The translations under genes were made by a program, and so were the position numbers. This document shows, one piece after another, positions 1-64,000 of a DNA stretch of 64,000 bases. Positions within the stretch are counted from its first letter, which is position 1; every line of letters begins with the position of its first letter. The notes below the pieces were generated by a model. The model did not search any database. It was not told the DNA's origin and was given only the letters and a program-made list of their open reading frames with translations. The DNA comes from Holdemania sp. Marseille-P2844 (lineage in GTDB: Bacteria > Bacillota_I > Bacilli_A > Erysipelotrichales > Erysipelotrichaceae), in the NCBI RefSeq assembly GCF_900120005.1, contig NZ_LT635447.1, forward strand, positions 62,001-126,000, read 5' to 3'.

Positions 1-1074
1 GCGAAGCTGGCGCAGTTCGCCGAGCATCTGAAAGTGGATCCGCCGACATCCACCCGTTATGTCTCGGACGGCAGTTCGTTTTTCTACTTTACGCCGATCC
101 CGATGACGGAGGATTGGTTTTTATGTACGCAGGTGCCGCGTTCCGTCTTGATGCAGAACACCTATTCTTTATTGGGAACGCTGGCGATGGTATGGATCGT
201 CTTGTTAGGCGTGACGATCTTCGCGGCGATCCTGCTTTCCCGCACGATCAGCCGGCCGCTGGCTCAGCTGTGCGCCACCATGGACCAGGCCGGAACCGGC
301 GATCTGAGCATCCGGGCAGAAGAACGGGGCGGTGATGAAATCGCAACGCTGGCCCGTTCCTTCAACAAGCTGACGGCCCAGATCCAGCGGCTGATGAACC
401 AGCTGATCGATCAGGAAAAAGCAAAACGGCGGGCCGAGCTGCGGATCTTGCAAGCTCAGATCAACCCGCACTTTCTCTACAACACGCTCGATATGCTGCA
501 CTGGATGGCTTACGATCACAACGACGAAGACATGCTTCAGCTGATCAGCACGTTATCCAGCTTTTACCGGATTTCCCTGAGCCGCGGCGACGAGTTCATC
601 CCCCTGCCGCGCGAGCTGGATCACGTCCGGTATTATCTGGAAATACAGAAAATGCGGTTTGCGGATCAGTTTGATTTCACGATTGAAGCTTCGCCTGAAA
701 CGCAATCGTTGTTAATGCTGAAGCTGCTGCTGCAGCCGCTGGCGGAAAACGCGGTTGCGCATGGCATCAAACCGTGCCCGCATCCGTGTACGCTGTCGAT
801 TCAGGCGCGCCGCCGCGGTGCGGACGTGGAAATTAAGGTCAGCGACAACGGTGTGGGAATGGACTCCGAAACGCTCGGCCAGCTGCGCCGGGCGTTCGAC
901 ACGGGAAAAAGCAGTCTGGGCTTCGGCCTGGTCAACGTCCACCAGCGGATTCGTTTAACCTATGGCAAGGACTACGGACTGACGCTGGACAGCGCGAGCG
1001 GACAGGGCACGGTGGTTACAGTGCGGATTCCGGCAATTGAGGAGGATCATGATGTGGAAAGTATTAATTTGTGA
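1..1074 (+). CDS. Sensor histidine kinase, YesM type (5' partial)
   Basis: The frame is open to the window edge, so the N-terminus is missing. What remains is the end of an extracellular sensing domain, a membrane segment (about residues 55-80 of the visible part), a HAMP linker (SRTISRPLAQ to FNKL), the His_kinase dimerisation box with the phospho-acceptor in INPHFLYNTLD, and a HATPase domain with DNGVGMD and GFGLVNVHQR. By family it autophosphorylates on His and passes the phosphate to the overlapping response regulator. YesM/YesN pairs usually control carbohydrate uptake, but the ligand is unknown here. The stop lies 20 bases past the start of the next gene, so the two are translationally coupled. 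Confidence 0.95.
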   Translation, partial: AKLAQFAEHLKVDPPTSTRYVSDGSSFFYFTPIPMTEDWFLCTQVPRSVLMQNTYSLLGTLAMVWIVLLGVTIFAAILLSRTISRPLAQLCATMDQAGTGDLSIRAEERGGDEIATLARSFNKLTAQIQRLMNQLIDQEKAKRRAELRILQAQINPHFLYNTLDMLHWMAYDHNDEDMLQLISTLSSFYRISLSRGDEFIPLPRELDHVRYYLEIQKMRFADQFDFTIEASPETQSLLMLKLLLQPLAENAVAHGIKPCPHPCTLSIQARRRGADVEIKVSDNGVGMDSETLGQLRRAFDTGKSSLGFGLVNVHQRIRLTYGKDYGLTLDSASGQGTVVTVRIPAIEEDHDVESINL

Positions 1075-1825
1075 CGATGAAGCGATGACCCGGCGGGGCT
1101 TGACCAGGATGATCGGCCACTGCCGAAAGGATATGGAAGTGGTGGGCGCCGCGGCCCAGGGAGAGGAAGCGTGTGCGATGATCGAACAGCTGCGGCCGTC
1201 GATCGTCTTCATGGATATCAACATGCCGTTAGTCAGCGGACTGGAAGTCATTGAGCGCTACCATGAGGATCCGCGGCTGCGGTTTGTGATCATCTCCGGC
1301 TACAGCGACTTTGAATACGCGCAGAAAGCGTGCCGCTACCATGTCGTCGATTACTTGTTGAAGCCGGTCACCGAGGAACAGCTCAGCGCCGTGCTGGATC
1401 GCTGCGCGGCGATGCTCCAGCAGGAGATCACAACCTCCCGGATCGTGGTCCCGCAGCATCAGGACCGCCGGATGATCACACAGGTGCTGCAGGAAATTGA
1501 TCGCCGGGCGACGGACAGCGAGTTTTCGCTCAATCAGCTCTCTGAACAATTTCACGTTTCCGCTTCCTATCTGTCGCGGATCATCAAAGAAGAAGTCAAC
1601 TGTACGTTCAGCGAACTGATCAACGAAAAACGGCTGACGAAGGCGCGGACGATGCTGCTAAGTCCAGAGCCGTATCTGATGTGGGAAATCGCCGAACAGT
1701 GCGGCTTCACGTCGCAGCATTATTTCTGCCGGGTATTCAAAAACCGCTTCGGTCTCAGTCCCCAGCAATGCCGCCAGATGATGAAGGAAGAAAAACAAAT
1801 ATCAGAGGATTCCAATTATGAATGA
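1052..1825 (+). CDS. Response regulator, YesN/AraC type
   Basis: The N-terminal receiver domain has the acidic pair DDE, the phospho-acceptor Asp in IVFMDINMP and the Lys in DYLLKPVT. The C-terminus is a two-helix-turn-helix AraC domain (FHVSASYLSRIIKEE and MWEIAEQCGFTSQHYFCRVFK). I place the start at the second ATG of a tandem pair, because GAGGAGG ends 6 bases before it; ATG 1049 is the alternative. It is the cognate regulator of the overlapping YesM kinase. Its targets are not adjacent on the right side and probably lie left of the window. Confidence 0.94.
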   Translation: MWKVLICDDEAMTRRGLTRMIGHCRKDMEVVGAAAQGEEACAMIEQLRPSIVFMDINMPLVSGLEVIERYHEDPRLRFVIISGYSDFEYAQKACRYHVVDYLLKPVTEEQLSAVLDRCAAMLQQEITTSRIVVPQHQDRRMITQVLQEIDRRATDSEFSLNQLSEQFHVSASYLSRIIKEEVNCTFSELINEKRLTKARTMLLSPEPYLMWEIAEQCGFTSQHYFCRVFKNRFGLSPQQCRQMMKEEKQISEDSNYE

Positions 1826-2058
1826 TCTTGAAAAAGCGCGTATTTTCTCCGTGCATCACAAAGCACAGTGACTTCAGGATCAGCGCTGCGGATGTTTCTG
1901 TTGTCTTGCCATTTTTGATCCCCGGGAAATTATGATTACAGGTATAGATGATCTTGTCGATCAGATCCGAAACGAAACCTGAATCTTCTAAATCCTTTCT
2001 TATCCTGCGCCCCTCTTGTTATTTTCTCACGCGTTGCTTCACTTGACCGTCTGCCTTT

Positions 2059-2295
2059 TTACACATTACACAAGGACATGATAAAAGCGCGATTGCTCGC
2101 GCTACTTATCATGTTTTTTAGTTGTATGTATTCTTCTTTATCCAGTTGATTTTGCAGCGCTTTAAGCTCAAAGCGATATTCATCCGAGCAGCCATCCAAA
2201 CCGTGCATACTTTCTTTATATTTCTCAAACAATTTCTCCACTTCTGTTTTATACCACAAAAACAGTTTACTGATTTCTTCTTCAAAATTCCGCAT
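2059..2295 (-). CDS. Small hypothetical protein, 78 aa
   Basis: Not recognised. The predicted protein is charged and helical (MRNFEEEISKLFLWYKTE onward), has no signal or membrane segment, and could form a short coiled coil. I start it at the ATG after an AGGGTGA element rather than at the longer upstream start. Against it: its last codons are made of a strong inverted repeat followed by T6 on the opposite strand, so the frame may be fortuitous. It lies in AT-rich sequence with no functional context. Confidence 0.4.
   Translation of the reverse strand: MRNFEEEISKLFLWYKTEVEKLFEKYKESMHGLDGCSDEYRFELKALQNQLDKEEYIQLKNMISSASNRAFIMSLCNV
2077..2119 (+). terminator. Hairpin with T run
   Basis: Arms CATGATAA-AGCGCGA and TCGCGCT-TTATCATG surround a TTGC loop and are followed by six T. 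It can end transcription from the two-component operon, whose last stop is 250 bases upstream. It also overlaps the 3' end of the small minus-strand ORF at 2059-2295. Confidence 0.6.
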
Positions 2296-2404
2296 TATTC
2301 TTTCACCCTGTTTTTTCAAAAAAATCCTTTGAAAAATAATAACCATTCTTATGCGATTCTTACTTGGTTTCGGGTAGGCATAGAATGTCCATACAAAGAA
2401 AAAG

Positions 2405-2446
2405 GCTGGATAAAGCGTTAAATGAAGCTTTATCCTACCTTGCCTT
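2405..2446 (-). terminator. Inverted repeat downstream of AlbA_2 gene
   Basis: Perfect 9-base arms GGATAAAGC and GCTTTATCC (2408-2416, 2427-2435) lie 70 bases beyond the stop of the 2504-3916 gene. On the minus strand the T run is imperfect. A plus-strand T5 follows the hairpin, so it may act in both directions. Confidence 0.5.
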
Positions 2447-2503
2447 TTTATCTTTACCCAAATTCGATTAAGAACCTTTTAGATAGCGCTCTGCATTTTT
2501 ATA

Positions 2504-3916
2504 TTACTTAGTTTTTGTTGCTGCGATATATTTTTGATTTCTACTGTTCGGTTTATCTGGAATAGTCATTAGCAATTTTCCCTGTGCCATAAGCGGATGC
2601 AAATAGCTGGAAGAAAAATAACGGACATCCTTATATCCACAATGCAAAGCAATTTCTTTACGGCTATGCGGCTCTTTACAGTACATCATTATCTTTTCTT
2701 CTGTGCTAACTCGTTGGTTATCTTGTGGGGTGACTTGTTGGTTATCTTGTGGGGTTGCCAACAAGTTGTAATTCACATTTTTCAAAACCACCCGAAAGTC
2801 AGTTGGCGTAGAGTAGAACTCTGGCTTCAGCTGTTCAGAATATCCTGGGAGCTTTGCTGTTTCATTCAATATCTTTTTCAATCCGCTGCCACGGCGTTCC
2901 ATGAATTTCATGCGGTGGAACAGGTCGGCGATGATTGGGTTGCGGCGCACCGAACCGATAGCATTAATGTCATATTCCTGAATTGGTTTTCCTTCAAACA
3001 TTCCACCCGGCGATTGAATTTCCAGACGGTCAGCATACATATCAATGTGTATTTCACTGCCAAGGATGATGTAGTCCCGGTGGATCAGGGCGTTTACCAA
3101 GGCTTCAGTCACTGCCCTGTCTGCATAGTCAGGCTTATCTACCCGGTAGTGTGCTTCCTTTGCAAATCGTACTTTGGAGTTATTGCGGACGAAATCGCCG
3201 CCATTTTGCAGTAGATAAATCAGGTTGCCCTCAAACTCTTTATCATCCAACGCATCATCATAGATGGAACCTTTTTCAAGTCCATTCCAATGAGTGCAGA
3301 ACACTCTGGAATTGTACACGATATGCTGGTCGGCAAGCAGTTTTCCCGCATTTGTCAAAAAACCGTTCTTATCTGCCAAACCAAAGGAAATGTAATCAGA
3401 TGGCTCAAAGTGAAGCCCTGTCCGTTCCAGATAGGTGGCTTCCAAAAGTGTAAAGCTGTAATCTGATTTTTTCGCATCGGTAGCCAGCGCATCAAAGGAA
3501 CGATTTGTGCCTTTCAAAATCAACTCATTTACCACATAATCCGGGGCAGCAATGCTTTCGTTTCCTACACGAATATAAGCTTCCATAATGCCGTCTGCTT
3601 TGTAATAGTAAGGCGTAGAACGACCGGCAGCTACAGTAAGCTCCAGAATGTTTTTGCCATCTTCCTGCATCGGTGTAAGTACAAATTGCGGCAGCGGAGT
3701 GATGCGCTCTTTAATCAGGCGGCTAATGGTTTCGGCATCGGTCTGAACATTCTCAAGACCATAAATGCTTCGGTCATCGGCAACACCAAAGAACAGCGTA
3801 CCGCCGATGCTATTTGCAAATGCACTGACGCTTTTTAGCCAGCTTTTTGGTTTCTTCATTTCCAACGCAACCTTGAAATCACATTCAGTTGCTTCAGCAA
3901 TATGTTTCTCTATCAT
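2504..3916 (-). CDS. AlbA_2 (Schlafen-like) putative ATP-binding regulator
   Basis: A 470-residue protein of the COG2865 type. The N-terminal AlbA_2 domain (residues 1-110) carries SVSAFANSIGGTLFFGV; a HATPase_c_4-like region follows (TEALVNALIHRDY, then DRLEIQSPGG); the C-terminus looks like a winged helix (HSRKEIALHCGYKD). Such proteins are annotated as transcriptional regulators or RecG-like helicases, and the real function is poorly known. Just before the winged helix is an 8-residue tandem repeat (PQDNQQVT, PQDNQRVS) coded by an 18-base exact direct repeat with 24-base spacing, in a linker. Start: ATG 5 bases after AAGGAGG. AT-rich neighbours and the adjacent transposase remnant suggest it is acquired. 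Confidence 0.88.
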   Translation of the reverse strand: MIEKHIAEATECDFKVALEMKKPKSWLKSVSAFANSIGGTLFFGVADDRSIYGLENVQTDAETISRLIKERITPLPQFVLTPMQEDGKNILELTVAAGRSTPYYYKADGIMEAYIRVGNESIAAPDYVVNELILKGTNRSFDALATDAKKSDYSFTLLEATYLERTGLHFEPSDYISFGLADKNGFLTNAGKLLADQHIVYNSRVFCTHWNGLEKGSIYDDALDDKEFEGNLIYLLQNGGDFVRNNSKVRFAKEAHYRVDKPDYADRAVTEALVNALIHRDYIILGSEIHIDMYADRLEIQSPGGMFEGKPIQEYDINAIGSVRRNPIIADLFHRMKFMERRGSGLKKILNETAKLPGYSEQLKPEFYSTPTDFRVVLKNVNYNLLATPQDNQQVTPQDNQRVSTEEKIMMYCKEPHSRKEIALHCGYKDVRYFSSSYLHPLMAQGKLLMTIPDKPNSRNQKYIAATKTK

Positions 3917-4157
3917 AAAAGCCTCCTTTACACGGGGCGATTGGACAATGAGTAGTAAGCGATATTATATCCAATTTTTCAGGATATTTCAATTTAGGAA
4001 GGTTTTGAGTTTCGGTGTTTCTCTATTTTTTCAGACGTAATTTAAAGCTCGCTTTGTATCCAGTCACTAAATTTATTGCTTCTGCCAAAGATTTTCACTT
4101 TTAAGTATAAGAAAACCATCCTTTGTCAAAGTAAAAATTTCATATTCTTATTTTTAC

Positions 4158-4925
4158 TTATAACTTCAACGTTAGCTGCTCGAAATCTTTGTGATAATCT
4201 ATGAATTGAAATTTCTTTATCCCCGTATGTACATAACTCAATATACTCTTTTTCCCTTTATTGATTTGGTAGAACCAGAAATAGGCATTACTTTTTATGG
4301 AACGGCTTCTTTCTATGATTTTGATTATCAATAATTTCTTATCTATTTTTTCAGCCAATAATCCGATATATCCTATCTAACCATCAGCATCGTATTCAGA
4401 TTATTTAATGCTTTTCATGTCCTGACTCTCACTCCTTCAAATCCATACTGTTGTTTCTTGAATTTGAAATTCTCCTCAATTTGCCAGCAGCTCATGTAGT
4501 CTCTCACAATTTAGATAACATCGTCTTTGCCTTTTACCCTTTTATTTGTAAGCAACATCATTGGCTTTTCTTCGCTTATCCCCTAGACGATGATTAAGGT
4601 TAAACATTAGCCGGAGTGGCTGGGCAATTCTACTCGAGTAGCAGAGATATAGATTTTTCTGTTCAGCTCTCGGAAGAACATATTCATTCTTATCTTTCTT
4701 TTTCTGCTTTTTGCGATTTGCCCTATATTCTTAACTTTTTTGAATAGAAGGCTTCTGTTTTCCTTTAATCGAACAATGAAATCAGCGCTGCTTTTTTGGA
4801 AAGGAAAAAATAATTATAGTATACACAGGCATCATATCTTCTGTCTTCAGCAAACGTGCATTATCCAGAAATGGTAGTCTACTGCTTCAATATTTTTAAC
4901 CCCTTCATCATTTTCAGAAAGAAAG
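4158..4925 (-). pseudogene. Decayed IS4-type DDE transposase
   Basis: Minus-strand translation gives consecutive transposase blocks interrupted by stops and shifts. In order they are SENDEGVKNIEAVD, then FAEDRRYD, then DFIVRLKENRSLLFKK, then GISEEKPMMLLTNKR, then RDYMSCWQIEENFKFKKQQ (the Glu-containing signature of IS4-like enzymes), then GVRVRT, a TGA, and KALNNLNTMLM. A frameshift leads into YIGLLAEKID and the intact C-terminal 66 codons at 4158-4358. At least two frameshifts and four in-frame stops are visible. It is not functional. I found no clear terminal inverted repeats. Confidence 0.85.
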
Positions 4926-5026
4926 CCGGCGCTTGTTGCAGGGTAGATATGACTGTAAAAAAATAGCGACTGTTTCTTTTTTATTTTTGACCAAAATTCT
5001 AATACTTCGGTTTTTTTATCTTTCAG

Positions 5027-5857
5027 TCAGTCGTTTCGATGCAGCGCCTGAGGGTTCAGCGTGACGTGAAAATCCTCGGCCAGCGCAATGAAATCCTCCG
5101 TTGTGATCGTCTGCCGCTTATGCGGAGTCACGGAAAGCACCTTGATCAAAATCTCGGCAGACTTCTCAATCGTGTGCATCAAGCCAAACGTTTCATCAAA
5201 ATCTGTTCCTGAACAGAACAATCCATGATGCGCCCAGACGACGGCGTTCACCTGTTCCATCTGCACACTCGTCACCTCGGCGATCGCCCGGCCGCCCGGC
5301 ACCATCCATTTCACCACGCCGACCCCCTCTGGAAACACGACCGGACATTCCGTCGCCATTTCCCACAGCTCCCGCGTAAAGACCGCAGGTTCCAAAGGCA
5401 GGATAAACGTCAGGGCGATCAGGTTGGCTGGATGGGCATGATAGATCACACGGTGCTTCCCCTGCGTGACGCGTTTTTTCACCTCATGATTCATAAGATG
5501 CGTCGGCAGCTCGCTGGTCGGTCTTCCGCCTTCGGTCAAGCCCCAGACAATCCGGTACTGCGTGCCGTCGGCGCTGATCTCGATGATCGCCAGATTGGCG
5601 GCCGGATTCAGCTCGACGTTGCGCATATATTTGCCGCTTCCCGTCACGGCGAAGAACTCGCCGGCCAACCCCGGCACCTTGGCCGTGATCGGCTGCCAGG
5701 GCTGGCCAAAATCCAGCTGATTGTGAATCGTCTCAAGCTCGGTCTGCGGGATGCGGTACGACAGATTGCCGCCGTTGCGCTCGTGCCATCCTTGCCGGAA
5801 GCCGTCGCCGCACATCCGAATCATTCCCTGCATCCAGGGTGTTTCCAAACATTTCAT
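5027..5857 (-). CDS. rhaD: L-rhamnulose-1-phosphate aldolase
   Basis: A class II zinc aldolase of 276 residues. It splits L-rhamnulose-1-phosphate into dihydroxyacetone phosphate and L-lactaldehyde in the cytoplasm. The Zn-binding histidines are visible in VIYHAHPAN and VVWAHHGLFCSG, and the family block PTSELPTHLMNHE is intact. Length is normal. The start overlaps the rhaA stop by 4 bases (ATGA), so the two are translationally coupled. It is the last gene of a three-gene rhamnose unit; no terminator is obvious before the transposase fossil. Confidence 0.95.
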   Translation of the reverse strand: MKCLETPWMQGMIRMCGDGFRQGWHERNGGNLSYRIPQTELETIHNQLDFGQPWQPITAKVPGLAGEFFAVTGSGKYMRNVELNPAANLAIIEISADGTQYRIVWGLTEGGRPTSELPTHLMNHEVKKRVTQGKHRVIYHAHPANLIALTFILPLEPAVFTRELWEMATECPVVFPEGVGVVKWMVPGGRAIAEVTSVQMEQVNAVVWAHHGLFCSGTDFDETFGLMHTIEKSAEILIKVLSVTPHKRQTITTEDFIALAEDFHVTLNPQALHRND

Positions 5858-7122
5858 CCTTGTTCCTCTTCCTCCCGTTTTGCCAGAACACGACGTTCAT
5901 AGTCCTGTACGACTCTCAGCCATTCCTGCTCGCCCGGTACGCCCTGACGTTGACAGAAAGTCTCCCAAACCGCCCCCAGCGGCGCCATTTTCAGCTGTTC
6001 CTGCAGCGCCATCAGTTCGGTGAAACGGCGCTGTCTTTGCAGCTCAGCCAGCGTTGCCTGCGGCGTTAACAGGGCGTTGAGCAGCGCTTTGCGGACACTG
6101 CGCACGCCGATTGCCCACGCCGCGATCCGGTTGATGCTGGCGTCAAAATAATCGGTTGCGATGCGGATCCGGCGAACGTCATTGCGGATGATTTCCTGAG
6201 CAATCTGCCGCGTTTCATCGTCGTACAGCACGACGTGATCGCTGTCCCAGCGCACCGGCCGGCTGATGTGCAGCGCCAGCTCGTCGCTGAACAACAACAT
6301 CGACGAAATTTTATCGCTGATCATTTCCGTCGGATGGTAATGCCCTGAATCCAACAGACAAAGCAGCTGATTCTGTGCGGCATAATTCATGTAAAATTCG
6401 TGCGAGCCGACGGTGTAGCTTTCGATCCCGATGCCGAATACCTTCGATTCCACGGCGATCTTCACCTTCGAGCGGTCATAATCCAACGTCAGAATCTGAT
6501 CGAGCGAAGCTTTTAATCGGGCGCGCGGAGAAGTCCGGTCAGCTGGAATATCCTTTAATCCGTCGGGAATCCAGATGTTGACCAGACTTGTGTCTTCCAG
6601 TTGATCCGCGGAAGCTTCAGCGATTTTGATGCAGGTTTGACAATGGCGGATCCAGAACTGCCGGATTGCTTCATCTTCGCTGGAAAGGGTCGCAGCCTCC
6701 GCCAGCGGATGTCCAAACAGCGTCGGATTGAAGTCCAGCCCCAGTCCGTTTTCCTTTGCGAAAGCGATCCACGGCTGGAAATGCTCCGGCTTCAGCTGAT
6801 CGCGGTCTACCTTTTGTCCTGGCTCAAACACGGCATAGCTGGCATGCAGATTCAGCCGGTGCTTTCCAGGGAGCAAGTGCAGCGCCGTTTCAATATCCTG
6901 CTTCAGCTGCGTGAAATTCCGCGCGCGGCCGGGATAATTGCCGGTCGCCTGAATGCCGCCGGAGACCGCCCCGGCCCCGTCGAAGCCGATCACGTCGTCG
7001 CCTTGCCAACAATGAATCGAGATGGGAATTCCGGCGAGCGTGTTCAGCGCCGCTTCCACGTCAACTCCCAGAAGCGCATAATCCGCAGCGGCCAGCCGGA
7101 ATTTTTCTGATGAAACCGTCAT
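5854..7122 (-). CDS. rhaA: L-rhamnose isomerase
   Basis: 422 residues, the usual family length. It converts L-rhamnose to L-rhamnulose. The metal-site blocks are clear: ESYTVGSHEFYMNYA and LLDSGHYHPTEMI, plus SIHCWQGDDV near the N-terminus. I use the ATG 7 bases after AAGGAGGG instead of a start 13 codons upstream. The downstream neighbour is rhaD (overlapping) and the upstream one is rhaM. No rhamnulokinase (rhaB) is present in this window, so the pathway must be completed from elsewhere. Confidence 0.96.
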   Translation of the reverse strand: MTVSSEKFRLAAADYALLGVDVEAALNTLAGIPISIHCWQGDDVIGFDGAGAVSGGIQATGNYPGRARNFTQLKQDIETALHLLPGKHRLNLHASYAVFEPGQKVDRDQLKPEHFQPWIAFAKENGLGLDFNPTLFGHPLAEAATLSSEDEAIRQFWIRHCQTCIKIAEASADQLEDTSLVNIWIPDGLKDIPADRTSPRARLKASLDQILTLDYDRSKVKIAVESKVFGIGIESYTVGSHEFYMNYAAQNQLLCLLDSGHYHPTEMISDKISSMLLFSDELALHISRPVRWDSDHVVLYDDETRQIAQEIIRNDVRRIRIATDYFDASINRIAAWAIGVRSVRKALLNALLTPQATLAELQRQRRFTELMALQEQLKMAPLGAVWETFCQRQGVPGEQEWLRVVQDYERRVLAKREEEEQG

Positions 7123-7201
7123 GTTTTTTCCCTCCTTATGAAGAATATCGAGATCTGCCATCAGGACGTTGCGTCATGATCTGATCCTCTCCTTATTCCT
7201 G

Positions 7202-7516
7202 TTATTTCAAATAGAACACCGGGATTAAGTCCACGCTGACCGGGCTGTTGTCCGGGTTGGTTTCCATCAGCTCCGCCATCGAATCCCACCACTTCTGGCA
7301 GATTTCCGTTTGCTCCGAAGCCGCCCAGCGCTCCTCGTCCTCAATCTCTAACACCGCGAACAACGTCAGCGTTTTGGGATCGAGAAAGATCGAATATTCA
7401 TGCCCGCCGTAGTCGTGGATCATCTGCTTCATCTGCGGCCACAGCTGATCATGCCGCCGTTTGTATTCTGCTTCCTTGCCGGGGTACAACTTCATTTTAA
7501 ACGCTTTGCGAATCAT
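7202..7516 (-). CDS. rhaM: L-rhamnose mutarotase
   Basis: 104 residues of the RhaM (DUF718) family, interconverting the anomers of L-rhamnose for the isomerase. Typical blocks are KAFKMKLYPG, the His in RRHDQLWPQM, GGHEYSIFLD and CQKWWDSMAELMETN. The start is the internal ATG preceding IRKAFKMKL; upstream codons in the same frame do not fit the family and overlap the promoter region. First gene of the rha unit: an extended -10 TGCTATACT lies about 50 bases upstream (near 7566-7574), with no clear -35. Confidence 0.93.
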   Translation of the reverse strand: MIRKAFKMKLYPGKEAEYKRRHDQLWPQMKQMIHDYGGHEYSIFLDPKTLTLFAVLEIEDEERWAASEQTEICQKWWDSMAELMETNPDNSPVSVDLIPVFYLK

Positions 7517-7591
7517 TTTGACTGCCCCTTTCCGCGCCTCTTTCTCCGCTTTCTTTTCCAGTTTCAGTATAGCAGAAATCAAGCGGGAAAA

Positions 7592-7632
7592 GTAAAAAGC
7601 TTCGCTGTTTTTTCAGGAAAAGCAGCGAAGCG
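7592..7632 (-). terminator. Intrinsic terminator upstream of rhaM
   Basis: Minus-strand arms GCTTCGCTG and CAGCGAAGC are followed by T5. The stop codon of the nucleoside phosphorylase gene (7613) falls inside the loop. It separates the phosphorylase/phosphodiesterase pair from the rha genes, which therefore need their own promoter. Confidence 0.85.
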
Positions 7633-8473
7633 ATAAGAAGCACAGTATTGACAGGACAGGAATTTCCGTTAATTCCTCAGTCCAGCATTCTTCAGCCAAC
7701 CGCATGCCGGCTTGAATGACCTGATTGATGTAGCGTTTTCTGACCTCGGCGAAGTTCACGCTGCCCCAGCGCCAGCCGGCGTTGGTCTCAGGCAGCGGAT
7801 GACCGTCCGACGCCAACAACATCGCCGCAGCCGGGATGCCGTAAACCGCGCAGACCTGAAGCAGGGCGGCGGTTTCCATGTCGACCCCGACGCAGCCCAG
7901 CGCACGCCAGGCCGCTTCCTTGTTCATCGTCTGACGATAGACTGCGTCGGTGGTCACGGTATCCAGAGACTTGACCGGCAGCGTCTTCGCCATCGCCTGA
8001 TTCAGAAAAGCGCGCAGCGCAGGATCGGCCTCCGCCCATTCACAGTTTTCAGCATAATGTCTGGACGTGCCTTCCTCACTGTAAATCCGCGCCGGAATCA
8101 GAACGTCCCCCACCTGCGCCCGGGGATCGAAAACACCGCACAAGCCGGCGACGATCACCTTCTTTACGCCCAGCGCCAGCACAGTTTCCAGCGTATCAAC
8201 CGCCGCAGGCGCGCCATAGCCGCCTTTCGTAAAGCAAACATGCGGAGCATCCCGCAATCTCAGACACGGCGGATTATCCAGAAAACAGGGCAGATGTTCG
8301 CTGATCACCTCACAGGGGTAATCCTGACGCAGCTGATCGAGCGCCCGCCCCATTTCAAACAACACGCACACCTCCGGCAGAACTGGCGGCGCTGAGGTAC
8401 CGTGACTGCTTTTCACATGCCGCTGGGCCGTGATCACCGCTTCGCTGCGGTCTTCCGGATCAAACCAACGCAT
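7613..8473 (-). CDS. Nucleoside phosphorylase (uridine phosphorylase-like)
   Basis: 286 residues of the PNP_UDP_1 superfamily. It carries VIVAGLCGVFDP, the GVDMETAALLQVCAVYG block typical of trimeric/hexameric phosphorylases, and ASDGHPLPE. Such enzymes cleave nucleosides with phosphate to base and ribose-1-phosphate; base preference cannot be read from sequence, and uridine phosphorylase is the nearest general class. ATG follows GGAGGATCCAG. The start overlaps the 3' end of the phosphodiesterase gene by 14 bases, so they form an operon. The last codons (SLRCFS) are encoded by a terminator stem. Confidence 0.87.
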   Translation of the reverse strand: MRWFDPEDRSEAVITAQRHVKSSHGTSAPPVLPEVCVLFEMGRALDQLRQDYPCEVISEHLPCFLDNPPCLRLRDAPHVCFTKGGYGAPAAVDTLETVLALGVKKVIVAGLCGVFDPRAQVGDVLIPARIYSEEGTSRHYAENCEWAEADPALRAFLNQAMAKTLPVKSLDTVTTDAVYRQTMNKEAAWRALGCVGVDMETAALLQVCAVYGIPAAAMLLASDGHPLPETNAGWRWGSVNFAEVRKRYINQVIQAGMRLAEECWTEELTEIPVLSILCFLSLRCFS

Positions 8474-9590
8474 CTGGATCCTCCGATTCCCGCGCGGCCA
8501 GAATCACCGGAATCATCATTTCCTCCACACCCAGTCCCGCGTGCTGACCCTTAAACGGCGGCTTCCCGTTTTCCCACAGACCAAGGCAGCTGGAACCGAT
8601 CGCAACCGCGAAAACATCGCCGAGGAATTCCCGCGTCCGCGGATGGATCGGACCCGGACCGAACAGTCCTTCGTCCAGCCAGGTTTGCGAGGGTTTCAAT
8701 ACGAACCGGTCGCCATATTTCCGTTCAAACTTTTCCCTGAACTCCGCCAGCCGTCCATCCTTCACAAAGAACGCTGTGCCGCGCGGCTCCACCGTCGGGC
8801 CAAAGCGCAGACAGTCCAGCAGCTCAGGATCCTCTTTCAGATTGATGTTGTCGACGTCGACCTGTCCATGATCAGCGATGATGATCAGGCCCGTCCGCGG
8901 ATCCAGCTCGCTGGCCAACCTGCGGCAGCGCGCGTCGATCTGCTTCAATTCCTCCGTACACGCCGGATCCGAGGGACCTTTCACATGCATCAGGGAATCG
9001 AAATGATCCCAATAGGCATAGATGAACTGCGCGTCCTGAGCCTGGCTGTGCGTGGCGATTTGATCGCACAATTCATCGAAGCTGTGCGCCCCGCCTTCGC
9101 GGAAAGCGGGATACAGCTCCAGCGCCGTTTTCCCCTGCCGGATCAGCTCTTCCTTCTGATTCAGAAACGGGATATGCGTATACGAGTAATCGAGATAGCT
9201 TCGCTCTCCGTAATAGCTGCGGTTCATGAACAGAATCAAGGAATCATCCAGTTCCTTAAAATATTGATGCCAGCCGATCCAGCCGTTTTCCGCCGGGGAT
9301 TTCCCGCTGAGCACGCTGGTCGTCGCGGCCGAGGTGGTTGAAGGATAGACCGTCGTCACTTCCTTGAGCTGATGCGTCCGCAGAAAGCTGTCCTTTTCCA
9401 GTTTGGTTTCCAACAGCCGGGCGCCCATCCCGTCGATCAACAGCACGACGATCTGATTCCACTGATGGTCAGCCAGCCAGGCGCTCACCTGCGGATCCGC
9501 CGGGTGATGGACGCTCAATCCAAGCTGCTGCCGCCAGGCGTTGATCACGCTCAAGATTCCTTTGCGGTAATCAGGTTTTATCAATTCCAT
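8460..9590 (-). CDS. Alkaline-phosphatase-superfamily phosphodiesterase
   Basis: 376 residues of the type I phosphodiesterase/nucleotide pyrophosphatase fold. Metal ligands and the nucleophile are visible: VVLLIDGMGARLL (first Asp), TVYPSTTSAATTSVLSGKSP (nucleophile Thr), YWDHFDSLMH, IIIADHGQVDVDN and the late His in KGQHAGLG. No signal peptide, so probably cytoplasmic. Members hydrolyse nucleotide or phosphonate esters; the substrate is unknown. Coupling to the overlapping nucleoside phosphorylase suggests nucleotide breakdown feeding phosphorolysis (inference). ATG follows AAAGGAGG. Confidence 0.88.
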   Translation of the reverse strand: MELIKPDYRKGILSVINAWRQQLGLSVHHPADPQVSAWLADHQWNQIVVLLIDGMGARLLETKLEKDSFLRTHQLKEVTTVYPSTTSAATTSVLSGKSPAENGWIGWHQYFKELDDSLILFMNRSYYGERSYLDYSYTHIPFLNQKEELIRQGKTALELYPAFREGGAHSFDELCDQIATHSQAQDAQFIYAYWDHFDSLMHVKGPSDPACTEELKQIDARCRRLASELDPRTGLIIIADHGQVDVDNINLKEDPELLDCLRFGPTVEPRGTAFFVKDGRLAEFREKFERKYGDRFVLKPSQTWLDEGLFGPGPIHPRTREFLGDVFAVAIGSSCLGLWENGKPPFKGQHAGLGVEEMMIPVILAARESEDPDALV

Positions 9591-9816
9591 AGACTTAAAC
9601 CTCCTTTTTTCTCAAATGCAAGCCGCCGTTTTGCGCTTGGCGAACAGAACTTAAAAACTCTGCCGCCGCAATCTCAACCGGCTTCTCTGATCTTCATTTT
9701 ACTCAATCCCAAGGGAAAGAACAAAGGTTTTGCGATGAAAATTATCTGTTCCCGATAACTTTTACTTTTCGATTCCCCTGCGCCGAGGTAAAATAGATCG
9801 GTGAGGGATTAGAATT
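9591..9816. promoter_or_regulatory. Divergent intergenic region
   Basis: It lies between the phosphodiesterase gene and the symporter gene. For the symporter, TAAAAT at about 9790 is a plausible -10, with TTTCGA 16 bases upstream as a weak -35. GAGGGA precedes the ATG by 8 bases. No riboswitch-like fold is evident. Confidence 0.4.
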
Positions 9817-11178
9817 ATGGAATTATTAAATGAGATTTTCAGTCAGTTCAACGCGGTACTATGGGGGCCGCCGTTGATTCTTCTGCTTTTGGGCACGCAT
9901 CTGTGGATGACCGTCCGCACCCGCGGCGTGCAGCGCTGGGTCTTCAAGGGAATCAAATTATCGGTCACGCCGGATAAAACCGAGGGGGATATCAGTCCAT
10001 TCGCGGCGCTGACGACAGCGCTGGCGTCCACGATCGGCACCGGCAACATCATCGGCGTGGCGACCGCAATCGTTTCCGGCGGGCCGGGCGCAGTGCTGTG
10101 GACATGGCTGACCGGGTTGTTCGGCATCGCCACCAAGTATGCGGAAAGTCTGATCGCCGTCAAATACCGCCGCAAAACGGAAGACGGCACCTATCTGGGC
10201 GGCGCGATGGTCGTGCTGGAAAAAATCGGCCATCCCAAGCTGGGCGTGGCGTTCGCGCTGTTAACCGGGCTGGCGGCGTTTGGCATCGGCTGCAGCGTAC
10301 AGTCCAATGCGATTGCCGACGCGCTGGTTACCAATTTTCATTTCAACGCTTCGCTGGTCGGTCTGGTGCTGGCGGCCGTGACGTTCTTAGTCATCTTCGG
10401 CGGCGTCAAGTCGATCGCCAACGTGTGCGAGAAGCTGGTTCCGTTCATGTCGTTATTTTATACGCTGGGCTGCTTCTACATTCTGTATTATAACCGGGCG
10501 TATCTGCTTCCGGCGATCGAGCTGATTCTGCAGGCGGCATTTACGCCCCGGGCGATGGCCGGCGGGTTTATCGGCAGCACGATCATGACGGCCTGCCGGT
10601 ATGGCTGCGCACGCGGTTTGTTCTCCAATGAATCCGGGATGGGGTCGGCGCCGATCGTCGCCGCCGCAGCCCAGTCGCGCAATCCGGTCCGTCAGGCATT
10701 GATCTCCTCGACCGGCACGTTCTGGGACACTGTCGTCGTCTGCCTGATCACCGGCCTGGTGCTCGTTTCCAGCATCCTCGCCAACCCGGCGATCTCCACG
10801 ATCGGCCTGGAGGGCGGCGAACTGACAACGCTGTGCTTCGCGCAGATTCCCGTCATCGGCACGCCGCTGTTGATCTTCGGCATCCTGACGTTCGCCTACT
10901 CGACGATTCTGGGATGGAGTTATTATGGCGAACGATGCATGGAGTATTTATTTGGTAAGAAGATCTTGAAGCCGTACCGTGTTTTGTGGATCGTCGTGCT
11001 GTATCTGGGCTGCACGATGAAGCTTGATCTGGTGTGGACGATCGCGGACACACTGAATGGCCTGATGGCGATTCCGAATCTGATCGCCGTGCTGCTTCTG
11101 ACCCAGGTCATCGTCAAAGATACGCGGTATTATCTGGATGAAGGCCATCTGGACGAAACCGATCCGGATATGGAATGA
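9817..11178 (+). CDS. Sodium:alanine symporter (AGCS family)
   Basis: 453 residues with about ten hydrophobic segments. Family signatures are ALTTALASTIGTGNIIGVAT (first conserved block) and GLFSNESGMGSAPIVAAAA. It imports alanine or glycine with Na+ across the cytoplasmic membrane. Length is normal. Transcribed alone: its own promoter-like sequence is upstream and a strong terminator is 40 bases downstream. Confidence 0.95.
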   Translation: MELLNEIFSQFNAVLWGPPLILLLLGTHLWMTVRTRGVQRWVFKGIKLSVTPDKTEGDISPFAALTTALASTIGTGNIIGVATAIVSGGPGAVLWTWLTGLFGIATKYAESLIAVKYRRKTEDGTYLGGAMVVLEKIGHPKLGVAFALLTGLAAFGIGCSVQSNAIADALVTNFHFNASLVGLVLAAVTFLVIFGGVKSIANVCEKLVPFMSLFYTLGCFYILYYNRAYLLPAIELILQAAFTPRAMAGGFIGSTIMTACRYGCARGLFSNESGMGSAPIVAAAAQSRNPVRQALISSTGTFWDTVVVCLITGLVLVSSILANPAISTIGLEGGELTTLCFAQIPVIGTPLLIFGILTFAYSTILGWSYYGERCMEYLFGKKILKPYRVLWIVVLYLGCTMKLDLVWTIADTLNGLMAIPNLIAVLLLTQVIVKDTRYYLDEGHLDETDPDME

Positions 11179-11214
11179 TCTGAACAAGACACAATTAAAC
11201 CAGACCCCATGAAG

Positions 11215-11260
11215 AACGAAACGTTATAATCCTGCAGGATTGCGGCGTTTCGTTTTTTTT
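11215..11260 (+). terminator. Terminator of the symporter gene
   Basis: Arms ACGAAACG (11216-11223) and CGTTTCGT (11246-11253), with an inner ATCCTGCAGGAT palindrome, are followed by eight T. Confidence 0.9.
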
Positions 11261-11287
11261 CAGGTTTCTGCCGCGGGTTCGGAATAA

Positions 11288-11331
11288 TACAAAAGCTCTT
11301 TTTCCTCAGGCATAAGAAAAAGAGCTTTTTG
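11288..11331 (-). terminator. Terminator of the sortase operon
   Basis: The 14-base arms at 11291-11304 and 11317-11330 (core AAAGCTCTTTTTC) are complementary and flanked by A and T runs, so the hairpin can act in both directions. It lies 55 bases beyond the sortase stop. Confidence 0.85.
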
Positions 11332-11385
11332 TGTCAATCATTTCATTATTAAGTATCGTTAATGAAGGAGGATCGCTTTCGCAAT

Positions 11386-11973
11386 TTATGAGTCTGTCGT
11401 TTTCAGCCGGGCCTGGACAACGAAGCGATGCGTCGGTTCGATCGCCGAGCTGCAGGTGATGAGCGTCAGCTGACCCGTCCCATCGCTCAGCAGCACAGAA
11501 TTGTCCTGCGGCGTTACGGTCAGGGTTTGATAGACCTCATAAACCACCGAACTGCTGCCTTGTTGAAGGATGATTTCAGCGCCGATTGCGATTGAAGGCA
11601 GATCGTGAAAGAAACCACCCACGACATTGCGGTGACCGGCGATCACGCAGTTGCCCGGACCGCCCGGTTCCCCGGTATTTTCCATGTGACCCAGACTTAT
11701 CCTCAGTGTTTGCGCCGCGGTGCCTTCGCACACCGCTTCCTCCAGATCCAGCGACGGAATCCGCAGCAGCGCCGGGCCGTCCGCGAACGAGAATCGGGCA
11801 TCGTCATCCATGAATTCTGTTGTCTGCGCTTCTTCGTGAATCCCCTGAGTCCTGCGGGTCTGCGCAATCAGCGCTTCCCGTTGCTTCAGTTCCAGAATCC
11901 GGCTGCCTACCGTCGTGGAAACCAGAAGAATCCCGGCGCCCAACAGGATCAGTCCGAAAATTTTCGCTTTCAT
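11386..11973 (-). CDS. Sortase, class D-like
   Basis: 195 residues. An N-terminal membrane anchor (residues 5-22) is followed by the sortase fold with His114 in CVIAGHRN, Cys174 in LTLITCSS and Arg183 in EPTHRF. It cleaves a sorting motif and links surface proteins to the cell wall or to each other. The start overlaps the stop of the LPXTG gene by 4 bases, so the adjacent adhesin is the likely substrate. The catalytic pattern (TLITC, one membrane anchor, about 200 residues) fits class D better than A; class assignment is inference. Confidence 0.93.
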   Translation of the reverse strand: MKAKIFGLILLGAGILLVSTTVGSRILELKQREALIAQTRRTQGIHEEAQTTEFMDDDARFSFADGPALLRIPSLDLEEAVCEGTAAQTLRISLGHMENTGEPGGPGNCVIAGHRNVVGGFFHDLPSIAIGAEIILQQGSSSVVYEVYQTLTVTPQDNSVLLSDGTGQLTLITCSSAIEPTHRFVVQARLKTTDS

Positions 11974-14900
11974 CCGTGGCGGCGCTTTTTCAATGTCAGC
12001 GCCAGTCCCGCGGCAATCAGAATGAAGCCGCCGGCCAGTGCCAGCACAAACTCCCGATCTCCGGTATAAGGCAGAACGGCTGCCGGGGCCGAAGACGCCG
12101 GCGTTTCAGATTCTGGTTGTTCTGGAGCTGGCGGGGCCGGATGTTTCTGATTGATCACAGCGTGAATTTCCAAACCGCTTTCCTGACCTCTCAGCGCACT
12201 GGCAACACCGTCGGCGTCGACCGTAACCTCAAACAATTCGTCCGTTTTCTCATACCCCTGCGGAGCGCTCAGCTCTGCGATCACATAGGTCTGGCCCAGT
12301 TCCAGATCCGTGAAATGAACCTGGCCGTGATCGTCGCTGGCAGCCTGGGAAAGCTGCGTCGTTTCATCAAAGCTGCCGCTTTCCGTTTTATAAATCGCAA
12401 AGAGCGCGCCGGAGACCGGCTTGCCATACTGATCTTGTTTCAGGAAGACAACCTCCCCACGCAGCCGCGCATCGCTGACCTTCAAAAGCTGAATCGTCCC
12501 CGCTTTCGCGGTGATTGTCACTGGATATTCCGTAGTATCGAGCACAAATCCCTGCGGTGCGTTCAATTCCTTCACTACATATTCGTTCTCGCCCGCCTTT
12601 GTTTTCAGCGCGGTAAACAGCGCTTTGCCCTCGCTGTTGGTGACGACCTTCTGCATCAGGTAGGTTTCGCCCGCGGCATTTTTTGCGTACAGACCATATT
12701 CGGCCCCCGTGACCGGCGTATTGTCATCCGCTGCGGTTTTCGTCAGCTCCAGACTGGCGCGTCCGGGGATCCGCATCGCCGAACCGGCGGAATATTTCGA
12801 CTGGAACTGGATTGCATCGCTGTTGGCCAAACCGCTGCTCTGATCTCCCATCCCGGCCAGGTTGGACAGCGCAAACTCACCTTTGGCGGCGACGTTGACA
12901 AAGGCCGAATAGTGCAGCACATAGGAACCGTTGAGATCCAGCGCGGCAGGCAGCATAAACACCGCCTGATTGCCATTGACCTGAACGGCTGTTCCTTCAA
13001 TCGTATCCGTTTCCTTGAAATCGCCGTTGGCTTGAATTTCAGCTTGCTTTAAAACAACGCTGTCGGGATCCAGAAGTAATTCCTCACTCATTGTATCGGT
13101 GATGACAAGACCGTCCGGGCAGACCGTACTGAGATCTGCCCCGGCCTGGTTGATTTTGATCGTATAGTCGACGGTGTATTGATCGCTGTGAACGACGCTC
13201 GATTTGTCAAATGCCGTATTGGCGATCTCAAGCTTGGTCCCGTGGCTGACTGGCTCGCCTTCCTGCTTTTCCAGAACAGCGGTGTTCGTCAGCTTTAACA
13301 AAGCGTTCGCGTCGCTGGATGTATTGGATTGATCAAACCGGAACCCCTCGGGCAGATTCGTCGCATTCACGTCCAACACCGTGTTAAAAGTCAGTGTGAC
13401 CTGTTCATGCAGCGTGCCCAGATCGATCTGAAGCTCGTTATTCACAATCACCGGCGTCATCGGAACATCTTTGTTTTGTGAAGCATACCGGACAGTCAGA
13501 CTGTTTTCCACATACCGCAGATACTCCGGCAGCGCATCCTTAACCCGAACATCTGTCAGCTCGGTACCGTTTTGATTGACGACAATCTTCCAGCGAAGTT
13601 CATGAGTTTGATAATCATAACCTTCCGCGCTCTTCTGAAGCACTGTGCTGGAAAACTGTGGCTGGCCGGAGGCGGTCAACGTCGGAATGGCATCGGAACC
13701 GAAGGCCACCTTGTTATGAAATTTCATTTTCGCATTATCCGCATAGAACAGCGGATCGGTCGCTTCGGTTTCATACTGGAACACAATCATTTCGTTAAAG
13801 GTATTCGTCTGACCGTCAGCGTTGGCGATCAGAATCTCATAATCCTGTGTCGTCTCAGTTGTCTTATCAGCCAGCGGATTGATTGTGATCGTATACCCTG
13901 TTTTCGGCGTGATCACCTGAGCGTTGCCGATATATTTCTGATTGGCCGTGGTCAAGGTATCAATAATCGTTCCATCCTGAACATCCAGAAGATTCTTATT
14001 CAGCGTCACTGTCCAGGTAATCCGGCGGGTCGCGGCATTGTAGCTCGCGGATTTTTCAACAACGCTGGTCGGCAGCTTGTGGTTTTTTTCAATGACCGGC
14101 GTGCCGTAATCGCGGGCTGGTTCCGGACCGGCGCCGTCCGGATCCCAGTTCATCTGCAGCCACGCCTTGTTGTTCAGATTTGTATTGACGTTCTGCGCTG
14201 TCAGATCGAGATCAAAGTGCGTGAGATAGGTGATCACGTATTCGGCTTCCTGCGGATGATTGATCGTCAGCAGTTTCTGATCACCGCCGCTTCGCCCATC
14301 AAAGGCAGGATTTAACAAAACCTCAGAGGGAACGGAATTTCCGTTCACCGTAACGTTGGCGTCCGCTGCGCTGAAGCTCAAGCGATCTTCCAATTCGTCG
14401 TAAAGGGTAATCGTGTTAAAAGGCAGCGACTGGGTATGCACGACGAGCTTCCAGGTCATCGTCTTGTTGACAAGATCATAACTTTCGCCGGTTTTCATCA
14501 GCCAGCTGTCGCCCTTGACCCGCACCTCCCCCTGCGCCTCGGACAGTTTTGCCGAGCCGTCCGGCTGCCAGAGCTGGGCCGTATTGGTCACGGTCATCCC
14601 TTTGGAAGGATCTGCCAGCTGACCATCGTCACCGATAAACACCGCGGGGGATGGTATGGTCTTGTATGTGATCACTGCATCCTGACTTAATGGCTGGTCA
14701 AGTGTGACCCGCAGCGTCTGCCCGTCGACCTGAACTGCAGGATGCGTCTGCTGCGAACCGACTTTCAGTGTCAGCGAATTGTCGACATAGGTCTGCTTCG
14801 CTGTCAGTTCATCGCAAAACAGAAATCCCGTCGTATATTGCGGAGCATTCTGTTCCTCATCAAACGGCGCGATTTGCCTGCTTAACGAAACTGTCCAGAC

Positions 14901-15476
14901 AATCGTCCCGGAATTCTCATAGACGCCGCTTTTTGCGGTAACGGCCGGATCCTTGAGGGCATTGTCTGCAATGGTCAGGCGAATGGAGCGGTCTGTCCCT
15001 AAACTCATTTCCACATCCTGCCGGCCGCCGATTTCATCCATGTCCAATCTGGCGCTGAATTCAAAATTCATTGCATAAATTGGCAGGACGCCCAGATCTT
15101 CTTCGAAGACAAGCTTGATCTGATCCTTCTGCGCCCCGGCAGTGACGTGCGCTACCGTCTGCCCGTCAATCTTGATTTCCTGATTCAGATTCGGATGACT
15201 GTTTTCGATATATTCCGGGATTGCGATGTCCCACTCGCTGCCCGGCAGATTCATGGATTCCTCCAGTGGTTTCAGCGTGTAGCGTAAAATTAACGCGTCT
15301 TCTGCGGCGACGCTGTCTCCGTTATTTAACGCGGAATCTCCGCATAAAAGTTCAACCTTTTCGATTAACTTTGCGCCATCCCCTGCGGCCTCTGCGGATA
15401 CTGTGGGCGGCATCATCGCTTCCAGAGGCAGCACGCAAAGTCCGATGCAGCATAAAAACTGGAATAACTTCCTCAT
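11970..15476 (-). CDS. LPXTG-anchored surface adhesin with Cna/SpaA domains
   Basis: 1168 residues. A signal peptide (RKLFQFLCCIGLCVLPLEA) is followed by a long region of repeated collagen-binding (Cna A-like) modules. In these, stretches such as SYNAATRRITWTVTLNKNL and DYQTHELRWKIVVNQNG recur. Two SpaA-type beta-sandwiches follow at about 905-985 (LELTKTAADD, VVKELNAPQGF) and 1005-1090 (VVFLKQDQYGKPVSGALF, IAELSAPQGY). The paired Lys and Glu suggest isopeptide bonds. The sorting signal LPYTG is at 1135-1139, then a hydrophobic stretch and KKRRHG. I chose the ATG after GAGGAGA rather than one 17 codons upstream. First gene of an operon with its sortase. Confidence 0.92.
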   Translation of the reverse strand: MRKLFQFLCCIGLCVLPLEAMMPPTVSAEAAGDGAKLIEKVELLCGDSALNNGDSVAAEDALILRYTLKPLEESMNLPGSEWDIAIPEYIENSHPNLNQEIKIDGQTVAHVTAGAQKDQIKLVFEEDLGVLPIYAMNFEFSARLDMDEIGGRQDVEMSLGTDRSIRLTIADNALKDPAVTAKSGVYENSGTIVWTVSLSRQIAPFDEEQNAPQYTTGFLFCDELTAKQTYVDNSLTLKVGSQQTHPAVQVDGQTLRVTLDQPLSQDAVITYKTIPSPAVFIGDDGQLADPSKGMTVTNTAQLWQPDGSAKLSEAQGEVRVKGDSWLMKTGESYDLVNKTMTWKLVVHTQSLPFNTITLYDELEDRLSFSAADANVTVNGNSVPSEVLLNPAFDGRSGGDQKLLTINHPQEAEYVITYLTHFDLDLTAQNVNTNLNNKAWLQMNWDPDGAGPEPARDYGTPVIEKNHKLPTSVVEKSASYNAATRRITWTVTLNKNLLDVQDGTIIDTLTTANQKYIGNAQVITPKTGYTITINPLADKTTETTQDYEILIANADGQTNTFNEMIVFQYETEATDPLFYADNAKMKFHNKVAFGSDAIPTLTASGQPQFSSTVLQKSAEGYDYQTHELRWKIVVNQNGTELTDVRVKDALPEYLRYVENSLTVRYASQNKDVPMTPVIVNNELQIDLGTLHEQVTLTFNTVLDVNATNLPEGFRFDQSNTSSDANALLKLTNTAVLEKQEGEPVSHGTKLEIANTAFDKSSVVHSDQYTVDYTIKINQAGADLSTVCPDGLVITDTMSEELLLDPDSVVLKQAEIQANGDFKETDTIEGTAVQVNGNQAVFMLPAALDLNGSYVLHYSAFVNVAAKGEFALSNLAGMGDQSSGLANSDAIQFQSKYSAGSAMRIPGRASLELTKTAADDNTPVTGAEYGLYAKNAAGETYLMQKVVTNSEGKALFTALKTKAGENEYVVKELNAPQGFVLDTTEYPVTITAKAGTIQLLKVSDARLRGEVVFLKQDQYGKPVSGALFAIYKTESGSFDETTQLSQAASDDHGQVHFTDLELGQTYVIAELSAPQGYEKTDELFEVTVDADGVASALRGQESGLEIHAVINQKHPAPPAPEQPESETPASSAPAAVLPYTGDREFVLALAGGFILIAAGLALTLKKRRHG

Positions 15477-15491
15477 ATTTCTCTCCTCAAT

Positions 15492-15554
15492 CATTATTAA
15501 GCATGCGCTTAACAATGAGTTTATCATAGCGAAAGAACCAATTTATGACAAAAT
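15492..15554 (-). promoter_or_regulatory. Promoter of the adhesin gene with operator-like repeat
   Basis: On the minus strand, TTGTCA (15551-15546) and TATGAT (15528-15523) are 17 bases apart. The presumed start point is covered by an inverted repeat at 15492-15517 with 11-base arms, CATTATTAAGC and CATTGTTAAGC (10 of 11 matching), and a 4-base spacer ATGC. A dimeric repressor here would block transcription. The divergent TetR-family gene is the obvious candidate (inference). Confidence 0.7.
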
Positions 15555-15600
15555 ACAGTTTTTAATCGCATTTTTCAGTAAAATCATCTATACTAAAACC

Positions 15601-16194
15601 ATGAGAAAACAAACGATAGACGCAGGACAGATTTTGGAAATTACAATCGCCCAAGCCGCCCGGGAAGGACTGGTGAACTTGTCCACACGCAGAATTGCAA
15701 AGGAATGCGGAATCAGCGAGGGCAGCATCTTTCATTACTTTCACAGCAAACCGGAGCTGTTAACAGCGTGTTTTTATCATGTTGACAGACAGGTTGACGA
15801 GCAGCTGAAACAGGCAGATGTCAAGTTGTTTTCCCTGCGCCGGAGCATCCGCGAGTTGTGGTTTTTGTATTTCGGTTATTTCGCGTCGCATGGCGATCAC
15901 GCCAAATTCTACTCACAATTCCGCCATTCCTCCTTCTATACTCACGACGTCATGCGCGGCCAGACTGAATCCTTCGCTTTTTTTACCAATTTTGTCGAGT
16001 TAAACAAAAGCGCAATTTTAATCCGCTCCGAGGTTTTCTGGGAGTTTGTCATCGACACCACGCTGAACCTGGCCGTCAATGTTGCCGACGGTAAATTTCC
16101 AGACAGTTCCAAGGATCGTGAGCGGTATTTTACCTTGATCGCCAAAGGTCTGGGCGGCGTCCTGTCGCCGGGAAAGTCGTGGGCTGAAAAATAA
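15601..16194 (+). CDS. TetR family transcriptional regulator
   Basis: 197 residues. The N-terminal helix-turn-helix is typical: LVNLSTRRIAKECGISEG then SIFHYFHSKPELLTACF. The rest is a helical ligand or dimer domain of unknown specificity. The ATG at 15601 gives the normal TetR start. It has no Shine-Dalgarno, and a TATACT -10 ends only 6 bases upstream, so its message may be leaderless. It is divergent from the adhesin/sortase operon and probably controls it. Confidence 0.9.
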   Translation: MRKQTIDAGQILEITIAQAAREGLVNLSTRRIAKECGISEGSIFHYFHSKPELLTACFYHVDRQVDEQLKQADVKLFSLRRSIRELWFLYFGYFASHGDHAKFYSQFRHSSFYTHDVMRGQTESFAFFTNFVELNKSAILIRSEVFWEFVIDTTLNLAVNVADGKFPDSSKDRERYFTLIAKGLGGVLSPGKSWAEK

Positions 16195-16236
16195 CTTCTC
16201 ATTTCATTTCGCAAATAAAATGTCTTATTGACCTTC

Positions 16237-16297
16237 AGAAAAAACCGGTTTCCCTTCGTTCCGCTCAATTTGCGGAGCTTGGAAAACCGGTTTTATT
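16237..16297. terminator. Bidirectional terminator between convergent genes
   Basis: Arms AAAACCGGTTTCC (16241-16253) and GGAAAACCGGTTTT (16281-16294) form a long hairpin with A and T flanks. It serves tetR on the plus strand and the aminopeptidase gene on the minus strand. Confidence 0.85.
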
Positions 16298-16319
16298 TGG
16301 CTTTCAGGTAATCTCAGGC

Positions 16320-17699
16320 TTATGCTTTCTTTAAGAATGCGACATAAGCACGGTAGGCTTCATAGACGTCCGCTTTGGAAACGACTTCCCATGGGGCGTG
16401 CATATTCTGCACGGCGATGCCGGCGTCAATGACTTCCATGTTGTAATTCGCCAGGATATAGGCGATCGTTCCCCCGCCGCCCTGATCGACGCGGCCCAGC
16501 TCAGCGGTCTGGAACATGACGTCTTCCTCGTCCATGATCCGACGCAGCTCGGCGATGAATTCCGGATTGGCGTCGTTGCATCCGCTCTTGCCGCGGGATC
16601 CGGTGTATTTGTTGAAGACGATGCCCTTGCCCAAGAACGCCGTATTCTTCATTTCATTGACCGACGGATAATTAGGATCATAGCCGGCGCTGACGTCGCT
16701 GCTTAACATCTTACTGTTCTGCAGAGCGCGGCGGACTTTCAGCTCGCTGTAATCGCCCATCGCGTTGAGAATCTCCGCGACAATGTTCTCAAAGAAATGG
16801 GAATGCATGCCGCTGGCGCCATTGCTTCCGACTTCTTCCTTGTCAACCAACAGGCAAACGCTGGTGCGCTGCGGATTTTCCATCGCGAAGGTTGCCAGCG
16901 CTGAGGTATAGGCGCAGACGCGGTCGTCATGGCCATAGCCTAAAATCAGGCTGCGGTCCAGACCGTAATCGCGCGCTTTGCCCGCGGGAACGACTTCGAT
17001 TTCCGCAGACAGGAAATCTTCTTCCTCCATGTTGTATTTTTCTTTTAACAGAGCCAGAATCGCTTTCTTGACCGGCTCTTTTTCGTCTTCGCCGCCCTCG
17101 GCCGGGATGCTTCCGACCAATACGTTTAAGTCTTCGCCTTCGACGACCTTCGCCCCGGTCTTCTGCATCTGATCAGCGGAAAGATGCACTAACAGATCGC
17201 TGATGCCGACAACCGGATCGTTTTCATCCTCGCCGATGTTCAATTCAATCCGCGTGCCGTCTTTCTTGAAGACGACGCCGTGCAGCGCCATCGGATGGGC
17301 GACCCATTGGTATTTTTTGATTCCGCCATAGTAATGCGTATCCAGCAGCGTCAGTCCCTGATCTTCATAGATCGGATGCTGCTTCAGATCCAGACGCGGG
17401 GAGTCGATGTGCGCCCCGACGATATTCATGCCCGCTTCCAGCGGTTCACTGCCGATCACAAACAGTGCGATATCCTTATCTTTATTGACGGCATAGAGCT
17501 TATCGCCGACCTGGATTTTAGCGTTTTCCGCCAGAACCTCGTTCAGATCCCGGTAGCCGTTTTCCTTTGCCAGCCGGACCGTTTCCCGCACGCATTCCCG
17601 TTCCGTTTTGCATACGGAAATAAAGTGCTTATACGCTTCGTTGAAGGCAAACAGGGCTTCACGCTGTTCACCCTGCGTTTTATTCCATACTGTTTTCAT
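16320..17699 (-). CDS. M18 family aminopeptidase
   Basis: 459 residues, normal for family M18 (aspartyl/aminopeptidase I). Zn ligands and catalytic residues appear in VGAHIDSPRLDLKQ, VDKEEVGSNGASGMHSH, DVSAGYDPN and the late His in VQNMHAPWEV. It removes N-terminal residues from peptides in the cytoplasm. ATG follows AGGAGG; a promoter with TTGTGT and TATAAT 16 bases apart is at 17751-17724. The longer upstream frame crosses this promoter and is not used. Confidence 0.95.
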   Translation of the reverse strand: MKTVWNKTQGEQREALFAFNEAYKHFISVCKTERECVRETVRLAKENGYRDLNEVLAENAKIQVGDKLYAVNKDKDIALFVIGSEPLEAGMNIVGAHIDSPRLDLKQHPIYEDQGLTLLDTHYYGGIKKYQWVAHPMALHGVVFKKDGTRIELNIGEDENDPVVGISDLLVHLSADQMQKTGAKVVEGEDLNVLVGSIPAEGGEDEKEPVKKAILALLKEKYNMEEEDFLSAEIEVVPAGKARDYGLDRSLILGYGHDDRVCAYTSALATFAMENPQRTSVCLLVDKEEVGSNGASGMHSHFFENIVAEILNAMGDYSELKVRRALQNSKMLSSDVSAGYDPNYPSVNEMKNTAFLGKGIVFNKYTGSRGKSGCNDANPEFIAELRRIMDEEDVMFQTAELGRVDQGGGGTIAYILANYNMEVIDAGIAVQNMHAPWEVVSKADVYEAYRAYVAFLKKA

Positions 17700-17884
17700 T
17701 CGATTACAATCCTCCTGTGTATTATTATAAACAAACTCCCGCAGGACACAAGCGGAAAACCGGGTTTTCTTACATTGACATTTGTAAATATAGCTGTTAC
17801 GATATTCTAAACTCAGAGATCTGTACAAATCTTTCCCCGGGGATCGAAAGAAAGCTGGGTAATCTCTGATCAGAATCAGACGGA

Positions 17885-18754
17885 ATGGGGGAAAAATTGG
17901 AAATGCGGCGATTACATCTATATCAGTTGGGTCCGCGGGCCTATGCGCTTTCGCGGAAAAAAGAAATCTTCAAGCGGAATTTTCAGGATCGGATGCATCG
18001 AATTCACTTTGCCCAGACGTACAGCGAAGCGTGCCTGCCGGTCGTCGTCAACAAGCATAATTCGCTGATCCGACGAAAGCTGGGCAAGGTTGATCAGCAG
18101 CTGCAGGAAAACAAGGCGGTAAATCTGGCTCTGGCTGCGCCCAGACTCACGCATTTACTGATCCGACCCGGCGAAACGTTTTCGTTCTGGCATTGCGTCG
18201 GAGAGTGCACGGCGGAAAAAGGATATCGGGAAGGATTGACGATCTCCGGCAATCATCCGTCCTCCAGCATCGGCGGCGGCATGTGCCAGATGACCAATCT
18301 GATTCACTGGATGGTACTGCACAGCTCCCTGACGATTACCGAGCATCATCACCACGGCCGGTTTGATCTGTTTCCGGATTTCGGCCGGCAGGTGCCGTTT
18401 GGAACGGGGACTTCTATCGTTTATAACTATCTAGATTACCGGGTCGAAAACCGAACGTCCGATACATTTCAGCTTGTGATCGAAACAAACGAGCGCTATC
18501 TGTGCGGCGAGCTGCGCTGCGATCATCCGCAGCCGCTGAAATATCATATCTACGAACAGGACAGCGGTTTCACCTGGGAAAAAGACGGCGCTTACCGGCA
18601 TAATATCGTGCGGCGCAAGGCGATCAACAAAGCCAGCGGGGAAGTGGCGTTTGATCAGGAACTGATTGTCAACCATGCCAAGGTGATGTACGATCCCAAG
18701 CTGATCGACCCTGCATTATTCCGCGAATCCGGCTTCTGGAATCGTCAAAAATAA
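17885..18754 (+). CDS. VanW family protein
   Basis: 289 residues containing the VanW block: LIRPGETFSFWHCVGECT, GGGMCQMTNLIHWMVLHS, TEHHHHGRFDLFPDFGRQ and GTGTSIVYNYLDYRVENRT. VanW proteins occur in some glycopeptide-resistance clusters, but most are free-standing and of unknown cell-envelope role. No other van gene is nearby, so resistance should not be inferred. There is no clear signal peptide. ATG 17903 after the G5 tract is an alternative start. Confidence 0.9.
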   Translation: MGEKLEMRRLHLYQLGPRAYALSRKKEIFKRNFQDRMHRIHFAQTYSEACLPVVVNKHNSLIRRKLGKVDQQLQENKAVNLALAAPRLTHLLIRPGETFSFWHCVGECTAEKGYREGLTISGNHPSSSIGGGMCQMTNLIHWMVLHSSLTITEHHHHGRFDLFPDFGRQVPFGTGTSIVYNYLDYRVENRTSDTFQLVIETNERYLCGELRCDHPQPLKYHIYEQDSGFTWEKDGAYRHNIVRRKAINKASGEVAFDQELIVNHAKVMYDPKLIDPALFRESGFWNRQK

Positions 18755-18756
18755 GC

Positions 18757-18806
18757 AGAAAAAACGCGTTTCAGGAAAATTATGCCTGATTTAAGCGCGT
18801 TTTTAA
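18757..18806 (+). terminator. Terminator of the vanW-like gene
   Basis: Outer arms AAAACGCG and CGCGTTTT and inner arms TCAGG and CCTGA form an extended hairpin ending in T5. Confidence 0.85.
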
Positions 18807-18912
18807 GTTTATAAGACAGAGTGTAACAACCTCTGTTTCGATTTAATGAAAAGAAGAGAAAGAAACTATTCCCAAGCAGTTCCCGGGAAATTTTTTTGAG
18901 AAGAACCTATAC

Positions 18913-20148
18913 TTATGATAACTCCATTAGAGATTTCTGAATAATGACAACTTCTTCTGTCCTGTGTAATTCTTCAAGCAAATCCAATAATTCCGTAAAT
19001 AACAGGAAACAATCATCACGATTTGCCTTTTTCTCTACCTTATGCAGCATGGTATACAAATAGCTTACAGTCTCTTCTTTTGTATGATCTAAGGCATATT
19101 CTATATAACTGAATTCTTCATATAGAATATTTTTTTTATTTACTCTTGTTTTACCTTTCTTAATATATTCAATAATGAGATCTTTGCTTTTACGCAATTT
19201 ATAATAGGCGAAGGCAATATTGAAATATAAATCTCCATCATCAATATATTGCATTGCTTTCTCCGCCATAGGATAAACATCATCATATTTTTTTTCACAT
19301 ATTTTACACCAAGATAGATTATAGTAGCTCATCCCCATAAGATTTTCTTTATTCAAAATTCGGGCTAATTTAATTGCTTCGTAAAAATAAGATTCAGCTA
19401 ATTTATATGCCCCTTTTCTTGAAGAATAAACTCCAAAATGACAAATACATTCCGTTATTCCGATAAAGTTATTTTCCAATTTAAATTGTTCTAACGCTTT
19501 AGTCAGAAAAGAATAGGCCAAGTCGTTTTCATTATTTTGAGTATAATTAGTGAATAAATAGTAATAGATTATTCCTAATAATTTATTATCATTACTATTT
19601 AAACAACTGTTTAAAATAGAAATTGCTTCGTTATACTTATACTCCCTGCTTTTTCGCAAAGACAAAAATATTCCACATAACTGTTGCTCAATCGGTGAAA
19701 AACCACCTTTAACCTTAACGATGATGGATTCAAGGCTTAGAAATTTATCGTCATTTTGTCGACTAATTACACCATCAAAATATTTTAAACATACCCATTT
19801 GTAATAATTGATCGAGCATTCATAATCAGATTCCAATTCGTAAGCCTGTTTCATAAGGATTTCATTATCCAGCTTTAATCCATAGATATAATTATCGACA
19901 TATTGATCAAATATCATATTAAGATAAGAATCTTTTTGTGAAAAATGCTTCTTGTCAATAAGTAGTTCATCAAATAATATATCTATTTCATAATTATTTA
20001 AAACGCTCTGGCCATTTTCGATACGAAATAATTGAGAGAGATTGATGCCTGTTCTTGCTGATAATTCCGCTCTTTCCAAGCCTTGTTCCATGCGCGATAT
20101 TTTAATAAGCAATCCAATTTTATCTCTTGGATATTTACTTACATCCAT
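18913..20148 (-). CDS. XRE-family regulator with TPR repeats
   Basis: 411 residues, strongly AT-rich. The N-terminal helix-turn-helix (RDKIGLLIKISRMEQGLERA, then GINLSQLFRIENGQ) is followed by about 330 residues of tetratricopeptide-like helices (for example KLAESYFYEAIKLARILNKE, LMGMSYYNLSWCKICEKK). This layout matches peptide-responsive regulators (RRNPP/Rgg-PlcR type), but no cognate pheromone gene is evident next to it. Start: ATG after GGGAGG. It may control the exported protein and lipoprotein genes to its right, which share the low GC (inference). Confidence 0.85.
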   Translation of the reverse strand: MDVSKYPRDKIGLLIKISRMEQGLERAELSARTGINLSQLFRIENGQSVLNNYEIDILFDELLIDKKHFSQKDSYLNMIFDQYVDNYIYGLKLDNEILMKQAYELESDYECSINYYKWVCLKYFDGVISRQNDDKFLSLESIIVKVKGGFSPIEQQLCGIFLSLRKSREYKYNEAISILNSCLNSNDNKLLGIIYYYLFTNYTQNNENDLAYSFLTKALEQFKLENNFIGITECICHFGVYSSRKGAYKLAESYFYEAIKLARILNKENLMGMSYYNLSWCKICEKKYDDVYPMAEKAMQYIDDGDLYFNIAFAYYKLRKSKDLIIEYIKKGKTRVNKKNILYEEFSYIEYALDHTKEETVSYLYTMLHKVEKKANRDDCFLLFTELLDLLEELHRTEEVVIIQKSLMELS

Positions 20149-20546
20149 ATTCCTCCCACCTCTTTCAATTAAATATAACAAAGAAGGCTTAACTTAGCTA
20201 GTACGATAAAGCTGTATTTTAAATTGTTTTCGCCTGAAAATCTTTAATGTTCGCACAAAATATAACCGGATCTCATTCCAGAAGTCACGTCCGAATCATT
20301 CAAACATTTCCCCAATTCAGTACCTTCATTGAGTGTAAAGCACCAGTCTTCATGTTCATTTATTTCATTATCCGCAGAAATAGAAGTCCCCCCTTATGCA
20401 CAAAGATACTGTCAGTACAATTATCCTCATCCTTATGATCTAATTTCAACTGAATTTCTTCACAGTTCAAGAGAGAAATTCGGATTTAGTTTACGCGCCA
20501 ATAAATAATAAATTCTTTGATTAAAACCAACTGATATTCTTCATAA
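20149..20546. other. AT-rich gap, possible gene remnant
   Basis: No convincing complete gene. A minus-strand frame around 20268-20372 reads like protein (NEINEHEDWCFTLNEGTELG) but is cut by a stop and has no start, suggesting a degraded gene. A plus-strand 63-codon frame at 20247 has no ribosome site or family resemblance. Confidence 0.35.
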
Positions 20547-20576
20547 AAAATGGTTTCTTTTCAAGAAACCATCTTT
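20547..20576 (-). terminator. Terminator of the lipoprotein gene
   Basis: Arms ATGGTTTCTT and AAGAAACCAT with a T run on the minus strand, immediately after the stop at 20581. Confidence 0.85.
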
Positions 20577-20580
20577 AAAT

Positions 20581-21114
20581 CTACTCGAATACAATGACAT
20601 CTGAATATTGAGAGAAATCAATTCCTTCAATATATGGATTTTCCGGATTTACAAAAACATAATATCCATCTTTTTTTATTTTAGCTTCACTTTCCAACCG
20701 TTCGATCGGCGCTCCATCACTGGAATATCCCATAAGATTATCTTGTATATAGTATGTTACAATTAACTCATGACCGCCATCGTTTCTCTCATAGCTAACT
20801 TGTATTTCGATTCCATCTTCATATTCGTTATTCTCAATAACAATGTGTTCTGGCAATGGATTTTTTACATAATATTCAAATACTCCGTTAAAAAGGGATT
20901 CAGTTTTATATCCGGATTTCTTAGTGGCAGTTGGAGCAGCTTCCGGTTCTTTCGCAGGCTCTACTGTAGTCTGAATGCCTGGTTCAGAAGTTGGCTTTGT
21001 TGTTGATGCTGCTTGCGGTGAAACTGCTGGTTCCCCATTATTTTCTTTAGCAGAACATCCGGCAATCAAGATAAGCAAACAAAATACAGAGATCAATCGC
21101 TTAATAGTAGACAT
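20581..21114 (-). CDS. Predicted lipoprotein, function unknown
   Basis: 177 residues. It has an N-terminal lipobox, LLILIAGCSA (Cys20), a low-complexity Thr/Pro/Ala/Glu linker, and a beta-rich C-terminal domain (VSYERNDGGHELIVTYYIQD). I recognise no family. I start it at the ATG giving the lipoprotein signal; the longer frame runs back into the neighbouring gene. It overlaps the 3' end of the exported-protein gene by 14 bases, so the two are co-transcribed and perhaps work together outside the membrane. Confidence 0.8.
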   Translation of the reverse strand: MSTIKRLISVFCLLILIAGCSAKENNGEPAVSPQAASTTKPTSEPGIQTTVEPAKEPEAAPTATKKSGYKTESLFNGVFEYYVKNPLPEHIVIENNEYEDGIEIQVSYERNDGGHELIVTYYIQDNLMGYSSDGAPIERLESEAKIKKDGYYVFVNPENPYIEGIDFSQYSDVIVFE

Positions 21115-21637
21115 GAATCGCTTCAATATACCAATCAACCATAAACTCTTCCATCGTTCCGTAAGGCAACGAACCTGATTTGGTAATATAGTGATCGTAT
21201 ATATCCTTTCCCTTTTCCAAGTATGTTTCATAACCGTTGCAAACTATAGAGTGTGTATCAGAAAGTCCTGTTCCATGCTTAACTCTATGTCCCTTAACAA
21301 TTACAGCATTACCTGATTCAAATTGCTCCCTGATTGCCTTTAAACCTTCTGCTTCAAGATACTGAAGAGCAAAACTCTTGGATTGATGTGTTCTCCCAAC
21401 CTTGTTTGTTACTACACCCCATAACATATCGCAGCTACCGTCAAATGCGCCAGATCCCAGATTTGCAGCTAGTTCTGCAGGATTTCTTACTTGCCGTTTA
21501 TTAAGAACATCGGCAGTAGCAGTCGTTGCATCATTGGGATCTGGTGGATTAGGATTTTCAGGACCGTTAGCTGCCGAAACCGGAGTAATTGTCATTGCCA
21601 GCATTAACCCCAGCAAAAATGCAAAGCATTTCTTCAT
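21101..21637 (-). CDS. Exported protein, C39-like fold suspected
   Basis: 178 residues with a clear signal peptide (KKCFAFLLGLMLAMTITPVSA). The mature part has Cys in GAFDGSCDMLWGVV and His in LSDTHSIVCNGYE, followed by an Asp-containing DIYDHYITKSG. The order and spacing resemble papain-like C39-type domains; this is my inference and catalysis is not assured. Between signal and domain is a Pro/Asn-rich linker. ATG follows GAGGAGAG. First gene of a pair with the overlapping lipoprotein, in an AT-rich island beside an XRE-TPR regulator. Confidence 0.75.
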   Translation of the reverse strand: MKKCFAFLLGLMLAMTITPVSAANGPENPNPPDPNDATTATADVLNKRQVRNPAELAANLGSGAFDGSCDMLWGVVTNKVGRTHQSKSFALQYLEAEGLKAIREQFESGNAVIVKGHRVKHGTGLSDTHSIVCNGYETYLEKGKDIYDHYITKSGSLPYGTMEEFMVDWYIEAIHVYY

Positions 21638-22381
21638 TTTTCTCTCCTCTTTTCTATTCTCATTTTAGATCATTCTAACTTGTCCATTGCTATCACCTCT
21701 AAGAATATACTTATGATTTCTAATTAAAGAATAATCGAAACTCATGAATAATAAAAGTATCGAAAGTTCAAATTTCCTTATCTTATAAATGTTTTATAAT
21801 TATCATATAATTATTTATATCATGATCATAATTTATTGTTTGATCACTCGAAATCAAAGGCTGTTATCTATCCTGTGATCAATAACAATAAAAGTAGATC
21901 CACAAATTATATATCTGCTTTTTCCTTCATGACTGCCAGAAATTATAAAAAGTCCAAAATTCAGTTGGTTCATCAGTTATATGGCGAAGTATCAGTAATT
22001 TCTGAAAACAGGTCTATATCAAATTTGAATCGCTGCTTTGAAATCAGACAAATCCTTATTTAACCAAACTCTTCTTAATAATGGCCAAAAAGTTTTTTAC
22101 CTCCCATACTTAAAGTCTGAAAACTCCCATTTTCTCCTTAATTCTCAATATTATCCCCTAGTATTTTAATCATTTACCGATTTGACCGAATCTTTGAGAG
22201 AGTATGTTTTTACTTTCCAGCAATGATAAAAAAGTTTGGCTTTGAGGAATGCGGCAAAATAAGAAAGCCTCAGATTATCCGTTTTTCCGGAATCTCTGAG
22301 GTCTTTTTAATATGCATGCGCTTCAGCGCTCTCATTCTTCATTAACTTTCCTGATAAATCAAGCTCATGTTCAACCGTTTT
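21638..22381. other. Long AT-rich intergenic region
   Basis: No supported gene. Upstream of the exported-protein gene, AGAGGTGATAGCA precedes a five-codon minus-strand ORF (MDKLE, 21670-21687), which could be a leader peptide. A plus-strand 75-codon frame from a TTG at 21836 lacks a ribosome site. A minus-strand stretch near 22205-22275 (LSYFAAFLKAKLFYHCWKVK) looks coding but is open at neither end, perhaps a gene remnant. Confidence 0.4.
22264..22306. terminator. Terminator of the purine salvage operon
   Basis: Outer arms CCTCAGA (22268-22274) and TCTGAGG (22295-22301) with inner CCG/CGG lie about 80 bases beyond the amidohydrolase stop. T-rich flanks occur on both strands. Confidence 0.75.
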
Positions 22382-23695
22382 TTACAGCCCCTCGCTCCGG
22401 CGCAGCGCTTCAGCCTTGAAGAACTGCATCTTCGCTTCCAGATCTTCCCGCAGGCGCCGCAGATCCTGACGGACCAGCTGTTTATGCTTCACCGTCTGCA
22501 CGCCGTTGACCCAGACTGAATCCACATTGCCCGCATGAGCGCTGTAAACCAGAGCCGAGAATGGATCGTAGATCGGGAACATGTTGGCGGACTGCGTTTC
22601 CACCAGCACAAGATCCGCTTTTTTCCCCGGCATTAACGAACCGATCTTATCGTCCAGATTCAATACCCGGGCCCCGCCGATCGTCGCCAGCGGCAGAATT
22701 TCCTTCGCCGGAAACAACGCCCGGTCATGATTGGCCGTCTTGTGCGCTTTGCCGATTAACGGCAGCTGCGCGAACAAATCCAGCGTGTTGCCGCTGGAAG
22801 CACCGTCCGTTCCCAATCCAACCGGGATGTGATGCGCAATCATCTTCTTCAAGGGTGCAATCCCTTTGCCCGCTTTCATATTCGAACCGATGCAGTGCGC
22901 TATCCGGCAGCCATACTTCGCCATCAGCGCCAGATCCTGATCGTTGACATGAATGCAGTGCGCCGCAACCAGATGCGGGCTTAACAAACCGATCGACTCC
23001 AGATATTCAACCGGCGTCTGATTCCGCTCTTTGCGGAAGGTTTCCATCTCATAATCCATTTCCGCCGTATGCAGCGAAAGCAGCACATCGCAGTGCTCCG
23101 CGATGGCCTGAGCTTGCTTTAAGACTTCAGCGCTGTTGGTATTGGTCGCGTGCGGACCGATCGCCGGCGTGATCAGCGGATGCCGGCCTTTCCATTCCCG
23201 AATAAACCGCTCGCCGATCGCCAGTCCGCCATAAGGGACGTCGCTGTCGCAGTTGGCAAAGTCGACAATCGTCTCCGCCAGCACCGCGCGCATGTTCATC
23301 TCGACCATGGCTTCTGCCAGCGCGTCCTCAAAATAATACATGTCGAACACCGTCGTCACGCCGCCCAGCATCATTTCCGCCGCTGCGTAGCGGGCCGAAG
23401 CCTGCGCCAGCTCGCGCGTCATCGCCGCGTTTTCCAACGGAAACAGAAACCGCCGCAGCCGGTCCGGGCAATCGTCGCCCAGCGAACGAAACGGGATCAT
23501 CCCCAGATGACAATGCGTATTCACCATTCCCGGCAGAAGCAGGCCCCCCTGCCCGTCGATCACTTCGTCTACATGCACGCTGAAATCATTCAGCGCCAAA
23601 ATGGTATCATCTTCCCAGACCAGACAGCCGTTTTCAAAGACACGATTGGCCTCATCTGTCGTGACCAACGTCACATTCTCGATCCGGACTCTCAT
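22382..23695 (-). CDS. Amidohydrolase (MTA/SAH/guanine deaminase-like)
   Basis: 437 residues of the metal-dependent ATZ/TRZ amidohydrolase group. Metal ligands: HxH in VNTHCHLGM, His in LLSLHTAEMD, His in VAAHCIHVND and Asp in GLGTDGASSGN. Family members deaminate S-adenosylhomocysteine, methylthioadenosine, guanine or similar rings. It overlaps the adenine deaminase stop by 4 bases and sits in an operon headed by a guanine-class riboswitch. A purine ring substrate is therefore likely; which one cannot be decided from sequence. Confidence 0.88.
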   Translation of the reverse strand: MRVRIENVTLVTTDEANRVFENGCLVWEDDTILALNDFSVHVDEVIDGQGGLLLPGMVNTHCHLGMIPFRSLGDDCPDRLRRFLFPLENAAMTRELAQASARYAAAEMMLGGVTTVFDMYYFEDALAEAMVEMNMRAVLAETIVDFANCDSDVPYGGLAIGERFIREWKGRHPLITPAIGPHATNTNSAEVLKQAQAIAEHCDVLLSLHTAEMDYEMETFRKERNQTPVEYLESIGLLSPHLVAAHCIHVNDQDLALMAKYGCRIAHCIGSNMKAGKGIAPLKKMIAHHIPVGLGTDGASSGNTLDLFAQLPLIGKAHKTANHDRALFPAKEILPLATIGGARVLNLDDKIGSLMPGKKADLVLVETQSANMFPIYDPFSALVYSAHAGNVDSVWVNGVQTVKHKQLVRQDLRRLREDLEAKMQFFKAEALRRSEGL

Positions 23696-25410
23696 GCGTG
23701 TTCCTCTTTGATCAGCGGAATGAATTCCAGCGTTTTGCCGATCAACAATCCTTTATCCGTCAGCTTGACCTCCGGCGATACCGGCAAGGACAGCGTCGCA
23801 AACGACATCACTGCGTTGTGATGGACATACCCCAGCTGATCCTCCATCGCCGCGCGCACCGCCTCGATCTGTCCGGCCAGTTCCGCCAGCGGCTGATCGG
23901 AAACAATGCCCCCGACCTGCAATGAAGCGCAAGCTATGATTTTCTCATCAACGCAGACACAGTAGCCGCCCTGGATTGCAAGCAGATGATTGGCCGCCGC
24001 GATCATATCCGGAACATTGGAGCCCATGACCATCAGATTGTGATGATCATGCGCCCAGGAGGACGCAACCGCGCCGTTTTTCTGAATTCCCCCAGTCGTA
24101 AACGCCAGCGCGATCTGTCCGCCCTTGCCATAGCGCTCGATGCAGGCCATTAACGCCAACCCGCGGTTCTGCCACTGAACAACGCCGTTTTCCACCGGCA
24201 GCTCCGCAGTCGTCAGCCGCGTAAATGTCGCCCGCGGATTAATTTCGATGACCTGGGCGGTCACGGATTTCGCCGTCGGGGAAACCCGGACGAGTAAATC
24301 GTCTTCCGTCAAGGGCCGGTGATGCAGTGAATGGTAAAATTCCGGCGGGAAGGAAACCGGTTTTTCCGCAATCGCATAGCCGCTTTGCGGTTCGCTGACC
24401 AGAACGCCGTTTTTATAAACCTGATGTACGGTCCAGTCTTCCAGACTATCCAGCAGCACGAAATCCGCGATTTTCCCCGGAGCGATCACGCCGCGGTCGT
24501 CCAGATGCATCCGCCGGGCAGAGGTGAAGGTACTGCAGTAAATGGCCTTTTCCATCGGCAGGCCGCAGCGGACAGCGGAAAGCAAAACCTGATTGAGATG
24601 GCCGTGCAGAAAATGATCCGGCATCACATCATCGGTCACCAGACTGAAATATTCGTAGAACTGATGCTCCATCAATGTGCGGATGGTATCTTCATGGATC
24701 GATTTGCCCTGCATTTCCAAGTACATTCCGTTGGTGATTTTCTCAACGATGCTTTCCGGAGTTTGCTGAGTATGATCGGCATTGACGCCGGAAGCGATAA
24801 ACTTCGCCAGATCCGCCCCGCTGATCTTCGGGCAATGCCCCTCTAACGGCAGCAGCGGCCGTTTCTTTTTGCACAGCGCGACAATCTGACGAATCAGCGT
24901 GTCTTCCTCACTGACCAGCTCCTTGAAGTTCATGACTTCACCCAGGCAGCGGATCTGCGGATTGTCCAGCAGCTTGTCCACTTCTTCTAAGCCGATCACG
25001 CCGCCGGTCGTTTCGCAATCCAGATTGGTGGAGGGTACGGAAGAGGGAATTCCATAGAAAATATCCATGACCGGCTCGCTGGCCATGAACGCTTCGATGC
25101 CCGCCAGTCCAAACACATTGGCGATCTCATGCGGATCGGCGACCACCGTCGTGACGCCGAAGGACAGCGCCTGCCGGGAAAATTCGGTCGGGATGGTCAT
25201 CGAGCTTTCAACATGCATGTGGATGTCGATCAAGCCAGGAATCATCCAGCGCCCCTGAGCGTCGATTTCCTGATCCGCGGGCCGGCGTTGTTCCTCTTCG
25301 GTTTCCTGCAGCTGAGCGAACTGTCCGTCACGGATCAGCACGCTTTTTTCCTCAAATGTCTGCGTATAGCTGTTGAACACGCGGGCGTTGCGGATTCTCA
25401 TTGTACTCAT
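23692..25410 (-). CDS. ade: Adenine deaminase
   Basis: 572 residues, the length of bacterial Ade. It converts adenine to hypoxanthine and ammonia. Signature blocks: GLIDIHMHVESSM, ADPHEIANVFG, EGHCPKISGADL and the metal/catalytic DDVMPDHFLHGHLNQVL, plus the C-terminal SWAHDHHNLMVMG. Start: ATG 8 bases after AAAGGAG. Its product hypoxanthine is a known ligand of guanine-class riboswitches, so the operon leader could sense the product of its own enzyme. Confidence 0.95.
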   Translation of the reverse strand: MSTMRIRNARVFNSYTQTFEEKSVLIRDGQFAQLQETEEEQRRPADQEIDAQGRWMIPGLIDIHMHVESSMTIPTEFSRQALSFGVTTVVADPHEIANVFGLAGIEAFMASEPVMDIFYGIPSSVPSTNLDCETTGGVIGLEEVDKLLDNPQIRCLGEVMNFKELVSEEDTLIRQIVALCKKKRPLLPLEGHCPKISGADLAKFIASGVNADHTQQTPESIVEKITNGMYLEMQGKSIHEDTIRTLMEHQFYEYFSLVTDDVMPDHFLHGHLNQVLLSAVRCGLPMEKAIYCSTFTSARRMHLDDRGVIAPGKIADFVLLDSLEDWTVHQVYKNGVLVSEPQSGYAIAEKPVSFPPEFYHSLHHRPLTEDDLLVRVSPTAKSVTAQVIEINPRATFTRLTTAELPVENGVVQWQNRGLALMACIERYGKGGQIALAFTTGGIQKNGAVASSWAHDHHNLMVMGSNVPDMIAAANHLLAIQGGYCVCVDEKIIACASLQVGGIVSDQPLAELAGQIEAVRAAMEDQLGYVHHNAVMSFATLSLPVSPEVKLTDKGLLIGKTLEFIPLIKEEHA

Positions 25411-25440
25411 GCGATTTTCTCCTTTCACCTCTGATTTGAA

Positions 25441-25472
25441 ACAGGGCAGGACCCGTGTTGGACCCTGCCTTG
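25441..25472 (-). terminator. Intercistronic hairpin
   Basis: Arms GGCAGGGTCC and GGgtCCTGCC form a GC-rich hairpin between the substrate-binding protein and ade. There is no good T run, so it more likely tunes or protects the message than stops it. Confidence 0.5.
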
Positions 25473-25509
25473 TCGTTGCTTCCTGATCCTTCAGGAAAAT
25501 TTCCAGATG

Positions 25510-26568
25510 TTAGTTGTTGATCGTGCGGTTCCACTGATCCGTCCACTGCGCCATCAGCGGGTTGACAAACGAATAGTCGATCGACTTCGCACGCTCCGCC
25601 ACGTCGCCGTAAGTCATGTTCGCGGACTGTTCCGGCGTCAGTTCCACGTTCTTGTTAACCGGGCCTTCGTTCAGCGTGACCGCGGTGACGGACTGCAGCT
25701 CCTGGGAAATCCGCCAGTTGATATACATGTAAGCCAGATCTTTGTTTTTGGAGTTCTTGTTGATATCAATCGTGTTGAAGTTCGCGTAGGTGTAATCGGC
25801 CGGGACGACAAATTCCACATTCGGAGCCGCGTTCTTGATAACCGGCACGCCGAAGTCGCCGACGACCGCAACCGCGATTTCCCCGGCCGCAAACATATTT
25901 GCCAAATCGCTTGACTTGGAATAGGTTCTGACGATATTGGATTTCAGCTCGTTCAGCGCTTCAAACGCCGCTGCTCCGTCGTCCGTTGTGATATCGACGC
26001 CCTTGTAGTCGGAAGCCAGGTAAACCATCGCCGGGCCAAAGGTCGTCGACAGCTCTGGAATCGACAGCTTGCCTGCCAGTTCTGGTTTCCACAAATCCGC
26101 CCAGCTGGTAATTTCAAAGCCGACGGCTTCCTTATCATAAATGATGCCGATGCTGTTGAGCGTATAAGCCGGACCGTATCCCTGGGCGACCGTCGATTTC
26201 GCGCCTTCAATGATGTTGTCCAGATTCGGAATCTGGGTGGTGTCGATCTTTTCAAACAGGTCGGCGACATAGCCGTTGGCCGCCGCAGCCTGCGACAGCT
26301 CGATGACGTCGACGGTGGAATCCGGGTTGGTAGACAACTTGGTATAACGGTTGGCCGTCGTATCGGTTTCCAGGATGACCTTACAGTTGCACAGTTCCTC
26401 AAACGGGCCATACACGTCCTCAACGAGCACGTCTTCGCTTAACCCCCAGGTCGAAACGGTCAGCGTGCGCTGGCCTTCGGTCTGGCCTTCGCCTTCCGGC
26501 TTGCTGGAACAGCCGCTCACAGCCGCAATCATGGCCAGAGCGCAGAGCGAAATCATCAGCTTTCTCAT
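25510..26568 (-). CDS. ABC transporter substrate-binding lipoprotein (PotD-like)
   Basis: 352 residues. Lipoprotein signal with lipobox AAVSGCSS, then a two-lobed binding protein of the spermidine/putrescine-type (SBP_bac_8/PotD) family, for example YTLNSIGIIYDKEAVGFEI and MFAAGEIAVAVVGDFGVPV. General databases would call it polyamine binding. The guanine-class riboswitch upstream and the two purine-type deaminases downstream argue that it binds a purine base or derivative (inference). A 169-base gap with several small hairpins separates it from the ATPase gene. Confidence 0.9.
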   Translation of the reverse strand: MRKLMISLCALAMIAAVSGCSSKPEGEGQTEGQRTLTVSTWGLSEDVLVEDVYGPFEELCNCKVILETDTTANRYTKLSTNPDSTVDVIELSQAAAANGYVADLFEKIDTTQIPNLDNIIEGAKSTVAQGYGPAYTLNSIGIIYDKEAVGFEITSWADLWKPELAGKLSIPELSTTFGPAMVYLASDYKGVDITTDDGAAAFEALNELKSNIVRTYSKSSDLANMFAAGEIAVAVVGDFGVPVIKNAAPNVEFVVPADYTYANFNTIDINKNSKNKDLAYMYINWRISQELQSVTAVTLNEGPVNKNVELTPEQSANMTYGDVAERAKSIDYSFVNPLMAQWTDQWNRTINN

Positions 26569-26737
26569 TTTCTTTCCTCCTTAAAATGTCAGCTAGTTCT
26601 TCTATGGAAATTCCAAACGGAAGTCCGGCGGATTTTCCAGATGTTTCTCAGAAAACCCGACGGTTTCTGCTCGGAAGCAGAGTGCGTCATCTTTCCTGCA
26701 GCCTCATCCCGCAGGATGGCCGCGGCCGGAAATTAGA
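26569..26737 (-). other. Hairpin-rich intercistronic gap
   Basis: Between the ATPase and binding-protein genes, the minus-strand transcript can form several short hairpins (for example TCTGCT/AGCAGA and CATCC/GGATG). They may stabilise or process the message so that the binding protein is made in excess. No gene is seen. Confidence 0.4.
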
Positions 26738-27775
26738 TTAAACCAGTACGATCTTGGCGGCCGGCAGCTGGATTTTGATCGTGTCGCCGGCTTTGTAAAG
26801 CGCGCCGGAGCCGTCGTTAACGACTAACCGCCCGATCGGTGTGCTCAGCTCATATTGATAGCTCTTGCCCAAATAGGTGCGGACCTCAATTTTAGCTGTG
26901 ACGGTGTTGCCAGCGGCCTCCTCATTCGTGACGATCTGGATATCGTCCGGACGGATCGTGCCCAGACATTCGCTTTTCCCACAATCCATCTTAGCGGTGA
27001 AGAGAGAACCGTCGTTGGCCCGATAGGTATTTTCTTGAGTCTTGCGCAGCTGGATGAAATTTTCAAAGCCGATAAACCGAGCGACAAACTCCGTTTTCGG
27101 CCGGGAGTAGATTTCCTCCGGTGTGCCGAACTGTTCGATCACGCCGCCGTTCATGACCGCGACTTTATCCGAAATCGAGAAGCATTCTTCCTGATCGTGA
27201 GTGACAAATACCGTCGTGATGCCCAGCTTCTTCTGCAGCCGCTTGATCTCGACGCGCATGTTCAGACGCAGCTTCGCGTCCAGATTGGACAACGGTTCGT
27301 CCAATAACAGTAAGCGCGGCTCAATGACCAGCGCCCGGGCCAGTGCGACACGCTGCCGCTGCCCGCCGGAGAGCTGCTTCGGAAAGCGCAGGGCGTACTC
27401 CGTCAGATCGCAGACCTCCAGAATTTCCTTGATCTTGCGGTCCATTTCCGCCTTTTCCATCTTTCTCAGCTTTAAGCCGAACGCGACGTTTTCATAGACG
27501 CTTAAATGCGGAAACAGCGCGTAGCTCTGGAAAACCAGACCGAAGTTGCGCTTATGCACCGGCACTTTCGTCATTTCTTCCGTATCGACAAACAGCTGAC
27601 CGCTGCTGGGAATGATGAATCCGGCAATGACCCGCAGTGTCGTCGTCTTGCCGCAGCCGGAAGGTCCTAACAGGGACACCAGCTCGCCTTCGCCGATCTC
27701 TAAATTCAGGCCCTTGAGGATCTGGGTTTTGCCGTCATAGCTGACGTTGATATCGTTTAAGGTTACCTTTGACAT
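26738..27775 (-). CDS. ABC transporter ATPase (PotA-like)
   Basis: 345 residues. Walker A LLGPSGCGKTTTLR, signature LSGGQRQRVALARAL, Walker B RLLLLDEPLSNLD and the switch His in VFVTHDQEE. The C-terminal TOBE-like domain (GTIRPDDIQIV, KIEVRTYLGKSYQYEL) is normal for PotA/importers of this type. It powers the transporter made with the two permeases and binding protein of this operon. Confidence 0.95.
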   Translation of the reverse strand: MSKVTLNDINVSYDGKTQILKGLNLEIGEGELVSLLGPSGCGKTTTLRVIAGFIIPSSGQLFVDTEEMTKVPVHKRNFGLVFQSYALFPHLSVYENVAFGLKLRKMEKAEMDRKIKEILEVCDLTEYALRFPKQLSGGQRQRVALARALVIEPRLLLLDEPLSNLDAKLRLNMRVEIKRLQKKLGITTVFVTHDQEECFSISDKVAVMNGGVIEQFGTPEEIYSRPKTEFVARFIGFENFIQLRKTQENTYRANDGSLFTAKMDCGKSECLGTIRPDDIQIVTNEEAAGNTVTAKIEVRTYLGKSYQYELSTPIGRLVVNDGSGALYKAGDTIKIQLPAAKIVLV

Positions 27776-27785
27776 GCTTTTCCTC

Positions 27786-28568
27786 CTACTTCGTCAGGGC
27801 CCCGATGCCCAGTGTCTTTTCGACCACAAACATGATCGCGATCGTCGCCGCCATCAGCAGCACGCTGACCGCCGAAACGGTCGGATCGTAGAAATATTCG
27901 ATGTAATTCATCAATGCCGTCGGCAGCGTCCGCACGCCCGGCCCGCTTAAGAACATCGAAACCGGAATGTTGTTGAAGGAATTGATGAACGCCAGCATAA
28001 ACGCCGCGACAATTCCTGAAGAAATATTCGGCAGCACGACCTTGAAGAACGCCTGCGCCTTGCCGCAGCCCAGCGTCCAGGCCATTTCCTCAATCGAAAA
28101 ATCAAATTGTTCCAGTGCAGAGCCGACAACCCGGATGACATAGGGCAGCACAACCAGGAAGTGACCGATCAGTAAGCCCTGCATGACCGGCAGCTTCAGC
28201 TTCAGAACGATGAACTGATATAACGAATAACCGACGACGATGCCCGGAATGATCGTCGGAGACAAGAAGAAGCTTTTCAGCAGTTTTTTGCCTCTGACGC
28301 TGTTGCGGCTGAGCGCATAAGCGGCCGGGACTCCGACCAGCAGCGCGATCAGCGTCGCCACGATCGCCAGCATGAAGCTGAGCTGGAAGCCGCTGAGGAA
28401 GGATTTCGTCGCGAAGACGTTGGCAAACCATTTGAAGGTAAAGCCGGAGATCGGGAAACTGATCGTCGGCGCCGTGTTGAACGCCGTCACCGCAATGATC
28501 GCCAGCGGCAGAAACAGAAAGCCGAACACAAGGCAGGCATAGAAGGTCAGAAATTTATTTTTACGCAT
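27786..28568 (-). CDS. ABC transporter permease (PotC-like)
   Basis: 260 residues with six predicted membrane segments and the EAA-type cytoplasmic loop EEMAWTLGCGKAQAFFKVVLP that contacts the ATPase. It shares its first base with the stop of the preceding permease gene, so translation is coupled. Substrate specificity is addressed under the binding protein. Confidence 0.94.
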   Translation of the reverse strand: MRKNKFLTFYACLVFGFLFLPLAIIAVTAFNTAPTISFPISGFTFKWFANVFATKSFLSGFQLSFMLAIVATLIALLVGVPAAYALSRNSVRGKKLLKSFFLSPTIIPGIVVGYSLYQFIVLKLKLPVMQGLLIGHFLVVLPYVIRVVGSALEQFDFSIEEMAWTLGCGKAQAFFKVVLPNISSGIVAAFMLAFINSFNNIPVSMFLSGPGVRTLPTALMNYIEYFYDPTVSAVSVLLMAATIAIMFVVEKTLGIGALTK

Positions 28569-29398
28569 CAGTTTTCACCCCGCTTATCCAGCCGGCCGGC
28601 AATGGCGTTGAGTCCCTTCATGACGATCAGCGTCGTCACGATCATGACTAACGCCACCACGCTCGCGCCGGTCCAGTCGTTGAGCGTCATCGCCCGCTGA
28701 TAGATCAGCGTCGACAGCAGCATGTTTTTCGGACCGCCTAATAACTGCGGCGTCGTGTACGCCGTCATCGCGCCGGTAAACACCAGCACCGCCCCGGTGA
28801 TGATGCCCGGGATCGACATTGGCAGAATAACCTTGACAAAGGAGAGCAGCCGGCTGGCGCCCAGACTTTCCGCCGCTTCCATCATATCATTGTCAATGTT
28901 TTCCATGACGCCGACCAGCGTGATGATCATTAGCGGCAGAAACAGATAGATCGTACCAACGAGAACGGAGAATTCGGTGTACAGCATCGACAGCGGCTGA
29001 TCGACCAGATGCAGCGCGGAAAGAATCTGATTTACGATGCCGTTCTTGCCGAGAATGTTGATCCAGGCAAAGGCTCGGATGACCGAGTTTGTCAGCATCG
29101 GAAACAGTGCGACGGACATCAGAATACCGCGCCATTTCTTTGAGACCCGGGAAATAAAATACGCCGTCGGAATCCCCAGAATCATGCAGACCAGCGTGCA
29201 GACTAACGCAATCCGCAGCGTCCGGACAAAGATTTTGATGTAATAAGGATCCTGGAAAAAGGCGATGTAGCGGCTTAACGTCACCGCTCCGCCTTCAAAT
29301 ACGGTCGGTAACAGAACCGCCAGCAGCGGAAGGATCAGCACGACCACAAGCAGGATCGTGATCGGCGCGATCAGCAGGATTGTTGACTGTTTTTTCAT
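28568..29398 (-). CDS. ABC transporter permease (PotB-like)
   Basis: 276 residues, six membrane segments, EAA loop MMEAAESLGASRLLSFVKVI. First gene of the transporter operon; ATG follows AGGAAGGGG and lies 24 bases after the T run of the riboswitch terminator, so the leader directly decides its transcription. Confidence 0.94.
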   Translation of the reverse strand: MKKQSTILLIAPITILLVVVLILPLLAVLLPTVFEGGAVTLSRYIAFFQDPYYIKIFVRTLRIALVCTLVCMILGIPTAYFISRVSKKWRGILMSVALFPMLTNSVIRAFAWINILGKNGIVNQILSALHLVDQPLSMLYTEFSVLVGTIYLFLPLMIITLVGVMENIDNDMMEAAESLGASRLLSFVKVILPMSIPGIITGAVLVFTGAMTAYTTPQLLGGPKNMLLSTLIYQRAMTLNDWTGASVVALVMIVTTLIVMKGLNAIAGRLDKRGEN

Positions 29399-29421
29399 GA
29401 GTTCCCCTTCCTGATTTCAAA

Positions 29422-29547
29422 TAAAAAACTTCTACCGGCACGATAGAAGTCACAGACAGAGTTGTCCCTTGAATTCTATCGTAGTCCAATATATAGCCAT
29501 TGGGTAGAAACTCTTCACGCTGTTCCCTGTGAAGATATACGATAAGA
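29422..29547 (-). ncRNA. Purine riboswitch, guanine-class core, with terminator
   Basis: On the minus strand, P1 (TATCGTA with TACGATA) encloses P2 (TCTTCAC/GTGAAGA), the invariant J2/3 GTTTCTACC, P3 (CCAAT/ATTGG) and J3/1 GACTAC. The specificity base (position 74 in the family) is C, at plus coordinate 29484, meaning a guanine/hypoxanthine pocket. A terminator follows: ACTTCTA and TAGAAGT arms, then T6. The 3' strand of P1 (ACGATAGAA) is exactly complementary to TTCTATCGT in the terminator's 5' part, so ligand binding should free the terminator and turn the operon off. L2 and L3 differ in length and sequence from the usual kissing loops. Confidence 0.87.
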
Positions 29548-29554
29548 CTCAATG

Positions 29555-29582
29555 ATTATAGCATAGAAATGTTTTTTGCAAA
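29555..29582 (-). promoter_or_regulatory. Promoter of the riboswitch operon
   Basis: Extended -10 TGCTATAAT (TATAAT at 29560-29555) with a weak TTTGCA 16 bases upstream. It lies just before the aptamer. Confidence 0.7.
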
Positions 29583-29730
29583 GTTGAAAATTTGCTTTCA
29601 TTTGTTTTTTTTCGTTCTTTTCTTAAAAAAAAGCCTTCATAAAGGGGGATTACCGAATTTTTCCTTCCTTTAAACATATGGAATTCCCCAATTCTTTCCA
29701 TTCTTAATTTTCACTTCTATTCTGTATGTA
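29583..29730. other. AT-rich intergenic stretch
   Basis: It lies between the riboswitch promoter and the next hairpin. It holds A and T runs and no ORF, repeat or leader I can recognise. Confidence 0.5.
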
Positions 29731-29750
29731 AGGCAGGCTGAGCCTGCCTT
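29731..29750 (-). terminator. Hairpin after the M15-like gene
   Basis: Arms AAGGCAGGC and GCCTGCCTT with a 3-base loop, 8 bases beyond the stop. Very stable, but the T run is poor. Confidence 0.65.
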
Positions 29751-29756
29751 GTCTGT

Positions 29757-30443
29757 TTATGGATCGATCACCGTCGGGGTTCGTCCGATGCCGACGACTT
29801 CCGCCGCAATTCTTCTCCAGGTCTGACAGCCGGCGATACCGTCTGCGCCCAAACCGTTATCGCGCTGATACTGAATCAGCGCTGTGCGGGTCGCGTTGCC
29901 GAATTTGCCATCCAGCCAGCGCGTCGAATAGCCCAGGGCATTCAGTGCGTCCTGCAGCACCAGCGTGTAGCAGCCCACCGAACCTTCACGCAGCGTCGGG
30001 AATCCCGATGTGCCGCCGCAGGCGCCGCGGGCATAACGGCGGTCGAAGTGAACCCAGGTCGGGGTCATCGACAGGGGTTCGACATAACCCCAGACGCCGA
30101 GGTTGTTCGCTGTCCGCCAGATCTGATTACGCTGACTTTGCGACAGCCGCTGGCCGACGTCAAAGGAGACGCCGACGTAATGCTGTGACTGCAGGCCGTG
30201 GCCGCCTTCCCAGATCCGCTTAAACGCGTAACCGACCGGAATCGCCGCGCCGTAGGTCCGCCGGGTGGCGTTCCAGGCTTCCATCGCCGTCGTCGTCGTC
30301 CAGAAAACCGTGGACCGGCTGGAACCACGGAATTCCCGGACTAATAACGTCCTGCCGTAGGAATACGGCATCGGGTCGTTTTCTGCCCGCCATTCCGTAT
30401 AAATCTGATTGGTGTCCGGATCATAAACCATAATTTTTGCCAT
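29757..30443 (-). CDS. M15-like peptidase with peptidoglycan-binding domain
   Basis: 228 residues. The N-terminal two-thirds carry the Zn motif of D,D-carboxypeptidase/endolysin-type M15 enzymes: LQSQHYVGVSFDVGQ (His and Asp) and PTWVHFDRR (His). The C-terminus is a PG_binding_1 repeat (LQDALNALGYSTRWLDGKFG, RTALIQYQRDNGLGADGIAG). No signal peptide is visible, so export may be non-classical, or it is phage- or lysis-derived. ATG follows GGAGGTGA. A tight terminator lies between it and the upstream gene, so it is transcribed alone. Confidence 0.82.
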   Translation of the reverse strand: MAKIMVYDPDTNQIYTEWRAENDPMPYSYGRTLLVREFRGSSRSTVFWTTTTAMEAWNATRRTYGAAIPVGYAFKRIWEGGHGLQSQHYVGVSFDVGQRLSQSQRNQIWRTANNLGVWGYVEPLSMTPTWVHFDRRYARGACGGTSGFPTLREGSVGCYTLVLQDALNALGYSTRWLDGKFGNATRTALIQYQRDNGLGADGIAGCQTWRRIAAEVVGIGRTPTVIDP

Positions 30444-30479
30444 TGATCTCACCTCCTCATTCATGTCTATGCAGGAAAA

Positions 30480-30504
30480 GAAAAACGGCGTGGATAAACG
30501 CCGA
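30480..30504 (-). terminator. Terminator of the 30559 gene
   Basis: Arms CGGCGT (30503-30498) and ACGCCG (30491-30486) with loop TTATCC and T5 on the minus strand. Confidence 0.85.
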
Positions 30505-30558
30505 TCTTGATGAAAGTTTATAGCGTATGAACAGCGGCATTCGAGACAATCAGCTTAT

Positions 30559-31233
30559 TCAGGCATCTAAAAAGGAGAAATCGGCGTCGAATAAGGAAAG
30601 TAGTTCTTTCAGTGCAGATTCGGATAGCGAATCTTCCCCTGTCAGCTGCACAAAAATCACACGGTTTTCCCGCCGCAGGAAAAAACAGGTGTCCTGTGTG
30701 CCAGGAATCTGCGCCTGCCGGATCTGTCGGATTGCCGCCTGTGGATCCTTCAGGACCTGACTTTCTTCAAACGTCAGCGATGCAAGCCAAGTTTCGTCAA
30801 GTTCCTCCGGCAGCCGCAGACAGCTGGTTTTACAACGTGTCTGCGCATTTCGCTGGCCTTTCAGATAGCCGCGCAGATCCTGCTTCATCAAATTCATAAG
30901 CTGCAAAGGCCGTGCCGACTCGATCAGCGATACGCTTGCCTTCAAAAGACTGCCTGCGTCCTCACAGCGCAGCTGTACCGTGTAATTGAGTTCCCCCAGA
31001 GCATCGCGATGCGCATCCTGACCGCTGGCTGTGAAATGATCGCAGCCGAAAGGTTTCAGCGACAACAAGACCGGCGATACTCTTTCCTGGTGTTTGAAAT
31101 ATAGAAAAGCGCCCAGGGCAACGACAAGTACACTCAGCAGACACCGGTTTCGCCATTTCCGATGTTTTCGGCTGCGCTCCCATGCGTATTTCAATTCATC
31201 CCCCAGCGACGTTGAATTTTCATTTTTGACCAT
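30559..31233 (-). CDS. Membrane-anchored protein of unknown function (paralog 1)
   Basis: 224 residues: a basic cytoplasmic N-terminus (RSRKHRKWRNR), one membrane helix (CLLSVLVVALGAFLYF), then an extracytoplasmic domain with several Cys. It is a distant paralog of the next gene upstream: LLSLKPFGCDHF against LISMKPFGCETY, followed by a beta hairpin and Cys, and both ending with LxxxxxADxSF. I recognise no family. ATG follows GGAGG. Confidence 0.75.
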   Translation of the reverse strand: MVKNENSTSLGDELKYAWERSRKHRKWRNRCLLSVLVVALGAFLYFKHQERVSPVLLSLKPFGCDHFTASGQDAHRDALGELNYTVQLRCEDAGSLLKASVSLIESARPLQLMNLMKQDLRGYLKGQRNAQTRCKTSCLRLPEELDETWLASLTFEESQVLKDPQAAIRQIRQAQIPGTQDTCFFLRRENRVIFVQLTGEDSLSESALKELLSLFDADFSFLDA

Positions 31234-31359
31234 CTTCAGTTTCCTCCAAGCTGAACAGCCTTAAGCTTACCTTGGGAATATCTTGTTTTCTCCTTGTATA
31301 TTTCAATTTTTTACTTGAAAAGTCTAATCTTCGCAGCGGAAAAAGAAATTCATATTGTT

Positions 31360-31998
31360 TTATTGTTCTATGATAAACGATAGATCCGCATTAAGAAAGG
31401 TCCGCAATTCTTCAACACCTTCCTTTGTCAGTAATTCCTCTGAACTCATCGTGATCGCCGCTGCCCGGCCGTCTCTGCACAGAATGAAGAACAACGCTTC
31501 TGTACCTTCCGGCTGAAAGGCTTCAATTTGTGTCTTGAGTTGCTGTAACGGCTGATGTAGCCCCGCTTCTGTCAAGCTCATCGCAGCCACTTGTTCTTGC
31601 GTTACCTTGTTTGGCATCACGTCTTCCGCATGTCCGCGCACTACATTCTCGAAATAAGTACTCAATTCCGATCGAATTCGTTGATCCAGCCAATCGGTTT
31701 CGTCAGAACGGAACAGCGAAGCACGCAGAGTCATTCCCACTTTTCCATATTTCTTACAGTTCATTTCGATTTGATAACGCTGATTGCCCGCTTGTGCGCT
31801 GGCTGTCTTCCTTGTAATTTCATAGGTTTCGCAGCCAAACGGCTTCATCGAGATCAGCGCCGTTTCCGCAACTTGTTGATTGCGCGCAAACAGCCAGGAA
31901 CAGCAGCCCAGACCGATAAGAAAATATATTTTCCAACACACCTGCTTGTTCGCTGTTTTCATAATACGTCTTATTTCATTCATATCTTCTTTAAACAT
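31360..31998 (-). CDS. Membrane-anchored protein of unknown function (paralog 2)
   Basis: 212 residues with one N-terminal membrane helix (VCWKIYFLIGLGCCSWLFA) and an outside domain that matches the neighbour at 30559 in motif order (MKPFGCETYEI, QIEMNCKKYG, C-terminal FLNADLSFI). Preceded by AAAGGGA. The two genes are 126 bases apart, same strand, and probably arose by duplication. Function unknown. Confidence 0.75.
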   Translation of the reverse strand: MFKEDMNEIRRIMKTANKQVCWKIYFLIGLGCCSWLFARNQQVAETALISMKPFGCETYEITRKTASAQAGNQRYQIEMNCKKYGKVGMTLRASLFRSDETDWLDQRIRSELSTYFENVVRGHAEDVMPNKVTQEQVAAMSLTEAGLHQPLQQLKTQIEAFQPEGTEALFFILCRDGRAAAITMSSEELLTKEGVEELRTFLNADLSFIIEQ

Positions 31999-32084
31999 AA
32001 ATTATCCCTTTCAACCAGCCTCTATGTTTCCATTGTAATCTTTTTTACGGCTTTTGCCTATCAACTTCACTTGTTTATAAAGAC

Positions 32085-32118
32085 AAAAAAACACGGAACT
32101 TCCCAGGAAATCCCGTGT
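32085..32118 (-). terminator. Terminator of the opp operon
   Basis: Arms ACACGG and CCGTGT with an inner region and T7 on the minus strand, 9 bases beyond the oppF stop. Confidence 0.85.
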
Positions 32119-32126
32119 GATACAGC

Positions 32127-33116
32127 TTATCGTTTTGATCCCGCTTGAAACTGGAAGCAGGAAACCTGACGGCCGTTGATGATCGACGGCTGCGGTTTGG
32201 CTTTGGCACATTCCTCGGTCGCGTATGGACAGCGGGTGCGGAAAGCGCAGCCTGACGGCGGATCCAGCGGACTCGGCAGCTCGCCCTGCAGAACGATCCG
32301 CTTCTTGGACTTGCCGATTTCCGGATCCGGAATCGGAACAGCCGATAACAGCGCTTTGGTGTAAGGATGCATCGGGTTGTGATACAAATCGCTGCTTTCG
32401 CCGATCTCCACCATGTTGCCCAGATACATGACGCCGATTCGGTCAGAAATATGCTTGACCATGCTCAGATCATGAGCCACAAACAGATAGGAAATGCCCA
32501 ATTCCTTCTGAATGTTCTTCAACAGATTGATAATCTGTGCCTGAATGGAAACGTCCAGTGCGGAAATTGGTTCGTCGCAGATGATGAAATCCGGATTCAG
32601 CGCCAACGTTCTGGCGATCGAAATGCGCTGCCGCTGGCCGCCGGAGAATTCATGCGGATAGCGGCGAATATGGTCCGGTTTCAATCCGACGATTTTCAAC
32701 AGCTCCACGACCCGGTCTTCACGTTCTTTTGAACTGTTGTAAATATTGTGGATATCCATCGGTTCCCGGATGATTTCGCCAACGGTCATTCGCGGGTTCA
32801 GCGATGCATACGGATCCTGGAAAATCATCTGAACCGATTTCCGGAATTCTTTTAACTCCTTGCCTTTCAGCTTGGTGATATCCTGCCCTTTGTATTCAAT
32901 CGTGCCGGCTGTCGGTTCGTATAATTTCACGATCGTGCGGCCCAGCGTGGATTTTCCACAGCCGGATTCACCGACTAATCCAAAGGTTTCGCCTTTATGA
33001 ATTTCAAAGCTGACGCCGTCGACAGCCTTGACAATCTGCTTCTTCGAAAACATGCCCTTGGTGACGTCGAAATGGGTCTTCAGGTCGGTAACTTTTAAAA
33101 TGACTTCGCTGTTCAT
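32127..33116 (-). CDS. oppF: Oligopeptide ABC transporter ATPase
   Basis: 329 residues. Walker [16 protein letters not shown], signature [15 protein letters not shown], Walker [16 protein letters not shown], and the Opp/Dpp C-terminal Fe-S-like Cys cluster ([18 protein letters not shown]). Forms the ATPase pair with oppD, whose stop it overlaps by 4 bases. Last gene of the operon. Confidence 0.95.
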
Positions 33117-34120
33117 TTTTTACCCTCCCTTTTCTTCAATTCATTAAGCCAGCAGGCGCATTCGTGCGTTTTGGAGAAAGCCGTGGCGGAAGGCATCTGT
33201 TCCTTACAGATCCGCATGGCCTTTTCACAGCGGTCGACAAACGGACAACCCTTCGGCGGATTTAATAAATCCGGCGGAGAGCCCGGGATCGGCTGAAGAT
33301 CTTTGTCGTCGTCCTCCGGATTGTTGATGCAGTTCAACAGCCCCTGAGTATAAGGATGCTTCGGCTCATAGAAAATTTCTTTGTCCGTGCCGATTTCAAC
33401 TATCTTGCCGCCGTACATAATCGCGATCCGGTTGCACAAACTGGCGACAACGCCCAGATCGTGGGTAATCATAATGACGGAGGAACCAAGCTTTTCTTTC
33501 ATATCCTGGATCAGTTCCAGCACCTGCGCCTGGATTGTTACGTCCAGCGCAGTTGTCGGTTCGTCCGCAATGATCAGCTTTGGATTGCAGGCCAGCGCCA
33601 TCGCAATGATAATCCGCTGCCGCATGCCGCCGGAAAACTCGTAAGGGTATTGATTCATCCGCTTTTCCGGAGAAGGTATGCCAACCTGACGCATCAGCTC
33701 AATCGCTTTCTGTTCGCATTCTTTCTTCGACATCTTCGTATGATTCTGCAGCGGTTCGATCAGCTGTGTGCCGATTTTCAAAACCGGATTCAAAAACGTC
33801 ATCGGATCCTGGAAAATCATCGCCATGTCGTTGCCGCGGATATGCTGCATCGTCTTTTCATATTCCGTATGATTCTTAAATGCGGATTCATGGATTTTCC
33901 TGCCGTCAAACAAAATATCTTCCGCAGTGATCTTGCCGTTATCCGCCAATAAACCCATGACGGAATACATCGTCTGGCTCTTGCCGGAACCGGATTCACC
34001 GACGATGCCGAGCACTTCCTGCGGATAAACGCAGAACGAGACGTCACGGACCGCGTGCACCGTGCCCTGATCGGTGGAGAAATCCACGGTCAGATGATCA
34101 ACTTTCAACAGTTCATTCAT
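33113..34120 (-). CDS. oppD: Oligopeptide ABC transporter ATPase
   Basis: 335 residues from the ATG chosen (NELLKVDHLTVDF); the 19-codon upstream extension overlaps the permease and has no ribosome site. Walker A GIVGESGSGKSQ, signature YEFSGGMRQRIIIAMAL, Walker B LIIADEPTTALDVT, C-terminal GCPFVDRCEKAMRIC. Partner of OppF. Confidence 0.95.
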   Translation of the reverse strand: MNELLKVDHLTVDFSTDQGTVHAVRDVSFCVYPQEVLGIVGESGSGKSQTMYSVMGLLADNGKITAEDILFDGRKIHESAFKNHTEYEKTMQHIRGNDMAMIFQDPMTFLNPVLKIGTQLIEPLQNHTKMSKKECEQKAIELMRQVGIPSPEKRMNQYPYEFSGGMRQRIIIAMALACNPKLIIADEPTTALDVTIQAQVLELIQDMKEKLGSSVIMITHDLGVVASLCNRIAIMYGGKIVEIGTDKEIFYEPKHPYTQGLLNCINNPEDDDKDLQPIPGSPPDLLNPPKGCPFVDRCEKAMRICKEQMPSATAFSKTHECACWLNELKKREGKK

Positions 34121-34133
34121 GGTTTTCTCCTCC

Positions 34134-35060
34134 TTATCTCTTCTTCGGATCCAGCGCTTCGCCGAAACCATCGCCAATGAAGTTCAGCGACAACATCGTC
34201 AGACAGATCGCCGCGACCGGCCAGATAATCTGAATTGGATAGCTCTGCACCAGACCGCGGGCTTCCGAAGCCAAAGTGCCCCAGCTTGCCTGCGGCGCGC
34301 TGATGCCGATGCCGATGAAGCTCAGGAACGCTTCGGTAAAGATCGCGTTCGGCACCATTAAGGTTGCGGAAACGATGATCGGTCCCATACAGTTGATAAT
34401 CAGATGTTTAAACAGGATCCTTTTCTTACTGGCGCCGATGACAAACGCCGCCATCGAGAATTCCTGCTGCTTCAGTGTCTGGATCTGCGAGCGGACCTGC
34501 CGGGCCATGCCGACCCAGGAGGAAATGGAAATGCCTAACAAGACCGAAAACATATTCGATCCGAAAATCATCATGATCAGGATGACGTACAGCATCGACG
34601 GAATCGCATAGATGCAGTCGACGATCCGCATCATGACCATATCAACCTTGCCGCCGACAAAGCCGCTGATCCCGCCGTAAATAACGCCGATGATCAGATT
34701 CAGAAACGCGGCGACAAACCCGATCGTTAGGGAAATCCGCGCGCCGTACATAACGCGCACCATGATATCGCGGCCCAGCTTGTCCGTGCCCATCAGATGC
34801 ACCATATTCGGCAAAGCATTGCGGTTGGCCAGATCCTGACCGTCATAGGTAAACGGAGAAACCATCGGAATGATGATCGCCGCCAGAGTGATTAAAATCA
34901 AAAAGATCAATCCGAACAGAGCCAGCTTATTCTTTTTGAAACGCCGCCAGGCATCCTGGAGATAAGTTTTGCTTTCAATGGCAATAAATTCGTTGTTTTT
35001 TTCGCTGCTGTCCAGCGGTTCAAACAGACTGTCATCCAGCACGAGTTCTTTTTCTTCCAT
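34134..35060 (-). CDS. oppC: Oligopeptide ABC transporter permease
   Basis: 308 residues. A cytoplasmic N-terminal tail rich in acidic residues, then six membrane segments and an EAA-type loop (MAAFVIGASKKRILFKHLI), typical of OppC. ATG follows AGGGAG. Works with OppB as the membrane channel. Confidence 0.94.
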   Translation of the reverse strand: MEEKELVLDDSLFEPLDSSEKNNEFIAIESKTYLQDAWRRFKKNKLALFGLIFLILITLAAIIIPMVSPFTYDGQDLANRNALPNMVHLMGTDKLGRDIMVRVMYGARISLTIGFVAAFLNLIIGVIYGGISGFVGGKVDMVMMRIVDCIYAIPSMLYVILIMMIFGSNMFSVLLGISISSWVGMARQVRSQIQTLKQQEFSMAAFVIGASKKRILFKHLIINCMGPIIVSATLMVPNAIFTEAFLSFIGIGISAPQASWGTLASEARGLVQSYPIQIIWPVAAICLTMLSLNFIGDGFGEALDPKKR

Positions 35061-35073
35061 CGCTAGCTCCCTT

Positions 35074-35997
35074 CTAGCTGTCCAGCTTGATCCGCGGATC
35101 AACGACAGCGTTCAAAATATCGGTGATGATGTTGGCGATGATGATAAAAGCGCCGAAGAAAATCGTCAGGCCCATAATCATCGTATAGTCACGGTTGGAA
35201 ATACTTGTCACGTATTCCGCACCGATCCCCGGTACCGAAAACAGACTTTCAATAACGAACGAGCCTGTCATCAGCGTGGCGATCAGCGGTCCGGCATAAG
35301 TGATGACTGGAATCATCGCGTTTTTCAAACCATGTTTCACAATGACCTTCAGCTGAGAGGAACCCTTGGATCGGGCTAAAACCATATAATCCTGACGCAT
35401 GACTTCCATCATGCTGGAACGGGTCAGTCGGGCGATCATCGCGATCGGCGAAAGCGCCAGAGATACTGCCGGCAGCACATAGTGCTTCCAGCTTGACAAG
35501 CCGACGATCGGGAACATGTGCAGCCAGACCCCGAACACAATCATCAACAACAGCGCCAACAGGAATCCCGGAATACTGACGCCGGCAGTCGCGATTGCAA
35601 TGACGAGGTTGTCGACCCATTTATGTTTGGTAAAGGCTGCGATCGTGCCCAGCGTAATGCCGACCACCATCGCGATCACAAACGAGACAAAGCCCAGCTT
35701 CGCCGTGACCGGCATGCCAATCGCAATAATTTCGTTAACGCTGCGGCCTTTACGGAAGGTCGACACGCCGAAATCTCCCTGGACAGCGCTTTTCATATAA
35801 ATGACATACTGTTCCAGAACCGGTTTGTCCAGATTGTACTTCGCCATCAGCTTTTCCTGAACGGAAGCCGGAATTTTCGTGTTTTCACCAGCAAACGGAG
35901 AACCCGGTATAATCTTCATCAAAAAAAAGGTTACGGTCGCCAGAATGAACAACGTCAAAATTCCGACGCCAATCCGTTTTAATACATACTTAAACAT
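35074..35997 (-). CDS. oppB: Oligopeptide ABC transporter permease
   Basis: 307 residues. The N-terminus FKYVLKRIGVGILTLFILATVTF and LARSKGSSQLKVIVKHGLKNA (EAA loop) are characteristic of OppB. It has six membrane segments. It follows oppA after about 210 bases containing a stable hairpin. Confidence 0.95.
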   Translation of the reverse strand: MFKYVLKRIGVGILTLFILATVTFFLMKIIPGSPFAGENTKIPASVQEKLMAKYNLDKPVLEQYVIYMKSAVQGDFGVSTFRKGRSVNEIIAIGMPVTAKLGFVSFVIAMVVGITLGTIAAFTKHKWVDNLVIAIATAGVSIPGFLLALLLMIVFGVWLHMFPIVGLSSWKHYVLPAVSLALSPIAMIARLTRSSMMEVMRQDYMVLARSKGSSQLKVIVKHGLKNAMIPVITYAGPLIATLMTGSFVIESLFSVPGIGAEYVTSISNRDYTMIMGLTIFFGAFIIIANIITDILNAVVDPRIKLDS

Positions 35998-36172
35998 TAA
36001 AATGCCCCCTTTCCTGCAAAAACTGTCGATTCAAGCATGACCGGACAGACTGAATCCAAAGTTTTTGTAATGGTTTTATTCTATCTTCTTTTAGGCTTCT
36101 TGTCAATTTGTTTCACAATGTTTTCTGAAACATTTTCCATTGTTTTTTTACATCTTTTCTTTTCCCCCGACA

Positions 36173-36204
36173 GGGGAAGAGGTCTGGACAGCCAGACCTC
36201 TGAA
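36173..36204 (-). terminator. Hairpin between oppA and oppB
   Basis: 10-base arms AGAGGTCTGG and CCAGACCTCT (36178-36201) without a T run. Likely an intercistronic stabiliser or partial terminator that lets the binding protein exceed the permease. Confidence 0.55.
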
Positions 36205-36210
36205 GAGTCG

Positions 36211-37857
36211 TTACTTTTCGATCGTGCAATAGCCGTAGAATGGCGTTGCTCCGACATGCGTCGTGTTTTTAACGTAGGTTTTCTTTAACATCGGATCGCC
36301 GTAATTGAACAGCGGAATGAGGTAAACCTGTTCCTGAACCAGATAATGTTCGATATCATGGAGCGCTTCCATATATTCTGTATAATCGACAATGTAGGTA
36401 GCGGCGTCCATCATCTTGTCATATTCCGGATCATCCACCGCCGGTGTCTGCTGCTGCGTCGTTGTCCACAACGTCAGAAACTGAGATGGATCGTCACTGG
36501 CTGTATAACCATAACGGGCAATTTCAAAGTCGCCGTTGAAGATCTGATTGTAATAAACGCCGGATTCAACAACTTCCAAATCACATTCAACGCCGATCGC
36601 TTTCCACATTCCCTGCAGAACGGCCGCAACGTCAGCATGCAGCGTCGTCTGGGAATACTTATAAGTAATCTTCAGCGGATTTGTTTCGTCATAACCTGCT
36701 TCTTTCAGCAGTCTCCTGGCTTCTTCCGGGTCGTATTGCAGGAATTTTTCTTTCTCGTCGCTTTCCGTACGGAAATCCTTTTCAGCCCCTTTCAAACCGT
36801 TTGGCACATAGCCGTCTAACGGAACGTAATAGGAAGGGTCGCCAACCGCGGTAACCATCGCTTCTTTATCAATCGCTAAAGCCAGTGCGCGGCGGACACG
36901 GACATCTTTCATCCATTCCGGGCCTGTCGGACCGCTGTTGATAACCAGGAAATAGTTGGACGGACTTTCAACTTTCCACAATTCTTCTTTATTTTCGTAA
37001 GTTAACGGCAAAGAAGAATTGACGCGCAGCGCGATGTCGATATCATTGTTCTTAAACGCCAGCGCCTGAGCATCCATATCTGTCATGACCTGGAATGTAA
37101 TCTTATCCAGCGTGATCTCATCAGCACGGTAATAGTTTTCATTCTTTGTAACGACAATCTTGTCGTTTTCATTGCATTCTTCCAGAATGTACGGACCGAC
37201 GCTCGGATAGCCCGGCGCGAAGGACCAGGTGGAATCATGCTGCGGCGCGAAATCAGCGCGGACCGGCATAAAGGCATATGAGTTCAGCAGGGCTTTGAAG
37301 AAAGCGCATGGTTTAGTCAGCTGGAATACCAGCGTCGTATCGTCAACGGCCTGAACCCCCGGAATCTGCAAGGTTTCCGCATCCTGAGTATCGTCGCTTT
37401 CATAAGCGGCGGCACCGTCCAGATAAGTGACCAGATTGTAAATCGACCAGGCGTTTTCAGCGCCATAGGTCAGCGCGCGGACAATTCCATAACGGAAATG
37501 CTCGGCGGTTAATGGAACCCCGTCGCTCCATTGAATACCTTCTTTCAATTTAACGGTGTAGGTCAGACCATCTTCGCTGATATCACAGCTTTCCGCTAAA
37601 TCCTCAATCAGGTTATTGTCCTCGTCCTTGGTGAACAAAGTACTGTAAGTATGCTGCATAACATACCCGTTGATGAGTTCGGAATTCAACGCCGGATCCA
37701 ACGTTGTAAACTGCGCGCCGACCGCTACGGTCAGCTCGTTGGTTTCTGCCGGATCGTTGGTCGGCGTCTGACCGGAACCTGCGGTTCCCTCTTCCTTTGT
37801 ACTGCAGCCCGCAAGCAGAAGCATACAGGAACAAACTAAGGCTATCCACTTTCTCAT
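36211..37857 (-). CDS. oppA: Oligopeptide-binding lipoprotein (first copy)
   Basis: 548 residues. Lipobox LLLAGCSTK, then an SBP_bac_5 binding protein (ITYKYSQTTLHADVAAVLQG, FLTLWTTTQQQ). The start is the ATG after GGGGGA, not an earlier one 24 codons upstream inside the promoter. About 60% similar by eye to the copy at 38164, with many identical blocks. It has its own promoter and twin palindromic sites, while the other copy has a T-box. Confidence 0.95.
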   Translation of the reverse strand: MRKWIALVCSCMLLLAGCSTKEEGTAGSGQTPTNDPAETNELTVAVGAQFTTLDPALNSELINGYVMQHTYSTLFTKDEDNNLIEDLAESCDISEDGLTYTVKLKEGIQWSDGVPLTAEHFRYGIVRALTYGAENAWSIYNLVTYLDGAAAYESDDTQDAETLQIPGVQAVDDTTLVFQLTKPCAFFKALLNSYAFMPVRADFAPQHDSTWSFAPGYPSVGPYILEECNENDKIVVTKNENYYRADEITLDKITFQVMTDMDAQALAFKNNDIDIALRVNSSLPLTYENKEELWKVESPSNYFLVINSGPTGPEWMKDVRVRRALALAIDKEAMVTAVGDPSYYVPLDGYVPNGLKGAEKDFRTESDEKEKFLQYDPEEARRLLKEAGYDETNPLKITYKYSQTTLHADVAAVLQGMWKAIGVECDLEVVESGVYYNQIFNGDFEIARYGYTASDDPSQFLTLWTTTQQQTPAVDDPEYDKMMDAATYIVDYTEYMEALHDIEHYLVQEQVYLIPLFNYGDPMLKKTYVKNTTHVGATPFYGYCTIEK

Positions 37858-37892
37858 ATAGAATCCCCCATTCTCTTTCTGGATTGTTTTTA

Positions 37893-37955
37893 ATTTTACA
37901 CCCGTGAGAATAAATGTCAACACTTTCATGAAATATTTTGTGAATTTTCATGAAA
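37893..37955 (-). promoter_or_regulatory. oppA promoter with twin palindromes
   Basis: TTGACA (37920-37915) and TAAAAT (37898-37893) are 16 bases apart. Directly upstream are two copies of the perfect palindrome TTTCATGAAA (37924-37933 and 37946-37955), 22 bases centre to centre, i.e. on one face of the helix. The arrangement suggests a cooperative regulator. The second copy with flanks (AATTTTCATGAAAATA) resembles a CodY box with one extra central base. Confidence 0.75.
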
Positions 37956-38117
37956 ATATTTTCAATCATTTTTCAAAGACTTGGGAGAGGTTCCGTTTTC
38001 TTTTCCGATTCTGACTGACCTTATACGAAAAACTGAACTTCAAGGATGCGATTTTAGATCAGACGCTTATCCTGTCCTGCAATACTACCTTCAGTTTCAG
38101 CCGCAGGTTGACAACGG
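37956..38117. other. Gap upstream of the oppA promoter
   Basis: No ORF, leader or repeat beyond the terminator that begins at 38118. Confidence 0.5.
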
Positions 38118-38162
38118 TTAAAAAGAAGAAGGATGGAGCTCTCCATCCTCGCTTCTTTTTGG
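38118..38162 (-). terminator. Terminator of the T-box-controlled oppA
   Basis: Long arms around AAGGATGGA/TCCATCCT with GAAG/CTTC extensions and T5 on the minus strand, right after the stop. It separates the two oppA transcripts. Confidence 0.85.
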
Positions 38163-38163
38163 A

Positions 38164-39810
38164 TTACTCAGCCGCAGCTTCGACAGTTACGCTGCCGAAA
38201 TACGGATTCAATCCCCACATCTGAACGCCCTTGACGTTTGTTTTTAACAGACACGGAGTGTTGTAGTTAAACAGCGGAATAACGTAAACCATTTCCTGAA
38301 CCAGATAATGCTCAGCGGCATGCAGGGCATTCATGTATTCCGTGTGATCGACCAGATAGCCCGCTTCATCGACCAGCTTGTCATACGTCGGATCGTCAAC
38401 GGCCGCAACGACCTGCTGACCAGTTGTCCACAAACTCAGATACTGCGACGGATCATCGCCCGCGCTGTAGCCATAACGGCAGATCTCAAAGTCGCCGTTA
38501 TCAATCTGATCATAGAAGACGCCGGATTCAACAACGGTCAGTTCGCAATCAATGCCCACGTTCTGCCACATCTGCTGCAGAATCTGCGCAACATCGGCAT
38601 GCAGCTGGGTTTGCGAATATTTGTAGGTTAACTTCAGCGGATTGCTTTCATCATAACCAGCTTTGGCTAACAGGGCTTTCGCTTCTTCCGGATCATATTC
38701 CAGATATTTTTCCTTTGCGTCTTCTTCCAGACGGAAATCTCCTTCTGCTCCGGCTAAGCCTTCCGGAATATAGCCGTTAAGAACTTTGTAATATTCAGAA
38801 CTGCCGACAGCGCTGACCAGCGCGTCTTTATCAATCGCCAGGGCTAATGCGCGGCGAACATCGACATTCTGCATTGTTTCCGGACCGGTAGAGCCGGAAT
38901 TGATCGCCAGGAAGTAGTTGGAAACATCTGGTTTATTCCAGATTTCGCCCGGATTGGAATAAGTTTCTGCCAATGTCGGAGTGATAGAAAGGGCAATATC
39001 AATCTCATTGTTCTTGAACGCCAGCGCCTGCGCGTCGGTATCGCTCATGACCAGGAATGTGATCTGCGGCATTGTTACGGAATCCGCATCGTAGTATTTA
39101 TCGTTTTTCACAACGATTGCTTTTTCATTTTCATTGCATTCTTTCAAAACATAAGCACCGACTGATGGATAACCCGGTTTCAATGCCCATAAGGAGTCAT
39201 GCTGGGTTGCAAAATCAGCGCGCAGCGGCTTCCACACGTTATTGGTCAGCATCTGCGGGAACCAGGCGCACGGTTTCTTCAAGTTCAGAACCAGCGTCTG
39301 ATCATCCGGCGTTTCAATGCCTTCGATCGTGTCGTTTTCCGGATCAAAGGTGTCGTCGGCCAGAATTTCTTCCGCGCCTTTTAAATAAGAGCTCGGGTAG
39401 TAGACTGCCCATGAATTCTCCGCTCCGTAAGTCAGATTGCGCAGAATGGCATATTCAAAATCTTTTGACGACAGCGGCTGATCGTCGCTCCAGACAACGC
39501 CTTCCTTTAATTTGAAGGTGTACGTCAGACCGTCGTCGGAAACGGTATAACTGTCGCACAAATCGTTGACGATGTTGTTTTCCTCATCTTGACGGAACAG
39601 ACCTGCCGTCGTATGACGCAGAACGTAGTTGTTGACTGTTTCAGTACTCAAACCTGGGTCCAAGGTCGTAATCTGGCCGCCGATTGCAACTTTCAGATTC
39701 TCCGGATCGGCGCCTGTGCTTGTCGTTGCCGAACCGCCGCCATTGCCGTTGGAGCATGCGCTGACCAGCATCAGCATAGCCGCACAGAGAATAATTCCTA
39801 GCTTCTTCAT
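38164..39810 (-). CDS. Oligopeptide-binding lipoprotein (second copy, T-box controlled)
   Basis: 548 residues, a paralog of OppA: lipobox MLVSACSNG, blocks TYKYSQTQLHADVAQILQQ and GYSAGDDPSQYLSLWTTGQQ. It is a single-gene transcript between a T-box leader and a terminator, so a shortage of one charged tRNA should raise only this binding protein. It probably delivers peptides rich in that amino acid to the shared OppBCDF permease (inference). Confidence 0.94.
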   Translation of the reverse strand: MKKLGIILCAAMLMLVSACSNGNGGGSATTSTGADPENLKVAIGGQITTLDPGLSTETVNNYVLRHTTAGLFRQDEENNIVNDLCDSYTVSDDGLTYTFKLKEGVVWSDDQPLSSKDFEYAILRNLTYGAENSWAVYYPSSYLKGAEEILADDTFDPENDTIEGIETPDDQTLVLNLKKPCAWFPQMLTNNVWKPLRADFATQHDSLWALKPGYPSVGAYVLKECNENEKAIVVKNDKYYDADSVTMPQITFLVMSDTDAQALAFKNNEIDIALSITPTLAETYSNPGEIWNKPDVSNYFLAINSGSTGPETMQNVDVRRALALAIDKDALVSAVGSSEYYKVLNGYIPEGLAGAEGDFRLEEDAKEKYLEYDPEEAKALLAKAGYDESNPLKLTYKYSQTQLHADVAQILQQMWQNVGIDCELTVVESGVFYDQIDNGDFEICRYGYSAGDDPSQYLSLWTTGQQVVAAVDDPTYDKLVDEAGYLVDHTEYMNALHAAEHYLVQEMVYVIPLFNYNTPCLLKTNVKGVQMWGLNPYFGSVTVEAAAE

Positions 39811-39906
39811 TTACTTTCCCTTCCTTTTCTGGTTTAACCGCGGAGTTGATCTCCGCTGGAGCAGGGTATGCTGATAACTGCCGCAATAGACTGAATCTGT
39901 GATCAT

Positions 39907-40136
39907 AAAAAAATCGTTTCCAGATGTCTAGAAACGATTGATCGCGGTACCATTCTAGTTGCCGGCTTCAACAGCCAACCCCCTCAATCCTTAACGCGGA
40001 AACACGTGAATTCCTATTTTATTCAGAATTCCATCTCCCAGATGCGCTTCATCATGCGTTAGCCGCGAACCTTCCACCCTCGTTCGCTCGCTTTCGGCCA
40101 CATTCATGACTACTCTTCTGTTCATTGATTTTGATT
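39907..40136 (-). ncRNA. T-box leader
   Basis: The minus-strand leader has the T-box sequence AGAATGGTACCGCG (39956-39943; family consensus AGGGTGGNACCGCG) and then a terminator with arms AATCGTTTC and GAAACGATT and T7 (39939-39907). Upstream is a stem I region with AGTA and GATGAA (S-turn elements). The triplet after it reads ATC at 40043-40041, suggesting an isoleucine specifier, but the assignment is tentative. The bulge TGGT implies a tRNA with discriminator A. Uncharged tRNA should favour antitermination and expression. Confidence 0.9.
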
Positions 40137-40142
40137 AATCTC

Positions 40143-40171
40143 AGTTTACAGCGCAGAGAACGGGTTGTCAA
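40143..40171 (-). promoter_or_regulatory. Promoter of the T-box transcript
   Basis: TTGACA (40171-40166) and TAAACT (40148-40143) with a 17-base spacer, immediately before the T-box leader. Confidence 0.85.
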
Positions 40172-40688
40172 GCAAAAAACAAAACATTTTCATTTTCTGT
40201 AAACTTTTTCATTTTTATTCATAATGAATAGACAGATATCAACGACAACGGATTTCTGCCTTTTTATTCCGAGTTTTACCATTTTGAAACATTGCTGATC
40301 CCATCTCCGCTTTTACTTCTTACCCTGATTTTTCCTGCTTAGGAAGAAAAAAGTATGAAATATTTTTTCATAAATTGTAAATTCCCAAAACCATTTCATT
40401 TCCGTAATCTTGTTTCCTCATTCTTTTATTCAGACAAGACGATTGAGATCTCCTTTTCATTTTATTCCAGCGGCTCAGTTAAATGCAAAACCGCAATCAG
40501 ATTGTATCTTTTTCTCAGCGCCCCGTGCGGATTTTTCACTGGTATCCAGGCAGGGTGTTTCCCCGCTTTAAACGGCAGAACTGTTAAAATCCGCTGAGTT
40601 TCTGAATCTTCTTTTTGTTCTCAAGATTATTTTGGAACTTCTTGTCGAAGCCGGAATACACTGATACTGAACAAGGGAGGATTAGCCT
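40172..40688. other. Gap between the T-box promoter and the Cys-rich gene
   Basis: No secure gene. A minus-strand frame at 40462-40620 reads like protein (QRILTVLPFKAGKHPAWIPV) but has no good start and is closed by stops, so it may be a remnant. A plus-strand 80-codon frame at 40355 overlaps it without family resemblance. I find no clear promoter for the Cys-rich gene. Confidence 0.4.
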
Positions 40689-41237
40689 ATGGAACAACTC
40701 AACATTAAAGTGCATCAGCGAAAGGAAAGAACACAGCCGCGGATTCTATTCGACGACAACGGCTGGGATACGCCGGAAGATCAGATCCAGGCAGAAAACG
40801 AAGTCGTATATCATTGTTGCGAAGACGACTGCGACGATGGCTGCCGATGCGACAATGGCAACTGCGGAGGGAATCAGGGCTGCGGCTGCGGAAATCAGGG
40901 TTGCGGCTGCGGCTGCGGATGTGATTGTGATAAGGGATGCGGCGACGATGATAACGGCGGTGGGGATGATTGTGACTGCGACTGTGACTGTGATTGCGAT
41001 TGTGACTGTGATTGCGACTGTGATTGTGGTAATGACTGCGATTGCGGTAACGACTGTGATTGTGGCGACGGCGGAGATTCCTGCCCGGATGATTGTGATT
41101 CCACCTGCCGTCCAAGAACGATTATCTTTCAAAAACGCAAAGAGTGTATTGAACGGACACAGCCGACCGGATGTAATGACGAAACCGGATCATATCGCAA
41201 ATGTTCCGTCACCATTAAAATTATTAAACGCTATTAA
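40689..41237 (+). CDS. Asp-Cys repeat protein, unknown
   Basis: 182 residues with GGGAGG before the ATG. Residues 1-40 are ordinary and charged. Residues 42-140 are almost only Cys, Asp, Gly and Asn, including CGCGNQGCGCGCGCDCD and ten consecutive Asp-Cys dipeptides, then two GNDCDC units. The last 40 residues are basic and end KIIKRY. I count 34 Cys (19%). Codons alternate TGT/TGC and GAC/GAT, so it is a protein-level repeat rather than a pure DNA repeat. No signal, membrane segment or family is recognised. A metal-binding, redox-crosslinked or coat-type role is conceivable but unproven. Convergent with the pilus operon. Confidence 0.85.
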   Translation: MEQLNIKVHQRKERTQPRILFDDNGWDTPEDQIQAENEVVYHCCEDDCDDGCRCDNGNCGGNQGCGCGNQGCGCGCGCDCDKGCGDDDNGGGDDCDCDCDCDCDCDCDCDCDCGNDCDCGNDCDCGDGGDSCPDDCDSTCRPRTIIFQKRKECIERTQPTGCNDETGSYRKCSVTIKIIKRY

Positions 41238-41263
41238 AAGCGAGCTGGGCTCGCTTTTAATTC
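41233..41263. terminator. Bidirectional terminator
   Basis: Arms AAAAGCGAGC and GCTCGCTTTT with loop TGG. Shared by the Cys-rich gene and the convergent pilus operon. Confidence 0.9.
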
Positions 41264-41290
41264 GTTCTGTTTCAAAATCGGGTACATGCT

Positions 41291-44200
41291 TCATTGTTCT
41301 TCAGGCAGCGATCTTTCCGCCTCCGCTCCATTCAGATTAGCAGCGGCCAGCGCAGTTTTTCCCGCCAGCTGAGCAAACCAGTCGAGATACGGCCGCCACA
41401 ACGGCGTATCAAATGTCTGCGCATCCTGCGGATTCGCAAATTTAATTCGATACTGATCTTTCATCCGGCTGTCAATAACCGCGGTTCGCAGCATTTTAAA
41501 CGAAAATTCATTGACCGCCATTTTCTCACCCTGCAGCGTATAAAACAAATCGTCTGGTTCCTTCAGCGGATCGGTATACCATCGCCGGCCGGCTTCCAGA
41601 ATCTGATCGTCAGCGTCCAGCTTCTCGAAAACGGGTTCGTCGTTGATCCAGCCTTCATACTGGCTTGCCCACATCATCGGCAATACCAGACTGTCGCCCT
41701 GTCTTTCAAACGGAATTTCGTAATGTGCGCCCACCGCGTATTTTTCGCGTACCGGCTCTGCGCCCTGATCAAAAATTGCCTTTGCTTTCGCATTGATCAG
41801 CGTGGTATCAGCTTTGCAGGCCCAGTTTACAACCGCGGCGCATTCATTGACATAATGATATTGAATCCCCGCTTCGATCCCTTCCCCCGCAAAATAGTCT
41901 GACTGGGGCAAAGGACTGATCAATGTCAACGTTTCCGCGTAATTCTTCTGTTCCTCCTTCTGATTTATGGTGAACATGACCGCTCCGTTAAACTCAAGCT
42001 GTTCTTCCCCGGTTTGTTGAAACTGACGGGATATTGTGCCGATGTTAACACGAAGTTCATTATCGTCCGGGTCTTTGTCCAGTTCATAATCAACCCGGGC
42101 CCGCATGATCGCCGTTTCATCGTTCAGCATAAACGGAATTCTGATCGTCTGTTCCGGCAGCGCCGGCAGCTGTTGTTCAAAAATCACCTCATCCTGCAGC
42201 CAGACGGTCACCGTCTGCTGCTTTTGGGGATTGCAGCCATCGCAAAGAGCATGCAGCATTGCGTATTCAGTTTCATCTGGATGCGCTGCGGGAACAAACA
42301 ACTGACCGGCCGCCGAGTCGCCTTCGTTAAGCTGAAAGTAACCGGAAATGGAGGTTCCCTCATTGCCTGCCCGATCGACGAGTTCCACGACAATTTTGCA
42401 TTTTCCCGCCATTGTCAGTTCGATTGTCTGCGGAGTATCGTGATCAAACCAGGACGAAGTTTTAATATAGGATTGACCTTCGTCATAGGTGAGGCGGTAA
42501 CGCCAGCGCTTAACACCGCTCAAATCGTCCTGCGGCGTAATCAAAACAGCTATTTTATCTTCCTCGGTTTCAGCTTCTGGCGGATCAAACAAGGCCCATG
42601 GGGATTGCTTGTCAATATTGCCGACCGGAATAGCGACCGTCGTACTATTTCCCGCATGATCTTTCGAAGATACGGAATAAGTACCATTTTCACTGACGGT
42701 AAACTGAGCGGCAGGCCCATCTCCAGTTTTCTGCGGAACGCTCAGGTGCTTCACTCCGCTCAGCTCGTCCTTCGCCTGAACCTGAACCAAAACATCTGTA
42801 TTCGTCCAGTCCTGCGGCGTCAGCGTCCAGCTGATCGCAGGGCCGTGCAGATCCGCGCGCCATTCCAATTCTGCCAGCCCGGCGCAGTTATCCGCATAAT
42901 CGCAGGCGGTCAGCGTCAGCGTCTGACGTCCTTCTTTGTCGTTGGCCAACGGCGTCGACCAGATTTCGTCCTGCTCAGTCAATGCAATTTCACCTTGCGA
43001 AGTTGCGGCTTGTACCGTTTGAACACCGCTGTTAAACTCCGCGGGCCGATCTTCGACTTTACCGGTATGGACTGTAAGTCGGGCCGTTCCATTAACCCAG
43101 TTTGAATATACCTGATCCCCATCCGCAAGAATCGTTCCCGCTTCGTCTTCAATCCAGCTGCGCTCACTCTGGGGCGGCAGGCGATCAATTTTGTACAGAT
43201 CCGAAAGGGTTACACTGCGGTTGCCCGCAAAGTCTTCAACTTCCACTTTGATCCTGTTCAGACCATTTTCTCCCAGCGTCAGCGTCGCTGGCTGCGCCTG
43301 CAGCCATTCGCTGCAGCGACCGTAATGCAGACCGCCGTCAACGGATAAAGCCCAGCGCCAGCGTTTTACGCCGGAATGTTCATCATAAGGGGAAACCTCA
43401 ACCGCCACCGGCTGGTTATGCCACGTTTCATCACCCTGGGGATCCAAGTGTGCGGATGGCGCGGTATTGTCAATCAGAAAAACGTTTGACGTCACAGTCG
43501 CCCTGTTTCCAGCTTCATCCTGTAACTGCGCTTCGATCTGCCACTGGCCGGACTGATCCAGCGAATAGAAAAACGCAGAACCATCCCCGTTTCCCAAATC
43601 CTGCCGCTGTTGGGTAAGAACATTCAGCAGCGTGTACCGGGCATCCGCAATCCAGTGTTCTTGCGGATCATACAGATTTTTATAGGTAACGACGGTGACA
43701 TCGTATGAATTCAGCCGGGCATTGGTACTGTGTCCTTCATACTTGTAACACGGCGTGCTGCGGCTGCCGGTTGTATGCTGACACCAGCCGGCGTCATCGC
43801 TCGACCAGATCTGATGCGGCAAATTTCCCTGCTGAGCCCAATATACCGGATTCGCTGCATACTGAACGCCCCAGCCCGGACTGGTTTCAATCCAGGGCCA
43901 GGCTTTTCCTTTTGAGCCGTATGAGTAATAGCGGTAACGAAAACCGCCGCCCTGTTCTTCAGTATACCAGCCACTGATCTGGCTGGAGTAGCTGTCGAGC
44001 CCTTTTACGACCTCCGGATTGGCGTAGGCTGGAATGGATCCCCCGCGGCCATAGTCGTAGAAATCAGATTGATTCTGAATTTCCGCTTCCTGCCGTGCGA
44101 ACAATGAGGTCGACGGAGTAAAAATACCGGCACTCTCTTTTTTCCATATCCCCTGTGTACCATCAGGCTCGAAAGTTCCGCCGTCCAGACAAACCGTGAC

Positions 44201-44851
44201 CTGACGAATATCTGTATTTTCAATTTTTTCCGGCGTCCAGCGAACATGTTCCTGCACGGCGTAATCCGGAATCTGAAAATAGTTTAACTCATAGTGACAC
44301 TGCGGCCCGCTGTCGTTAAACATGACATAAAGATTGCTTACCTCGCGGTCTTCCAGATTTAAGGCAATCCGCTTCTCTTTCGTGCTCAGCACCTCTTCGC
44401 CAGCCGTCAGCTCCGCCCGGCCGTCAACCCAGTTCATTTCTGCGTTGATCCAGACTGTCTTTTCCATGACTTCGCCCCTGCCGTTCCATCCCTGAACCTC
44501 AAGCTGCAAGTCGCCGATCTTTATTGGCCGCCCGAAATGGGCTGAGATAAAATTGGGATCGTCCGGATTTTCATTTCCGCTGACAGTCAGCGTTTTTAAT
44601 CCGGCCAGCACTTCCCAGCTTGTTCGCTTGGGATAGGAAAAAGTCCCCAGCGCGTTAAACTGCGCCGTAATTTGTTGGGAATTGATCGTCATCTGTTGAT
44701 CGGCAGTAAATTCGCTGTCCCAGAAATCCTGATGGGCGACCCAATCCTTTACGGAATAAAATAACATGACTGTACAATCCGCCCGGATGGCTGCCATACT
44801 TAAAACCAGATTGATCAGCATCAGCAAGCACAAACATCTCCGCGTTTTCAA
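41291..44851 (-). CDS. Large secreted Ig-like protein of the Tad locus
   Basis: 1186 residues with a signal peptide (CLCLLMLINLVLSMAAIRA). The start is a TTG overlapping the upstream stop (TTGA), 5 bases after GGGTGA; the next ATG would lose the signal. The body holds an N-terminal jelly-roll-like region and at least four Ig-like repeats of the type VFLIDNTAPSAHLDP with YDEHSGVKRWRWALS, again in DKQSPWALFDPP with DDLSGVKRWRYRLTY. No cell-wall sorting signal or C-terminal membrane anchor is seen. As last gene of the pilus operon it may be a tip adhesin or a secreted substrate (inference). Confidence 0.85.
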   Translation of the reverse strand: MKTRRCLCLLMLINLVLSMAAIRADCTVMLFYSVKDWVAHQDFWDSEFTADQQMTINSQQITAQFNALGTFSYPKRTSWEVLAGLKTLTVSGNENPDDPNFISAHFGRPIKIGDLQLEVQGWNGRGEVMEKTVWINAEMNWVDGRAELTAGEEVLSTKEKRIALNLEDREVSNLYVMFNDSGPQCHYELNYFQIPDYAVQEHVRWTPEKIENTDIRQVTVCLDGGTFEPDGTQGIWKKESAGIFTPSTSLFARQEAEIQNQSDFYDYGRGGSIPAYANPEVVKGLDSYSSQISGWYTEEQGGGFRYRYYSYGSKGKAWPWIETSPGWGVQYAANPVYWAQQGNLPHQIWSSDDAGWCQHTTGSRSTPCYKYEGHSTNARLNSYDVTVVTYKNLYDPQEHWIADARYTLLNVLTQQRQDLGNGDGSAFFYSLDQSGQWQIEAQLQDEAGNRATVTSNVFLIDNTAPSAHLDPQGDETWHNQPVAVEVSPYDEHSGVKRWRWALSVDGGLHYGRCSEWLQAQPATLTLGENGLNRIKVEVEDFAGNRSVTLSDLYKIDRLPPQSERSWIEDEAGTILADGDQVYSNWVNGTARLTVHTGKVEDRPAEFNSGVQTVQAATSQGEIALTEQDEIWSTPLANDKEGRQTLTLTACDYADNCAGLAELEWRADLHGPAISWTLTPQDWTNTDVLVQVQAKDELSGVKHLSVPQKTGDGPAAQFTVSENGTYSVSSKDHAGNSTTVAIPVGNIDKQSPWALFDPPEAETEEDKIAVLITPQDDLSGVKRWRYRLTYDEGQSYIKTSSWFDHDTPQTIELTMAGKCKIVVELVDRAGNEGTSISGYFQLNEGDSAAGQLFVPAAHPDETEYAMLHALCDGCNPQKQQTVTVWLQDEVIFEQQLPALPEQTIRIPFMLNDETAIMRARVDYELDKDPDDNELRVNIGTISRQFQQTGEEQLEFNGAVMFTINQKEEQKNYAETLTLISPLPQSDYFAGEGIEAGIQYHYVNECAAVVNWACKADTTLINAKAKAIFDQGAEPVREKYAVGAHYEIPFERQGDSLVLPMMWASQYEGWINDEPVFEKLDADDQILEAGRRWYTDPLKEPDDLFYTLQGEKMAVNEFSFKMLRTAVIDSRMKDQYRIKFANPQDAQTFDTPLWRPYLDWFAQLAGKTALAAANLNGAEAERSLPEEQ

Positions 44852-45192
44852 TAGATCACCCGCTTCGTTGTTTTTGACGCCTTCAGCTCGGTTTTCAAAC
44901 CGATCAGGGCGATTTCAATCTGAAGCTTCCCCGTTACTTTGTAGGTACACCGCTCATTCTGCGGCTGTCTTTCCGTTTCCACCGTCACTTCCGGAACCCG
45001 CTGCTTCCAAACTTCAATTTCCTGTTTGGCCGGTTCTGTCAGACCCTCGTGGACTTCAATGATTTCCACCATTGAGCTTGTCAGCTCATTGATTGTTTTA
45101 TAGCCGACGGCAAAAGCCAGCATCTGCGGAATTAACAACACGCAGAATGTGAACACAAATAAGCCGCCGAAAATTTCCACGCCCTTACCCAT
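44848..45192 (-). CDS. TadE-like pseudopilin (DUF4320-like)
   Basis: 114 residues: short basic-polar N-terminus, one membrane helix (IFGGLFVFTFCVLLIPQMLAF), then an outside domain. Size, topology and position after the TadC gene match DUF4320/TadE-like minor pilins of Gram-positive Tad loci. ATG follows AGGAGG. It overlaps the next gene by 4 bases. Confidence 0.75.
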   Translation of the reverse strand: MGKGVEIFGGLFVFTFCVLLIPQMLAFAVGYKTINELTSSMVEIIEVHEGLTEPAKQEIEVWKQRVPEVTVETERQPQNERCTYKVTGKLQIEIALIGLKTELKASKTTKRVIY

Positions 45193-45210
45193 ATTTCTCC
45201 TCCTTTTTGT

Positions 45211-45978
45211 TTAGAAAAACCGGATCGAAGCGATCATATTCAAAATCACAAAGCCCAGCCACAGAAACAGAACGTAAGGAATCATATTCTGTTTTTCAAT
45301 CCGGCGCTGCAGCTCAATGCGGCGTGCGCCCTGGATCTTTTCATTCGCGATTTTAGAAAACGCCGTTAAGATCAGCTCACGATTCTCGGAAGTGATCGAC
45401 AGACTGAACAACGTCCGCATAATCCGTCCGATATCGTCAATTTGAGAAAACCGCTGGGCAAACTTCAAATAGGGCTTCAGATCAGATCCCTGGGTATGGA
45501 TTTCCCGCGCCAAAACCCGCAGATCTTCCTGAAAGATCGCCGGCGCTTCACGGATTGATTTTTCAATCGCGTTGGGCACCGGATTGTTTTGAATCAGGAT
45601 CGCCAGATGATTCAAATAGTAAGGAAATTCTTTTTTAGCCTGTCCCAGCAGTTGGATATAGATCATCTTTAACCGCAGGCGATCGCCAAGGTAGACGGCG
45701 GTGGCCGCCAGAACGGCGCAGATCAGTGAAAATGTATCCAGCGTGCCTTTCTTGATCGCCAGCATGAACAATCCGGCGGCAAACGCGTACAATATCCGTT
45801 TAAGCATGCGGGCGCGCGGTTGTCCCTTTCCTGTTTTTTCACAATAAAATGCGTAGTCGGATTCCATCCAGCGGTCTAATAACGCCGCTGTTTCCGCAGC
45901 GAACGGACCCGCTTGATAGGCCCACAGGCCCCACAAGCTCAGTGCACTCAGCTGCATCAGCGCCAACATCAATCCCAT
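45211..45978 (-). CDS. TadC-like pilus platform protein
   Basis: 255 residues from the ATG after AGAGGTGA; the longer frame starts inside tadB. Membrane segments lie at the N-terminus, around residues 85-120 and at the C-terminus (PYVLFLWLGFVILNMIASIRF). The GspF/T2SSF domain lies between. With TadB it forms the inner-membrane platform driven by the TadA ATPase. Confidence 0.83.
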   Translation of the reverse strand: MGLMLALMQLSALSLWGLWAYQAGPFAAETAALLDRWMESDYAFYCEKTGKGQPRARMLKRILYAFAAGLFMLAIKKGTLDTFSLICAVLAATAVYLGDRLRLKMIYIQLLGQAKKEFPYYLNHLAILIQNNPVPNAIEKSIREAPAIFQEDLRVLAREIHTQGSDLKPYLKFAQRFSQIDDIGRIMRTLFSLSITSENRELILTAFSKIANEKIQGARRIELQRRIEKQNMIPYVLFLWLGFVILNMIASIRFF

Positions 45979-45988
45979 AAACTCACCT

Positions 45989-46870
45989 CTATTCCAGCTT
46001 GTCGTTGCGGCTGCACCAGAATTCATACAGAAACAGCGTCGCAGCGTTCAGCAGGTAAAACAGAAAAATGCAGAAGCGAAAGGACTCCGTCGCCAGATTG
46101 ACATACATGGAGGAATGAAACATCTTTTTCATGACCAGCGCCGCCAGCAGATTCAAAATCATCATAAAGTAAAATACGGAACGTCCGGCAGCTTTCTTCT
46201 GCCGGTAATCGTTGATCAGCAGTTCACTTTCCTCGGTGTTGTCAAACAGATAATCGACAAGCTGTTCGTTGCGTCCGCCTTCAATCTTTTTGCCTTTTAA
46301 CAATAAATGAAGATTACGGACCTGCGAATATTCGTACTTCTTTTCCAAATCATCCAGCGCCTGGGCAAAATCCGAATTGGCTTCGATCTGCCGCACGCAA
46401 AGCTCAAGATCCTTTTTTAACGGCGCTTCCACCAACGCCGCGCAGTCTTTCAGAATCCGCAGACTGTTTTTATCTTCCCGGATGTAAAGAATCGCGGTCG
46501 ATACATACGTCAACATTTCCTTTTCTTCTTTTTCCTGGGCTAAGCGCTTCAGATTCATATAGAAAAATGAAGGCAGAAAGAAGATCGCCAGGGACGCGAT
46601 GATCGCCGAATAGACCCAGTGCTCTGTCGTGGCGTAGCAGAGCAAGCCGCACAGAGTTCCTAAAATTGCCGCCTGACTTGCATATTGACCAGCCGGATAA
46701 TGTCCGCCCAGGATTTCAATCCGGCGGATTAATCCAAAATAGGAAATATCGTTCAGCTTCCGCATCACCCGGCTGTCCAAAACAGCCTGCCAGTCATGGC
46801 AGTCCAGTTTGAATGCGAGGGCACTGTAACAAAAGCCCAGCGTCAGAAACAGAATTTTCATTCCGCGCAT
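45989..46870 (-). CDS. TadB-like pilus platform protein
   Basis: 293 residues with membrane segments near the N-terminus, at about 75-115 (AAILGTLCGLLCYATTE) and at the C-terminus (SFRFCIFLFYLLNAATLF); the cytoplasmic middle is helical. The start is the ATG after GGGAGAA, overlapping the tadA stop by 13 bases. The 35-codon upstream extension lies wholly inside tadA and is ignored. Partner of TadC. Confidence 0.83.
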   Translation of the reverse strand: MRGMKILFLTLGFCYSALAFKLDCHDWQAVLDSRVMRKLNDISYFGLIRRIEILGGHYPAGQYASQAAILGTLCGLLCYATTEHWVYSAIIASLAIFFLPSFFYMNLKRLAQEKEEKEMLTYVSTAILYIREDKNSLRILKDCAALVEAPLKKDLELCVRQIEANSDFAQALDDLEKKYEYSQVRNLHLLLKGKKIEGGRNEQLVDYLFDNTEESELLINDYRQKKAAGRSVFYFMMILNLLAALVMKKMFHSSMYVNLATESFRFCIFLFYLLNAATLFLYEFWCSRNDKLE

Positions 46871-47913
46871 GATTTCTTCTCCCTGCTTTCCGTCATTCCC
46901 AGACGGCGCTGCAATTCGGGTGAACAGCGGTTCAGCCGGCCGGTGCGGGCCCGGTAGAGAACATGCTGGGTACATTGCCGGGTTTTCGGGTCATAGAGAT
47001 ACTCGATGATTTCGTCGACGCTGCGGACAATTCCGTCCTTACCCGTTTCCTTTTTCAGATGAACGACCAGATCGACCAGGGAATACACACGCATTTCAAG
47101 CGAGCTCATCGACTCCGCGTCGTTTTTCATCATCTGCTTGATGCGGGTGGTAACGGTATCCGCTCCGCGGGTATGCATCGTTGTCAGCACGGTATGTCCG
47201 GTCGACATCGCGTCCAGCAAATCGTCGACTTCTTTTCCGCGGGCTTCCTGAAGCAGAATCCAGTTGACGTTCTGACGCAGCGCCATCGCGATGATCGCTG
47301 AATAATCAAAGCCCGGACGCACCCGGAACGCGCTGCATGAAGCTTCAGGATGGATTTCCTTAATATTGAATTCCAGCGAATCTTCAATCGTCACAATTCT
47401 CTGATCGACGGGAATATAGGTCGCCAGAAATTTTAAGAATTCAGTTTTGCCGCTGCCGGTTTCACCGACAAAAATGATGTTGCACCGATAGCGGATACAG
47501 CGGATCAGAAACTGCAGTGCCGAACGGGTGATAAAGCCGCTTTCCACTAAATAGTCCTCGCTCAGAATACTGGCGCGGGATACCTTGCGCAGCGCCAACG
47601 TCACGCCGCTGACCGAAAGTTCCTCATGAATCGCGCTGACGCGCAAATCGAGATCGGCGTCATGAATATCGCCTTCCAGACAGGGGCTGCCGGGGTTGAA
47701 TTCTTTTTCCATCTTATTGGCAACCTGATTGGCAATGCGGTTGATCTCCGTTTCCTGAATCGATCGGTCCATCAGACGGTAATGCCCATGATGATTGGAA
47801 GTCACCCAGATTTCGTTGTGATTCAGACAGTTGATATCGCGGATATCTTCCTGAATTAGAAGATCGCTGAGCACACCGAAGTCAATTTTGTCAAAGATCC
47901 GCGCATCATTCAT
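46858..47913 (-). CDS. TadA/CpaF-type pilus ATPase
   Basis: 351 residues of the VirB11/type II secretion ATPase superfamily: Walker A IIFVGETGSGKTEFLK, Asp box IVTIEDSLEF, Walker B-like NWILLQEARGKEVDDLL and His box GHTVLTTMHTRGADTV. It drives pilus assembly. The Walker B shows LLQEARG where most relatives have the pattern LxGExRG (Gly replaced by Gln). It starts in an 8-base overlap with the cpaB-like gene. Confidence 0.92.
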   Translation of the reverse strand: MNDARIFDKIDFGVLSDLLIQEDIRDINCLNHNEIWVTSNHHGHYRLMDRSIQETEINRIANQVANKMEKEFNPGSPCLEGDIHDADLDLRVSAIHEELSVSGVTLALRKVSRASILSEDYLVESGFITRSALQFLIRCIRYRCNIIFVGETGSGKTEFLKFLATYIPVDQRIVTIEDSLEFNIKEIHPEASCSAFRVRPGFDYSAIIAMALRQNVNWILLQEARGKEVDDLLDAMSTGHTVLTTMHTRGADTVTTRIKQMMKNDAESMSSLEMRVYSLVDLVVHLKKETGKDGIVRSVDEIIEYLYDPKTRQCTQHVLYRARTGRLNRCSPELQRRLGMTESREKKSCAE

Positions 47914-48706
47914 CCTCCCTCACCTCTTTGACCAGACTGACGTCAATCGTTTTCTGATAAAGCAGTTCACGCATTTTCGCAATGTCATAGAAATCCTCAG
48001 CCTGACTTTCCGGATTCAGCGATCCATAGGTTACCATCGGCAGCACCGTGCCGAAAAACTTTGCCCGCTGGACCAGATCCGCGTCTTCGTACGAGAGGGC
48101 GACAACGATGACGCTGGTGGCCTTATCCGACTGGGCGTCGATATTCTTACCCGTACTGTCGCGAACCGCGATCACCCGCGCCTGCGATACCAGCTGCCCA
48201 TACAGCACGCGTTTTTCCGATTCGTCTGCCTGTGTCGCGTAGCCCTGAAAATAAAGATCAATCTGATGTCCCGGCAGGATGGAATTGGCGTAAGATGTCT
48301 TGATGTCCGCGTCGATCGTCACCGCCGCTTCATTCTCCAGCAGCGGAAACGCCGACACATCATGAAGCTCATCTTTCGCTATCAACAGTTCTTCATAGAA
48401 CAAGGCGCCTTCCGCAACCGAATTATAGGTGTCGACTGCCTGACCGATTAATTGTTCCGGATCTTTTTCAACGCCTTCCAGCACTACCGGCCGCGGAACC
48501 TCGATCAACTGAATATCCTCCCGTTGAATCACCGTGCCGGATTTCAGATATCGCGCCGCAACGGGAACCAAAATCGGATCAATGGCCGCCTGTACGGTCG
48601 TTTCATACACTTTATAACCGCATAAGCCCACCGCCAACGTCAGAATCAGCGTTAAAAGCAGCCGGTAGCGCTGAAGAAAAGAAGGGGAAAGCTTTATTTT
48701 TTTCAT
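47906..48706 (-). CDS. CpaB/RcpC-like pilus assembly protein
   Basis: 266 residues with one N-terminal membrane helix (LLLTLILTLAVGLCGYKV) and a SAF domain right after it (VPVAARYLKSGTVIQREDIQ), then the RcpC/CpaB extracytoplasmic region (NSILPGHQIDLYFQGYAT). In Tad systems it aids pilus assembly outside the membrane. Stop and start overlap both neighbours by a few bases. Confidence 0.87.
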   Translation of the reverse strand: MKKIKLSPSFLQRYRLLLTLILTLAVGLCGYKVYETTVQAAIDPILVPVAARYLKSGTVIQREDIQLIEVPRPVVLEGVEKDPEQLIGQAVDTYNSVAEGALFYEELLIAKDELHDVSAFPLLENEAAVTIDADIKTSYANSILPGHQIDLYFQGYATQADESEKRVLYGQLVSQARVIAVRDSTGKNIDAQSDKATSVIVVALSYEDADLVQRAKFFGTVLPMVTYGSLNPESQAEDFYDIAKMRELLYQKTIDVSLVKEVREDE

Positions 48707-49104
48707 TCTGTCTCCTCGTTTCTTTCAACGATCACCACGTTGTCATATTGCGAATCCATCTGTGCGCTCATCGCTGCTTTCCCCGATTCCCGCACCGCCA
48801 CGGCAATCGCGGCCGGATCTTCATGAATATCGACAAAGCGAACTTCCAGCTGCGACAGCGTGCTGTGATTCTGCGCGATCTTTGCATTCCACAACCGCAT
48901 CACCCGGTTTTTATTCACCGACAAACGGTTGTTTACGATCAGGTCTCCGCGGTTCAGCGCTTCGTCCATCACGGATAACTGCGTCGTCCGCACACTCTCA
49001 AACAGCGAATCTTCCATAATCAGCTTGCGGTCAAAATCCAGAAACAATAACAGACAGATACAGGCCAGGAAAATCAGGCCGTAAATCTTGACGGATTGAC
49101 TCAT
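48703..49104 (-). CDS. Minor pilin-like membrane protein
   Basis: 133 residues: one N-terminal membrane helix (IYGLIFLACICLLLFLDF) and an extracytoplasmic domain. The position between the Flp pilin and CpaB genes suggests a TadE/F- or DUF5411-like subunit; the sequence alone is not decisive. ATG follows GGAGGAAT. Confidence 0.7.
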   Translation of the reverse strand: MSQSVKIYGLIFLACICLLLFLDFDRKLIMEDSLFESVRTTQLSVMDEALNRGDLIVNNRLSVNKNRVMRLWNAKIAQNHSTLSQLEVRFVDIHEDPAAIAVAVRESGKAAMSAQMDSQYDNVVIVERNEETE

Positions 49105-49165
49105 TCATATTCCTCCTTCACATTGATGAAAAGAAAGGAAAGCGCGGCCGCTTTCCTTCTGTCGG

Positions 49166-49345
49166 TTACGATACCGACGGTGTGTAGTGCTGCCCTAAAT
49201 CCAGCAAGTTCCCGACGGTCTTACTGATGCCGCTGGTCAGCTGCGCCGCGAATCCAGTGTCGGCCATTGTGATGTAAGCTATCAACAGGCCGACCAGAAT
49301 TACCGCGATGATTAATCCTCCGTATTCTTGAAATATCTCTTTCAT
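49166..49345 (-). CDS. Flp-type pilin
   Basis: 59 residues: a short charged N-terminus with QEYGG followed by a hydrophobic helix (LIIAVILVGLLIAYITMA) and a small polar tail. Size and first place in the operon are those of the major Flp pilin, which is normally trimmed by a TadV prepilepeptidase; none is encoded in this window. The ATG lies 8 bases after AAAGGAG; an in-frame GTG two codons earlier is too close to it. Confidence 0.75.
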   Translation of the reverse strand: MKEIFQEYGGLIIAVILVGLLIAYITMADTGFAAQLTSGISKTVGNLLDLGQHYTPSVS

Positions 49346-49351
49346 AAACAC

Positions 49352-49617
49352 TCTCCTTTCGCTTACATTAGTAATATTGCGGTATTTTTAAAAAAGCCCC
49401 ACGAAAAATCAAAATATTTTTACTTTTTTCCGTTTTTTTTAGAATTTTTATGAAAATCTCTGTTTATTTTCATAAATCTGCCTTTTTTTATGTTTTTTGC
49501 CTTCACAATGTGATAAACAAGGATTCATTCACATTTCTGCGTTGATCTGTTCTGCCAGACCGCGGCAAAATTTTTTTTATTTTTTTTTAAATTCAGGACT
49601 TCATTTTTTTCAAATTA
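49352..49617. promoter_or_regulatory. AT-rich control region of the pilus operon
   Basis: It contains a perfect 11-base inverted repeat, TTTATGAAAAT (49447-49457) and ATTTTCATAAA (49466-49476), with an 8-base spacer, about 100 bases upstream of the pilin start. Long A and T runs flank it. I cannot assign -35/-10 boxes with confidence. Confidence 0.55.
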
Positions 49618-49626
49618 TGCTATAAT
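49618..49626 (+). promoter_or_regulatory. Extended -10 of the tRNA-Gly pair
   Basis: TGCTATAAT, 26 bases before the first tRNA. No clear -35. Confidence 0.65.
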
Positions 49627-49652
49627 AAATGAGCACTTGGAAATCAGAATGC

Positions 49653-49726
49653 GCGGGTGTAGTTCAATGGCAGAACACAACCTTCCCAAGGTTGCTACGG
49701 GAGTTCGATTCTCCTCACCCGCTCCA
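49653..49726 (+). tRNA. tRNA-Gly (CCC)
   Basis: Acceptor arms GCGGGTG and CACCCGC, D arm with AGTTCAATGGCAGAAC, anticodon loop TTCCCAA (CCC at 49685-49687), T arm GTTCGATT, encoded CCA end. Confidence 0.95.
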
Positions 49727-49734
49727 CAAGTTGT

Positions 49735-49808
49735 GCAGATGTAGTTCAATGGTAGAACGCGACCTTGCCAAGGTCGACACGGCGGTTCAATTCCGCTCAT
49801 CTGCTCCA
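49735..49808 (+). tRNA. tRNA-Gly (GCC)
   Basis: Acceptor arms GCAGATG and CATCTGC, anticodon loop TTGCCAA (GCC at 49767-49769), T arm GTTCAATT, encoded CCA. Its 3' end faces the integrase gene and is the probable phage attachment site. Confidence 0.95.
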
Positions 49809-49817
49809 TTACGATTT

Positions 49818-49843
49818 AAGCCCTTAATTTAAAGGGCTTTTTT
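49818..49843 (+). terminator. Terminator after the tRNA-Gly pair
   Basis: Arms AAGCCCTT and AAGGGCTT with T6. Confidence 0.85.
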
Positions 49844-49938
49844 AATGTTCATACATAAAAAGACGAAAAAAAGACGAAAATTTGACTGTTTGATTAAACG
49901 AAGATCGTTGTGTATTATAGAATCAGGGGGGTGAATTT

Positions 49939-51036
49939 ATGGCTGTAAAGAACATTGGGAAAAGTAACTGGGAAGCTCGCGGAAAATATAAAATGCCTGA
50001 TGGAACATATAAAGACTATCGACGAAAAGGATTCAAAACAAAGGCGTCTGCCGAAGAGTTTGAGAGAAATTTAAAGGATCAAGGGAGGTTAGGCGTTGCC
50101 GTTGCAAAATCTCAAATAACGTTCAGTGCGCTCACTGAAATGTATTTAAAAAGTAAAAGAGGTAAAAAGAAGACAAGCTCTATCATTGATGATGAAACTG
50201 TATTTAAAAAAATAAACACAGATATTGGAGATGAAAAAATAATAGGATTAAACCGGATTAAACTAGAAAGATATTTTTTATCACTAGATGAAAAAGGCTA
50301 TTCCATCAATTATATAGATAAAATCTATTTCTGTATCAAGAAGGTCCTGACCTATGCAAAAAAAGAACACCTGGTTTCTTATAATGTTATGGATGACATA
50401 GAAAGAGTTAAAAGGTTAGATGAAGTTAAAGAGGAAATAAAATTCTGGACTCCAAACGATTTAAAGCAATTCTTAACCGTCGTCAATAACGCTACTCTTA
50501 AAGATTTCTATGAATTCTTGTATTGGACAGGATTGCGGCGCGGAGAAGCGCTTGGCATTACCTGGGAAAAAGTTAACTTTGAAGAACGTACGCTGCGAAT
50601 TAACCAGCAGATCAGCGTGAAGCTTGGCGAGGATGTTATTACCTCTCCAAAAACAAAAAACAGCATTCGTACTCTTAAAATGCCAGAAGTCATTTATAAT
50701 ATGATGAAACGAAGGTACGAAGAAGCGAGAATTCTAAACGGATTTAATGAGAAATTCTTTGTCTTTGGGAATGACGTTCCTTTGAAAAGAAATTACATCC
50801 AGAAAAATCTTGATAAGTACATTATCAAATCCGGAGTTAAAACAAGAATCACCATACATGGATTTCGGCACAGCTGCGCATCCTATCTTATTAATAGCGG
50901 ATGCAATATCCTTGCTGTAGCAAAATATCTCGGCGATACCGTTGATACATTAACCAGCACTTACGCTCACCTATTTACAAATACCCAAGATGAGTTAATC
51001 GCAGTGATTGATCAAAATAATAAAAAAGAGGACTAA
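49939..51036 (+). CDS. int: Tyrosine-type site-specific integrase
   Basis: 365 residues. An N-terminal arm-binding AP2-like domain (SNWEARGKYKMPDGTYKDYR), a SAM-like core-binding domain, then the catalytic domain with Arg200 in WTGLRRGEALG, the HGFRHS box (His307, Arg310) and Tyr342 in TSTYAHLF. Start: ATG after GGGGGGTG. It lies 130 bases from tRNA-Gly(GCC), as expected for a phage integrated in the tRNA 3' end. AT-rich compared with the host genes. Confidence 0.95.
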   Translation: MAVKNIGKSNWEARGKYKMPDGTYKDYRRKGFKTKASAEEFERNLKDQGRLGVAVAKSQITFSALTEMYLKSKRGKKKTSSIIDDETVFKKINTDIGDEKIIGLNRIKLERYFLSLDEKGYSINYIDKIYFCIKKVLTYAKKEHLVSYNVMDDIERVKRLDEVKEEIKFWTPNDLKQFLTVVNNATLKDFYEFLYWTGLRRGEALGITWEKVNFEERTLRINQQISVKLGEDVITSPKTKNSIRTLKMPEVIYNMMKRRYEEARILNGFNEKFFVFGNDVPLKRNYIQKNLDKYIIKSGVKTRITIHGFRHSCASYLINSGCNILAVAKYLGDTVDTLTSTYAHLFTNTQDELIAVIDQNNKKED

Positions 51037-51058
51037 CCGTTATAGGAAAGTCCTCTTT
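51022..51058. terminator. Bidirectional terminator
   Basis: Arms GAGGACT (51028-51034) and AGTCCTC (51049-51055) with flanking A6 and T3. It overlaps the integrase stop and ends the convergent late phage genes. Confidence 0.75.
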
Positions 51059-51061
51059 GCT

Positions 51062-51340
51062 TTATTTTTGTTGCAAATGCTCATCCAATCTGTGATGAGC
51101 TGATTTTGTTGATTGCTCTATAATCACGACTTTTTTGCCCAGATCGTTAACCTCATCTTGCAGTTCACTGACGTCAGTTTTCACTCCGGTGATTATGTCC
51201 AGTTTAGCGTTTATCTCACCCCTCCATTCTGCATCTCCGCTGATCTTTTTCTCGCGGCCCGATAACCACCCAGCCAAGCCTACAAAGCAGCCGACAAGGC
51301 TGACCATCAGGCTGATCGCAATCGTTGTCGATCCATCCAT
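51062..51340 (-). CDS. Phage small membrane protein, XhlA-like
   Basis: 92 residues: an N-terminal membrane helix (IAISLMVSLVGCFVGLAGWL) and a coiled-coil tail (VSELQDEVNDLGKKVVIIEQ). The layout resembles XhlA-type lysis accessory proteins. Next to a holin-like gene. Preceded by AGGATT. Confidence 0.7.
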   Translation of the reverse strand: MDGSTTIAISLMVSLVGCFVGLAGWLSGREKKISGDAEWRGEINAKLDIITGVKTDVSELQDEVNDLGKKVVIIEQSTKSAHHRLDEHLQQK

Positions 51341-51342
51341 AG

Positions 51343-51672
51343 TTAATCCTCGTCTTTATGATTGATTTGGCTCAGCGGTTTAAAATAAGACCACTTACCT
51401 TCTACCGCTTTATAAAATACATCAGCACCAATAAAGCCCACATGGCCAACAAGGACAATATAAACGATATCCCAGATGGTCATCGGTGTCATATCGCAAA
51501 GCACGTAACACCAAGCAAAAGCAAATCCGACATTGAGCATCCAGCTGGTCAAAACCAGCTTTGATTTTGTCGGCGCGATCGCTTCCTTGATCTTCTGGAT
51601 CAGCAGCGACGCAAACACGCCGACGATGAGTGCGATTAAGCACATGTAGAGTAATGTTTGAGTATTTGGCAT
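51343..51672 (-). CDS. Phage holin-like protein
   Basis: 109 residues with about three membrane segments (LLYMCLIALIVGVFASLLI, LNVGFAFAWCYVL, WDIVYIVLVGHVGFIGA) and a charged tail. Size, topology and position in the lysis region suggest a holin. ATG follows AAGGAGGG. Confidence 0.7.
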   Translation of the reverse strand: MPNTQTLLYMCLIALIVGVFASLLIQKIKEAIAPTKSKLVLTSWMLNVGFAFAWCYVLCDMTPMTIWDIVYIVLVGHVGFIGADVFYKAVEGKWSYFKPLSQINHKDED

Positions 51673-51711
51673 AATATAGCCCTCCTTCTTATATATGGAA
51701 AAGGAAGAGAA

Positions 51712-54700
51712 TCATTTCCCTTCCTTCATTCCCATTTCTTCAATCATTTTTCTAATCCTTTTTAATTCTGCTTGATATTCTTCTTCGGTCATTTCTAGCA
51801 CCCTGCCACTCATTCCGAAAGTCCCTGCGTCAATCTCCCCATTGCGTTCTTCAGCATCTTCTCCGTTCGGATTATCATCCGATTCGATAATCTTTTTGAT
51901 TGCGTCTAGCGTTCCGTATTTTTCATAAATTTCTCTATTCAAAATTGATTTTGAATTCTCTATTGGGATTTCATCACTGGTGGCAAGATTCTTTGTTAGC
52001 TTTTTTTCAAAAAATGATTTATACGCAGCCATCTGTGGGACGCCCATCTCAATCATTTGATGATAAAAGCCTGTTTGTTTCTCGCTTAAGGTTCTATAGT
52101 CTTCTTTAGCAAAAGCACGGCCTTCTTTCGTTGCTCCTGATCCAAATAACATTCCAGCAGCAAAGTTAAATGGATCTTTCGTGTCAATCGGATATTTAAG
52201 TTTTCCGGCACTGTCATAAGATCCGGTACTTCCTCGCTCCATCGCTTTAAACCACTCAGAAGGTTTTTTACCAAAGTTAAGATTAAAGTCAGGTACTACT
52301 TTTGCATCTTCTAAAAACTTGTAGGTTCTTTCCAGTTGTTTGCCGCCGAACGGTGTTACAAAATTACCAACAAAATTTTGCCAGTCCACATCTTGACCTG
52401 TTAAGCCTTTTACCAAAGGTCTGCTAAGTGCGCTTAAGCCAACATTTCCCACCCCGTACCGAGTAGGATCAGCTTCTCCAAAAAACTTCTCGGAATCCTT
52501 GTCAGAGAGTCCTAAGAAAGCGATAGATTGAGCACCAAACGGAGCGTTAGAAGCAATTTCACCACCTAAACGACCAACAAGATTCGCTTTATTGCTGATA
52601 ACATCATCCATAGCATCAATTAAATCCATGCCTACGCGATTACCAGTTAGTTTCTCATTTAGATTATTCATAAACCAAGTTGTAATAAAAATTGCCAGCA
52701 AAGGTACGAACTTTTTATCAAATCCCATTTGCTTCATCATTTGCCAGGCATTATTTACTTCAACCTGGAATGGAGCAACGAGCTTAACAATTTCGCTTTT
52801 TTGCGTGAGTGGGATTTCGCCGACACCACGGCCCGCTACAGCCCGGCGAACGACATCATCAGCGTAAGTCACAGGGTTTTCTACATTTAGACGTTGCCCC
52901 TGTTCGTAGGCAGCGAACCACATGGATTCCGCCACTGCCTGATCGCCGAATTGGAGTGTCCACGCAGAAAAGTCCTTGAGTTTGTTCAATGTCCCTTCGT
53001 CAAATTTTGAGAAAATATCGTCCATAAATCGTTCCTGAAGGAACGTGCTTTGGTTAATGGGCGATGATTCAAAATCCGTCTGCTGGTTAAAATACTTACT
53101 GCTTAATTTTTGTGTAACGTAAGCAGTATAATCCTTCATTCCCTTGGCGATATCCGAAGAAGCTTTTACACCGCCACGATCAGTTAAAATCCCTAGCGCA
53201 TTAGGTAGATTATAGAACTGTGATACAGCACTGTTTAAGTTCCCCATTACCGCATTTCCTTTGACTCTGCCATTAATCTTCTTCATTAGCTTCAATGCTT
53301 TCCGACCGTTATTCGTATTAGCTAATACTCGGTCGATATAATTGGTTTTGCCGGCAAGATCATTTGTGTAGTTTGACAGCCAGTTTATAAACCTTGTGTT
53401 CTCAACTCCAAGATCATCAGAAGCTTTAACTAACTGCTGAATATCGCCACGATACTTTGCGACAACAGGATCGAAGGCGATCTTATGTTCTGCGATCGGA
53501 ATGTAGTTAAGCATACCCGCGACTGCATCTTCAGTGTAATGCGAATTCCCATCGCGACGCTGCATGAAGGAAGCCCATCTCGATTTTGGTTTTGTAAACT
53601 CACTAATTCCCGCCAGCTGGTTTGAAACGCCCTGATTGTTTTCCGAATTAAAGATGTCGAGCAAGCTATCAGCCATAGATAATTCCTGAAAATGTCTGTA
53701 ATAATCTTTTCGCGGCTTTAACCGCTTGTTTTTATAAACGTTATCTGAAATCTTAGCAAATTGGTTTTCACTCGCACGGATCATTGATTTTGCTTTCGAC
53801 ACTTCCGCGATCGCTGATGCGATATCTTCCGATTTTGCATTTTTTGCTTTTAACTGCACAACTTTCTCGTTCAAAGCTTTTACCATCGTTTTTTGATAGT
53901 TGATCTTTGCCATGAGTTCGTTCTGCTTATCTTCTACTTGCTGCTTTAAGGATTCCTCAGTGTAAATTTTTTCGAGAGTTGCGTTCATTCTTCCGACATA
54001 TTCATCATACATTCCTCGGAAAATTCGGTCTGCTTTTACAATGTCTTGCCACTTATTCGGGAAATCTTTTTGTAAATCTGAAAGCGAGTAAGGTTCAATT
54101 CTGTAAATGTCCTGCTCTCTAGCCAGGATTCCTTTTCCAATTTTTTCACTGCCTACTTTAATCTGCCGTTGTCCTTCGCCATACCACTGCACGGCCGCTG
54201 ATTCTTTTGATCCTTTTTTGATCCCTAATTCTTTCACGACTTTTGTATATAGTTTATTAACATTGTATTGTTTCCATTTTACAAAGCTTTTTTTCGCAAT
54301 TTCCATCGGCTTTTCAAATACATCATACAGCTTTCTTCGCACTTCTTTGTTGCCGTCAGCTACGATATCCAAATTCTGTTGGGTTGTCTTATTTGGCGAT
54401 CCGTAGTTTTTAATCATTCCAGCTAATCCTTTAGCGTCAAATTGCTCTGTTATTTGATCCCCAGCTTTGGCTTCGCTCAGTACTTCTTTCGTTGCGTCTT
54501 CATAGGCTTTGCTTGTAGGTCTTCCGGATGCTAAATCCTTAGAGTATTGCTTTTTAGCCACTTTATCATAGTAAGATTTATCTGATCGATAAATGATTTC
54601 ACTTTCAAAGTCTTGAAGGATTTCATTCAAGTCCGCCCGAAGATCATCTTTTGTATAGCCATAAGCATCGCTAATGTGATGAGTTTCTGGCTTTAAGCTC

Positions 54701-57700
54701 TCAACCAGATCAGCAATTGCTCTCACTTGATCGCCAGCGTGTGAAACATCTTCCAGCTGCGGATAAAGTGTTTTCAGTTCCTGATATCGTTGATCTATAT
54801 TTATTCCTTCTTTTTCGCTGAAGCTTACAATATTCTTGAGTGATTTAACGATTTCTTTGTGATCCGGGATTTCTGATGCTAACAATCTACGATTGACTTT
54901 TATCTTTGATCCTCTTAGCTCGTTTAGAAGTTGTTGATAATCCGCATCCATTTCCGAATCCGGAACATACGAGTTTGACCAAATTTCATTGAACAGTCGA
55001 TCTCTTATTTCGTCTGAAATTTTCGAATCCTTTAAAACGTCTATGGCTGCCGAATCAATTAAGTTGTCTATGTCCGAACTATTGGTTTCTGTGCTGAAAT
55101 CCTTGAACAGTTTTGATTTCAAATTTCTTTTGTAATTATTGTATGAAACTATATTTTTACTTAATTCTTCTGGTTTAACCTCTGTTTTTTCGATTATATC
55201 GGAATTCTTACCGAGCGACATTTTTTTATTGTCATTCGTTTCCCCATTAGCTATAATATTGTTGAACCCTGAATCACCGACCGTTTCGGACGTTCTAGCT
55301 TCGGCATCAATAGATGCATTAGCGTTGGTGGTAGGGGTTCTTTTTTGCATATATTGTGGTGCGTACATTGTTTTCAAAGTTAACCTATGCTTTTTGTTTG
55401 AAATCAGTTCAACGCACGCAAGATTATCTTCACCAATTTTTTTAAATAATGTTAGGGCATGGTTACCACTTTTTTTATCAATGCCAAAGTCAGAATAATC
55501 AAAATTATTAATTATATCTGTCATATATTTAAAATCATCTTTACTTAAAGTTCGGCTATTTCCTTTGCTAATTTCTTTCTTTAAATCATATCCGTGCTGA
55601 TTAATAGAATGTAAAACTTCGCTTGAATTCATTGTTATGCTAAAACCGGAAATATCATAGTTATACAATTGTTTGATTTTTTCTGCTAGGCTTTCTTTGA
55701 CTTTGCCTATGTATAAATAACGCTGATCATTATTATATTTCCCAGTTAAACTGTTCTCAATGTATTCATCAAATTCTATATCTTTGCCAAGAATCAAAAT
55801 TTTTTTGTTTTTTTCTAACTGAGACAGTTCCTCTTGAGAATACATATCAACATTTTTTTCATTAATTGGGTCAAGACTATATATCGTTTCATTTTTTTCT
55901 GTATTTTTTGATAATCTGCCTTTTGTTTCAGGAAGTTTATTTATTCTTTCCGAAGATGCCAAATTTCTTCGATTCGATGCATCTCTTGCTTCCACTTCCC
56001 CTAAATTATCCATATATTCTTCAATGTAATTAGAATCGTTCTTTTCATTGAGCAGATTTTCATATTCTTTCAGCGCGTTATCACCATATTTTTCTGCAAT
56101 TGATTTACGCAAAGAAGATGTATACTTATCAAATTCGGCAAAAGAACTAAATTTTCCGTTTGTAAGTTTTTGTACGACTTCCGCTTCCTGCGGAGTTCCC
56201 CAGCTATTTAATGCTTCGCCCCAACCTTTTGTAGAGCTTTCAAAGTTTTTATACGCTTCATCAATTCCCGCATTTTGAGATAAGAATTTTCCTAATTTAG
56301 CTTTTTTCGCTTCTTCTTTTCTTAATGCCGAATCTTTGGCTTTTTTTATGTTTGAACCTGATTCGAAACCTTCTTGCTCTTGAATTGCATGTTGAATTTC
56401 ATGAATTAAAGTTGATTCAAAGTTTCCTTCTCTCAAAGTATTAGCATTAATTCTAATTTTCTTCTGTTGCGAATTAAATCCACCATTTATATTATTTGGT
56501 GCGCCTTCAAGCAATTCGACAGTGTAACTTTTTAAGGATGGGTAATGTTTGTACAATGTCGGATGTGCCATGACATCTTCTAAATCTACCTCTCCAAATA
56601 ACTTAAGCAAAGCTGTATTAAATTGCGCTTTGCTATCATCAATTTCAAAGCGCCATTTCCCATCAGCTTTTTTTACCCAACCTGTTTTTTTCCACGTTGT
56701 TTCTGTGTCTTCTGTGCTGTTTTGTGCTTCTTCGTATCCATCTGGTATTTCTTTAGCGTTAAGGCCACCAAACATATATTGTGCATCTAAATTATTATCT
56801 GCCTTTGCATCTTCAATTGCTCTGCGGTAAAGTTTTTCACATTCTCGCAGCTGGTCAGTGTAGGATTTAGCTTCTGACGACTGGCTACCGAATAATTTAG
56901 ACAACGTTTCTCTGATCCAGTCCAAAATTTTCTGCGCCAAATTCCGATTTTTAGTCGCCAATAGCCTTATGGATTTTTCATCTTTAAAAAGATATTCTTC
57001 TGCAATTCGCGCATTAAGTTCCTTAATCGCATCAGTTTCATCGAGCTGCACTTTTCCTTCGGACACTTTCTCATATTGGTTAATGATATTTTCTTTCATT
57101 TTCGCCAAATCCCAGTGATTCGCTTTCGCTATTGCTTGAACAGCTACGCTAAACTGATCATACATGCCGCTGTTTTCGATGTGATGCGTCATTTCATGGA
57201 CAAGGACGCATTTAGCTGGATTCTTCGTTCCTTTTGAAATGAAGATCGTACCGTTTTTATACATTCCATTAGCACCATATTCCAACGATTCTACAAACTG
57301 AACAGGAACGCCAGTTGCGTTTGATATTTCTGCTATTGTTTCAATTTCAGTTTGATTAAATCCGCCGATTTTCTTGGCTGATTCAAAGATCGCTTTTTTA
57401 TTTAACCGCTGGGCCTGAAATCTGATTGCTGTATTTTTACTTTTTAAACTGTCTATTTTAAACTGAGTAGTTTGAGGGATTGCTTCAGAATCAACTGGTT
57501 GATTTACGTTGTTGTCAATTGCCTGCAATTGCGAACTATTGTTTTCAATTGTCTGCGACTGAATATTATTGATATCATTTGAAATCAATTGTCTGTTAGG
57601 CTGTACACGAGCTTCGTTTGCGTTCTCGATCGCTGAAATGGCGTCAGTAACATCAGCACCCAGATTTTCAGCGTTTAATCCTATACTTTCTTGCGGCTGT

Positions 57701-59082
57701 ATTACTGCGTTATTTACAACGCGTTCTTCAGTTACAGTTTCAGCTGGAATTTCAATTGTAGGTTTTGTTTTTTCATCTTCTCCATCTTTAACATCGTTTT
57801 GAGATGACTTAGATTCTTCAATTCCTTCGTTCCATGTTGGAGTATAAGTTAAAGGATTTTTCCCCGTTGCCACTTGTACGCCCATTTCTCCAGCATTCAT
57901 AACAGCAGATGTTAATGATCCTAAAAAAGCAGCCTGTAAAGCATCAGGAGCTACATTTTTTAAACGTTCCTCAAGTGTTTGACCTTTTTTTGCGTCTGTG
58001 TAAATATCAACTAAAAATTCACCGGCAATTTCAGAGACAGCTTCTTCAACACCTTCTCCGAAAATATTAATAAGTTTTGAAGCTATCGCTTTGCCAACCT
58101 CGCTTTTTAAAGTCTTATCTATGAGTTCATCTACAATTTTCTCTACGCCTTTCCCCAAAAAGCCCTCTTTATTCAACCCCGGAATGCCACCAAACATTTT
58201 TTCAGTAGCAATTTCCACTGCTCCAGACGCCATACCATAAGTGATGGCATTTTCTAAGTTTGCACCATCCTGCATTGCTTCGTGCGTCGCTCCGCCCATC
58301 GCACCAATCCCCATCAAAGGTAGGCCAGAACCCGGAGCAAATACGTTAGCAGCAATTGTAGGTATCATATTCCCTATACTATGCGCAACTTCTCCACCGA
58401 TAGCCCAAGCGCCTTTTGCGGTTCTCTGGTCTCTTGGGGCAAGATCAAATAGTTCGTTTACCTTCGCTTGCTTTTGCATACCTTCTTTTTTGTTTACTTG
58501 TAGCTGTCCGATAAACTGTTCTCCGCCAATCTGATTGGCAACTTTAGCCATGTCATCCTGCCGCTGCTGATAACGATAAGCGCCTTGGTTATAAAAGTTT
58601 CTAAAGAAATCTTCGATCCCTTCAATGCCTTTATTTATATGGTAAGGCAACGCATTATTCCAAGATACTTCTTCACCTGGTGCTCCATACAAATCTAAAT
58701 CATGTAAGCGCTGTTGAGCTTGCCGGAATGTCTTTTGATCGGAAAACTTCGTGTCTTTCATAATTTGTTTCAAACGTTCGCGATCTGTGCTAGCACTAAT
58801 TTCGGCGGCTAAAGGTACTTTTGAATAAGTTCCTTCTTCCAGATCAACAGTGCCATTTTTTGTATCAAAAATTAAAACAGGTTTCCCGGCTGCACGTTTG
58901 GCAGCCAGGGATTCCTGTTCTTTTGCTTTTTCTTCTTCTTCCATTTCTTTTGGTATATAAACAGTAGGTCTTGGGATCGCTATGTTTGTTTGTCTTCTGC
59001 TTCCGTTATAATCATTATTTCCTTGATCATTTCCATTCCCCGAAAATCCAACTGCGGATTTAGGGATAAATACTGTGGGCAT
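51712..59082 (-). CDS. Giant phage polyvalent protein with two zincin motifs
   Basis: 2456 residues. In order: two TVFIPK/TVYIPK N-terminal repeats; Gly/Ala-rich hydrophobic segments at about 225-410 that could enter membranes; a first zincin motif HEMTHHIE (629-636); a second, HEIQHAIQ (894-901); a PBECR-type toxin-like domain at about 1095-1240 (SEVLHSINQHGYDLKKEI, RLTLKTMYA); coiled coils; and a long LPD38-like C-terminal region. Such proteins are packaged in the virion and delivered to the host. The order after the lysis genes fits an internal virion or entry protein. ATG follows CAGGAGGT. Confidence 0.82.
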   Translation of the reverse strand: MPTVFIPKSAVGFSGNGNDQGNNDYNGSRRQTNIAIPRPTVYIPKEMEEEEKAKEQESLAAKRAAGKPVLIFDTKNGTVDLEEGTYSKVPLAAEISASTDRERLKQIMKDTKFSDQKTFRQAQQRLHDLDLYGAPGEEVSWNNALPYHINKGIEGIEDFFRNFYNQGAYRYQQRQDDMAKVANQIGGEQFIGQLQVNKKEGMQKQAKVNELFDLAPRDQRTAKGAWAIGGEVAHSIGNMIPTIAANVFAPGSGLPLMGIGAMGGATHEAMQDGANLENAITYGMASGAVEIATEKMFGGIPGLNKEGFLGKGVEKIVDELIDKTLKSEVGKAIASKLINIFGEGVEEAVSEIAGEFLVDIYTDAKKGQTLEERLKNVAPDALQAAFLGSLTSAVMNAGEMGVQVATGKNPLTYTPTWNEGIEESKSSQNDVKDGEDEKTKPTIEIPAETVTEERVVNNAVIQPQESIGLNAENLGADVTDAISAIENANEARVQPNRQLISNDINNIQSQTIENNSSQLQAIDNNVNQPVDSEAIPQTTQFKIDSLKSKNTAIRFQAQRLNKKAIFESAKKIGGFNQTEIETIAEISNATGVPVQFVESLEYGANGMYKNGTIFISKGTKNPAKCVLVHEMTHHIENSGMYDQFSVAVQAIAKANHWDLAKMKENIINQYEKVSEGKVQLDETDAIKELNARIAEEYLFKDEKSIRLLATKNRNLAQKILDWIRETLSKLFGSQSSEAKSYTDQLRECEKLYRRAIEDAKADNNLDAQYMFGGLNAKEIPDGYEEAQNSTEDTETTWKKTGWVKKADGKWRFEIDDSKAQFNTALLKLFGEVDLEDVMAHPTLYKHYPSLKSYTVELLEGAPNNINGGFNSQQKKIRINANTLREGNFESTLIHEIQHAIQEQEGFESGSNIKKAKDSALRKEEAKKAKLGKFLSQNAGIDEAYKNFESSTKGWGEALNSWGTPQEAEVVQKLTNGKFSSFAEFDKYTSSLRKSIAEKYGDNALKEYENLLNEKNDSNYIEEYMDNLGEVEARDASNRRNLASSERINKLPETKGRLSKNTEKNETIYSLDPINEKNVDMYSQEELSQLEKNKKILILGKDIEFDEYIENSLTGKYNNDQRYLYIGKVKESLAEKIKQLYNYDISGFSITMNSSEVLHSINQHGYDLKKEISKGNSRTLSKDDFKYMTDIINNFDYSDFGIDKKSGNHALTLFKKIGEDNLACVELISNKKHRLTLKTMYAPQYMQKRTPTTNANASIDAEARTSETVGDSGFNNIIANGETNDNKKMSLGKNSDIIEKTEVKPEELSKNIVSYNNYKRNLKSKLFKDFSTETNSSDIDNLIDSAAIDVLKDSKISDEIRDRLFNEIWSNSYVPDSEMDADYQQLLNELRGSKIKVNRRLLASEIPDHKEIVKSLKNIVSFSEKEGINIDQRYQELKTLYPQLEDVSHAGDQVRAIADLVESLKPETHHISDAYGYTKDDLRADLNEILQDFESEIIYRSDKSYYDKVAKKQYSKDLASGRPTSKAYEDATKEVLSEAKAGDQITEQFDAKGLAGMIKNYGSPNKTTQQNLDIVADGNKEVRRKLYDVFEKPMEIAKKSFVKWKQYNVNKLYTKVVKELGIKKGSKESAAVQWYGEGQRQIKVGSEKIGKGILAREQDIYRIEPYSLSDLQKDFPNKWQDIVKADRIFRGMYDEYVGRMNATLEKIYTEESLKQQVEDKQNELMAKINYQKTMVKALNEKVVQLKAKNAKSEDIASAIAEVSKAKSMIRASENQFAKISDNVYKNKRLKPRKDYYRHFQELSMADSLLDIFNSENNQGVSNQLAGISEFTKPKSRWASFMQRRDGNSHYTEDAVAGMLNYIPIAEHKIAFDPVVAKYRGDIQQLVKASDDLGVENTRFINWLSNYTNDLAGKTNYIDRVLANTNNGRKALKLMKKINGRVKGNAVMGNLNSAVSQFYNLPNALGILTDRGGVKASSDIAKGMKDYTAYVTQKLSSKYFNQQTDFESSPINQSTFLQERFMDDIFSKFDEGTLNKLKDFSAWTLQFGDQAVAESMWFAAYEQGQRLNVENPVTYADDVVRRAVAGRGVGEIPLTQKSEIVKLVAPFQVEVNNAWQMMKQMGFDKKFVPLLAIFITTWFMNNLNEKLTGNRVGMDLIDAMDDVISNKANLVGRLGGEIASNAPFGAQSIAFLGLSDKDSEKFFGEADPTRYGVGNVGLSALSRPLVKGLTGQDVDWQNFVGNFVTPFGGKQLERTYKFLEDAKVVPDFNLNFGKKPSEWFKAMERGSTGSYDSAGKLKYPIDTKDPFNFAAGMLFGSGATKEGRAFAKEDYRTLSEKQTGFYHQMIEMGVPQMAAYKSFFEKKLTKNLATSDEIPIENSKSILNREIYEKYGTLDAIKKIIESDDNPNGEDAEERNGEIDAGTFGMSGRVLEMTEEEYQAELKRIRKMIEEMGMKEGK

Positions 59083-59095
59083 ACACTACCTCCTG

Positions 59096-59929
59096 TTATC
59101 TATACTCTGTTCCGAACCCGTATCGCTCTGCAAGAATCTTCGCGTCAGCGGAAGAGATGATACCTTGTTTTACGGCATTACTGATATATTTAGCGATCGT
59201 CGCATCGTCAGCTCCTGACATCTGAAGACTCTGGAAATAGCTTTTTCCCGCAGATGATAACCCTGTCGCCGAAGATGCTTCGCCTGTATTTTTACCGATT
59301 TCTGTATTGATTCCTGTTCCGGAAGCTACACTCTTGGCCCTCGATTGGGCTTGTGATTGCTTCGCTTGCATCTGCTCCTGAAGCATAGCGATGTTGTTTC
59401 GCAGCGCTTCTACGGATGCTGACGACTGTGCGTTGGCAATCTGTAAATCGCCTTGTGACCTTACATCAGCAATTGCCCGCCGGATCGCGTCAGCTTCAGC
59501 TTGCTCTTGCAGGTTGATCTGATTTAAGCGGTTGCTATAATTGGTAGACATATCAAGGCTCTCTTGCCGCCCTGCGCCGCTGTCCAGTGCACCGCGATTT
59601 GCTTGTGTTTCTCGCAGCGCTCGCATTGCTTTATAGCGCTCAACCTCAGACTGATTTTTAAGTGGCTGATAAGTACCTGGCAGCGCGTCCAGCTGACCTT
59701 GGTACTTATTTGTTGCCTGCTCGACCTGGCTGCGGATCGCGGCGATATTGGCTTCCATTTGCTGGCGCTGCATCTCTGCGATCATCGCTTGGAGCTGACC
59801 GTAATAATCTGGGGCGGAGTAGCCATAACCGCCTCCGCCGCCTCCACCTGAATTTACTTTTGGTTTAGATTGTGCAGGAGCTTTATCGTAATATGAAGCT
59901 CCTGGCAAAAACATGTAATCGCCAGCCAT
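59096..59929 (-). CDS. Phage internal virion-like coiled-coil protein
   Basis: 277 residues: Gly-rich N-terminus, then a Gln/Ala-rich coiled coil (about 45-200, AMIAEMQRQQMEANIAAIRS) and a helical C-terminus. It resembles gp14-like internal virion proteins of podoviruses by position and composition only. Next to the giant protein. The ribosome site is weak (AAGGCG), overlapping the lysin stop. Confidence 0.65.
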   Translation of the reverse strand: MAGDYMFLPGASYYDKAPAQSKPKVNSGGGGGGGYGYSAPDYYGQLQAMIAEMQRQQMEANIAAIRSQVEQATNKYQGQLDALPGTYQPLKNQSEVERYKAMRALRETQANRGALDSGAGRQESLDMSTNYSNRLNQINLQEQAEADAIRRAIADVRSQGDLQIANAQSSASVEALRNNIAMLQEQMQAKQSQAQSRAKSVASGTGINTEIGKNTGEASSATGLSSAGKSYFQSLQMSGADDATIAKYISNAVKQGIISSADAKILAERYGFGTEYR

Positions 59930-59932
59930 GAT

Positions 59933-61516
59933 TTACGCCTTCTTTCTGTACAATTTTTCTGTTACTTCCTCGTATTCTCCCTGTGGCTCTGGGTCAATCA
60001 GCTGGATGTAATCAGGATCAGCCTGCACGTAAACAATGATATTGCCGATCCGTACCATAGCCCACGTATATCCGTCCTGAGCAGCTTTTTCCGTAACCGC
60101 CAGTAAAGGGTACTCTTTACCCTTTTCGAGCCACAGGCTGTCTGGTTCGAGCGTACCCATGACGTTGTCGCGGGTGCGGTACTTGTCACCGACAGTGCCC
60201 TTTGTGCAGCGAGCGATGCTTGTAGTTTTGTTGATCATCTTAACTTCCTCCTTTACATTTACAAATGCGAGTGCGTTTGGAATTCCACGCTCATGGCCGT
60301 CAGACGGATTATTGACGATCGTCCGCTTGCCTGCACTATCCTCAATTACCATTTCCGACGATCCGGAACTGTCCAGCGCAAAGCAATAGGCCACTTGTTT
60401 CGACAGCGCAAACTCCTGCGCCTGCCGCAATGTGATACCCTTAGACCCTGCGATCTCATCGACGATCACAAACTCCGCTGTATTATCCCAGTGAATCATC
60501 AGCAGCGTCTGAGCGTCTACTTTGTCCAGCCTATCCCAGCTTTCAGCTGACATCTGTTCAACGGCTTCGCCGTTGCTGACGATGCAGCCGGCAACGGAAA
60601 TTCCGACGGTCACGCCGTGTTCTTTGCGCCAATCCCAGCTGTTCATATCACCGTAATGCAGCTGCCCATTTTCAAGCAGTACAAGATCGATCCAGCCGTC
60701 AATGTCTGGAGCTTCATCTCGGCGCTCGCCTTGATCGCGGCCGATGATCTGGCCTTGATCCGGGCCTGTTTCCAGTTTGAAATAGCTGCAATTAATAAGG
60801 CAGTTAACCTTGATCGACTTGTCCTGCGGATAAATCTTTGACAGCGGTAAAAGCTGTTTAAAATCATTTTGCAGCAGCATAAGCTTCTCGCCCGGCTGCT
60901 GCCGTCTGCTGTAAAACCTCCTGTTATAAAGATATTCTTGAACTACATGATCCATAGATTCCTCCTTCCGCGGCGTTCTGCGCCACGGATATTTATCTTT
61001 GTAGTCGTTTGTCTTGACGATCTGAACATCATCAGGCACAAACAGCACATCGTAAATATGCTGCTTACCGCCGGTTGACAGCATGCCGTAATTGCCGTTG
61101 CCGACGTTATACCAGTACGCTCCGGTCAAATGTCCGCGGGCGAACACGGCGTGGACGTGCGTTCCGAATTTTCCGTTTACTCCGCTACCTTTACCACCTT
61201 CGCGATAAAAGGCTTCCCCCTGCCGGATCACCGCGCCTACATAACAATTCGGCAGCATATCGGCATCGTTACAATGTGCGAATCGTCCACAGACATAATC
61301 CGTAAATGTAGGTGTTTCAACAGGTTCTAAGGATTCAAAAAAGACGGTATTCGCCGCCTTATCAATCTTTTTTACTTTTAAATCAAAGGGAGCAAAGACT
61401 AAATCCTTGCCCCCATCTGATCCTCCGAAATCAAGGGCGTAGGTGCCCTTGTGTGTTGTGTAATCCTCTCCGGCCGTGCAGCGCAGCACAGCCATGAAAA
61501 AAAGTGCTTTTTGCAC
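59933..61516 (-). CDS. Phage lysin: M23 peptidase plus NAGPA domain
   Basis: 527 residues. The first 140 form an M23-type Zn peptidase: His and Asp in YTTHKGTYALDFGG, and HVH in FGTHVHAVFARG. The middle is a phosphodiester glycosidase (NAGPA, PF09992) domain ending in CFALDSSGSSEMVIEDSAG and VNNPSDGHERGIPNALAFV. The end looks like an SH3-type wall-binding domain (GTLEPDSLWLEKGKEYPLL). It may cut both peptide and glycan or phosphodiester bonds. The GTG start, 6 bases after CCTCC-complement GGAGG, is preferred to ATG 61495 because the M23 domain begins right after. The start sits within a hairpin. Confidence 0.85.
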   Translation of the reverse strand: MQKALFFMAVLRCTAGEDYTTHKGTYALDFGGSDGGKDLVFAPFDLKVKKIDKAANTVFFESLEPVETPTFTDYVCGRFAHCNDADMLPNCYVGAVIRQGEAFYREGGKGSGVNGKFGTHVHAVFARGHLTGAYWYNVGNGNYGMLSTGGKQHIYDVLFVPDDVQIVKTNDYKDKYPWRRTPRKEESMDHVVQEYLYNRRFYSRRQQPGEKLMLLQNDFKQLLPLSKIYPQDKSIKVNCLINCSYFKLETGPDQGQIIGRDQGERRDEAPDIDGWIDLVLLENGQLHYGDMNSWDWRKEHGVTVGISVAGCIVSNGEAVEQMSAESWDRLDKVDAQTLLMIHWDNTAEFVIVDEIAGSKGITLRQAQEFALSKQVAYCFALDSSGSSEMVIEDSAGKRTIVNNPSDGHERGIPNALAFVNVKEEVKMINKTTSIARCTKGTVGDKYRTRDNVMGTLEPDSLWLEKGKEYPLLAVTEKAAQDGYTWAMVRIGNIIVYVQADPDYIQLIDPEPQGEYEEVTEKLYRKKA

Positions 61517-61518
61517 TT
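61496..61518 (-). terminator. Hairpin covering the lysin start
   Basis: Arms AAGTGC and GCACTT with loop AAAAA, followed by T6 on the minus strand. It contains the GTG start codon and lies just after the ribosome site, so it can stop transcription or hide the start. Confidence 0.6.
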
Positions 61519-61528
61519 TATCCCTCCT

Positions 61529-62317
61529 TTACTTTAAAGCTACAAAAGTAACCTGGTAGCCTATTCCATTTCCGCTGACTGATCCGCTAATCAATTCAAA
61601 TTTGATAGATTTGATCTTTCTGTTTACTTTTAAGACAGCATTTTCACCGCCAACTGCTCCGCTGTTTGTCACGGAATAGATTGTTTGTTGAGTGCCATCT
61701 TCCAAGGTCACTATAACGGTTACCGTCGCTTTGTAGTCCGAAAAGCTCCTAAACCATGACATGTAAACATTGTCTACATAAACAGGCTTCTCAAACGTCT
61801 TTGATCCACTTACACTTCCCGGCGACTGCCGTGCGTCAAATAGATTAACTACCTCATACTTTGAACCTACATTTTCTACAAATTCTACCCACTGTCGAAC
61901 GAGAACTTTGTTTTCTTTCATCTGGCTGGTTCCGGAAGCGGTGAACTTTATGTATTTGACCTTTCTGCCTGGATCAAAAGGAATGTATACCGTTCCGCTT
62001 CCTCCGGAATATATTTCTTCAAAGGAAACTCCGTCTTCAGAAAACCAAAGCTTCCAGGAATTTGTATTTGTTCCTGAAAGCTGCATAGTCAACGGGATTT
62101 TATTATCATAAGGAAGCTTTAACGTTGCACCAATTGATGTGCCGTTAAATGTTGGACTTGCGCCTGTTCCAAAAATATTACCCCATGGCTGAAAATACGG
62201 ATTATTTGAAGTGTTCAAAATCTCATACCCCGTTGAATCTGAGGTTAGGTTATACATATATCCGCTATTAATAATTAGACGACTGCTTTTACTTCCGCCT
62301 TTTTCGCCAAACAACAT
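61529..62317 (-). CDS. Phage tail/receptor-binding-like protein (MLFG family)
   Basis: 262 residues, two beta-sandwich segments that look like discoidin/F5-8 type C domains (LWFSEDGVSFEEIYSGGSG, VKYIKFTASG, and again IKSIKFELISG). It begins MLFGEKGGSKSS, shared with the two genes upstream. Probably a structural or host-binding protein. A 2-base gap from its neighbour and GGTGAG before the ATG. Confidence 0.7.
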   Translation of the reverse strand: MLFGEKGGSKSSRLIINSGYMYNLTSDSTGYEILNTSNNPYFQPWGNIFGTGASPTFNGTSIGATLKLPYDNKIPLTMQLSGTNTNSWKLWFSEDGVSFEEIYSGGSGTVYIPFDPGRKVKYIKFTASGTSQMKENKVLVRQWVEFVENVGSKYEVVNLFDARQSPGSVSGSKTFEKPVYVDNVYMSWFRSFSDYKATVTVIVTLEDGTQQTIYSVTNSGAVGGENAVLKVNRKIKSIKFELISGSVSGNGIGYQVTFVALK

Positions 62318-62319
62318 TT

Positions 62320-62817
62320 TTACTCACCGACCTTCTCGAGCCAATCAATGACGCCACCGCCCTGATAATGTGCATCTGGTGCATATCCTACGCCCTGACC
62401 ATAGAAATGCAACCTTACGCCCACACATTCTTTTAATTGTGTTCTGTTTTGCTGTCCGCCACCGCTGTATCTTGAGTAACTCTTCGGTCCAGTACAAGCT
62501 TCTACTGTACCATCTTCGTAGATAAACGCCATTTCCGTAATTCCGGCCCAGTTGTTACAATAGGTATAGCATTCAAGCACTACTAGTGGCTTAGGAAATT
62601 TGATATACCAAGGGTATTCCGCTGGATTAGCGATAGAACTTGCATTATTGAAATTGACATTCTGCCCCATGTTAAAATAGGAATCCGGAAGATTAGTTTC
62701 CCATCCTGACTGGTCTTTATATCTGGCAAAAAAGTCTTTCGCATAGTTTCCGCGAAAACGTTGATATTTTTCAATCCCGCCAGATTTCTTACTGGATTTT
62801 TTACCGCCGAACAACAT
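62320..62817 (-). CDS. Phage tail-like protein (MLFG family)
   Basis: 165 residues starting MLFGGKKSSKKSGG after GAAGAGGTG. The body is beta-rich with many aromatics (AKDFFARYKDQSGWE, VVLECYTYCNNW). No family recognised. The upstream frame stays open without stop back to the G8 tract in the preceding gene, so a slip there would fuse the two proteins. Confidence 0.7.
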   Translation of the reverse strand: MLFGGKKSSKKSGGIEKYQRFRGNYAKDFFARYKDQSGWETNLPDSYFNMGQNVNFNNASSIANPAEYPWYIKFPKPLVVLECYTYCNNWAGITEMAFIYEDGTVEACTGPKSYSRYSGGGQQNRTQLKECVGVRLHFYGQGVGYAPDAHYQGGGVIDWLEKVGE

Positions 62818-62897
62818 GTTCGACACCTCTTCTCTGACGTTGCTTAGCACTTTTACAAAGTGCGTAAAGCGGGTAGATAAAATGGTTTTGAGCGCTT

Positions 62898-63308
62898 TTA
62901 AGCGCCCCCCCCGACTCTTCTGAGTCCTATGGCAGTAAAAGAATTAAAATGTGGGTCACGACTATTCGGGCTGAAGTAAATGCTAAAAGATGTTTTGTTT
63001 TTTAGCGCTTCAGGCGTTTCAAACAAAGAAATGTCTAAAATTAAATCTTGAATTGTGTAACCTGGACTGTACCCATAATCATCGGCATACAAACTGCCAA
63101 TCCGGTGACCGTTACCTGCGGAGTCGCGGTAATAGATGCTCTCATTAGACCTGTCGAATTGTTGATAGGAATAAGAGATTTTAAATTGGTAATACCCTTT
63201 CGGGAAAGTAACAACTACTCCACTATTTTTATTATTTTTTACCGAGCAACTAACCGGTTCAGTTTCCAGTGGATTTCCGCCTGTTTTTTTTGATCCTCCA
63301 AACAGCAT
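62898..63308 (-). CDS. Phage tail-like protein (MLFG family) with 3' G8 tract
   Basis: 136 residues starting MLFGGSKKTGG after AAGGAGTT. Beta-rich (GVVVTFPKGYYQFKISYSY). The last codons (VGGGA-stop) contain eight consecutive G (62912-62905). One extra G, or a -1 ribosomal shift, would read on into the frame of the next gene. Confidence 0.72.
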   Translation of the reverse strand: MLFGGSKKTGGNPLETEPVSCSVKNNKNSGVVVTFPKGYYQFKISYSYQQFDRSNESIYYRDSAGNGHRIGSLYADDYGYSPGYTIQDLILDISLFETPEALKNKTSFSIYFSPNSRDPHFNSFTAIGLRRVGGGA

Positions 63309-63692
63309 TTATCCCAACTCCTTCCAAACGATATTGTTCAAAACAACATCTGCGCTTGGCTGCGCGCTTGCGTAAAACCTGATCTTCCCTGCCATTGTAT
63401 TACCTCTCTCTATGATGTCATCTGATCCCGGCTCGGCTTCATAGTCCACTTTACAGGTTTCGGTCATTCCCGCTACTGTGTAGTCAGAGCAAAATCCGTA
63501 GAAACTTGCATAACCGTCCGTATTAGCCACAAACGAAGCGACCGTTAAAGTTACATTTTGAATCAGGTGTTCGTCTGTTAAACCGTTAAGTTTTTTTACC
63601 ATTGCTGGTGACATAACGCCAGCGGCTGATTCAGTCGCTACATTTGGCATTGGATGGCTGTGTGGCGGGATTAAATTACTCATTGCATCCAT
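63309..63692 (-). CDS. Phage tail-associated protein
   Basis: 127 residues after GGGAGG. The N-terminus HSHPMPNVATESAAGVMSPAM resembles tail-fibre linker sequences (SxxxxGxMSxxM); the C-terminus shares beta elements with the next gene. Function by context only. Confidence 0.68.
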   Translation of the reverse strand: MDAMSNLIPPHSHPMPNVATESAAGVMSPAMVKKLNGLTDEHLIQNVTLTVASFVANTDGYASFYGFCSDYTVAGMTETCKVDYEAEPGSDDIIERGNTMAGKIRFYASAQPSADVVLNNIVWKELG

Positions 63693-63695
63693 CTC

Positions 63696-64000
63696 TTATC
63701 CTCCCTTCGTGATCCGTACCAATGGGATCGTTATCGTTGTTGTCGGCTTTGTTTTTGCGTAGATCGCGATCGCATTTGCCGCGATCGCACCTACACAAAA
63801 ATTCATTCCGGCAACATCAGAATCAGAAAATTTTAAGTATGCCTGATCCGCTGTCGCTATCCCCGATACAGTCAGGTTTGCTTTAAAGCTATACCCTGAT
63901 TTTTCCGACGATGCCGCCCATGCCGTGGTTGAAATCGTCAAATTTGTTTTGTTGACTACCTTATTATTAAAACCATCAATGATCTCATTTATCTTTGCGA
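63696..64000 (-). CDS. Phage tail protein, 5' partial
   Basis: The frame remains open to the right edge of the window (AKINEIIDGFNNKVVNKTNL onward), so the start lies outside; the TTG at 63941 is not needed. The C-terminal 80 residues are beta-rich with a repeat-like NFCVGAIAANAIAIYAKTKP. Probably a tail fibre or baseplate component. Confidence 0.65.
   Translation of the reverse strand, partial: AKINEIIDGFNNKVVNKTNLTISTTAWAASSEKSGYSFKANLTVSGIATADQAYLKFSDSDVAGMNFCVGAIAANAIAIYAKTKPTTTITIPLVRITKGG

Follow-up and report, generated by a model that had tools for sequence, protein, structure and literature searches.

What kind of gene encodes ten consecutive Asp-Cys dipeptides, is the run itself under selection and what might its product do for the cell? 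These questions are raised by a coding sequence at 40689..41237 on the plus strand of a window of 64,000 nucleotides, i.e. the whole stretch of DNA analysed here, which originates from the 3.68-Mb genome of the gut bacterium Holdemania sp. Marseille-P2844. Its product comprises 182 amino acids, among them 34 Cys, 35 Asp and 24 Gly, and has no apparent signal peptide. The (Asp-Cys)10 run (residues 94-113; 40968..41027, +) lies within an imperfect 18-bp tandem array and is flanked by GCGC and GNDCDC units. Homolog alignments delimit a conserved N-terminal block (residues 1-68; 40689..40892, +; MEQLNIKVHQRKE..GWDTPEDQ..YHCCEDDCDDGCRC) and a conserved C-terminal block (residues 140-182; 41106..41234, +; CRPRTIIFQKRKECIERTQPTGCNDETGSYRKCSVTIKIIKRY), for which a beta hairpin is predicted with low confidence; the peptides TIIFQK and ILFDDDGWDTPEDQ belong to these conserved ends. 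A ribosome site, GGGAGG (40675..40680, +), is positioned 8 nt 5' of the ATG, an intrinsic terminator with a 13-pair stem and a T tract (41233..41261, +) closes the gene, and both elements are kept across Holdemania. An earlier note, made from the sequence alone, had already described protein size, cysteine count, run, flanking units, ribosome site and terminator, and all of these are confirmed. Its statement that the gene sits apart from others holds insofar as the gene forms a unit of its own, yet only 54 nt separate it from the end of its 3' neighbour (41291-44851, minus). The region 41291-48706 (-) harbours Tad/Flp-pilus-type genes (T2SSE ATPase, RcpC/CpaB, TadB/C-like), which adjoin a 1186-aa protein with Ig-like and OmpL47-type repeats in an order common to the Holdemania relatives.

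A repetitive centre and the fact that other frames are also open across it are what one would expect of a chance open frame over a microsatellite. The homolog search suggested as a check in the earlier note argues against such a reading, since homologs were found in three genera. They are present in 4/4 Holdemania genomes, each representing one species and including the nearest named relatives of the window (Holdemania filiformis DSM 12042, H. massiliensis AP2 and an uncultured Holdemania), and beyond this genus in G033 (genus g31) and in G023, G631, G071 and G098 (genus g21). Two rounds of profile search covered 272 genomes of the family and 315 of the order, and the rest of the order yielded only a few weak matches attributable to chance. 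Residues invariant in a seven-sequence alignment include G25, P29, C117, C119, K149, E155, D164, E165, K180 and Y182. Compared to H. filiformis, the first 68 codons show a dN of 0.018 and a dS of 0.99, and the last 48 codons a dN of 0.027 and a dS of 0.76. Purifying selection on the ends of the protein is hence strong (dN/dS about 0.02-0.04). Given the homologs in four Holdemania species and two other genera together with the low dN/dS at the ends, 40689-41237 is a real, selected gene. With promoter, ribosome site and terminator conserved as well, we rejected the chance-frame explanation, whose probability we regard as negligible.

Does selection also act on the Asp-Cys run? Conservation does not extend to the run, which grows and shrinks from species to species while both terminal blocks persist. 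The window species and H. filiformis both have 34 Cys residues, H. massiliensis has 25 and the uncultured Holdemania 12; their longest pure alternations are, in this order, DC x10, CDCDCD, CDCDCDCDCD and one DC. In H. filiformis, Cys occupies nearly every second position and Ser, Leu, Asn or Glu replace some of the Asp residues. Distant homologs keep the ends, lack the run and contain only 11-13 Cys. Since both length and residues of the run vary by species, the constraint there is on composition, and on sequence at the two ends only. Codon choice had previously been taken as a sign that selection keeps the Asp-Cys sequence. The codons are indeed mixed (GAT/GAC, TGT/TGC) and a centre rich in Cys-x-Cys and Asp is retained; the varied codons show that the run is not a fresh microsatellite. 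Retention of the exact sequence does not follow, and the repeat length turned out to be very variable when compared among the four Holdemania species (34, 34, 25 and 12 Cys), with conservation limited to the ends on either side. Given the imperfect 18-bp array, the run probably grows through duplication of units.

Runs of this type are rare. Irrespective of codons, (DC)6 was found in 1/392 genomes sampled from the phylum, the single case being the Cys-rich gene itself, and we know of no Asp-Cys run in CsxA, a Cys-rich spore protein discussed below. A search for (GAYTGY)5 in viral contigs returned 28 stretches, most of them with an open DCDC frame and in unrelated contexts; several of these frames are probably not genes. 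One viral-contig locus (L077, 3873-4478) contains a frame without relation to the Cys-rich gene, in which a start resembling a signal peptide precedes DCDCDCDCDCDC and many GCDGG units; it encodes an independent Asp-Cys-rich protein that is probably exported.

The assertion that no described family fits this protein was borne out by searches of Pfam, NCBIfam, PHROGs and PDB sequences with the protein and its alignment, none of which gave a meaningful match. In Pfam, the protein remained without match at E up to 1, and all homologs together yielded one irrelevant match at E up to 0.1. NCBIfam matches to MSCRAMM Sdr proteins were discarded as weak, low-complexity and far below cut-off. No match was obtained by tblastn against plasmids and phages or with metallothionein family models, and a literature search for Asp-Cys repeats returned nothing relevant. 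The families of CsxA, ExsY/CotY and CdeC gave neither a Pfam or NCBIfam match above cut-off nor a PDB match to the profile, the separation from CsxA, ExsY and CdeC being based on family models and PDB sequences. As judged from these searches, the protein represents an unnamed lineage-specific family with an unusual Asp-Cys expansion in Holdemania. A conserved N-terminus ahead of a hypervariable Cys-rich centre is also reminiscent of the leader and core of a ribosomally synthesised, modified peptide (RiPP) precursor. We rejected this explanation as highly improbable, because both termini are equally conserved and no modifying enzyme, radical SAM protein, peptidase-transporter or immunity gene was recognised in the neighbourhoods read.

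First hints on the natural context of the protein came from its promoter region. An AAC (40636..40638, +), resembling a sigmaK-type -35 element, precedes the -10-like element GAATACACTG (40654..40663, +), which is conserved as GAATANNNT 5' of every homolog. Five diverged homologs share the pattern mAC-N15/16-GAATANNNT[AG] at -45 to -53 from the start codon; in dinucleotide shuffles of these five, the pattern occurred with a frequency of 0 to 0.002 per sequence and a looser version with 0.0005 to 0.05. Two more homologs carry GAATACACT[AG] (GAATACACTA and GAATACACTG). Of 36 gene starts in the window, the one of the Cys-rich gene was the only one with a pattern of the AC-N15/16-GAATANNNT type, and a sigma-70 scan of its upstream region on the same strand returned no promoter. 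Upstream of dpaA (dipicolinate-synthase-like) in Holdemania, the same -35 element and spacing are found (AAC-N15-TCATAGAATG; GGAAC-N16-CATAGAATG at dpaA versus GGAAC-N16-AATACACTG at the Cys-rich gene), and a generic form of the promoter pattern precedes 8/10 dpaA genes. In contrast, the sigmaE-type gene spoIVA is preceded by the -10 sequences CATACACT or CATATACT, with an AC box missing at the appropriate distance. Promoters of sigmaE and sigmaK in C. difficile have the -10 element in common and differ in the -35 element, which is ATA versus AC (PMC3789822), and the gap of sigmaK promoters in B. subtilis spans 14-16 nucleotides (PMC517825). The difference between the spoIVA promoters and those of dpaA and the Cys-rich gene is the one reported for C. 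difficile, the spacing agrees with the B. subtilis gap, and at the level of sequence the Cys-rich homologs have a candidate mother-cell sigmaK-like promoter upstream. Two genome-wide patterns were too strict to define a regulon: GAATACACTNNTA matched only the Cys-rich gene and an AGGAG-tied version had no match. In the dpaA and sigK models most family members scored below the curated cut-offs, and the orthologies of both genes therefore rest on best matches, in the case of dpaA also on the conserved promoters.

A second hint comes from a neighbouring gene. In 5/5 homolog loci outside Holdemania (G033, G023, G631, G071, G098), the direct neighbour of the Cys-rich gene is a divergently oriented gene whose product of about 230-250 aa has a PG_binding_1 domain (the G631 copy is truncated). 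Its ortholog in the window encodes a 235-aa protein (29757..30464, -), in which the PG_binding_1 domain is combined with M15-peptidase-like motifs; the N-terminal half of the partner protein contains the motifs SQHYAGVAFDVG and WVHFD, which by our reading resemble those of M15 peptidases although Pfam has no match for that half, and its binding domain matches the one of spore cortex-lytic enzymes, among others. The partner ortholog is present in 10/12 SpoIVA-positive and 0/24 SpoIVA-negative genomes of the family (Fisher p = 3e-7, uncorrected for relatedness). In Holdemania, it is located about 10 kb from the Cys-rich gene with an opp operon in between. This operon is probably controlled by tRNA charging, as a T-box leader (39927-40134, -; 127 bits) was detected upstream of the oligopeptide-binding genes 38164-39810 and 36211-37929. 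At the H. massiliensis locus (L009), a branched-chain-aminotransferase-like gene (3484-4551), absent from the window, is inserted between opp operon and Cys-rich gene. A borderline purine riboswitch (29462-29562, -; 37.5 bits at a gathering threshold of 37) lies upstream of the genes 22382-29398, which are ABC transporter and deaminase/amidohydrolase-like.

The divergent arrangement could mean that the Cys-rich protein takes part in sporulation without a role in any shell, for instance as a regulator or inhibitor acting with the adjacent PG-binding hydrolase in cortex or germination. GAATACA[CT]T[AG] upstream of both divergent genes in G071 and G098, i.e. in two of the five loci, would fit as well. 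However, G009, G013, G027 and G030 have the partner without a recognisable Cys-rich neighbour, and a thiol-dense low-complexity centre would be typical of structural proteins rather than of inhibitors; we thus regard such a function as improbable.

The distribution of the family also points towards sporulation. SpoIVA was found in 6/6 homolog-bearing genomes tested (G631, G071 and G098 were outside this test), and none of the 24 SpoIVA-negative genomes of the family encodes a Cys-rich homolog (Fisher p = 5e-4 by genome and 0.015 by genus). In this comparison, the homologs were restricted to genomes with spore-formation genes, with three genera constituting a small phylogenetic sample for the distribution of the family. 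Erysipelotrichia have been reported to lack spoIIIA homologs, yet some of them form spores (PMC3749518). In the genome that contains the window, sigK, which lies outside the window, is split into two pieces on one strand, 21 kb apart (C14:148917-149240 and C14:127582-127938), which overlap by 4 nt when placed on the intact sigK of H. massiliensis; the match is uninterrupted in the other three Holdemania. A 638-codon large-serine-recombinase-like frame adjoins the 3' half, an arrangement similar to the skin element of C. difficile (PMC5025042). The insert could be an element excised during development, or a mobile element that inserted recently; it contains, by our reading, relaxase-like and IS-like frames and may therefore be the latter rather than an established developmental switch.

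But, what would a sporulating cell gain from a protein of this composition? Based on promoter type, partner gene and SpoIVA-confined distribution, which together make up the link to sporulation, we suggest with a probability of roughly 0.6 that it serves as a structural component of the spore envelope (coat or exosporium-like layer) under the control of sigmaK. Expression from the sigmaK-type promoter would place its synthesis in the mother cell late in sporulation, and with no apparent signal peptide it would remain in the mother-cell cytoplasm. Both conserved terminal blocks, short segments partly predicted to form beta strands, may then dock to the forespore surface or polymerise there, and the fast-evolving Cys/Asp/Gly tract between them would act as a flexible, strongly acidic and thiol-dense linker. 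Disulfide cross-links of this thiol-rich centre could finally render the layer insoluble, perhaps following a transient uptake of metal. AlphaFold2, applied to seven sequences, gave no usable fold (pLDDT of 42 for the Cys-rich protein) and placed C-terminal strands at 144-156 and 169-181 with a pLDDT of about 60; given the poor structure prediction, we only infer the assembly. Spore location and disulfide cross-linking are inferred too. Disulfide cross-linking into a coat was already one of two ideas voiced in the earlier note, and it is the one favoured by the sigmaK-type promoter, the partner confined to sporulation and the restriction to SpoIVA-positive genomes. Several observations speak against a role in the envelope: the number of cysteines varies from 34 to 11, whereas a fixed cross-link geometry, if important, would be expected to keep it constant, the -10 element of the Cys-rich gene starts with A instead of the C of the sigmaK consensus, the partner is distant in Holdemania, and H. 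massiliensis was described as non-spore-forming (PMC4062643).

The other idea, dense metal binding, would turn the protein into a metallothionein-like sink or store of the spore or mother cell, in which the Asp-Cys tract chelates Zn, Cu, Fe or Cd and disulfides are secondary. The 34 Cys and 35 Asp within 182 aa, the CxC spacing, which is typical of thiolate metal sites, and a cytosolic protein without apparent signal peptide would all be in line with this, and loss of the run in some relatives would fit a tunable capacity. Like metallothioneins, the protein is small and very rich in Cys; unlike them, it has an acidic run with alternating Asp, conserved non-Cys ends and a sporulation context. 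Moreover, no metal transporter or regulator was seen beside the gene in the neighbourhoods examined, its conserved neighbour is a peptidoglycan-binding protein, the promoter is of a sporulation type and distant homologs keep the ends with merely 11-13 Cys. We thus consider a primary function in metal storage rather unlikely. Both ideas would merge if the (Asp-Cys)n tract were a new spore-shell material, loaded with metal in the reducing mother cell via carboxylates and thiolates in alternation and, upon mother-cell lysis, turned by oxidation into a disulfide network, with run length, set by expansion of the 18-bp repeat, tuning shell density or metal content by species; this extension is speculative and we deem it unlikely.

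A structural role in the spore envelope would have precedents. In Bacillus and Clostridium, disulfide-linked spore layers are built by unrelated Cys-rich proteins such as ExsY, CotY and CsxA, and the same was proposed as a general strategy for the many Cys-rich proteins found in other spore-forming bacteria (PMC7333573). CsxA of the basal exosporium layer of Clostridium sporogenes/botulinum (PMC7333573) is likewise Cys-rich (25 Cys), non-exported and lineage-specific, and its shell is disulfide-linked; however, it has no sequence match to the Holdemania protein and csxA is part of a zapA/U32 peptidase/collagen-like cluster, whereas the Holdemania-type gene pairs with a PG-binding gene. CdeC, CdeM and CdeA of the Clostridioides difficile exosporium multimerise at the spore surface (PMC7677010), and cdeC is among the sigK targets (PMC5025042); the common feature is the Cys-richness, but no family match is shared, and the DUF1540 domain of CdeA is unmatched in the Holdemania protein. 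Similarly, ExsY/CotY of the Bacillus cereus group are Cys-rich and under mother-cell control and self-assemble into a disulfide-linked layer, but show no sequence or Pfam match. By analogy, the Holdemania protein probably works like these known shell proteins without belonging to their families. It would then be an independent case of the repeated recruitment of unrelated Cys-rich proteins to disulfide-linked spore shells, the novelty being an unusual and evolvable Asp-Cys repeat. To our knowledge, hardly any spore coat proteins are known from the class Erysipelotrichia, and the conserved gene with its sigmaK-type promoter provides a concrete marker for tests of spore formation and outer layers in Holdemania.

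Further downstream in the window, in the region 49653-62317, two tRNA-Gly genes precede a tyrosine-type integrase-like gene and a set of phage-like genes, one of which encodes a 2456-aa protein; the region is probably an element integrated at tRNA-Gly.
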